Origin: Planctomycetota bacterium
Lineage (GTDB): Bacteria > Planctomycetota > UBA11346
Reading direction: 5' to 3'
NCBI GenBank assembly: GCA_022841245.1
Contig: JALHRW010000033.1
Span: forward strand, 1 to 33,683
Length of the DNA stretch: 33,683 nt
How positions within the stretch are numbered: the stretch's first letter is position 1; every line of letters begins with the position of its first letter. The notes beneath the pieces are model-generated. The model saw only the letters and a list, made by a program, of their open reading frames with translations, made no database searches and was not told where the DNA came from. The position numbers were made by a program, and so were the translations under genes. Positions 1-33,683 of the stretch are shown here, in pieces.

Positions 1-2
1 CG

Positions 3-575
3 GCATGCGCACCGCTCGCCTGGCCGGCCCGGCGCCTCGCGCTGCTCGGGGCGATGGCGGATGGCAAGCTGGCACGGCGCTGGCGGATCTCGCGCGCCGC
101 TGTGCAGGCCAAGCGCCTTGAACTCGGCCGGCCGGCCAGCGATGGACGGGTGACCACCGTGTTCCTGTCGCCGGCGGTGCGCAGCCAGCTCGGCCGGCAC
201 AGCGACGCGGTGCTGGCGGCGCGCTATCGCATCAGCGTGACGGCGGTGCGCCTCGCCCGTCGCCGGGCTGGCATCGCCGGTAGTCGACGGGCACGGCCGG
301 TGGTGTGGACAGCGCAGATGATCGCCGACCTCGCGACCCTGCCGACTGGCGCGTTCTGTCGCACGTATGCCGTGTCGAACCGCACCGTCGCGCTCAAGCG
401 CAGTGAGCTGGGCTGCGCCGCCCCGCGCCGCACACGGCGCTCGCGTTGGACTCCGCAGATGCTCGCTCAGCTGGGTTCAGCCAGCGACCGCGCACTGGCG
501 GCGGCGTGGGGCATGCGCGAGGACACTGTGCGCAAGCGTCGCGCCCGGCTCGGCATCGCAGTCTGGCGAGGGTGA
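3..575 (+). CDS. Protein of four tandem HTH-like repeats (5' end outside window)
   Basis: The reading frame is open from the first bases of the window. The ATG at 54 falls inside a repeat unit, so the true start must lie upstream. Four units of 47-48 residues follow one another, beginning with an aromatic residue at bases 21 (W), 162 (F), 306 (W) and 447 (W). Each follows the pattern aromatic, then LG or a variant, then D..LA...W/Y.IS, then V..R...LG/GI. The first and last units agree at W, L, A, LG, D, LA and W at identical spacing. Each unit looks like a short helix-turn-helix, with basic residues in the last helix, so sequence-specific DNA binding is likely by inference. I do not recognise a named family. 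It lies upstream of an iteron-like array and a Rep gene, so a role in replicon control is possible but unproven. Confidence 0.6.
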   Translation, partial: ACAPLAWPARRLALLGAMADGKLARRWRISRAAVQAKRLELGRPASDGRVTTVFLSPAVRSQLGRHSDAVLAARYRISVTAVRLARRRAGIAGSRRARPVVWTAQMIADLATLPTGAFCRTYAVSNRTVALKRSELGCAAPRRTRRSRWTPQMLAQLGSASDRALAAAWGMREDTVRKRRARLGIAVWRG

Positions 576-1013
576 GCACCCTCCAGCGACGGCGCGGGCC
601 CCTGCGCAACACCAACGCTAATGTCCATATATAAAAACAGATTTTAGCCGTAGCTACAACACAACTCGTTATTCGCGCAACAAAGGCCCATCGCACAATC
701 AAGGCCATTGTCGCATAACCACCCAACCAGTGCCACCGGACACAGTCCCGACTTCTCGACTCGACGGATCTGCTCGACTAGCCGCTATCGTTAGCCCGGA
801 TCTCCATGTCCCTCATGGAGCATTCTTGGCTTTTCGACGGAGCCGGTCAGTGTGCGCGACTGTCTTCCTTCCATGATTCTATGACTCTCGTGCTGCGCGG
901 CCCGAGCGACAGATTGACGCGCTTTCAGAAACCGAGCCCGAGGCTTCTACCTCTGACTCCTCATTCACGAGCTCGACGATGAGGTTAACCGACTTGGCGA
1001 TGAAGGTGCCGTA

Positions 1014-1169
1014 ATGGAACTACGGGTCAGCTTGCTCACTTTCGTGCTCTGCTCTGCTCTGTTGCAGCCCTCCCTCACACATATTGGCCCCCAGCCTCCA
1101 GTCTTGGTGGTGGAGGGTGTTGCTGGTGTTACCGTGTTGTCCTTCCCTGCGCTCCTAACCATTGAGTAA
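1014..1169 (+). CDS. Possible small ORF with hydrophobic N-terminus
   Basis: An ATG at 1014 opens a 51-codon frame ending in TAA at 1167. It is preceded by AAGG about eight bases upstream, which could act as a weak ribosome binding site. The product begins MELRVSLLTFVLCSALL, resembling a short signal or membrane segment, and the remainder is hydrophobic and low in charge. I recognise no family. It lies in the intergenic stretch before the iteron-like repeats and may be a chance frame. Confidence 0.2.
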   Translation: MELRVSLLTFVLCSALLQPSLTHIGPQPPVLVVEGVAGVTVLSFPALLTIE

Positions 1170-1191
1170 TTCTAGCTTTACACTCCCGCAC

Positions 1192-1403
1192 GGGATTTCT
1201 AGGGATCCCGTTGGCATAGCCGAGACGGGACGAGCGGCGGGCCTTCGACGTTTGAGGATTTTTCGGGATAGTATAGGATTCTCCTAGTAGCTAAAGGATT
1301 TATAGAGACATGATTGATGAAGCCGTAATTGGGATTTATGAGGATGTAATGGGATTTCTAGAGACGCTACTGTGAGGGATTTTGATGCCTGCCATGGGAT
1401 CTC
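1192..1403 (+). repeat. GGGATTT-core iteron-like direct repeats
   Basis: Copies of (G/A)GGATT or close variants, all on the same strand, begin near 1192, 1255, 1275, 1295, 1331, 1351, 1376 and 1396. The intervals from 1255 onward are about 20, 20, 36, 20, 25 and 20 bases, so most copies are two helical turns apart. Two copies (1295 and 1351) share a longer match, GGATTTNTAGAGAC. The block is AT-rich and ends just before the start of the Rep-like gene. Same-strand repeats phased at 20-22 bp beside a Rep gene are the hallmark of iteron-controlled plasmid origins. Binding by this Rep is inferred. Confidence 0.6.
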
Positions 1404-1439
1404 TTTGCTTTGTATGGTCAAATTGCTACGGTCCCGCGC

Positions 1440-3095
1440 ATGACGCCGGACGGCGAAGTCAGCGTTCAACCAGCAGCGCCATTTGCGCCGCCTATAACCA
1501 CGTCAGTCCTGCATCAGCGTCTCGCCGAATTGACGCCGGTGCGTCAGGCGCGCTCGGCGCAGGGCGATGTGGTGGTGGTGGCCCGCCGCGTCCTGCTGCA
1601 ATCGCCGATCTGGTTCCATTCGCGTCTTGCCGGCAAGCACGCTTTCACTGGTTGGGTGTGGGACGAAGGCCACGGCGTGCGGCGTGGCATCTCGACCTTC
1701 AATTCCGAACCGCTTGCCGGCCGACCCGGGGTCGGCAAGCAGGTTCTCGCCACTGGCGGCCTACTCCGCTTCATCGATCTCGACCTCCTCCTGGCACTGG
1801 CCTATCACTGGCAGGAGACAGGCGAGACGATGATCGATGTCGATCAGGAGACGGTGTTGTCGTGGATCGGCTACCCGCGATTGGAAGTGCCGCCGTATTT
1901 CGAACTGCGCGCCGCGGTGACGCGCATCCAGGCGACCCAGCTGCGCCTCTTCGAGGAGCGCTCCGGCGCTCCGGTCGACATGCGCATCCTGCCGCCGCTG
2001 CTGGTCGAGCCGACCCCCTACAAGGACGGTCGGCGCAATCGCCTGCGCGCCCATCTCGGCGATGGGTGGCTGAGCGAGCTCCGTCGCGAAAACCAGACCA
2101 TTTCGCTGCGCAGCTACCTGCCGCTGGTGCGCCGCATCCGCGAGGCCGACCAGCTGGCGCGCAGCACCGGCACACCGGGCCTACCCGACGCGGCGCGATT
2201 GATCCTGCTGTTCCTCGATGCTTTCCGTACACCGCAGGACGTCACGGTGGTGAAGCTGCCGTGGCTGCATGAGCGCTACGGCGATCGCAAGGTGTCGATC
2301 CCCGACCTGGTGCGCGAGCCCGCCGCGGCGCTGGTCAGCGGAGCGCTCGCCCAGGCCGAGCCCAGCCTCGGTGGCTTCCCCGGCCTGCCCGATCCGCCGA
2401 CCTCGCAGCGCTTCCGCTACCTCGACCCCCTGCATCAGCAGGGTTTGCTGCGCCGTGCCCTCGATCTGCTCGGCGCATGTCAGATCATCACCGGCTACGA
2501 GGCCCACGGCGACCGCCTCGAGGTGCGCTGGCAGGATCCCGCGCGCCTGCCGGTGCCGACGATCGCGCAGCGCTCGATGCGCCAGGCGAAGATCTTCCAT
2601 GTCGATAAACTGACCGGTGCGGTCTCATCGCTCGAGGTGGAGCGCCTGCCCAGCGCAGCGGAGGCGCAGGAAGACGTTCGGCCCACCCTGCCCGTTCCGC
2701 AGCCCGTACCGGCCGAGCCGCCGGCCGAACTGACGGCGGATGCCGTCCCCCCTGCACGCCTGGGCGATCTGCTGCGTACCCTGATCCGCCAGTACTGTCC
2801 GCTCAAACCCGTGCAGATCGCCGGCCTGCAGGCCGCCGGTTGGAGCGACGCGCGGCTGGCGGCGCTGATCGCCACGGCGCTCTACCACCACGAGGTCACC
2901 CCCCTGCCGGGCTCGCACGAACGGGTCAAGCTGCCGACCCGCTTCATCGTCAGCCGCCTGCAATCGGATGCCCCGGAGTCGTGGTCGACCTCCGGCATGG
3001 AGCAGCAGGGCTTCGCGCCCGAGACGGTGAAGGCGTGGTGCGCCGCGCCCGGTGGCCTGTGGGAGCGTTTGCGTCGGCGCCGAGGTGGCGCGTGA
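1440..3095 (+). CDS. Plasmid-type replication initiator (Rep/RepA-like winged-helix protein)
   Basis: The product is about 551 residues. The ATG at 1440 was chosen as start. A TTG at 1410 is in frame and directly follows the last iteron-like repeat; neither has a clear ribosome binding site. The N-terminal half contains LLRFIDLDLLLALAYHWQE, then a helix ending WIGYP, then YFELRAAVTRIQATQLRLFEE. This helix order resembles the winged-helix N-domain of RepA/TrfA-like iteron-binding initiators. A proline-rich linker near residues 415-435 precedes a C-terminal domain of about 110 residues. I see no Walker A motif or primase/helicase signature, so it would act by origin binding and melting. The adjacent iteron-like array is the main support. 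It overlaps the next gene by GTGA, implying translational coupling. Exact subfamily is unsure. Confidence 0.6.
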   Translation: MTPDGEVSVQPAAPFAPPITTSVLHQRLAELTPVRQARSAQGDVVVVARRVLLQSPIWFHSRLAGKHAFTGWVWDEGHGVRRGISTFNSEPLAGRPGVGKQVLATGGLLRFIDLDLLLALAYHWQETGETMIDVDQETVLSWIGYPRLEVPPYFELRAAVTRIQATQLRLFEERSGAPVDMRILPPLLVEPTPYKDGRRNRLRAHLGDGWLSELRRENQTISLRSYLPLVRRIREADQLARSTGTPGLPDAARLILLFLDAFRTPQDVTVVKLPWLHERYGDRKVSIPDLVREPAAALVSGALAQAEPSLGGFPGLPDPPTSQRFRYLDPLHQQGLLRRALDLLGACQIITGYEAHGDRLEVRWQDPARLPVPTIAQRSMRQAKIFHVDKLTGAVSSLEVERLPSAAEAQEDVRPTLPVPQPVPAEPPAELTADAVPPARLGDLLRTLIRQYCPLKPVQIAGLQAAGWSDARLAALIATALYHHEVTPLPGSHERVKLPTRFIVSRLQSDAPESWSTSGMEQQGFAPETVKAWCAAPGGLWERLRRRRGGA

Positions 3096-3754
3096 GGGCG
3101 CGCACCCGTGCGCCTGGCCGGCTCAGCCTGGGTCAGTTCGAGCGCTGGCTGGCGACGCCGGCGGCGCAGGCCTGCGTCCATCGTCGTGGTCGGCCCGGCA
3201 CCGGCGAGCGTCCGTTGGTCGCCGAAGCGGCGCGCTGCTTCCAGGTCGATCGCCGGACCATCGAACGCGCGCTGGTCCGCCTCGCCCGGCGTCGCCGGAT
3301 GCTTGCTGAGCATCAACCGGTCGATGCGCCGACCGCGGCGCTGCTGCTTGAGGCGGCGAAAAGCTTCGTCGTCGGCGATAATGCGACATCGCAACCGTCG
3401 CAAATGCGACAGCCTTTGGAGCATGGCTCGCAACAGGCGAATTCCGCGGAAAAAACCGCATCTTCACCCCCCTCTCGCGCAGCAATGATTGACGCTGTGC
3501 GTGCATTATGTCATGCAGGGTTATTGCGTGCAGAGGATCTGCAGCCCGTCCAGAATCGTACATTGGACGAGCAATTGAATGCGGTTGGACTGCATGCGCC
3601 CGTCCAATCCGCGCCGTCCAAAGTGGTCAACGTGCTGGATGCATCCATTGCAGCGCTGCTGGATGCAGTGGACGCCGTCCAATCGCAGCTGCCGTCCAAT
3701 CACCCCGTCCAACCCCACCTCGATGCCGTCCGCACGGCATTCACCGCGCCTTAA
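3092..3754 (+). CDS. HTH protein translationally coupled to Rep
   Basis: GTG at 3092 overlaps the TGA of the Rep gene (GTGA), giving a product of about 220 residues. The first half is very basic and holds a likely helix-turn-helix: LVAEAARCFQVDRRTIERAL, followed by VRLARRRRMLAE. The second half, from about residue 145, is less basic with alternating short helices, and its DNA carries seven exact GTCCAA/TTGGAC copies. Coupling to rep suggests a copy-number or partition accessory factor that may bind either repeat family. I do not recognise a named family. The gene meets the minus-strand gene tail to tail, and the two stop codons share bases 3752-3753. Confidence 0.5.
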   Translation: MRARTRAPGRLSLGQFERWLATPAAQACVHRRGRPGTGERPLVAEAARCFQVDRRTIERALVRLARRRRMLAEHQPVDAPTAALLLEAAKSFVVGDNATSQPSQMRQPLEHGSQQANSAEKTASSPPSRAAMIDAVRALCHAGLLRAEDLQPVQNRTLDEQLNAVGLHAPVQSAPSKVVNVLDASIAALLDAVDAVQSQLPSNHPVQPHLDAVRTAFTAP

Positions 3755-4345
3755 GCAGCATGCGCCTCTTCGTCCAACACCACGACCAGTTCACGCGACA
3801 GCCGACGGTACCGTCGTGGTGCCAGACCGCAGGTCGCAACGACCCCCTCACGCGAGGCGCATACCGCCTCATGGCAGCGAATCGCAGCGTCAACCAGCCA
3901 GCTGAGCGCAATCTCGGGATGGTTCGCGCACCACGCCATGCAGTGTTCCACCACGGCAGCTTCGACGCGCCAGGAACATACCCTGGTGCGGTCGCGGGGT
4001 TGGTCAGCCCGTCCAATCGCCGTCTGGACCACGATGGACAGGATGGTGTGCTCTGGTTGGTCCAACAGGTGTCCAACAGCTCGGGCAACCACATCGCCAA
4101 TCCGTCCAGGAGAGTCCAATTGGACCAGGCGCTGCAGCCGGAGCGTGCTCGACCAGGGCAAGCGCAGCGACCAACGGACGGCAGGTGTGGCCATGCCCTG
4201 TCCATACTGGACGGCTTACGCGCGTCAACTAGATTCGCCCAGTATACGCAACGACTTACGTTCTGTCCAAACCCCGTTAGTTGGACGACGACCACGACCA
4301 ATGTGGACGACGCCGGCGACCAATCGCCCGCCCATATGCTTGGAC
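3563..4345. repeat. Dispersed GTCCAA/TTGGAC motif array
   Basis: Sixteen exact copies occur in about 780 bases. GTCCAA starts at 3602, 3616, 3677, 3694, 3707, 3772, 4011, 4060, 4071, 4114 and 4265; TTGGAC starts at 3563, 3585, 4120, 4281 and 4340. Fewer than one would be expected by chance. Many extend to CCGTCCAAT. Two copies join into a perfect palindrome, GTCCAATTGGAC, at 4114-4125. Near-matches (CTGGAC, GTGGAC, GTCCAG) lie between them. Copies sit in two convergent genes and in non-coding DNA. Within each gene they fall in different reading frames (for example encoding VQ at 3602 but SK at 3617), so they are maintained as DNA rather than as peptide. A binding array such as a centromere is the likeliest reading. 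Confidence 0.65.
3751..4194 (-). CDS. Hypothetical protein in the replicon module
   Basis: An ATG at 4194 opens a 147-residue frame on the minus strand. Its composition is protein-like: GC-rich third positions, amphipathic helices such as IGDVVARAVGHLLDQ and VVEHCMAWCANHPEIALSWL, and few prolines. The opposite strand also has a long frame here, but that one is rich in Arg, Pro, His and Gln with little hydrophobic patterning, so I prefer this one. It contains five or more cysteines without an obvious metal-binding spacing. I recognise no family. It overlaps the GTCCAA array, converges on the HTH gene, and is divergent from the membrane coiled-coil gene with about 196 bases between their starts. 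Confidence 0.4.
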   Translation of the reverse strand: MATPAVRWSLRLPWSSTLRLQRLVQLDSPGRIGDVVARAVGHLLDQPEHTILSIVVQTAIGRADQPRDRTRVCSWRVEAAVVEHCMAWCANHPEIALSWLVDAAIRCHEAVCASREGVVATCGLAPRRYRRLSRELVVVLDEEAHAA

Positions 4346-4390
4346 AGCCCCATTTGCACGCATCTACTGACCAATCCTACGGATCTGGAC
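4195..4390. promoter_or_regulatory. Divergent intergenic region with TTGGAC sites
   Basis: This separates the minus-strand 147-residue gene from the plus-strand membrane coiled-coil gene. It carries exact motif copies at 4265, 4281 and 4340, plus near-matches including CTGGAC directly before the ATG at 4391. Sites this close to two divergent starts could autoregulate both genes. No confident -10/-35 pair was identified. Confidence 0.35.
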
Positions 4391-5251
4391 ATGCCTGAGA
4401 CTCCATCCCCACCCCCAGGCCGCCCACTTGGTGAGTTCAAAGCTCGCCTCAACCGGGACATCGCCTTTACCATCATCGATGAGCAGGTCCGGGCGGGTAT
4501 CGACCAGGCCCAGCTCACCGGCCGCGGCCTGGCCAAGCAATATGGTTTCGGCTCGCCGCAGACCTGGGTGACGCATCTCAAGGATTGGCGTCAGCAGCAG
4601 GGTTTCGCCACCGCCGTCGAGGAGGGGGTGCGTGAAGCCGAGACCGCAGAGCCGGAGACCCCAGCCGAACCGCCGCATGAAGAGGGGGACGGCACCGCCC
4701 GCTATGGCGTGATCAGTCGCAGCGAATTCCTCCAGCATCAGGAGATGTGGAATCGTCTCCTCGCCGAGCGCGAGGGGGCCCACGCCGAGCGGCTCAAGGT
4801 CGCCCGCCTGGAGGGCGAGAACGCCGGTCGCGCGAGCGGTCGCGACGAGGGCCACGCCCTGGCCGAAGCACGTGAGCGGACGCTTGAGGAGCGCGCCCGA
4901 CGCGAACGTCTCGAGGGCGAGCGCGAGGGCGCGCAACGCGCGCAGCAGGAGCTGGCCCAGCGCTTGCGCGGCGAGCGTCGTCTGCTGGTGACGCTGGCCT
5001 TCATCCTCGGCCTACCGCTCGGCGCCCTGGCCGGCGGAGCCGCGCTGTGGTGGCGCCTTTCGCCCAAGGAACCAACCGTGCCGGCGGTGCCGACGCAACC
5101 CGTCACCCCGACCGACACGCCGCCCGATATTCAAGCCACGCCCATCCCTCCCACGCCAATTCCGGCAGAACCAGCCCCGGCCGTTCCGGCGGAACCGGTG
5201 CCGGCGACTCCGGCGCCCGCACCGGAGGGGGGCGCGAAGCCGCAGCCATAG
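4391..5251 (+). CDS. Membrane-anchored coiled-coil protein with N-terminal HTH-like region
   Basis: ATG at 4391 gives 286 residues. Residues about 15-65 are helical and include LTGRGLAKQYGFGSPQTWV, which could be a helix-turn-helix. Residues about 105-195 are a heptad-like, strongly charged coiled coil (repeated E/R/A/L, as in LAEARERTLEERARRERLE). One membrane segment, LLVTLAFILGLPLGALAGG, lies near residues 198-217. The last 65 residues are a Pro/Ala/Thr-rich tail. Arginines before the membrane segment and few charges after it predict N-terminus inside, tail outside. I recognise no named family. With DNA-binding sites just upstream, a protein linking DNA to the membrane is an attractive inference, but it could equally be an envelope protein such as a TonB-like or mating-related factor. 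Confidence 0.5.
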   Translation: MPETPSPPPGRPLGEFKARLNRDIAFTIIDEQVRAGIDQAQLTGRGLAKQYGFGSPQTWVTHLKDWRQQQGFATAVEEGVREAETAEPETPAEPPHEEGDGTARYGVISRSEFLQHQEMWNRLLAEREGAHAERLKVARLEGENAGRASGRDEGHALAEARERTLEERARRERLEGEREGAQRAQQELAQRLRGERRLLVTLAFILGLPLGALAGGAALWWRLSPKEPTVPAVPTQPVTPTDTPPDIQATPIPPTPIPAEPAPAVPAEPVPATPAPAPEGGAKPQP

Positions 5252-5377
5252 CGGTGCAGGCCGGTTAGCCGACCGCGCCTCTCCATTCTTGAGGCGTACA
5301 GCCTGCACCCGGCGGAAGACGCGGTTGCAGTGCGCCAGCGCGCGATGCCGCAAGCTGCCCGCGCTGCGGCGCAGTCC

Positions 5378-5441
5378 GCTGTTGTGGGAATTCAGCCTGC
5401 CCGCCGACGCGACCGGCGAGCTGACGGTGCAGGCGGGCTGA
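5378..5441 (+). pseudogene. Possible 3' remnant of a decayed gene
   Basis: A short frame ending in TGA reads LLWEFSLPADATGELTVQAG. It resembles the tail of a real secreted or enzymatic protein, but no credible gene continues upstream in that frame. It lies between the Rep module and the HAD gene. This may be a remnant cut by insertion of the module, or chance. Confidence 0.2.
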
Positions 5442-5443
5442 GC

Positions 5444-6295
5444 CTAATACCCGCCAGTCAGGACCAGGCTGTCCCGATGGCTGTCGCGTTCCGTCCCGCG
5501 CATGGGATCGAGCAGGATGGAGCCGTCGGCATCGAGGTGCTTGGCGAGCGTGCCGACGGATTCGACCACGTAGTCGGGGAGGAACGGCGAGAGCTTCACC
5601 TCCTCGATGAGCGTTCCTCCCGACAGGACCAGCACGGTCTGGTAGCCCATCTGCACGCCCCCGAGGATGTCCGTGTCCAGGGTGTCGCCGACCATGATGA
5701 TCTGCGCGGTGCGCAGGCCGAGCTCCTTGCGTGCCAGGCGCATGGTGATGGGGCTCGGCTTGCCGATCCCGAGGGCGACCCGGCCGCTGGCGCGTTCGAG
5801 CATGGCAATGATGGCGCCGGTGCCGGGTCGCGGGCCGTGCGCCGTGGGACAGTTCGGATCAAGATTGGTTGCGATGAGCTTCGCGCCATTCGCCAGGTGT
5901 CGGGTCGCCTGCTCGAGGACCTCGAAGCTGACCGTGCGGCCTTCGCCGACCACCACATAGTCGGGGTCCTTGTCGGTAATCCCGATCCCGAAGTGGTTCA
6001 GGGCGGAGAGCAGACCGCCTTCGCCGATCACGAAGGCGGTCGGATTCGGCTTCTGGGATCGCAGAAACCGCGCCGTGGCGATCGAGCAGGTGAAGACGTG
6101 GCGCTCCTCGATGTCGAGGAAGCCCATGCGCCGCAGCTTGATCACGATATCCAGCCTGGTGCGCTGGGAATTGTTGGTGAGGAAGAGGAAGGGGACATGT
6201 CGCGCCTGCAGCGCCGAGACGAATTCGATGGCGCCGGCGACGACGTGCTCGCCGCGATAGATGACGCCGTCCATGTCGATGAGGTAACCGTTCAT
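5444..6295 (-). CDS. HAD superfamily phosphatase, NagD-like (class IIA)
   Basis: The product is 283 residues, normal for HAD-IIA enzymes. All four HAD motifs are visible: D7-M-D9-G-V (nucleophile and acid/base aspartates), T40-N-N-S43, K179 in GIGKPSP, and VGDTLDTDI with D204 and D209 for Mg2+. The long insert between motifs II and III is the class IIA cap. The family dephosphorylates small phosphometabolites such as sugar phosphates, nucleotides, glycerol phosphate or 4-nitrophenyl phosphate in the cytoplasm; the substrate cannot be read from sequence. It lies 42 bases after a small membrane protein on the same strand, so the two may be co-transcribed. No strong ribosome binding site is visible. 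Confidence 0.9.
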   Translation of the reverse strand: MNGYLIDMDGVIYRGEHVVAGAIEFVSALQARHVPFLFLTNNSQRTRLDIVIKLRRMGFLDIEERHVFTCSIATARFLRSQKPNPTAFVIGEGGLLSALNHFGIGITDKDPDYVVVGEGRTVSFEVLEQATRHLANGAKLIATNLDPNCPTAHGPRPGTGAIIAMLERASGRVALGIGKPSPITMRLARKELGLRTAQIIMVGDTLDTDILGGVQMGYQTVLVLSGGTLIEEVKLSPFLPDYVVESVGTLAKHLDADGSILLDPMRGTERDSHRDSLVLTGGY

Positions 6296-6337
6296 TGCTG
6301 TTCTATTCTCGTAGTAGGGGTGCCGGATGCCTGCGGG

Positions 6338-6862
6338 TCAGCGCAGGGTGTGCATCGCGGTCGCCAGGGGGGGGATTGCTGCGAGCATCGCTCGGGCCGA
6401 TACCGTCGCCACGAATGTCCGACGGGTGAGCGTCCACAGCAGGAGCAGGATGCCCGCCAGGACCAGCGGCACCACATACAGCCAGATCGCCAGTCCGTAG
6501 GCGGCATGCAGCAATGGCAGGCACATCATCGCAAGGCAGAGGACCATGCCGGTGGCCAGCTCCTGCAGTGGCCATCCAGGCGTGTCCTGCCGCACGGCAT
6601 GAATGATCCCGCAGCACAGCAGACCGGTGCTGATGGCCACCGTCCATCCCGGGTAGGCAGACGCAGGGATCATCGCTGCCATCGCGGTCGCGGCGGCGAG
6701 GCCCAGCACCCCGTGCACATGGCTGGCGATGAGGGTTCCACGCCTGCTGTCGATACGCGCGATGGCCAGGTCGCTGCCGTTCATCCCGATCTGCGCGGAT
6801 GGCGACGCGGCAGCAGAGTCGCATGCAGCCGGATCGGTCTCGGTTTGTATAGTCTGGATCAT
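6338..6862 (-). CDS. Small multi-pass membrane protein of unknown function
   Basis: The frame codes for 174 residues from ATG at 6862. An internal ATG at 6784 would give 148 residues and start nearer the first membrane segment. Four hydrophobic stretches are clear: ASHVHGVLGLAAATAMAAMI, a segment around GWTVAISTGLLCCGII, ATGMVLCLAMMCLPLLHAAY and WLYVVPLVLAGILLLLW. The N-terminal 40 residues are hydrophilic. No catalytic or transport motif is recognised. It is upstream of the HAD phosphatase on the same strand. Conservation would be needed to assign a role. Confidence 0.6.
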   Translation of the reverse strand: MIQTIQTETDPAACDSAAASPSAQIGMNGSDLAIARIDSRRGTLIASHVHGVLGLAAATAMAAMIPASAYPGWTVAISTGLLCCGIIHAVRQDTPGWPLQELATGMVLCLAMMCLPLLHAAYGLAIWLYVVPLVLAGILLLLWTLTRRTFVATVSARAMLAAIPPLATAMHTLR

Positions 6863-6967
6863 ATGCGTATGATCTGCGAAGTCGAGCGTGTAAACAGAGG
6901 TTTTTTCGTTTATTCGTGCAACACGCTCTACGAAACGAGCGACATGACGGGCTGACCCCGTCGCGCT

Positions 6968-7750
6968 TCAGCCAGCGACGATCATGCCGCCATGCAGGAA
7001 CGGCTCGGCCAGGATCTGCAATTGGCCGTCAGGTTTGAACATCGGCTCGGCGGTATATTGCACCAGCCAGGCGCGGCGCAGGCGGTCGGTCAGGTTCTCG
7101 CCCGAGCGGTGCAGCAGGCGCGAAGAGAACGCCACCACCGTGCCGGCCGGCACCACCACCGGCAGGCCGGGATCCGCGCCGTCGTAGCCGACCATGTCGT
7201 TGGTGCCGTCCTCTCTGGCGTGCGGACGGACAGCGCGCGGATCGGCTCCGGCGCGGGTCCACGGCAGCACCGAGATGGTGCCATTGCGTTCGTCGACGTC
7301 GTCGAGCGCGATCCAGCACGAGAGGTATTCGCGGTGCGGATAGCCGACGTAGCCGCTGTCCTGGTGCCAGCCGAAGCGCGTCTCCTGGTCGCAGCCCTTG
7401 ACCACGAACTGCTCGAGGAACAGCTGCGCCTCGTCGCCCAGCGTGCTGCGCACCAGCCCGGCCATCGCCGGCGAGAACACCCATGCGCGCATCGCCGCGT
7501 GGCGCACGTAGGCGTTGGGGATGAAGTAGCGGCGGCCGTGGTGGTTGATGCCGTCGATCGCCACGCCCCGTGCGGTCATCTCGGCGTCCTGGCGAGCGAC
7601 TTCGGCCGCGCAGGCGGCGCGCACGGCTTCCAGCGTCGCAGGTGGCAGGAAGCCGGGCAGGATGACGTAGCCCTCGCGGCGGAAGTGCGCCAGGTCCTGG
7701 GCGGACAGCGCAGGCTTGGCGGGGGTGGGGCAGCAGGCGGCTTGGGACAT
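6968..7750 (-). CDS. Phytanoyl-CoA dioxygenase (PhyH) family Fe(II)/2-oxoglutarate oxygenase
   Basis: Starting at ATG 7750 the product is 260 residues. The start is supported by GGAG about seven bases upstream and by the domain beginning soon after (LSAQDLAHFRREGYVILPGF). Longer upstream frames only add unrelated sequence. The iron-binding triad is visible as H129-x-D131 in WHQDSGY and H214 in LLHRSGEN, with a following Arg-rich stretch (DRLRRAWLVQY) suited to 2-oxoglutarate binding. The family hydroxylates small organic substrates; the substrate here is unknown. It is divergently transcribed from a cupin-AraC regulator 94 bases away. This pairing is frequent in Planctomycetota/Lentisphaerota-type genomes and suggests the regulator controls this enzyme. 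Confidence 0.88.
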   Translation of the reverse strand: MSQAACCPTPAKPALSAQDLAHFRREGYVILPGFLPPATLEAVRAACAAEVARQDAEMTARGVAIDGINHHGRRYFIPNAYVRHAAMRAWVFSPAMAGLVRSTLGDEAQLFLEQFVVKGCDQETRFGWHQDSGYVGYPHREYLSCWIALDDVDERNGTISVLPWTRAGADPRAVRPHAREDGTNDMVGYDGADPGLPVVVPAGTVVAFSSRLLHRSGENLTDRLRRAWLVQYTAEPMFKPDGQLQILAEPFLHGGMIVAG

Positions 7751-7756
7751 GTCGGT

Positions 7757-7763
7757 CTCCGGT
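7757..7763 (-). promoter_or_regulatory. Shine-Dalgarno sequence for the PhyH gene
   Basis: On the minus strand the bases before ATG 7750 read CCGGAGACCGAC. GGAG sits about seven bases from the start codon and decides the start against the longer upstream frame. Confidence 0.5.
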
Positions 7764-7784
7764 CGCTGCAGCCTGTCAGCGCGC

Positions 7785-7803
7785 GTTGCCGAATCTTCGC
7801 AAC
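7785..7803. promoter_or_regulatory. Possible operator between PhyH and AraC genes
   Basis: GTTGC and GCAAC form a 5-bp inverted repeat with a nine-base spacer inside the 94-base divergent gap. AraC proteins often bind direct rather than inverted repeats, so this is a weak candidate. Confidence 0.2.
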
Positions 7804-7844
7804 CCGGCAATAGGCACCTCTCATCCTGTGACCATGCTTCCGTC

Positions 7845-8666
7845 ATGCGCGAGGTGCTTGGCGGATTGCGCGGCAAATCAGGAGCGCTGTGGCTGTATCG
7901 CGCCAGGCCGCCGAGCGAAACGACGCACAGCCACGACGAGCTGGAGTTCAATCTGGTGGTGCGCGGCGAGGTCAGCTACGTGGTCGATGGCCGGCGCTAC
8001 GACCTGCAGCGGCGTTCGCTGTTGTGGTTGTTCCCGGCCCACGAGCACCTGCTCGTCCGCCCCTCGCCCGACACCGCGATGTGGATCGGCGTGCTGCGCC
8101 GACCGACCCTTGCCGCGTTGTCACCGCGTCTCGCCGCCACGCTCGGCGCCGAGCGCCCCGCCGGCGCGATCCACCGCCGCCTCGAACCTGCCGCCGCGCA
8201 TTGGCTGCACCAGCTCGCCACCGCGCTTGAACGCCAACGCGCTCCTGCCGACCGGCCCGACTCCGACGCTTTCACCACCGGTCTGCTGCACCTCACCGCC
8301 AGTGCGTGGGACGCGTTCACCGCGCCGGCCGCGGTCGCGCTGGAACCCGGGGCCCAGCTGCACTGCGCCGTCGCCGAGGCCATGCGCCTGCTCGACGCCG
8401 GCGACGAGCGCCCGCTACCGCTGCTCGCGCGGGTGGTCGGCCTCGAGCGCTCGGTCCTCAGCCGGCGTTTCCGCCGCGACACCGGCCTGACCCTGGCCGA
8501 CTACCGCACCCGCTGCCGGCTCGAACGCTACACCGCTCTGGCCGACGGCCGGCGCACCCTGCTCGACGCGGCGCTCGCCGCCGGCTTCGGCAGTTACGCC
8601 CAGTTCCACCGCGTCTTCCGCCGCATCCACGGCCGTTCGCCGCGCGATGCGCTGGCGCCGCGTTAA
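7845..8666 (+). CDS. AraC family transcriptional regulator with cupin sensor domain
   Basis: Start ATG 7845 gives 273 residues, usual for the family; the longer upstream frame would overlap the divergent PhyH gene. Residues about 15-85 form a cupin-like effector domain (HSHDELEFNLVVRGEVSYVV, then RSLLWLFPAHEHLL). Residues about 190-273 are the two-helix-turn-helix AraC DNA-binding domain, with LPLLARVVGLERSVLSRRFR as the first HTH and LLDAALAAGFGSYAQFHRVF followed by GRSPRDA as the second, which matches the family's G(F/Y).....F.R.F....G.SP signature. It probably senses a small molecule and controls the adjacent dioxygenase. Confidence 0.92.
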   Translation: MREVLGGLRGKSGALWLYRARPPSETTHSHDELEFNLVVRGEVSYVVDGRRYDLQRRSLLWLFPAHEHLLVRPSPDTAMWIGVLRRPTLAALSPRLAATLGAERPAGAIHRRLEPAAAHWLHQLATALERQRAPADRPDSDAFTTGLLHLTASAWDAFTAPAAVALEPGAQLHCAVAEAMRLLDAGDERPLPLLARVVGLERSVLSRRFRRDTGLTLADYRTRCRLERYTALADGRRTLLDAALAAGFGSYAQFHRVFRRIHGRSPRDALAPR

Positions 8667-8692
8667 CCGCCTCTACGTCGCATAGTTGCGCC

Positions 8693-8721
8693 CATAAGCG
8701 CTATAAATACATAGACTTATG
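8693..8721. promoter_or_regulatory. AT-rich inverted repeat upstream of the RHS gene
   Basis: CATAAG (8693-8698) and CTTATG (8716-8721) flank an AT-rich centre containing CTATAAATACATAGA. It lies about 90 bases before the RHS start in the only AT-rich part of this gap. It may be a promoter or operator. No convincing -35/-10 pair could be fixed. Confidence 0.3.
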
Positions 8722-8807
8722 TGCTAAGCTTCGGCGACTGTACAAGCGTACCTTTGACACGCGGCAAATAGGTGCACCATGGGCGCCCCCTATTACGTGG
8801 ATCTGCC

Positions 8808-11800
8808 ATGTCCTGCGCTCAGACCGACACCCGCCGCAACTCAGCTCGCTTCAGCATGGCCCTCGTGGGATGGGCGCTCTGCACCCTGGTCATGGCGGCT
8901 GAGCCGGGTCTGCAAGCGACCTATTACGATAATCAGGACCTGACTGGTCCGACCGTCACGCGGGTGGATCCGAACCTGAATTTCAACTGGGGGTCGGGAA
9001 GCCCAGATGCGAGCATCGCTGCTGATTACTTCTCAGCTCGATGGACCGCACTGGTACGACCGCGGTATAGCGAGAACTACACGCTGTATGTCACGACTGA
9101 TGACGGCGTGCGGCTCTGGGTGGATGGACGATTGGTGGTGGATGCCTGGATCGCGAAGTCGTCCACCACGCTGTCCGTGGTTGTTCCGCTGGTTGCGGGA
9201 ACGGCGCACCAGCTGCGCGTGGAATATTTCGAGCTGGCCGGCCAAGCCTCGGCGCGGCTGGAGTGGTCGAGCCAGTCCCAGGTCCGTGAGGTCATTCCGG
9301 GCAGCTGCATGGATGCGGTCGCGGTCGCCCCGGTCCAGCCCATCCAGGTCGCGGCTGCGTTCGTGCCTGCTGGAACCTCGCTGTCCTGGAAGATGCACAG
9401 CGTCGATGTGACATCGTTCGAACTCGAACGTCAGGATTCCTCCGGTGTGTTCGCACCGCTGGGTGCGGTGGCAGGCACCATGCGTGAGTTCGTGGACGTT
9501 GGGACGCCCGTGGCTGGCGTGCCAGTGAACTATCGTGTACGGGCGGTCAATGCGGCCGGTGCCAGCGCATGGATCCCGGTACAGGCCCTGCTGCCGACCG
9601 GTGCCGACGCGACGGGGCTGCTGGCGACGTATTGGGACAACATCGACTTCACCGGCACCTGGGTGCAGCGCATCGATCCCACGATCAACTTCGCCTGGGG
9701 TGCCGGCAGTCCGGCGCCCCAGCTGGGAGTCGATACGTTCTCCGTGCGCTGGACAGGGTTCCTGACCCCGCCCACGACAGGTCTCTATACCCTGTACGCG
9801 ACCACCGATGACGGCGTGCGGGTGTGGATCGACGGAACCATGGTGATCAATGCCTGGGTGGATCGCGCGGCGACCACCAGCACGGCGGTGATCCCGTTGA
9901 CCGCTGGCCAGCCACACGCGATCCGCATGGATTTCTATGAGAAGGGGGGCGATGCGACGGCGCGATTGGAATGGTCCGGCCCGGAGGTCGAGCGGATGGT
10001 GATCCCGGCTGGACAGATGCATGCCGGCCAAGTGCTGCCGCAGACTCCGACCCGCCTGGTCGCTGCCACGACCTCACTGGCCACGGTGCCGATCTGCCTG
10101 ACGTGGCAGGCGGTGGACGCGGACCAGGCCACATTCGTCATCGAGCGTGCCGTCGACGACGGGCAATTCGCTGCCGTGGCGACGGTGTCCGGAACCGCAC
10201 GCACGTGGGATGACGCGACAGCTCAGGTCGGCGGTGTGCTGCGGTATCGTATCCGCGGAGTGAGCAGCCAAGGTGCCGGCGGCTGGGCGCAGGTCGATGC
10301 CACCCTGCCGCCCCTGGCGACGACGCCCGGGTATTGGGCAACGTACTGGGACAATCGGGACTTCACCGGCACCTGGCTCAAGCGCCTGGATCCGCTGATC
10401 GACTTCAGCTGGGCCAGCAGTGCTCCGGCACCGCACATCGCCGCTGACACCTTCTCGGTCCGCTGGACCGGCGCGGTGATCCCGGTGGCCAGCGGCACCT
10501 TCACCTTCCATGCCACCTCGGACGACGGCGTCCGTCTGTGGGTGGATGAGTCCTTGGTGATCGACAGCTGGATCTACCGCTCGGCAGCGACCAGCACCGG
10601 CACGGCCGAACTCACCGCCGGCGCGGTGCACCAGATCCGCATGGAGTTCTTCGAAGGCGCGGGCAATGCGACGGCCCGGCTGGAATGGTCCGGCCCTGGT
10701 GTCGCGCGCGCGCTGGTTCCGGCCATCCAGCTCGCCAGCAGCGTCGCGCCATCGATCACGGCCGCGGCACGCGCAACCCCGGATCCGGTAAGCGGCAACT
10801 CCGCTGCCGTGGCGGTGACCGCCACCGATGATGGTCCGTCTTCCGCCCTCACCTACACCTGGAGCGCCAGCGGCCCTGGCCAGGTGACGTTCACCCCCAA
10901 CAACAGCAACGCTGCGCAGCAGGCGCAGGCGAACTTCCAGGCGGCCGGCAGCTACGAGCTGACGGTGACCGTACGTGATGCCGGCGGACTGAGCACCACC
11001 AGCATGGTACCGGTGACGGTCGTGCAGACGGCCACCAGCGTCGTCGTCACGCCAATCGAGGTCGAGATCCCGGCAGGTACGTCGCAGACCTTCACGGCCA
11101 GGCTCCTCGATCAGTTCGGCGCTGTCCTTGCGTCACCCTCCAACGTGGCTTGGACGGTCAGCGGCGGCGGTGGCATCGTCTCCACCGGCGTCGTTACGGC
11201 TGATTTCACCGCCGCCGGCTGCGGAGGCGTTGGACAGCACACGGTGACCGGCTCGGTCGCCGGCTTCAGCGGCACGGCGACGGTCGTGGTGAGCACCACC
11301 GGCGCCATGCCCGCCATCCGACCGCCGTTCACCGCCAGCGGCACGGTCGGCATCCCATTCAGCTACACCATCAAGGCGTGCAACGGTCCGACCGGCTTCG
11401 CCGCGACCAACCTGCCCGCCGGCCTGAGCGTCGATGCCGTCACCGGCGTCATCAGCGGCATGCCGCAGGCGACCGGCGCCACCACGGCGACCCTGCTGGC
11501 CAGCAACGCCCATGGCACCGGGACGGCGAGTCTGGCCTGCTCCATCGCCATCGGCACCCCGGTCATCACCTGGGCGGATCCCGCCCCCATTCCGGCTGGC
11601 ACCCTCCTGAGCGCCAGCCAGCTGCATGCCACCGCCTCGGTCCCGGGCAGCTTCGTCTACACCCCGGCCGTGGGTACGGACCTGCCCGCCGGTTCGCACC
11701 AGCTGTCGGTGGCATTCACGCCTGCCGATACCGCGAACTATCTTCCAGCCACCGCCACGACCACGTTGGTGGTCCAGGCGCAGGTGCCGGTGATCACCTG

Positions 11801-14800
11801 GGCGGCTCCGGCCCCCATCGTCTACGGCGACGCCCTGACGGCGGCTCAGCTGAACGCCACCACCACGGTCTCCGGCACCTGGGCCTACCAACCGGAGTTG
11901 GGGATCATCCTGGAGGCTGGCACCCATCCGCTGACCGTGGTCTTCACGCCGACCGACCTCACCCGCTACACCACGGCGACGGCGGAAGTCAGCCTGGTGG
12001 TGCAGCAGCGCGTGCCGGCCATCACCTGGTCGAATCCCGCGGCGATCACCGCCAGCACGGCCTTGTCGGCCTCCCAGCTGAATGCCACGGCCTCACTGCC
12101 GGGCAGCTTTGCGTACAGCCCAGGTCTGGGAGCCATCCTGCCAGCTGGTACCCACACCCTGACGGCGGTCTTCACCCCCACGGATGCCGTCAACCATACC
12201 AGTGCATCGGCCACGGTCGCCCTGACCGTGCTGGCCACCCAGGAACAGACACCGTCCCTGACCTGGAGCGTTTCCAGCGGCGCCATTCCGGCTGCCGGTG
12301 GCAGTGCCACCCTGACCGCATCCCTCGATCAGGCAGCAAGCGTCACGGCCACGGCGCAGATCTGGTGGAGCGGCTTCGCCGACGTGACGTCGTTCGAAAC
12401 GCTCCCAACCAGCATCAGCATTCCGGCCGGTGCCACGTCAGCGACCGTCACGGTGACCACCGCGCCCAACGCCACATTCGGCCGGGCTGTGACCCTGCAG
12501 GGTCTCCTGGTTCATCCCGACGGTTGCGTCGTCGGCGCCACCCAGACGGCGACGATCGATGTGGCAGCCACCCCGAAGCTCCCCCAGGTCAGCTGGCGTG
12601 GGTCGGATGTCCACGTGTTCCAGGGCGAATCGGCGGCATCATTGCAGGTGACCCTGGATCGCGTCGCCAGCACGGATCTGCACATCACCTACAATGTCGC
12701 GGGTACGGCGGTCGCTGGCGCGGTGGACGGTGACAATCATCTGCAGCCAGTCTCGGCGGATTATCTGATGCTGTCGGGAACCCTGCTGATCCCCAGCGGC
12801 AGCACATCAGCGACGCTGGATGTGGCCCTGGGCGACGCTGCTACCGCGACGGACGAGCGCACGGTGGTCCTGGGCCTCACCGCCGGCGCCGCCTACCGCC
12901 TGGGAGCGACGACCACCACGACGGTGCGCATCGTCCCCCGCGGCACACAGCCTCCCGCTCTTGCTGCCCCGATCATCGACCCGCCGTCGGGGAGCTTCCT
13001 GGATCACGTGCTGGTGCACATGCAGGCCAGTCCGGTGTCGGCTGCGGTCTGGTACACCATGACCTCTGACGGCACCACTCCGGCGAATCCGGTGCCAGGT
13101 GAAGCCCAGCGCTATCGGGATGGCGTCTCGCTGTCTGCCGGCTCCTACCGCATCAAAGCGGTCTCCGCATGGTCCACCACGTCGGGATGGACGGCCGGTC
13201 CGGCGGCTGAGGCGCGCATCCTGGTCCAGGCTTCCGGGAACGATGGGGACGGCGGTAACGATGGCAGCGGACCGATCAGCCCTCCTGCTGGGGAGCTCAC
13301 CTCGGTGGTGTCGCCGGCATGTCTGCAGTTCACCGTGGATCCCGCGAGCAACCTGCAGGTGACGGTGTTTGCCTGCGTGGAGACGACCGATCAGGATGGG
13401 TACACCCAGCGGCAGATCTATGCTGCCGTTCCGGCCCAGGTGGACGGAGCAGGACGTGGCTGGGTCAATGTCCCGCTGCACCCGCGCAGCACCACCACGG
13501 CGCTGATCGTGGGTGTGGATGCGCTCGGGACGCGCACGCAGACGCAGAAGACCATCACGTGGACGCCGACGGATCTGCTCGACGGCACGCAGCCCGTCGT
13601 CATCCGGGCGGGCGACTCCATCCTCGCCTGCCTGGGGCAGCCCGCCCAGTCGGCAACCGCTTCGTCGCAAGCGAGCGCTCCGCCCGCGGGCTATGGCACC
13701 GTCCTGGCCGCCAGCACCGTCGATCCCGCTGCCCTGCCGTATCTCATCGCCTCCGGCATACCGGGATTCCTGCCCATCCAGGCGCAGGCCGGTGAGCCGG
13801 TGATCCTGCAGTACCCGCGATCGGGCTCATTCAGCCCCCAGGTCACCCGCACCGATGGTTCATCGGTGCAGACCAGCCGCAGCATCAAGGCGACCGGTGC
13901 CCGCTTCACCGACCCGGCAGGGCCGCTGCTCGCGCAGACCGGCTTTCCGCGTCCGGTCTCGGTGAACATCGATCCGCTGAGCGATGGCTATGTCGAGGCA
14001 TTCATCGAAGACGGCAGCGGCAGCCTTTCGTCCGGCTCCGGCGAACAGAGCATCTCGTTGACCGTTGACGATTTCCTCGACGCCTCCGGAAGTGGCTGGG
14101 GGCCGTGGACCATCAACCATCCGCGGGTCGTGCTTCGCACGACAGGTCCTGACAGACTCATTATCGCATCCAGAGAAATCACAGCGTTCAAGCTGGCCAT
14201 GGAGCCGGTCATGATGTGGTCCTTGGGTCGGATGAATGTTATCCCACATATCTCGGGGTCGCTATTGAGCAGTTCCGAGTTAATCGTCGACGGGAAAAGG
14301 GCGACATTGTCCTGGACTCAGTCGCGAGACACAGACATAGGAGTGGGTTTTGACATAGGCATTATTCCGGTATGGAAAACAAGCCCAGACAAGAATGTAT
14401 GGGGTTCTATTGATGTCCGGCAGAGGGGGGCAAAGTCTGACATACGATTGACATCCAGCACAGATATCGGGTTTCCGCAGCGAGATGGAGTGGAGATCCA
14501 GACCGCATCAAGCGGCGGGGAATGGAACCTCGTTGTTGGCGGCAAGACCCTGGGCGAGCTAGCCGAGTATTTTGCTGTGCCAGAAGGCGAGGAGCTCTTC
14601 GCCTATCTACCAGACGATTTGTTTATTCGTCAGTATGGTGAAGTGTACGATGTTTGGCGGGCTGTCCTCCCTGTCTATGCGCCAGTTCGTTTTAAAATAC
14701 CAAATTCTCCGATAATTGAATCCAGATTGTCGGTAACGCCCCCGTTGGAGCTGACGGAAGATGAGCAGCCGTTCTCGGAGGGTAGAATAACGTACGGCTT

Positions 14801-17800
14801 CGCCGGGAGCAGCGTTTCTGCTCAAATATCTACGAGTAGTATGGTTGCATTTGATTGGGGTCGCGTGCAGGTCCTGGGCCATACGTGGCAAATAAGCGAA
14901 TGGGGCACCGAACCGATTGTCATATCCGTTGGCGATTCGGTGACGCTGGCGGTTGAATCAGAGGGGACCCCCGGGCGATTCAAGGATAGGACATATTACG
15001 ATCCTGAAGGCAGAATTTATGTCTCTAGGGGAGTGCAATTACCGATGGATTTAGCGATGAAACTGCTGGTCGATCCGTCGTATGCAGTTACGCCAACCGA
15101 CTCCGGCCTAAGAGTCGAGCAGAGCTTTTCCTATACAGAACCTGGTTCCTATACAGCTAAGATGTCCATAAGGAACAGCATCTTCCCCTTGGCCGGTATT
15201 TCGGGCGACGATTGGCCAGGATCTCCTGCGACCTACTGGTTCACCTCGACGGTAGATGGGCATACAGAAATCAATTCGAATTGGGTATGGATATTGGTTA
15301 CTGGAGAGAAGATGGGGGAGTCCTCCAACGGGTATGCGTTTACTGACTACAAGGAACCGAACGAATTGCCGCCATACCAGAAGGATGTTGTGCTAACCGA
15401 TGTTTCGGGTCGCCTTGAGATCGTATCGCTTCGCGAAAGCGGCACGGTCTTGGTGTTTGGGGCGAATGGAAGTCTGACGCAACATCGTTCCGAGCAATAC
15501 TCCGGGGACGGATCGGGCATGATGGCGTCGTCAATTAGCGACACTTTCGGCGTCAAGGACAACAAATGGCGTCGCGACGACGAATGCGTTCTGAAGATCG
15601 CCGCAACGGACAACGAGAATCGCCCGTTCAACGGTTCTGCTCGCATCAGCCGTATTACTCCCAGCGTAGGCATCTCGCCAGATGGCGGTACCCCCACGCT
15701 AGATGTCGGTGGTGGAGCATCGGTGTGCACTGCCAACGGTAATGTGATGCAGATCATCCCCGTCGTGAATCGCGGCGGAAACCAATTATCGCTGACGATG
15801 ACCTACAATAGCCAGGAAGGCCTGGATCATGGCTACGGCCCCGGTTGGCGCACGAACTGGGATATGGAACTGCTGGGTGGCTACTTGGTCGACGAGACGG
15901 GCGCGCGGGTGGCCCAAACGGGCCCCGCCGGCGGCCCTGCCTATATCAATACGGGGAAGAGCATCTCCCGCCGCGATGGCACCTGGCTGGACTTCGACGA
16001 TCTGGGCAAGCTCACGCGCATCCGCCACGTGAATGGCCGGACCTGGTCGGTGGAGCGGAACAGCGACGGTTTCATCACCACGGTGACCGATTCCTGGGGC
16101 ACACCGGATCTGGTCTTGCACCCGAAACCCGTCGAACGGAACCGCCAGACCGGCTTGTCGGCCTTGTGGATCAGACAGGACGGAACCTGGGACGTCGCCA
16201 TGTCCGGGAACCCGGTTGTCACCAATGGCGCCCAGGCGTGGAAGTTCGCCTACCATGGCGAAGACAAGAGCTATGCGCTGTCTGAGATGACCATCACGGG
16301 ATGCAGCGTCGCTGACGCGGCGAATCGCGGCATCATTCCTGCCACCCACACGAAGTCGTTCACCTACGAGACGATCACCGAATCGAACCAGTTGTTCGGT
16401 CAGCAGGTCAACTACGCGCGCTGCACCGAGGTGAAGATCGGCGGCGAGCACATCTGGGCGATCGCCTACACCAAGGGTCAGGACACGGCTGCGGATGTCC
16501 TGCAGCGCTCGCGCACCGTCGTGACGGATCCGCTGGGGCACACCACCACCTGGTACCAGCCGACCTGGGGTTCCTGGACGCACCTGATCGACGCCGGCGG
16601 CGTCGTGCATCGCCGCGAATTGAAGAACAACGTGCTGTCGACCTGGACGCAGGTCGGCGAGGAGAAGCCCGCAGGCACTCCGTCGACCGGCCATCGCGAG
16701 GACGAGGTGGTGGTGACGTTGGACGGCGTGACGCGTCTGCCGCTGCGCACCCGTCGCCTCCTGAGCTCGACCGGGGTCGAACAGGTGACGGACTACGCCT
16801 GGAATACGCAGAGCGGTAAGATCCCTGAAGGCATGGCGCTGCTCAATCGGATCACCCAGTTCGCCGTAGAGGGGATCGACGGGAGCGGGAGTCCGGTGGA
16901 TCTGGTGTATGATCGGACGTACTACCTGGGCGGGAAGCAGGCGGGGCAGCTGCGCCAGAGCCGCGGTCCGCAGGGGGTGGTGACGAACGAGGTGAACAGC
17001 GAAGGTGTGCTGACCTCGGTCAAGGATCCGAACGAGCAGACCTGGAAGATCCGTGAGACGGTGGCTGGCCTGCGGTACACCGAATCGACTCCGGCAAGCC
17101 GTGGGACGACGATGACGGCCTCGACCCGCGATCAGTCGCTGCCAGGGCAGATCACCCGTCCGACGGGCGAGGTGCTGGAACTGACATACGACGCTTTCGG
17201 CCGGGTCATCACGACGACGGACGTGAAGACCGGTGCGACATCGTCCACCGTGTTTGGCGCCTTCGGCGAAGTGCTGCAGAGCACGGACGTGGACCAGCGC
17301 GTGACGACATGGACCTACGACAGCCTGCTGCGCGCTGCGCGCCAGCATGTCGTTTTGCCGGATGCCAAGCCGGGCCCGCCCGGGTCACCAGCACCCCCGC
17401 AAACGGCGACGGTTCCGGACGTGGTATGGAACTACACGAAGGACACCCTCAACGGCAGCACCTGCTGGCTGACGACGCAGACCCGGGCCGGCATTCCCCA
17501 GGCGCTGAGCAAGCAGTGGCAGGATGCCTTGGGTCGGACCGTCCGGAGCCAGCAGTTCCACAGCAGCGGCGTCAGCGCCGCCGGAATGATCACGAGCAGC
17601 TATCAGGCCCAGACCAGCACCTGGACATACGGGTCGTCCGGGACGGCCGGCCGTGTGCTCGAGCATGCCACTGGTGAGGGCGTCCACCAGCTGGTGACCA
17701 CCTATCAGCATGACTACGCCGGCCGTCTGCTGCGCAGCGAAGCTCAGGTCGAGGTCGAAGGTCTCAAGCCGTCGCAGGTGTGGACCCGGAACAATCTGGG

Positions 17801-20800
17801 CTGGCTGTTGTCGACCACCAGCGCGAGCGGGGCGATCGCCTGGACGACCTACGACCACGCCGGCCGCGTGGTGCGGCAGGTGAATCCCGCCGGTGGCTGG
17901 ACCTGGACCGGCTACGACATCCACGGGACGCCGACCCAGGTCATCTCCCCGGTGCTCAATCCGTCGCGACAGGAGACGGATGCGGATGGCGTATCGACCG
18001 CCGTGGTCGATGCGCGTGGCGTGCGCGACAGCTGGTCGTTCAGTTTGACCGGTTCGGTGCAGCAGATCACCACCGTGCGAGGCCAGGCACCAGGCGACGG
18101 TCCGGCCTCGATCGAACAGACTCTGGTGAACCTGGCCCCATCCCCGGCTGCGGCATCTGGCACCCAGCTCCCCGGCAACGCGGTGGCCCAATCGGTGATC
18201 CTGGATGGCCACCGCAACCAGGCCCAGACCACGCTCGTGGAGCGTGATATAGACGGGTCGCCACTGCGGCTGAGCGGCACCGGCCGACCGGAGCAGATAC
18301 TGCGCCAGTCATCGACAGGCGCCACCTGGCTATCGCAACAGACCAGGCATGAAGCCGACAGCCATGGCGCCTTCAGGGTGGCCAAGCGCACCAGTTCGGC
18401 CGAAGAGACGCTCGCTGGGCTGCCGAAGAGCACCACGGACGAACGCGGCCAAGTCACGACCTCGACGCCGAATGCATTGACCGGCGAGGTGGACTGGGTC
18501 ATCCGCGGCACCGGCGCCCAGCAGCAGGCGACCTGGGTGGCCACGCGTGACGCCTTCGGCCGTCCGACCCTGGAGAAGACGCTGCTGCCCGCCAGCCCCG
18601 GCCAACCGGCCCGGACCAGCGAGCGGACCTCGGACTATAACGCCCTGGGCCAGCTGGTGAGCGTGGCGATCAAGGACGGTCCGACGACGACCTACGCCTA
18701 TGACGTGGATGGCCGCCTGATTCGCGTGACGCGTGGTACGGACGCACCGGTCACACAGTCCTACGATCTGCTCGGCCAGGTGACGGCGGAAGGACCGGCG
18801 GGCCAGCAGACGACGCGCCTGTTCGACGCCCTGGGTCGTCTGGTGCGGACCACGCGTGGCGGGTCGACGACATATCAGGACTATGATCCCGCCCATGGCG
18901 CGCTTGTACGGGTCATCGAGCCAGGCACCCGCGTGACGACCTATGAGCGGAATGCCCGCGCCCACGTCACCGCCGTCCAGCTTCCGGATCAGAGCCGTAT
19001 GGAACTCGGCCGCGACCGTGTTGGTCGCATGGTGTCGCGCAAGCGCTCTGGAGCGACGAGCGGTGAAAGCTGGACGCACGACCCGCAGACCGGTCAGCTG
19101 GCGACCTATCAGGACCGGAGCGGACGGACAACGATGTTCGGCTATACCGCCACCGGGAGCCGCAATGCGATCACGCTCCTGGATGCGCAGGGCACGGTGG
19201 TGGCCAAGCGATTCCCGGGGACTGCTGACCTGAGCGGTGCTGCCGATGGCGCCATCCGCTCCCAGGTCATGCGGGAACTCGTAGGCGCCGACCTGCAGGA
19301 TCCCAGTGCGACCGGCAAGCTGATGGAATGGCGGACGGACATATCGGGGCATCTGGTGGCTCAGGTGACTCCGGCTGGGACCATGAGCAGTGCGCATGAC
19401 GTGGCCGGCACGCCCCTCTCGCGGGCCTTCCTGGAGTACCGCTATGATGGCGCGAACCGGCTGGAGCAGATCTTCCAGGGCGGCAACCAGCAGCTGCGTC
19501 AAAGCTACACCGGCGATGGGCGGCTGGAGCGGCAAGAGCTGCCCAACGGCGTCGTCCGCACGTTGGGTTACGACAACCAGGGCCGACTGTTCCAGGTCAC
19601 CGTGGAGAGCGGCAACGACGCCATGCACTGGGCGGTCCGTCGGGACGACCTGGGCCGCATCCGCTGGGCCTCCGGGCCGGAAGGCGAGACGAGCTACCAG
19701 TATCTGATCGACCGGCTGCACCTGGAGAGCCGGACGGGCAGCGACGGCGAGGTGATCGCCTACGGTCATGACCAACTGGGCAATCTCGAGCGGATGGACA
19801 GCTATGCTGGTGTCGCCAACCGGAGCGAGGCCTTCGGCGGCGGAGCCATGCCGGCGATGCTCATCGCGCAAGCGGGCTCGTGGAGCGTTGCTGACGGACA
19901 TCTTGTGGCGGCCTCGGGCGTCAGCGAGATGACCTGGCTGCTGGCCGAGTCCGGCCGGCTGATCGCTCCGGTGCTCTCCGTGGCGGTGTCAGGTGACGGC
20001 CTGCCGGATATCGCGCTCGATGACGATAATCCCTCGACGGCAGCCGCGATCATAGCACTCGAGGTCAGCCTCCAGGATGGCTTGCGCATGGGACGGCTCG
20101 AGCTGAGCAACGCGGGCTCGCTCGCGGCGCTGGTGCACAGCACGTGGCTCCCGCTGCCGCAGGCAGGTCGTATCGAAGCCAGCGTGGGAGCGACCGGCAT
20201 CGTGGTCGCTCGCTTGACCGATGCGAATGGACAAGGCGCCTCGGTGGAGGCCGCCCTGCTGAGCGAACTGGCTGGTCTCGACAAGGCGACGTTGGAGAGC
20301 GGCAGCGCCACGGCCTGGTTTGATGACCTGCAGTGGGCCACCGCGACGCAGAAGACGGCCTCGGCGCGTCTCCTGAATACGGATCACCAGATCGCCACCG
20401 TCACCGAGGACGTCATCTTCGGCAACGGCAGTCCAACGCAGACCACGACCATCGAGAACACCTACGACGTGGCCGGCAATCTCACGCGTGAAAAGACCAC
20501 GCTGCCGAACGGACAGGTGGTGGAGTCATCAGCCTCCTTCGATGTTTTCGATCGCCTGGTCTCCAGGACCACCCCAGCTGGCACGGTCGCATACCGCTGG
20601 GCTCCTGGTGGGAACATCCCCGTCGGCGAGACCTTCACCGACTCGAGTGGTGGGGCCCCCATCGACACTGCCATCCTGGCTGACGACCGGGGGTTGCTGC
20701 AATATGGCGCGACGCAATACGGCAGCATCGGCACAGGCCAGGCCCTGTGGGAGACCAGGGGCAGCGCACGGATCACCTATGCCATCGACGCCCGCGGACA

Positions 20801-22274
20801 CGTCGGCGGACTCATTGGCGACCTGGGCCAGGTCCATCACAGCTGGGCTGGCCAGATCGGCTATCTCGACAAGCGCCACTACACGGCCTACGGCATCCCG
20901 AGCATCCGAACTGCCGAGGCGATACAGATCGACAGCTCGTCGGCGACGCTCAACTACCGTCTGATGCATGGTCCGGTGGTAGGGCCAGGTTACCGGGGTG
21001 GTTGGACGGATGGCAAGAGCGGACTCCAGCGATTCGGAGCGCGGTGGTATGCGCCGAAGCTTGCGCAGTTTATGACGGAAGATCCGGCGAAGGCGGGGAA
21101 TGCGTGGTATGCCTATTGTGGGGGCGATCCGGTCAACCGGTGGGACCCGAGTGGTCTTGATGACGTCTCGGTAAACAACGGCGAAGTGATGTGGGACATC
21201 CAAGATGAGGCTGGAACTACGGTTGGCAGCATCCCGCTCGGCAGGTCCTTGGGTCGCATCCCCATTGGATCGGATAGAGTATCTGGCGAGATGGCCTCTT
21301 TGACTTTCGGCCAGTCTGGCTGGGGGACCAGTGTCGACATTGCGACCCTTCGAGACATGGCCAAGCGCAGCGGTGCCGGTGCGTCTCGTGATCGCGGGGA
21401 TCTGGAACGAGCCGTGGCGAACTGGATTCGTATAGCCGCTGGCAGAAGCCCGGACGCCTACGGGCAGGCCGCGGCAGCATGGAATGAGGCGCGTAATCCA
21501 TATACGACGGTTTCAGTGCCAAGCATGCCCTTCTCAGAGGGGCAGCAGCTAGGACCGATAGCGGTGCGTAAGGGCTCTGCGCAGCATAGGATGGCTCAAG
21601 CTGGAGCAGCCATGCTCACCGTCGCGGGATCTCCATTCCAGCCAATGCTAGAAGTTCGAGATGTTGGGGCCTTGGCCGTTTCTGATCCTGATTCGGTCAG
21701 GATGTCGAGTTGGCTAGGCCAGGATTCACGGGCAATGATCCGAGCGGGAATGTCTCCTGGTGATGTTGCGCTACTACAGGCTGGTCCACGGATTGTCTTG
21801 GCTGGATTCGTTGCTGCGCCCGGTGTTCCTGGGCTAGCTGCACGATTCGATAGATACCTCACAAGGGGGATTGAGAATAGCCTAAGTGGGATGAGCATTG
21901 CGCCTCTATTGAGCGTTGGTTCGGTGGCGCCCGAGGCAGGGTTGTTCTCACGCGGCTCATTTAGGGTGGCTTCTACAAATGCTGCGCTTGCTGCTGCTCC
22001 TGTTCGGAATGGCGTCCGTATTTGTGAGGCATGCAGTGTGTCAATAGATGGGGAACTGACAGTTCAGACGTCTGCTGGACTTCGGGTGCGGCGCGGGTTT
22101 GATCTTGATCATTACCCGACTACATGGGCAGAGAGGGTAGATGACATGAAATGGTCGCTAATCCCTCCATCGAGGGCTGAGGTCCGGGACATATTCAATG
22201 CTGACTTGCGGGCGTTGTGCCCGTCCTGTAATCAGAACCACGCCTGGGAAGGCATACCTGGACCGTTCAAATGA
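8808..22274 (+). CDS. Giant secreted PA14/Ig-like/RHS-repeat protein with C-terminal HNH nuclease toxin
   Basis: ATG 8808 gives 4488 residues; a GTG at 8772 adds 12 residues before the signal peptide (RR..R, then hydrophobic core ending LVMA|AEP). Order by base position: three PA14 modules with FN3-like linkers (8907-10740), PKD-like (10750-11030), Big-like (11031-11300), a putative-Ig module and three 76-residue Ig-like repeats (11565-12235), a Calx-beta-like module (about 12590-12950), a chitobiase-C-like module (12960-13230), an unassigned block of lower GC (14150-15640), then RHS core with many YD repeats (15715-21160) ending RFGARWYAP..FMTEDP and NRWDPSGL. An inserted beta-sandwich-like domain sits at about 19840-20340. 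The variable tip carries the HNH toxin. Family knowledge: RHS shells encapsulate and deliver a toxin, often to competing cells. The immunity gene overlaps its stop codon. Confidence 0.92.
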   Translation: MSCAQTDTRRNSARFSMALVGWALCTLVMAAEPGLQATYYDNQDLTGPTVTRVDPNLNFNWGSGSPDASIAADYFSARWTALVRPRYSENYTLYVTTDDGVRLWVDGRLVVDAWIAKSSTTLSVVVPLVAGTAHQLRVEYFELAGQASARLEWSSQSQVREVIPGSCMDAVAVAPVQPIQVAAAFVPAGTSLSWKMHSVDVTSFELERQDSSGVFAPLGAVAGTMREFVDVGTPVAGVPVNYRVRAVNAAGASAWIPVQALLPTGADATGLLATYWDNIDFTGTWVQRIDPTINFAWGAGSPAPQLGVDTFSVRWTGFLTPPTTGLYTLYATTDDGVRVWIDGTMVINAWVDRAATTSTAVIPLTAGQPHAIRMDFYEKGGDATARLEWSGPEVERMVIPAGQMHAGQVLPQTPTRLVAATTSLATVPICLTWQAVDADQATFVIERAVDDGQFAAVATVSGTARTWDDATAQVGGVLRYRIRGVSSQGAGGWAQVDATLPPLATTPGYWATYWDNRDFTGTWLKRLDPLIDFSWASSAPAPHIAADTFSVRWTGAVIPVASGTFTFHATSDDGVRLWVDESLVIDSWIYRSAATSTGTAELTAGAVHQIRMEFFEGAGNATARLEWSGPGVARALVPAIQLASSVAPSITAAARATPDPVSGNSAAVAVTATDDGPSSALTYTWSASGPGQVTFTPNNSNAAQQAQANFQAAGSYELTVTVRDAGGLSTTSMVPVTVVQTATSVVVTPIEVEIPAGTSQTFTARLLDQFGAVLASPSNVAWTVSGGGGIVSTGVVTADFTAAGCGGVGQHTVTGSVAGFSGTATVVVSTTGAMPAIRPPFTASGTVGIPFSYTIKACNGPTGFAATNLPAGLSVDAVTGVISGMPQATGATTATLLASNAHGTGTASLACSIAIGTPVITWADPAPIPAGTLLSASQLHATASVPGSFVYTPAVGTDLPAGSHQLSVAFTPADTANYLPATATTTLVVQAQVPVITWAAPAPIVYGDALTAAQLNATTTVSGTWAYQPELGIILEAGTHPLTVVFTPTDLTRYTTATAEVSLVVQQRVPAITWSNPAAITASTALSASQLNATASLPGSFAYSPGLGAILPAGTHTLTAVFTPTDAVNHTSASATVALTVLATQEQTPSLTWSVSSGAIPAAGGSATLTASLDQAASVTATAQIWWSGFADVTSFETLPTSISIPAGATSATVTVTTAPNATFGRAVTLQGLLVHPDGCVVGATQTATIDVAATPKLPQVSWRGSDVHVFQGESAASLQVTLDRVASTDLHITYNVAGTAVAGAVDGDNHLQPVSADYLMLSGTLLIPSGSTSATLDVALGDAATATDERTVVLGLTAGAAYRLGATTTTTVRIVPRGTQPPALAAPIIDPPSGSFLDHVLVHMQASPVSAAVWYTMTSDGTTPANPVPGEAQRYRDGVSLSAGSYRIKAVSAWSTTSGWTAGPAAEARILVQASGNDGDGGNDGSGPISPPAGELTSVVSPACLQFTVDPASNLQVTVFACVETTDQDGYTQRQIYAAVPAQVDGAGRGWVNVPLHPRSTTTALIVGVDALGTRTQTQKTITWTPTDLLDGTQPVVIRAGDSILACLGQPAQSATASSQASAPPAGYGTVLAASTVDPAALPYLIASGIPGFLPIQAQAGEPVILQYPRSGSFSPQVTRTDGSSVQTSRSIKATGARFTDPAGPLLAQTGFPRPVSVNIDPLSDGYVEAFIEDGSGSLSSGSGEQSISLTVDDFLDASGSGWGPWTINHPRVVLRTTGPDRLIIASREITAFKLAMEPVMMWSLGRMNVIPHISGSLLSSSELIVDGKRATLSWTQSRDTDIGVGFDIGIIPVWKTSPDKNVWGSIDVRQRGAKSDIRLTSSTDIGFPQRDGVEIQTASSGGEWNLVVGGKTLGELAEYFAVPEGEELFAYLPDDLFIRQYGEVYDVWRAVLPVYAPVRFKIPNSPIIESRLSVTPPLELTEDEQPFSEGRITYGFAGSSVSAQISTSSMVAFDWGRVQVLGHTWQISEWGTEPIVISVGDSVTLAVESEGTPGRFKDRTYYDPEGRIYVSRGVQLPMDLAMKLLVDPSYAVTPTDSGLRVEQSFSYTEPGSYTAKMSIRNSIFPLAGISGDDWPGSPATYWFTSTVDGHTEINSNWVWILVTGEKMGESSNGYAFTDYKEPNELPPYQKDVVLTDVSGRLEIVSLRESGTVLVFGANGSLTQHRSEQYSGDGSGMMASSISDTFGVKDNKWRRDDECVLKIAATDNENRPFNGSARISRITPSVGISPDGGTPTLDVGGGASVCTANGNVMQIIPVVNRGGNQLSLTMTYNSQEGLDHGYGPGWRTNWDMELLGGYLVDETGARVAQTGPAGGPAYINTGKSISRRDGTWLDFDDLGKLTRIRHVNGRTWSVERNSDGFITTVTDSWGTPDLVLHPKPVERNRQTGLSALWIRQDGTWDVAMSGNPVVTNGAQAWKFAYHGEDKSYALSEMTITGCSVADAANRGIIPATHTKSFTYETITESNQLFGQQVNYARCTEVKIGGEHIWAIAYTKGQDTAADVLQRSRTVVTDPLGHTTTWYQPTWGSWTHLIDAGGVVHRRELKNNVLSTWTQVGEEKPAGTPSTGHREDEVVVTLDGVTRLPLRTRRLLSSTGVEQVTDYAWNTQSGKIPEGMALLNRITQFAVEGIDGSGSPVDLVYDRTYYLGGKQAGQLRQSRGPQGVVTNEVNSEGVLTSVKDPNEQTWKIRETVAGLRYTESTPASRGTTMTASTRDQSLPGQITRPTGEVLELTYDAFGRVITTTDVKTGATSSTVFGAFGEVLQSTDVDQRVTTWTYDSLLRAARQHVVLPDAKPGPPGSPAPPQTATVPDVVWNYTKDTLNGSTCWLTTQTRAGIPQALSKQWQDALGRTVRSQQFHSSGVSAAGMITSSYQAQTSTWTYGSSGTAGRVLEHATGEGVHQLVTTYQHDYAGRLLRSEAQVEVEGLKPSQVWTRNNLGWLLSTTSASGAIAWTTYDHAGRVVRQVNPAGGWTWTGYDIHGTPTQVISPVLNPSRQETDADGVSTAVVDARGVRDSWSFSLTGSVQQITTVRGQAPGDGPASIEQTLVNLAPSPAAASGTQLPGNAVAQSVILDGHRNQAQTTLVERDIDGSPLRLSGTGRPEQILRQSSTGATWLSQQTRHEADSHGAFRVAKRTSSAEETLAGLPKSTTDERGQVTTSTPNALTGEVDWVIRGTGAQQQATWVATRDAFGRPTLEKTLLPASPGQPARTSERTSDYNALGQLVSVAIKDGPTTTYAYDVDGRLIRVTRGTDAPVTQSYDLLGQVTAEGPAGQQTTRLFDALGRLVRTTRGGSTTYQDYDPAHGALVRVIEPGTRVTTYERNARAHVTAVQLPDQSRMELGRDRVGRMVSRKRSGATSGESWTHDPQTGQLATYQDRSGRTTMFGYTATGSRNAITLLDAQGTVVAKRFPGTADLSGAADGAIRSQVMRELVGADLQDPSATGKLMEWRTDISGHLVAQVTPAGTMSSAHDVAGTPLSRAFLEYRYDGANRLEQIFQGGNQQLRQSYTGDGRLERQELPNGVVRTLGYDNQGRLFQVTVESGNDAMHWAVRRDDLGRIRWASGPEGETSYQYLIDRLHLESRTGSDGEVIAYGHDQLGNLERMDSYAGVANRSEAFGGGAMPAMLIAQAGSWSVADGHLVAASGVSEMTWLLAESGRLIAPVLSVAVSGDGLPDIALDDDNPSTAAAIIALEVSLQDGLRMGRLELSNAGSLAALVHSTWLPLPQAGRIEASVGATGIVVARLTDANGQGASVEAALLSELAGLDKATLESGSATAWFDDLQWATATQKTASARLLNTDHQIATVTEDVIFGNGSPTQTTTIENTYDVAGNLTREKTTLPNGQVVESSASFDVFDRLVSRTTPAGTVAYRWAPGGNIPVGETFTDSSGGAPIDTAILADDRGLLQYGATQYGSIGTGQALWETRGSARITYAIDARGHVGGLIGDLGQVHHSWAGQIGYLDKRHYTAYGIPSIRTAEAIQIDSSSATLNYRLMHGPVVGPGYRGGWTDGKSGLQRFGARWYAPKLAQFMTEDPAKAGNAWYAYCGGDPVNRWDPSGLDDVSVNNGEVMWDIQDEAGTTVGSIPLGRSLGRIPIGSDRVSGEMASLTFGQSGWGTSVDIATLRDMAKRSGAGASRDRGDLERAVANWIRIAAGRSPDAYGQAAAAWNEARNPYTTVSVPSMPFSEGQQLGPIAVRKGSAQHRMAQAGAAMLTVAGSPFQPMLEVRDVGALAVSDPDSVRMSSWLGQDSRAMIRAGMSPGDVALLQAGPRIVLAGFVAAPGVPGLAARFDRYLTRGIENSLSGMSIAPLLSVGSVAPEAGLFSRGSFRVASTNAALAAAPVRNGVRICEACSVSIDGELTVQTSAGLRVRRGFDLDHYPTTWAERVDDMKWSLIPPSRAEVRDIFNADLRALCPSCNQNHAWEGIPGPFK
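8907..10740 (+). repeat. Three tandem PA14-FN3 units (about 710 bp each)
   Basis: Units begin with GLQATYYDNQ (8907), GLLATYWDN (9615) and GYWATYWDN (10329). Each contains a TTDDGVR(L/V)W(V/I)DG or SDDGVRLWVDE motif and ends with ATARLEWSGP or a close variant. The second and third are closest at DNA level. PA14 modules bind carbohydrate, suggesting attachment to a glycan surface. Confidence 0.8.
11565..12235 (+). repeat. Three tandem 228-bp Ig-like repeats
   Basis: ITW codons start at 11565, 11793 and 12021, an exact 228-base period. Each unit follows the pattern ITW..PA.I, then QL.AT, Y.P..G..L.AG.H.L...FTP.D, then LVVQ or similar. They resemble MBG-type beta-sandwich spacers of large surface proteins. 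Confidence 0.75.
21161..22274 (+). other. RHS C-terminal toxin tip: pre-toxin linker plus HNH/Zn nuclease
   Basis: After the conserved end of the RHS core the sequence changes character and GC falls. The first 280 residues or so are a linker with no recognised fold. The last 85 residues are an HNH-type nuclease: C4406-x-x-C4409, then FDLDHYP with D4434 and H4435, then LCPSCNQNH with C4471, C4474, N4475 and H4478. The two Cys pairs would hold a structural zinc, and the H/N/H residues the catalytic metal. It would cleave DNA in a target cell. The short distance from the final histidine to the end (ten residues) is typical of toxin tips. Confidence 0.75.
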
Positions 22275-22849
22275 CAGATGCTGGAGCAACTGATTGGGGT
22301 TCTCTTTATTTTGACCATTTCGAACGCTATCTTGGCCGAGCCAAGGAGCACCTAGTGCATCGTTTTATTGATGACGTTGGCGATGTTCAGGCGTTCTGCT
22401 ACGATGGAGTTATCGCGGACTGCTGGGCTATCGCTTCCCTCGGCTTGACCAAATGCGCTCCTCGCATTGGTGCCCTTTGCGAAGTTCTATGTGTTGTTGA
22501 TTCAGACCACCGCATATTCGCGGAGTCCTTGTTGTATTCGATGTCCACTTTGGCGACCAAGGGCGAGCGGTTCGGGTGGGGCATGGCTGTTTGCGGTCTT
22601 TCGGAAAGGCTGCGTTCAGCGGGAAGTAAGTCAGGGATGGACGGATTCTACTTTTCCCGTCTAGCTAATGCTCCGCCAGAGTTCGCTATCGTCGACGGTG
22701 GGGGCACTAAGGGTGCTATGTATTCTGCTATCCCGATCAGGGAATCCGAATACCAGTACTTCTATAAGTTCGGGGTCGAGAGATTTGAAAAGGCCCTGGC
22801 GGATTCTGGAGTGGACATTGTTCAGATGTCCCGGCCGTCAATCGTCTGA
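22271..22849 (+). CDS. Immunity protein, suppressor-of-fused (SuFu)-like
   Basis: ATG 22271 overlaps the toxin stop (ATGA), so the two are translationally coupled. The product is 192 residues, cytoplasmic, acidic, with no signal peptide. It has the SuFu-domain pattern: an N-terminal helix, a strand reading VQAFCYDG, a WAIASLGLTKC-like segment, an E-V-L strand, the ALVxG-type core replaced by MDGFYFSRLANAPPEFAIVD, then YSAIPIRESEYQYF and the terminal SGVDIVQMSRPSIV. SuFu-family proteins are known immunity partners of HNH and other nuclease toxins in polymorphic toxin loci. Its role would be to bind and block the HNH tip in the producing cell. Codon use is AT-richer than the upstream RHS core, consistent with the toxin-immunity pair being exchanged as a cassette. 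Confidence 0.7.
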   Translation: MTDAGATDWGSLYFDHFERYLGRAKEHLVHRFIDDVGDVQAFCYDGVIADCWAIASLGLTKCAPRIGALCEVLCVVDSDHRIFAESLLYSMSTLATKGERFGWGMAVCGLSERLRSAGSKSGMDGFYFSRLANAPPEFAIVDGGGTKGAMYSAIPIRESEYQYFYKFGVERFEKALADSGVDIVQMSRPSIV

Positions 22850-22872
22850 CTGTCCCGCCCCCGTCGCCCACC

Positions 22873-22961
22873 ATGCACCCCAGGCCATCACCGACTGGGC
22901 CCTGGGGTGCTGGGTCAAACGCGACATCAACCACCCCAGGTCGCCGTGGCCTGGGGTGCAT
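22873..22961. terminator. Paired hairpins within a 15-bp inverted repeat
   Basis: ATGCACCCCAGGCCA (22873-22887) and its exact complement (22947-22961) frame the region. Inside, GCACCCCAGG (22875-22884) pairs with CCTGGGGTGC (22901-22910), and CACCCCAGG (22932-22940) with CCTGGGGTG (22950-22958), giving two tandem hairpins of the same stem. It lies between convergent genes, so a bidirectional terminator is likely, though no T-run follows. The layout also resembles a REPIN, an inverted pair of REP elements. Confidence 0.5.
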
Positions 22962-22963
22962 CG

Positions 22964-24139
22964 TTATAGTGGAATGTTAAATTTCTTGGACCGCATGCGT
23001 GATGAGGATCGGACGCGCTTGATTGAATCAGCTATTAGTGCGTCTAATTGTTTGGCCTGCAGTTCATGTAATTTTTGAATGTCCTCACGAATTGCTTGTG
23101 AAAATCTGTCAGTAAATTGTTTTGGTGTTATATGATTAGGTAGATTTGAGATGACATTCTGCATCCTGGCGTTTTGTACCGCGGCAAAGGTGATGGAATG
23201 TGCTGCATTTAATCCGTTGGCCAATTGGTCCATGGCCAGTCCAATCTGAATGGGAACGCCTTTCATAGCGTTCTTTGACCGATCGTAAAAAAAGCGTTCA
23301 AACCACTCTATTAAATTTCTTTCTGGGCGCCTTAGAACCTGATTAATAGATAGCGCTGTGAGCCAATATGCATCTACCATGCCTTGGGCAAGATCGGATG
23401 ACATATTTGACAGCATCTCGATGTTATTCTCGCATGCATCTTGAGACATCTGCTGTTTCATTTCAAGTATTTTGGCTAATTGCCGAGTTTTTCCAAGTTT
23501 TTTGAGAACGCTGTTAACGTTATCCGATGGCAAAGGGGATGCTCTTTCTGATTTCACCTGTTCCTCAGCCCTTCGCAGCAGCCAATCATAGGTGTGAATT
23601 TCGATCCGATTGTCATGTGCTTCTTGATCTATGGATCGTTGGCCGACCTGGGAAATATTGCGATCTCGTCCAATGATTATTATCCCAGGTATCGCAGGTG
23701 TTATGTCTGCCAATTCAAGGCCATGGAATTTCTTTGGCCGACTTGCATAATCTTTGTTGTCTTCAACCCATCGCCTCCAGTCTTTTATTTGGCGAATTGC
23801 GTGACGGAGTTGCCTGGATATGTCGCCGGATTTTGTCAGTAATGGAGCAGTGGGTGACTCGATTTCTACTGCCGTCCAGGTGAATCCTGCCTTGTCCTGA
23901 TCGCCAATCATGAAGTCGGTGATATACTCGGTGCCCAGTTTTTTCTGTGGGATAACATACCTGCCTCGACCGCCTCCCATGTTCGCTAGAAGGACAATGG
24001 GATTCCTCTCAAGAAACAATTGTAATTCACGTTCTGATTTTGACTTTTGAATTAACTGACGAAAACGAAACAGTGAATTTGGCTTGATGGAAGCCCAGAG
24101 AACCAGAGAGCCTTGCCAGGAAAATTCGGTTTTCGGCAT
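22964..24139 (-). CDS. Shedu-like antiphage nuclease (SduA/DUF4263 family)
   Basis: The product is 391 residues. The N-terminal part carries the DUF4263 pattern: SERELQLFLERNP, then LGTE71YITD75FMIGD, then WTAVE92IE94SPTAPLLTKSGD, then LRHAIRQIKDWRRW with Q117. E71, D75, E92 and E94 fit the PD-(D/E)xK-like nuclease core, where VEIE is a common form in this family. The C-terminal 200 residues are helical without a recognised domain. Known Shedu proteins are single-gene antiphage systems that cut DNA. Base composition is clearly AT-richer than the flanking GC-rich genes, which indicates transfer. On its strand TTGACC lies at 24167-24172 and could be a -35 element. Neighbours are a toxin-immunity pair and phage debris, a typical defence setting. 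Confidence 0.75.
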   Translation of the reverse strand: MPKTEFSWQGSLVLWASIKPNSLFRFRQLIQKSKSERELQLFLERNPIVLLANMGGGRGRYVIPQKKLGTEYITDFMIGDQDKAGFTWTAVEIESPTAPLLTKSGDISRQLRHAIRQIKDWRRWVEDNKDYASRPKKFHGLELADITPAIPGIIIIGRDRNISQVGQRSIDQEAHDNRIEIHTYDWLLRRAEEQVKSERASPLPSDNVNSVLKKLGKTRQLAKILEMKQQMSQDACENNIEMLSNMSSDLAQGMVDAYWLTALSINQVLRRPERNLIEWFERFFYDRSKNAMKGVPIQIGLAMDQLANGLNAAHSITFAAVQNARMQNVISNLPNHITPKQFTDRFSQAIREDIQKLHELQAKQLDALIADSIKRVRSSSRMRSKKFNIPL

Positions 24140-24184
24140 GGCTCAAGTGTCATCAGAATTTGTTTTGGTCAATCTTGCTAAAGG

Positions 24185-24220
24185 AGGGCTGGAGCCGGCC
24201 ATCGCTGACCGGCCCCAGCC
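24185..24220 (-). terminator. Rho-independent-like terminator after the capsid remnant
   Basis: GGGCTGG-A-GCCGG (24185-24197) pairs with CCGGC-C-CCAGCCC (24208-24220) around a ten-base loop, with one unpaired position in each arm. On the minus strand it begins eight bases after the capsid-fragment stop and is followed by TCCTTT. It sits ahead of the Shedu gene and would insulate it from upstream transcription. Confidence 0.55.
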
Positions 24221-24227
24221 CCATCGT

Positions 24228-24572
24228 TTACCTCCCCGCCATCTTCACCCCGGCACGCGCATCCTGCTTGGTGATGCCGTAATCGAAGAAGCCGCGCATC
24301 TGCACGCCGAGGACGGAGAAATCCATCTCGGCGCTCTCGATGGTGGGCGTCTCCTGGCCATGGAGGAACACGACCTCGACGGTGGCCAGATCGCTGGGAT
24401 CCGCGAGGAGATACCACGCCTTGGAATCGGCGCTCGGGATGGCCGCCGCATCCAGCCACACCGACTTGACCGTGCGGAACTTGCCAGCACGCAAACGTAG
24501 ACACGCACCGATCTGCGGGTCCACTGACCGCACGATGGGGTTACCGAGAGTGTGATCAACGACAGGATTCAA
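24228..24572 (-). pseudogene. C-terminal fragment of a phage major capsid protein
   Basis: The 114-residue frame includes KAWYLLADPSDLATVEVVFL, then HGQETPTIES, then GVQMRGFFDYGITKQDARAG. This matches the C-terminal end of major capsid proteins of the prohead-protease/capsid-fusion type, which share a WYLFADP...FEVAYLNGQ...E and D-Y-G...D-x-R-G pattern. Such proteins are several hundred residues long; only about the last 90 are present. The first 25-30 residues do not look capsid-like, so the break is near 24500. The fragment still has its terminator. It is a prophage remnant, with no other structural gene in the window. Confidence 0.6.
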
Positions 24573-24722
24573 GAGGCGCTAAAGTATGCCCAATCCCTCC
24601 CCTGACCAACGCTTCGTTTTCCTGGCGCGGATGATTGCGACGTAGACCTCAGCTGGCCGTTTTCGGATGGTTACTTCTACATCTACTCAGACGGTTCAGC
24701 GTATTCCATCCTGTGGACGTGA
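24516..24722 (+). pseudogene. Decayed ORF fragment with an in-frame stop
   Basis: On the plus strand one frame reads GVTESVINDRIQEALKYAQS, then LP, a TGA at 24603, then PTLRFPGADDCDVDLSWPFS and DGYFYIYSDGSAYSILWT before TGA at 24720. The text on both sides of the internal stop is protein-like and AT-richer than the next gene. It could be the end of a small accessory or immunity-type gene broken by one mutation. No family is recognised, and chance cannot be excluded. Confidence 0.25.
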
Positions 24723-24732
24723 GTCTGTACTG

Positions 24733-27700
24733 CTAGCGCACATCGACCGTGCGGGTGATGCCGGTCAGAGCATCGCGCACGCGCACCGCCAGCGAGCGGC
24801 CGGCGTCTTCGCGCGCCAGGGGTAGGCTCAGCCGACCGGAGCCGGATGGTGGCGTCACCTCATTGCGACTGAACACCGCGTCGGGGACGAAGGCGCCGCC
24901 CGCCATCTCGCCGGTCTCGATGCGCACGACATGCGGGGCGAAGACCTTGGCTCCGGCGAAGCGCCAGGCGATCACCAGGTCGCCCTGCTCGCGCCTCGCT
25001 GTGATCTCGAGGCCCTCGACGCGGTAGGGCAGCAGCGCCAGGCAGCGGGCATCGCCGGCGAGGGCGTCGAAGGCGTAGGTGTCCGCGCCGCTGGGCTGCA
25101 TGGTCGAGGCTTCCGCCGTGGTCGCGCCGGCTTTGGTGGCGAGGTAGCCACGGCGCAGATCGTAGGCCACCGGCCGGCCCAGCCCGTGCAGCTTCAGCAC
25201 GGCCGGTTCCGTTTCCTTGCCGGCCTCGGGATCAGGCACCATGTAGACGACGCCGTCGGCGCCGAGCTTCTCCTTCAGGCCAGCCGGGGCGCGCGTCACC
25301 GTGACGATGTGCGCGTCGACCTCGCCGCGCAGGCGGTGCACCGCCACTTCCAGCTTGGCGATCCTGCTGCCCTGCGGGTTGCGGACATCGGCCCAGGGCA
25401 GAACCCCGGCGCCGCTGAGGACCGCACCCAGGCTTGCCTTCACGCTGTCGTACATCGTGACCTTGCGCCAGAAGGCCGCATCGGGCTTCCTCGGGCGGAG
25501 GAACTCGTCGAGTTCGGGTTCATGGGTGGCCACCACCAGGCCTCCGGAGGCGAGGAACGCGGCCAGCGCCGGCTGCACCGCCAGCCCGCCCTTCCGCTCG
25601 CCATAGCCGAGGGAGAAGCTGGCTGGCATGAACAGAGCCTTGAGGCCCTTGCTGGCCAGGCCACCGGCGGCGATCTGCGCGTCGGAGATGAACACCGGAT
25701 CATAGCCGGCAGCGATGAGTGCGTCGCACATCCCGTCGCTGAGCCGGTGGTAGACGCTGTTGCGTCCATCGCCCTCGCCCCTGGTGTAGGCCGCGCGCAC
25801 ATTGTTCATCGAGTAGGCGATGCCCACCGGATGCCACTTGCGCTCGGCCTGCATGTACTGCTTGCCGGTGCCCGACTTCATCTCGGCGAACACGCGCTGG
25901 TAGTCCAGCGCCGACTTGCAGTAGCTGAGGTCGGGATTCCTGAAGGCGATCCACCAGAACAGCACATGACCGCCGCCGTTCTCGACCAGCTTCGACCAGA
26001 CCTGATGGTCCACCGCCTTGCCCGCACGCCCGTAGCCCGCCGGCACGGCATTGAGCATATCGGGACGGAACGACAGGCGCTTGCGGTCCTGGTGGCTGTA
26101 GCCGTAGCCCTGCATGGTGCCGAAGTGCTGCGAGAGCTGGCTCCAGTCGAAGCCGTCGAAAGGCGTGGCGCTCTGCGTACCGGAGATGGAGATGGTGCCG
26201 TTGGGGTCGACGCTCTCCACCGCTTCGCGGTACATGCGGTAGCCATCCGCCATGACGCGATCGTTGTGCGCCCGCCATTCGTTCCACAGCGGCCACTGCT
26301 TCTGCGAGGAGAGCGGTGGCTCGACTACGGCGAACGAGGCGGCAGTCGTGCCGAGGGCGGCGTTCATCTCCGCGACCGTGCCGAACTTCTCCTCCAGCCG
26401 CGCCCGGAACAGTTTGATGTTTTCAGGGTGGAAGTCGAAGTCGAAGTCCATCGCATAGCTGGTGAGCGAAGGCTCATCGCACGTGATGTAGTTGGTGGGA
26501 TTGAAAGGCTTGAGCCTGCCGACCAGTTCGCGGATGCGCTCGCGCTCGGCGGCGAGGAAGGCCGGATCAGCGTAGGAGGGCTTGCGGATCAGGAGGGTAC
26601 GGTCGCCGGTGCGGTTGAAGCGGGTGGCGATGTCGGCGAAGGTGTTGGGCGGGATCTGCAGTGGCTTGCGCGCGATGTCATGCGCCATGAGACGCAGCCC
26701 GGCCCGCGCCCAGCGCAGGCAGCGCTCGCGCGGCTGCCACCGCGTGTCCATCACGCCGGTGGCACCAAAGGCCTTCATCATCCGATCCTCCAGCGGCTGC
26801 TGGAAGGGCAGGCCCGAGTTCGGCCACATCAGCACTTCGTAATCCTGCCAGCGGCTCTCGCCTGGCCGGTAGACCGGGGCGACGACCACCTCGGCCAGTC
26901 CTTCGGCGACCAGGACGCCGCCCTTCTTCGCCTGCACTTCGACCCGTGCCAGGACCTGGCGCACGCGGCCGCTGGGCAGGCTGCAGGTCATCTTGCCGGC
27001 GGCGGCGGCGGGTTCGACCATCTCCAACGTGCGTCGACGGCCATCGGACTCCTCGACCAGGGACACGCTGAGCTGCCCGCCCTGAGCGGACTCCGGCAGG
27101 GTGAAGGAGATGCCGACGGGTTCACCGCAGGCGATGTTGTCCGGCGCTTCGACGACGATGGCGGCGATGCCGGTGGCGCCAGGTGGCCGGAACTCCAGCT
27201 CCCAGTCGGTGACCTTGCCGGCCGTGTCCTTCCACTGCCTGACCGTGAAGTGGCGGGAGGCGTTCTCACCCGCCACCGGCAGTTCCGCCGCCGCGCCTGC
27301 GCGGGGGAAGTCGTGGCCGGAAGCCCACAGGATGGCGCGGGCCATCAGGCTGTAGAGCGCCTCCTGGTAGCGGTACGGACGTTCGGCGAGCACCTTGTCC
27401 CAGGGGCGGATCTCGGGGGTTGCGCCGTTGGCGACCCAGGCGCAGGTGACGACGCGCGCCTTGCCGACCTGGCGCACCGCCAGCACCGGCGCGCCGTCGG
27501 CGGTCTCAAGCAGCACCTGCGCTCCGGGCGCGACGGCGTATGTGCGGATGCTGATGTTGGCCATGGGGATGGCCTCGAGCGGTACGCCCCGGGTGATCGG
27601 ATGGTCGCTCGTCCGGCGCCAGACGCTCGTCTCCAGCCGCCCGGCGGCAGGGGGGGCGAAATACCCGGAGGGCCGCAGGTGGTCGCTCTCCGCGTCGATC

Positions 27701-28758
27701 AGGGCGCAGACCTCCTTGAGGTCCTGGGGCCACGTCGCACCGGGGACATCGCCGCCCGGCCAGGGAAATACGAAGACCAGCCCCTCGCCCTGCTCCTTCA
27801 CCCGACGCAGCAGGGCCTCGCGGGCGCCTTGGGGATAACGCAGCCAGCCGTTGGTGTTGGCGAGAACCAGCGCGGCGAACTTCTCCGGCCCTTGCAGCGA
27901 GCTGGATAGATAGTCCTGCATCAGCTTGACGTCGATGGCATGGCCGCGCTGGCCGTAGAAGTCGCCGAAGCCCCAGGTGTTCTGGTCGTAGTTGCGGTCC
28001 CAGGTCAGCTGCGAGACCTCGAGATCGAGCCGTTGCATCAGCTCGGGGATCTCCCGCCCGCATTCGACCGAGGTCTGGAAGAAGATCTTGCGCGGACCGC
28101 CGGCTAGGCCGCGGGCGAAGGGCAGATGCGGCGTCGCCACCGCGAGCGAGGATATGAGGTCCTTGCGCTCGGCGTAGGGAATGAAGGGGATGTTCTCGGA
28201 GAGGGCGTCGCCAAGGGCGAAGTCGTCGAAATGCAGCACCAGCCCGACCGGCGGCTTGCTCGTGAAGAGGAGCAGCGCCTTGATCTTGTCGAGCTGCAGC
28301 TTCTTGCCGATGTCGGCCACCCTGACTTGGCAGAGGTTCTCGCCCTTCTTCAGCTTGAAGGTGAAGTTGAATCGGGTGGCGTAATCCTTGGAGCTGTCGT
28401 CATCGATGCGCATGGCCAGTGGGTAGTCCGATGCCGCCCAGACCGTGAACCGCAGGGCTTCGTGGCCCCGCCAGTCGCGCGGCGGCGTGCGGCTGATCCC
28501 CGGATAGTTGCCTTCCTGGGTCACCATCTTCAGCATCATGTTGCTGTCGGTGACCGAGCGCGGCTCGATGCTCACCGTGCTGCCGCTGCCGCGCCAGTCG
28601 GCGATCTCCTTCGCGGCGTTCTCGAAGGTGTTGAGGATGGTCGTTTTTCCCATCGGTCCGCTCCTGGGAGGCGGCCCCTCGCCGGCAGAGAGGCCGGGGA
28701 GGAGCAGCAGGGCGAGAGCCAGCCGGCGCAGGCTGACGGGGATCCGGATGTCGACCAT
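24733..28758 (-). CDS. Secreted GH42-like glycoside hydrolase, multidomain
   Basis: GGAGG five bases before ATG 28758 fixes the start against the in-frame ATG/GTG codons upstream, and it is followed at once by a signal peptide (LRRLALALLLLPGLSA). The product is about 1341 residues. Residues about 35-190 look like a carbohydrate-binding beta-sandwich (WRGHEALRFTVWA, VLHFDDFALGD). Residues about 225-490 resemble a class-I glutaminase-like/ThuA-type fold. A (beta/alpha)8 barrel of GH42/clan-A type follows, with ITCDEPS (acid/base candidate E762) and a Phe/His-rich segment. Residues about 1020-1150 resemble the beta-galactosidase trimerisation domain (FLASGGLVVATHEPELDEFL). A C-terminal beta domain ends the protein. 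A clear nucleophile Glu could not be placed. It likely acts on an extracellular or periplasmic polysaccharide. It lies 84 bases after the transglutaminase-like gene. Confidence 0.75.
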   Translation of the reverse strand: MVDIRIPVSLRRLALALLLLPGLSAGEGPPPRSGPMGKTTILNTFENAAKEIADWRGSGSTVSIEPRSVTDSNMMLKMVTQEGNYPGISRTPPRDWRGHEALRFTVWAASDYPLAMRIDDDSSKDYATRFNFTFKLKKGENLCQVRVADIGKKLQLDKIKALLLFTSKPPVGLVLHFDDFALGDALSENIPFIPYAERKDLISSLAVATPHLPFARGLAGGPRKIFFQTSVECGREIPELMQRLDLEVSQLTWDRNYDQNTWGFGDFYGQRGHAIDVKLMQDYLSSSLQGPEKFAALVLANTNGWLRYPQGAREALLRRVKEQGEGLVFVFPWPGGDVPGATWPQDLKEVCALIDAESDHLRPSGYFAPPAAGRLETSVWRRTSDHPITRGVPLEAIPMANISIRTYAVAPGAQVLLETADGAPVLAVRQVGKARVVTCAWVANGATPEIRPWDKVLAERPYRYQEALYSLMARAILWASGHDFPRAGAAAELPVAGENASRHFTVRQWKDTAGKVTDWELEFRPPGATGIAAIVVEAPDNIACGEPVGISFTLPESAQGGQLSVSLVEESDGRRRTLEMVEPAAAAGKMTCSLPSGRVRQVLARVEVQAKKGGVLVAEGLAEVVVAPVYRPGESRWQDYEVLMWPNSGLPFQQPLEDRMMKAFGATGVMDTRWQPRERCLRWARAGLRLMAHDIARKPLQIPPNTFADIATRFNRTGDRTLLIRKPSYADPAFLAAERERIRELVGRLKPFNPTNYITCDEPSLTSYAMDFDFDFHPENIKLFRARLEEKFGTVAEMNAALGTTAASFAVVEPPLSSQKQWPLWNEWRAHNDRVMADGYRMYREAVESVDPNGTISISGTQSATPFDGFDWSQLSQHFGTMQGYGYSHQDRKRLSFRPDMLNAVPAGYGRAGKAVDHQVWSKLVENGGGHVLFWWIAFRNPDLSYCKSALDYQRVFAEMKSGTGKQYMQAERKWHPVGIAYSMNNVRAAYTRGEGDGRNSVYHRLSDGMCDALIAAGYDPVFISDAQIAAGGLASKGLKALFMPASFSLGYGERKGGLAVQPALAAFLASGGLVVATHEPELDEFLRPRKPDAAFWRKVTMYDSVKASLGAVLSGAGVLPWADVRNPQGSRIAKLEVAVHRLRGEVDAHIVTVTRAPAGLKEKLGADGVVYMVPDPEAGKETEPAVLKLHGLGRPVAYDLRRGYLATKAGATTAEASTMQPSGADTYAFDALAGDARCLALLPYRVEGLEITARREQGDLVIAWRFAGAKVFAPHVVRIETGEMAGGAFVPDAVFSRNEVTPPSGSGRLSLPLAREDAGRSLAVRVRDALTGITRTVDVR

Positions 28759-28761
28759 GAT

Positions 28762-28769
28762 GCCTCCAG
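28762..28769 (-). promoter_or_regulatory. Strong Shine-Dalgarno for the GH42-like gene
   Basis: The minus strand reads CTGGAGGCATC before ATG 28758. GGAGG about five bases upstream decides between several nearby in-frame start codons. Confidence 0.7.
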
Positions 28770-28842
28770 ACATGCTCATGTGTACTCCGGGATGAACCTG
28801 GAGTGGATCGGAAACCGCTGCCCGCCGCACGCGGTGGCGCAG

Positions 28843-30564
28843 CTACGGAGCCGCCGGCTTGATGCCGGTGAGGAAGGGGTTGGGCAGGATCTTCAGCTCG
28901 CTGCCGGGATCCGCCGCCGGCGGCAGGGCACCTTCGGGCAGCGCCAGGGGGCTGGCGCCCGGCGGCAGCACCTCGCGCCGCACGAAGAGCATGCGCGGAT
29001 AGACGGGATGCCGGCCCTTGGGCGTGGCGATGTCGATGTCGAAGGCCGCAGGCAGGTCGGACGCCTTGAAGGTCTTCTGCACGACCGTTGGCGTCTGCGA
29101 CCACTTGGCGCCGTGCGCCTTGGCGATCTCGTTGCCCTGGGCGCAGAGCTCCTCGTAGGTGCGGTTGCGCTCGCCGGTGAAGTAGGCGTAGGTGACGATC
29201 AGGGCGTTGTCGCCGAGGGCCTTGGCATCGGCCAGCGAGACCTCGACGCGGTTCCGGCCCGGCGCCAGCCAGGGCAGGGCGCAGGGATTGTTCTGCACCG
29301 TGGCATCGAGCCGCAGCGAGGTCAGCGCCTTGGCGAAGGTCAGCCGGACCAGGATGTCGTAGGCGCCCTTGGCGGCGGCGGAGAAGTCCTTCAGCTCGAT
29401 GGCCTGGTATTTCGCGCCCCCGTCGCGCGACAGCTCGACCGTCTCAGCGCCTTCGGCCGCTCCGCTGGCCATGGTGATGACGTAGGGCGAGCGCAGCCGC
29501 ACCACCACGCTCGCCGGCTTGCCGGCCTCGGCCGGCGTCAGCGCGCCGCCGGCGAAGCGCACGTTGTCGGCCTGCGCCAGCGCCTTGAGCACCGCGCCGC
29601 CGGCGAAGTCGCCGCGGAAGGTCAGCGTGCCGTTGGCGTAGCTGCGGCGGTCGCGCCCGGGCATCAGGTACGGCTCCAGCACCGGCCCGTTCTCGGGGGT
29701 GTTGCGGAAATCCTTGTTGTTGCACGAATGCGACGGCGCCTCCTTGGCATTGGCCCAGTACCAGGCGTCGGGCACCGGGTTCCAGGTCGAGGTCAGGGCG
29801 AAGCCGGGCGCCAGGTCGACGTCGGTGGAGTAGCCGCCGGTGGCGTGATTGATGCCGGCCCAGGCTTCGGGCGAGCCCGCGCCGCTTTTGTTGTTCACCC
29901 CCGTGGCCACGCCGTCGAGGCCGTCGCCGCAGACCAGGAAGGCCGGCGCCGTCCAGTTCGCCTTGCCGTCGGCGACCGCGAACTGCCCGCCCTTGGCGTA
30001 CCACACCTTGCGCGCCGCGTCGAAGACGAAGCCGTCGGTGAGCAGCTGCTGCGCGTTCTGCTTGAGGTCGTCCTGGCCGGCGATGCGCCGGCCGCCGGGC
30101 GCCTTGGCGTCGGGCATCCAGGCGTAGAACTTGAGGAACACGTCGAGGTAGTGCCAGGTGCCGTCGTATTCGGCCTCGACCGTGGTGTGCCCCGGCTTGC
30201 TCCAGCCGACGAAGCGCCACTTCCAGCCGAGCTCGCGCCACAGCGCCGACTGCACCGCATGCAGCCCGCCGCACAGGCCCCAGCCGTAGACGTTGATCTC
30301 CTTGAGCGCCGAGAGGTCCTTCTCCGAGGGGTACTGCCGGTGGTAGTGGGTCAGCTGCATGAAGTTGTAGATCGCCACCGCCTTCTCATCGTTGCTGGTG
30401 CAGCCGCGCGTGACGCTCTCGACGATGGCCTTGAGCGACGAGCAGTCGGGGGCCTGGTCCGGCTGCACCCTGATCCGTCTGGCCAGGCCCGGGGGATCGG
30501 CGGCGGTATCGGCGCCGGCCAGGGCGCTGGCGAAGACGAGGGCGGCGAGGGATGCGGTCTTCAC
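28843..30564 (-). CDS. Secreted transglutaminase-like protein
   Basis: GTG 30564 follows a strong GGAGGAG and a signal peptide is clear (MKTASLAALVFASALAGADT). The product is 573 residues. Residues about 60-145 have a transglutaminase-like cysteine protease core: GWGLCGGLHAVQSALW with C98, GHTTVEAEY with H126, and WHYLDVFLKF with D141, the usual Cys-His-Asp triad. The rest, from about residue 240, is beta-rich (several AEGAETVELSRDG and LRLDATVQNN-like strands) and may bind substrate. These domains cleave or cross-link peptides, but many family members have unknown substrates. It is the first gene of a minus-strand pair with the GH42-like enzyme and is divergent from a GntR-LacI regulator, so carbohydrate-linked induction is likely. 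Confidence 0.78.
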   Translation of the reverse strand: MKTASLAALVFASALAGADTAADPPGLARRIRVQPDQAPDCSSLKAIVESVTRGCTSNDEKAVAIYNFMQLTHYHRQYPSEKDLSALKEINVYGWGLCGGLHAVQSALWRELGWKWRFVGWSKPGHTTVEAEYDGTWHYLDVFLKFYAWMPDAKAPGGRRIAGQDDLKQNAQQLLTDGFVFDAARKVWYAKGGQFAVADGKANWTAPAFLVCGDGLDGVATGVNNKSGAGSPEAWAGINHATGGYSTDVDLAPGFALTSTWNPVPDAWYWANAKEAPSHSCNNKDFRNTPENGPVLEPYLMPGRDRRSYANGTLTFRGDFAGGAVLKALAQADNVRFAGGALTPAEAGKPASVVVRLRSPYVITMASGAAEGAETVELSRDGGAKYQAIELKDFSAAAKGAYDILVRLTFAKALTSLRLDATVQNNPCALPWLAPGRNRVEVSLADAKALGDNALIVTYAYFTGERNRTYEELCAQGNEIAKAHGAKWSQTPTVVQKTFKASDLPAAFDIDIATPKGRHPVYPRMLFVRREVLPPGASPLALPEGALPPAADPGSELKILPNPFLTGIKPAAP

Positions 30565-30569
30565 GGTCG

Positions 30570-30578
30570 GCTCCTCCG
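30570..30578 (-). promoter_or_regulatory. Strong Shine-Dalgarno for the transglutaminase-like gene
   Basis: The minus strand reads CCGGAGGAGCCGACC before the start. GGAGGAG is about eight bases from GTG 30564 and supports a GTG start. Confidence 0.7.
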
Positions 30579-30623
30579 GGCTGATGCGGCCAGGCTAGGG
30601 GTCAGCGCCGGTCGGACAACGAA

Positions 30624-30638
30624 TAATTTCCATAATTA
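30624..30638. promoter_or_regulatory. AT-rich dyad in the divergent control region
   Basis: TAATT and AATTA flank a five-base centre within the only AT-rich patch of the gap between the transglutaminase-like gene and the GntR-LacI gene. It may be part of a promoter or an operator for the regulator. Confidence 0.3.
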
Positions 30639-30707
30639 CCATCAACGGCGGCAGGCCCGAAGAAGCGCATGGATGCCACAGGGGCGGGCTCCCCCGCAAC
30701 TCCCCCT

Positions 30708-30739
30708 GCACCCTCGCAGGGTGCGTTTTCCCGCACCCT
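30708..30739. promoter_or_regulatory. Triple inverted GCACCCT element before the regulator
   Basis: GCACCCT (30708-30714), AGGGTGCG (30718-30725) and CGCACCCT (30732-30739) lie in series. The middle copy can pair with either neighbour, forming two alternative hairpins. They end 15 bases before GTG 30755. This could be an operator for autoregulation or an RNA switch in the regulator's leader. Confidence 0.4.
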
Positions 30740-30754
30740 GCTAGCCTGCGTCGC

Positions 30755-31879
30755 GTGGGCGCAGCCGTGCACATCAACGCCAAGCAGGACAAGGCTGCGC
30801 GGGTCGCAGCCGAGCTGCGGCGGCTGATCGCCCGCGACCATCCACCCGGCGACGTGCTGCCCACCCAGCAGCAGCTCGCCGCCCGGCTGCGGGTCGGGCT
30901 GCGCTCGGTCAACGCGGCGGTGCGGCTGCTCGCGCAGCAGGGCGTGGTCTGCGCCGTGCAGCGCAAGGGCACGGTGGTGCAGCGTCGTCCGGCCGACGGC
31001 GCCACCGCCCTCTCGCGGGTGGCGCTGGTCCTGCGCTACGGGCTGGCCAACATCTTCGAGGGCTACGCCGGGCAGATCGCCAGCGGGCTGAGCGGCCGCC
31101 TCGACGAGTGCCAGTGCCACCTCGCGGTATTCCCGGCCCATCGCGGCGTCCTCACCCCGCTCGACGAGGTCGTCGCCTCGGGCATCGACGGGGCGATCCT
31201 GCAGGGGGTGCGCGAACCGGCGCAGCTGCGCGCCTGGGCGGAGCAGCGGCTGCCGGTGGTGGTGGTGGATCACTGCGACCAGGGCATCGCGCTGGACTAC
31301 CTGGTCTGCGACAACGCCGGTGCGGTCGATGCCGTGCTCGGCCACCTCGTCGGGCTCGGCCATCGCCGCTTCGAGTATGTCGCGCCGACGCTGCGCGCGG
31401 TGCCTGATTCCGACAACCGCGAGCGCCTGCAGGCGGTGGCGGCGGCGCGGACGCGCCTGGGCCTGGCCAGCCGCGCCGCCAGCTGGCCGGCGAGCGACCT
31501 GCGGGCGGGCAGGCGCAACCCCCGGCGCGAGGCCTTCTTCCGCCTGCTGCGCGGCGCGTCACGGCCGACCGCGATCCTCGTCGACAGCAGTTTCACCGCC
31601 GTCATCGTCCTGCAGGCCCTGGCCGAGTGCGGTCTGCGCGTCCCAGCCGATGTCTCGGTGGCGGCGGTCGCCCGCCACGCTCCGCGCAACCAGGAGGAGG
31701 TGCTGCAGCTGACCTGCGCGCTGATGGACTTCCGCAGCATGGGCCGCCGCGCCGTCGAACGCCTGCTCGAGCGCACCCGCAGCCCAGCGCCGACGCAGGC
31801 GGTGATCGAGCGGATCGGCTTCACCCTGCACCATGGCGGCACCACCGCTGCGCCCCTGGCTCAGCCCTCCGGCAGGTAG
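30755..31879 (+). CDS. GntR-type HTH / LacI-type sensor transcriptional regulator
   Basis: GTG 30755 gives 374 residues; GTG 30767 is an alternative, and neither has a good ribosome binding site. Residues about 8-75 are a GntR winged helix (ARVAAELRRLIARDHPPGDV, then LPTQQQLAARLRVGLRSVNA and a wing ending GTVVQRR). Residues about 88-365 are a LacI/periplasmic-binding sensor domain (SRVALVLRYG, ASGIDGAILQGV, LPVVVVDH, LGHRRFEYV, RPTAILVDSS, VPADVSVAAVA). This hybrid is common in Lentisphaerota/Planctomycetota-like genomes for sugar-responsive control. It is divergent from the transglutaminase/GH42-like pair, its probable target. Its 3' end overlaps that of the convergent FAD oxidoreductase by 19 bases. 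Confidence 0.9.
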   Translation: MGAAVHINAKQDKAARVAAELRRLIARDHPPGDVLPTQQQLAARLRVGLRSVNAAVRLLAQQGVVCAVQRKGTVVQRRPADGATALSRVALVLRYGLANIFEGYAGQIASGLSGRLDECQCHLAVFPAHRGVLTPLDEVVASGIDGAILQGVREPAQLRAWAEQRLPVVVVDHCDQGIALDYLVCDNAGAVDAVLGHLVGLGHRRFEYVAPTLRAVPDSDNRERLQAVAAARTRLGLASRAASWPASDLRAGRRNPRREAFFRLLRGASRPTAILVDSSFTAVIVLQALAECGLRVPADVSVAAVARHAPRNQEEVLQLTCALMDFRSMGRRAVERLLERTRSPAPTQAVIERIGFTLHHGGTTAAPLAQPSGR

Positions 31880-33207
31880 GCCCCGCCAGCGCGCAGCTGT
31901 GCCCGTACCGCCGCCACGTCGACACGGTGCACGTCGGCATCAGCGGCTGCCGCCTGCGCCGCGGCGATGCCGGCCGCCTCGCCGGTCGACAGGCACACCG
32001 GCATGACGCGCACGCTGCCGTTGACCGTGCGGTCGGTGGAGATGCAGCGGCCGGCGACCAGCAGGTTGCGCAGGCCGACCGGGGTCAGGCAGCGATAGGG
32101 GATGCCGTGGCTCTCGCCAGGGTTGTAGCGGCGCGTGAGATGCTCCAGCTCGCCGTCCTTGCGGTTGGCCACCGAGGCCTTCTTGGCCATGTGCACGTCG
32201 ATGAAGTAGGCGTTGCGGCAGATCTCGTCGGCGAAGGTGCGGCGGGCGATGTAGTCGTCGGCGGTCAGCATGTAGTCGCCGACGATGCGCCGCGTCTCGC
32301 GCACGCCCAGCAGCGTCCCGGTGCTGGCCAGCCAGGCGTTGGCGAAGGCGGCGGGGAAGGCTTCGGCGCAGGCGTCACGGTATTCCTTGGCCATGCGCCG
32401 CCCCTCGACCAGCGCCTTCGACATCGACTCCGGATCGGTCGCGTCGACGTTCCACAGGTGGCCGGCGTTGAAGCCGACCGCGCCGGGCCCGACCAGATTG
32501 TTGCAGCAGTGCCGGTCGACGATGCGCGGATACTTCCCGCTGGCGAGGATGCGGTCGATCGCCGGATTCGTGCCGTAGCGCAGCGTGCCGAGGTGCTGGT
32601 AGGCGTAGCTGTCGACGTTGGCGAGGACGAAGCAGTGCGTCGTCGGCTGCAGCTCGCCGGTCGTCGGATCGCCCTTCTCGCAGCGCGCTCCGGCGCGGGC
32701 CGCGAGGTCGGCGTCGCCGGTCGCGTCGATGAAGACCTTGGCGGCGATCGCCGACAGCCCGGTCTTGCTCGCCACCACCGCGGCGCGCACCGTGCCGTTG
32801 CCGCCAGGCAGGCATCCGACCAGCAGAGTCTCGAAGCGGATGCTCGCTCCGGCGCCCTCGACCAGATCGTCGTAGAGCCGCTTGACGTGCTCGGCGTCGA
32901 TCGCCACCCAGTCGAGCTTCTCCGCCGGCTCGTGCGGTGTGCCCGCCTTCGAGCGCTCCATCACTTCGCGGCAGATGCCGCTGTAGATGAACTGCTGCTT
33001 GTCGGAGAACGGACACCACGCCGGCACCAGCGCGCCGGTGCCCATGCCGCCGAGGCTGCCGCTGCGCTCGACCAGCAGCGTCTTCGCTCCGGCACGGGCC
33101 GCGGCGGTGGCGGCGGCGCAGCCGGCCGGGCCACCGCCAAAGACCACCACGTCCCAGCGCTCGTCGAGGGGGATGGAGGAGGCGGGGAGTTCGATGCTGG
33201 CGCTCAT
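31861..33207 (-). CDS. FAD-dependent oxidoreductase (PF12831 FAD_oxidored type)
   Basis: The product is 448 residues from ATG 33207. The N-terminal Rossmann dinucleotide motif is WDVVVFGGGPAGCAAATAAA, followed by LLVERSGSLGGMGTGALVP, typical of PF12831 proteins. Other family marks are VFIDATGDADLAARAGA, GVRETRRIVGDYMLTADD and a C-terminal LLVAGRCISTDRTVNGSVRV with GEAAGIAAAQA. No signal peptide is seen. The family oxidises organic substrates, often in sugar or carboxylate catabolism, with the substrate usually unknown. It converges on the GntR-LacI gene and is divergent from a PocR-domain regulator 75 bases away, which may control it. Confidence 0.9.
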   Translation of the reverse strand: MSASIELPASSIPLDERWDVVVFGGGPAGCAAATAAARAGAKTLLVERSGSLGGMGTGALVPAWCPFSDKQQFIYSGICREVMERSKAGTPHEPAEKLDWVAIDAEHVKRLYDDLVEGAGASIRFETLLVGCLPGGNGTVRAAVVASKTGLSAIAAKVFIDATGDADLAARAGARCEKGDPTTGELQPTTHCFVLANVDSYAYQHLGTLRYGTNPAIDRILASGKYPRIVDRHCCNNLVGPGAVGFNAGHLWNVDATDPESMSKALVEGRRMAKEYRDACAEAFPAAFANAWLASTGTLLGVRETRRIVGDYMLTADDYIARRTFADEICRNAYFIDVHMAKKASVANRKDGELEHLTRRYNPGESHGIPYRCLTPVGLRNLLVAGRCISTDRTVNGSVRVMPVCLSTGEAAGIAAAQAAAADADVHRVDVAAVRAQLRAGGAYLPEG

Positions 33208-33282
33208 GCCGCCATGCTACCCCGCGGGCGCCGCGGAAGGCAATGGACGCAGCCGCCGGAAGCATGACCATTTCCTGCTGTC

Positions 33283-33683
33283 ATGGCCACCGCACCCGGC
33301 TTCAGCGACATCTGCGCCGACCCGCTCGTCTCGGGCGGCAGCGCAGTGATCGAAGCGCAGATCGCCGGCATCGAAGCGCTGGTCGGCACGCGCGTGACGA
33401 TCCACGACCACGCCGGCGAGCTCTCCGCCCCGGATGGCACCGGGCTGCTGAGTCAGGAGCGTCGCCGGCATGCTCATGCGCTGTGCATGCGCGCGCGGCA
33501 GGGGGCCGGCGGAGCGCGCTGCCTGGCGCACTGCATGCGCGCCTGCGGCGCCCGCGCGGCCGAGACCGGCACCGCCTTCGTCCACCATTGCTGGGCCGGG
33601 CTGCATGAGGTGGCCGTGCCGGTGTGGTCGGAAGGCCGCCACCGCGCCACCGTCTTCCTCGGCCCGTGGCGCACGTCGCGGCC
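33283..33683 (+). CDS. PocR-domain sensory regulator (3' end outside window)
   Basis: An ATG at 33283 opens a frame that runs to the window end without a stop, giving 133 residues or more. The sequence fits a PocR ligand-binding domain: FSDICADPLV near the start, VTIHDHAGELS, a cysteine cluster (C-LAHC-RAC), then FVHHCWAGLHEVAVPVW and ATVFLGPW, which match the family's C..G...AVPI...G and Gpw ending. In this family the domain is usually followed by an AraC-type DNA-binding domain, which would lie outside the window. It is divergent from the FAD oxidoreductase, a likely target. Confidence 0.75.
   Translation, partial: MATAPGFSDICADPLVSGGSAVIEAQIAGIEALVGTRVTIHDHAGELSAPDGTGLLSQERRRHAHALCMRARQGAGGARCLAHCMRACGARAAETGTAFVHHCWAGLHEVAVPVWSEGRHRATVFLGPWRTSR

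Follow-up and report, generated by a model that had tools for sequence, protein, structure and literature searches.

A planctomycete MAG carries an RPA-type replicon module in which iteron-like repeats, a replication initiator gene (rep), a gene for a small helix-turn-helix (HTH) protein, an open reading frame (ORF) on the opposite strand and a gene for a KfrA-like protein stand side by side. From the 3′ third of the HTH gene through the opposite-strand ORF, and up to the start of the kfrA-like gene, runs a dense array of the word GTCCAA in both orientations. The array is best explained as a multi-site operator that also serves a KfrA-type module with a membrane anchor as its centromere-like stability site, a reading to which we assign a probability of about one half. 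The whole stretch of DNA analysed, 33,683 nt long, is called the window below, and its positions are used throughout.

The GTCCAA array

The module and the array comprise the following features.

1185-1405, plus strand: presumed oriV, eight direct copies of (R)GGATTTNTAGAG immediately preceding rep, most of them spaced by about 20 bp
1410-3095, plus strand: rep, RPA-type (PF10134-like) replication initiator of 561 amino acids, assigned by homologues
3092-3754, plus strand: gene for a small protein with a weak GntR-like HTH; its 3′ third holds seven GTCCAA copies
3547-4388, no strand assigned: array of 25 GTCCA sites, 16 of them GTCCAA, in both orientations and at irregular spacing
3751-4194, minus strand: small ORF of 147 amino acids, tandem ribbon-helix-helix-like by eye, with six GTCCAA sites
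4241-4269, minus strand: promoter-like site of the opposite-strand ORF, with its -35 TGGACA within the GTCCAA site at 4265-4270
4391-5251, plus strand: KfrA-like gene, product with a KfrA_N-like N-terminal HTH, a long helix, one hydrophobic segment and a Pro-rich tail

The array is genuine. The 16 exact copies of GTCCAA or TTGGAC counted in the initial annotation are all present, within 783 bp of the window, as is the perfect palindrome reported at 4114 (GTCCAATTGGAC, 4114-4125), which lies inside the array. The range given there, 3563-4345, holds for the full hexamer, whose first copy is at 3563 and whose last occupies 4340-4345, but it is slightly short for the array as a whole, the shorter core GTCCA having 25 sites in 3547-4388. 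The longer form said to be shared by many copies, CCGTCCAAT, does occur, though with four occurrences ‘many’ was generous. Six GACCAA variants lie in 3500-4420. The clear core of the motif is GTCCA(A); EM motif fitting, applied to the array and to positions 1060-2740 of a locus from a genome of the same genus (L015), became saturated with weak sites, and no counts rest on it.

Clustering of the word at this locus, for which the initial annotation had proposed a genome-wide count, proved to be strong. The window as a whole contains 25 copies of GTCCAA/TTGGAC, against dinucleotide shuffles that average 11 and never exceed 19. The genome (G000; 5.73 Mb in 548 contigs) contains 948, from which 0.13 copies are expected in 783 bp, where 16 are observed; the local density is about 120-fold that of the genome. 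The Poisson probability of at least 16 copies is about 2e-28, and 3e-21 once multiplied by all hexamers and windows. Half of the genome’s same-strand GTCCAA pairs that lie no more than 30 bp apart (5 of 10) fall in the array. Its edges are sharp: GTCCA is absent from both rep (1682 bp) and the downstream kfrA-like gene (861 bp), and the last GTCCA ends just ahead of the kfrA-like start codon at 4391. A DNA-level search found no second copy of the array region elsewhere in the genome. The sites are not contiguous, their spacing varies irregularly from 6 to 239 bp, and helical phasing draws no support from it.

The view, already taken in the initial annotation, that selection acts on the DNA and not on the codons is supported, because the sites use several frames and both strands, have independent flanks and sharp edges, and are confined to a single locus. 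In the HTH gene, GTCCAA copies use every reading frame (0, 1 and 2), and the opposite-strand ORF has them in two (0 and 1). Past the core, flank identity is 0.269 where 0.264 is expected; since this is no better than chance, the sites arose independently and are not decayed tandem repeats. These observations also bear on a neutral origin of the array through local duplication or base composition. Tandem repeats can yield such counts, and two viral contigs (L069 and L124) reach 7-8 copies per 800 bp, though only where the sequence itself is repeated. However, far flanks that resemble each other no more than chance, the use of both strands and several frames, and the extreme genome-wide P value make a neutral origin exceedingly improbable.

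In one of these viral contigs, eight GTCCAA copies lie within about 140 bp (L069, 8660-8797) in a GGGGTCCAAA setting; this cluster follows a primase/helicase-like ORF and is unrelated to the array of the window. Viral contigs were rejected as relatives of the array, as the motif scan turned up numerous isolated pairs attributable to chance, besides two instances of tandem repetition. No relative sharing the GTCCAA array was found.

Replicon setting and relatives

The gene at 1410-3095, described as a Rep gene in the initial annotation, is supported as such at the level of its family: two of four aligned homologues match Pfam RPA (best E 3e-5), and the window Rep itself has no direct Pfam match. 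Four further genomes from the host’s taxonomic family contain homologues, with identities of about 30-33% in three of them, and in a wider sample of the phylum only one marginal partial match was obtained outside this family. The nearest named homologues belong to MAGs labelled Planctomycetota and to one labelled only ‘bacterium’. Protein searches of Rep, the HTH protein and the KfrA-like protein against plasmids, and of Rep against viral contigs, returned no match, and a search of one literature collection found no paper on planctomycete replication initiators or iterons. Elsewhere in the same-genus genome G001, an ORF on the minus strand (L051 4069-4875; G001:C20) contains a piece resembling the Rep C-terminus (E 7e-5) and, by reading, a hydrophobic tail.

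The eight repeats upstream of rep (1189-1405) have GGATTT, or a word close to it, as their core and all run in one direction. Comparable direct repeats precede rep in two relatives, a dozen with the core GATTCCC in G001 (L015 4753-5245) and about 11 with the core GATAAA in G007 (L014 3066-3320), with a spacing of largely 20-21 bp in both. Positions 1185-1405 are presumed to be the origin because direct repeats with spacing of about 20 bp stand upstream of rep here as in G001 and G007; direct repeats with helical spacing in this place are characteristic of iteron-type replicons.

In iteron plasmids, inc-type arrays occur directly downstream of rep, which is also where the GTCCAA array lies. It might accordingly be an array for replication control, in which extra sites bound by Rep titrate the initiator and handcuff origins. 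The presumed iterons, however, are all direct, mostly about 20 bp apart and built on a different word, with no GTCCAA in the 1185-1405 repeats and no GGATTT in the array. A second Rep-iteron array is disfavoured because the two sets use different words, and we regard replication control as very unlikely. Among the functions that the initial annotation had left side by side (a new centromere, a replication-control array or a multi-site operator), those of operator and centromere thus remain, probably together.

The module has one counterpart of identical order and orientation: in G001 (L015), iterons, rep, the HTH gene, the opposite-strand ORF and the kfrA-like gene follow each other as in the window, with module proteins that have diverged from those of the window and with iterons of its own. 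A second motif in G001, GATATCC, forms a cluster that covers the small ORF and uses several of its frames. This cluster is much weaker, with a score comparable to the chance maxima of control loci; it is suggestive as a parallel of the array and was rejected as independent proof. In G001 the module has tex-like and hemA-like neighbours, identified by eye from their translations (L015 1-10026; G001:C3), as would be expected if it were chromosomal, integrated or on a chromid there.

In a further member of the family, G012, the gene order is rep-parA-parB, and palindrome pairs (TGGTGCCA/TGGCACCA) recur at 39-bp intervals within the final codons of rep (L016 2245-2350; G012:C582). These are likely parS sites within coding sequence. 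Judging from the module of G001 and the G012 locus with its palindromes, genes of segregation type, accompanied by an array in cis, seem to occupy the position behind rep, in differing forms.

Elsewhere in the window, an ORF for 4500 amino acids (8772-22274) reads as PA14/Rhs-like with an HNH-like C-terminal end and is followed by a SUFU-family gene (22271-22849, PF05076); the two look like a polymorphic toxin and its immunity gene. On the minus strand, 22964-24139 encodes a Shedu SduA C-terminal domain (PF14082, E 8.5e-18) and is likely an anti-phage gene.

Candidate binders and the putative operator

The product of 4391-5251 has KfrA_N (PF11740) as its only reported Pfam family, at an E value of 0.014 that lies below the curated cut-off. 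For the N-terminus of its positional equivalent in G001, KfrA_N is again the only family (E 0.003, below the curated cut-off). The long alpha-helical tail typical of KfrA proteins is predicted as a continuous helix at residues 110-206 (AlphaFold model, block pLDDT mostly 72-96), with a hydrophobic segment at about 198-219 (hydropathy 2.08). The G001 protein likewise combines a KfrA_N-like head, a coil, a hydrophobic segment and a Pro-rich tail, and each of the two proteins has one strong hydrophobic segment. When the G001 protein was used as a query against 98 genomes, only itself and the window protein were returned (E 6e-4), their similarity residing in the compositionally biased coil and tail and not in the heads.

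As controls, 12 further KfrA_N loci from these genomes were examined, 11 of them over the cut-off. None of the 12 has an array of comparable strength, the best hexamer cluster score among them being 8.6 versus about 21 for GTCCAA, and these loci lend no support to such arrays as a general companion of KfrA_N proteins. Nor does any of them encode a C-terminal hydrophobic segment of this kind; in the sub-threshold control protein the hydrophobic segment is N-terminal.

Two other products of the module may bind DNA. The protein encoded by 3092-3754 has a sub-threshold GntR match (E 0.065), weak similarity to its positional equivalent in L015 (P 0.05) and a helical structure model of low confidence, for which Foldseek returned no significant match; homologues in 59 relatives were limited to marginal matches. 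The opposite-strand ORF (3751-4194) has the same position and relative strand as ORF 1399-1923 of L015, with similarity in the first domain (P 0.03). Both of these ORFs read by eye as tandem ribbon-helix-helix proteins, and Pfam and PDB searches gave neither a convincing match nor support for that fold.

Array sites fill the 196-bp divergent intergenic region between the opposite-strand ORF and the kfrA-like gene (4194-4391). The promoter-like site in this region matches at 10 of 12 positions, and two such sites occur there versus 0.4 expected. The location of its -35 inside a GTCCAA site fits autoregulation. A purely transcriptional operator of the HTH, opposite-strand and kfrA-like genes, bound by the HTH, ribbon-helix-helix-like or KfrA-like protein and without a role in inheritance, would account for this coverage, and KfrA proteins are autoregulators. 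As 18 of the 25 GTCCA sites fall within coding regions, the farthest some 840 bp away from the start of the kfrA-like gene, and the sites far exceed what an operator needs, we consider a function limited to transcription unlikely.

A proposed stability site and its closest known systems

In the favoured reading, operator and centromere-like site in one, the array would act in cis, offering a low-copy RPA-type replicon many binding sites for protein, and each GTCCAA would most likely be occupied by a DNA-binding protein that the module itself encodes. Position and published parallels make the KfrA-like protein the preferred predicted binder, ahead of the ribbon-helix-helix-like product of 3751-4194 as second candidate. 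Occupancy of many sites, irrespective of orientation, could build a nucleoprotein complex that represses the divergent promoters between 4194 and 4391. We propose that the same complex would gather the replicon and tether it through the coiled coil and the membrane segment, providing centromere-like stability without a ParA-type motor nearby.

A search for ParA-type P-loops found none in the window or in the G001 contig and recovered the ParA of G012 as a positive control; one match in the window, in the giant Rhs-like ORF, was false. A ParA-type NTPase, as in type I ParABS loci, was not seen in the window, in a search bounded by the contig end. A ParA gene could lie beyond the edge, because the contig is not circular and starts inside an ORF. 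This truncated ORF (3-575, plus strand) reads as repeated HTH-like units and has only a weak AsnC-type HTH match.

With ParA off the contig, the array might be a classic parS bound by the ribbon-helix-helix-like protein, and the KfrA-like protein an accessory. The model for such an arrangement is omega (ParB) of pSM19035, which binds WATCACW heptads (PMC9499535). Like its parS, the GTCCAA sites are short, non-palindromic, numerous and overlap promoters, including that of the putative binder itself. The tandem ribbon-helix-helix reading of both opposite-strand ORFs also points this way, as does the rep-parA-parB locus of G012 with its regular palindrome pairs. The parS of pSM19035, however, consists of contiguous heptads, of which omega needs at least four, and works with a ParA partner (PMC9499535); the window shows neither, the G001 contig too lacks a P-loop NTPase, and the ribbon-helix-helix fold drew no support from Pfam or PDB searches. 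We judge a classic parS improbable.

Parallels exist for the combined operator and stability site. StbA of plasmid R388 stabilises through the stbDRs without its ATPase (PMC3098194), and stability through a repeat array near the binder’s own gene, with no need of an ATPase, is what is proposed here. The stbDRs are 9-bp direct repeats arranged as two groups of five (PMC3098194), whereas the GTCCAA sites are irregular and lie in both orientations.

In head and helix the protein resembles KfrA of the IncU plasmid RA3, which recognises 9-bp repeats, placed in either orientation across the kfrA promoter, and needs them for plasmid stability (PMC7783346). A KfrA_N-like head on a long helix is predicted for the window protein as well, and in both cases short repeats in both orientations lie by the kfrA gene, near replication and stability functions. 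At the RA3 site, OK, the 9-bp repeats number five and share a single promoter (PMC7783346), compared with 16-25 sites here that span about 840 bp and reach into coding DNA. The window protein further differs from RA3 KfrA in its predicted membrane segment and Pro-rich tail.

These last features recall Par of pSK1 and RocS, which combine a winged HTH (wHTH), a coiled coil and a membrane helix, the latter predicted for Par (PMC11500499). Here too, one protein would unite an HTH, a coiled coil and a C-terminal membrane contact with no obvious motor; the window protein matches this layout by model and hydropathy. In Par and RocS the wHTH is of the MerR type and the helix amphipathic (PMC11500499), while the window protein has a KfrA_N-like head and a hydrophobic segment. 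More specifically, planctomycetes may have a motor-free partition system that uses a membrane-anchored KfrA-like protein, a lineage-specific word and a centromere extended across two coding genes, a suggestion that is tentative and still rather doubtful. How a motor-free protein such as RocS or pSK1 Par segregates DNA is an open question, and the replicon module described here is compact and testable. Were the array a centromere, it would be an example of a long cis site kept up within genes, and a KfrA-type protein with a membrane anchor would connect KfrA with membrane-tethering segregation proteins such as RocS and pSK1 Par.
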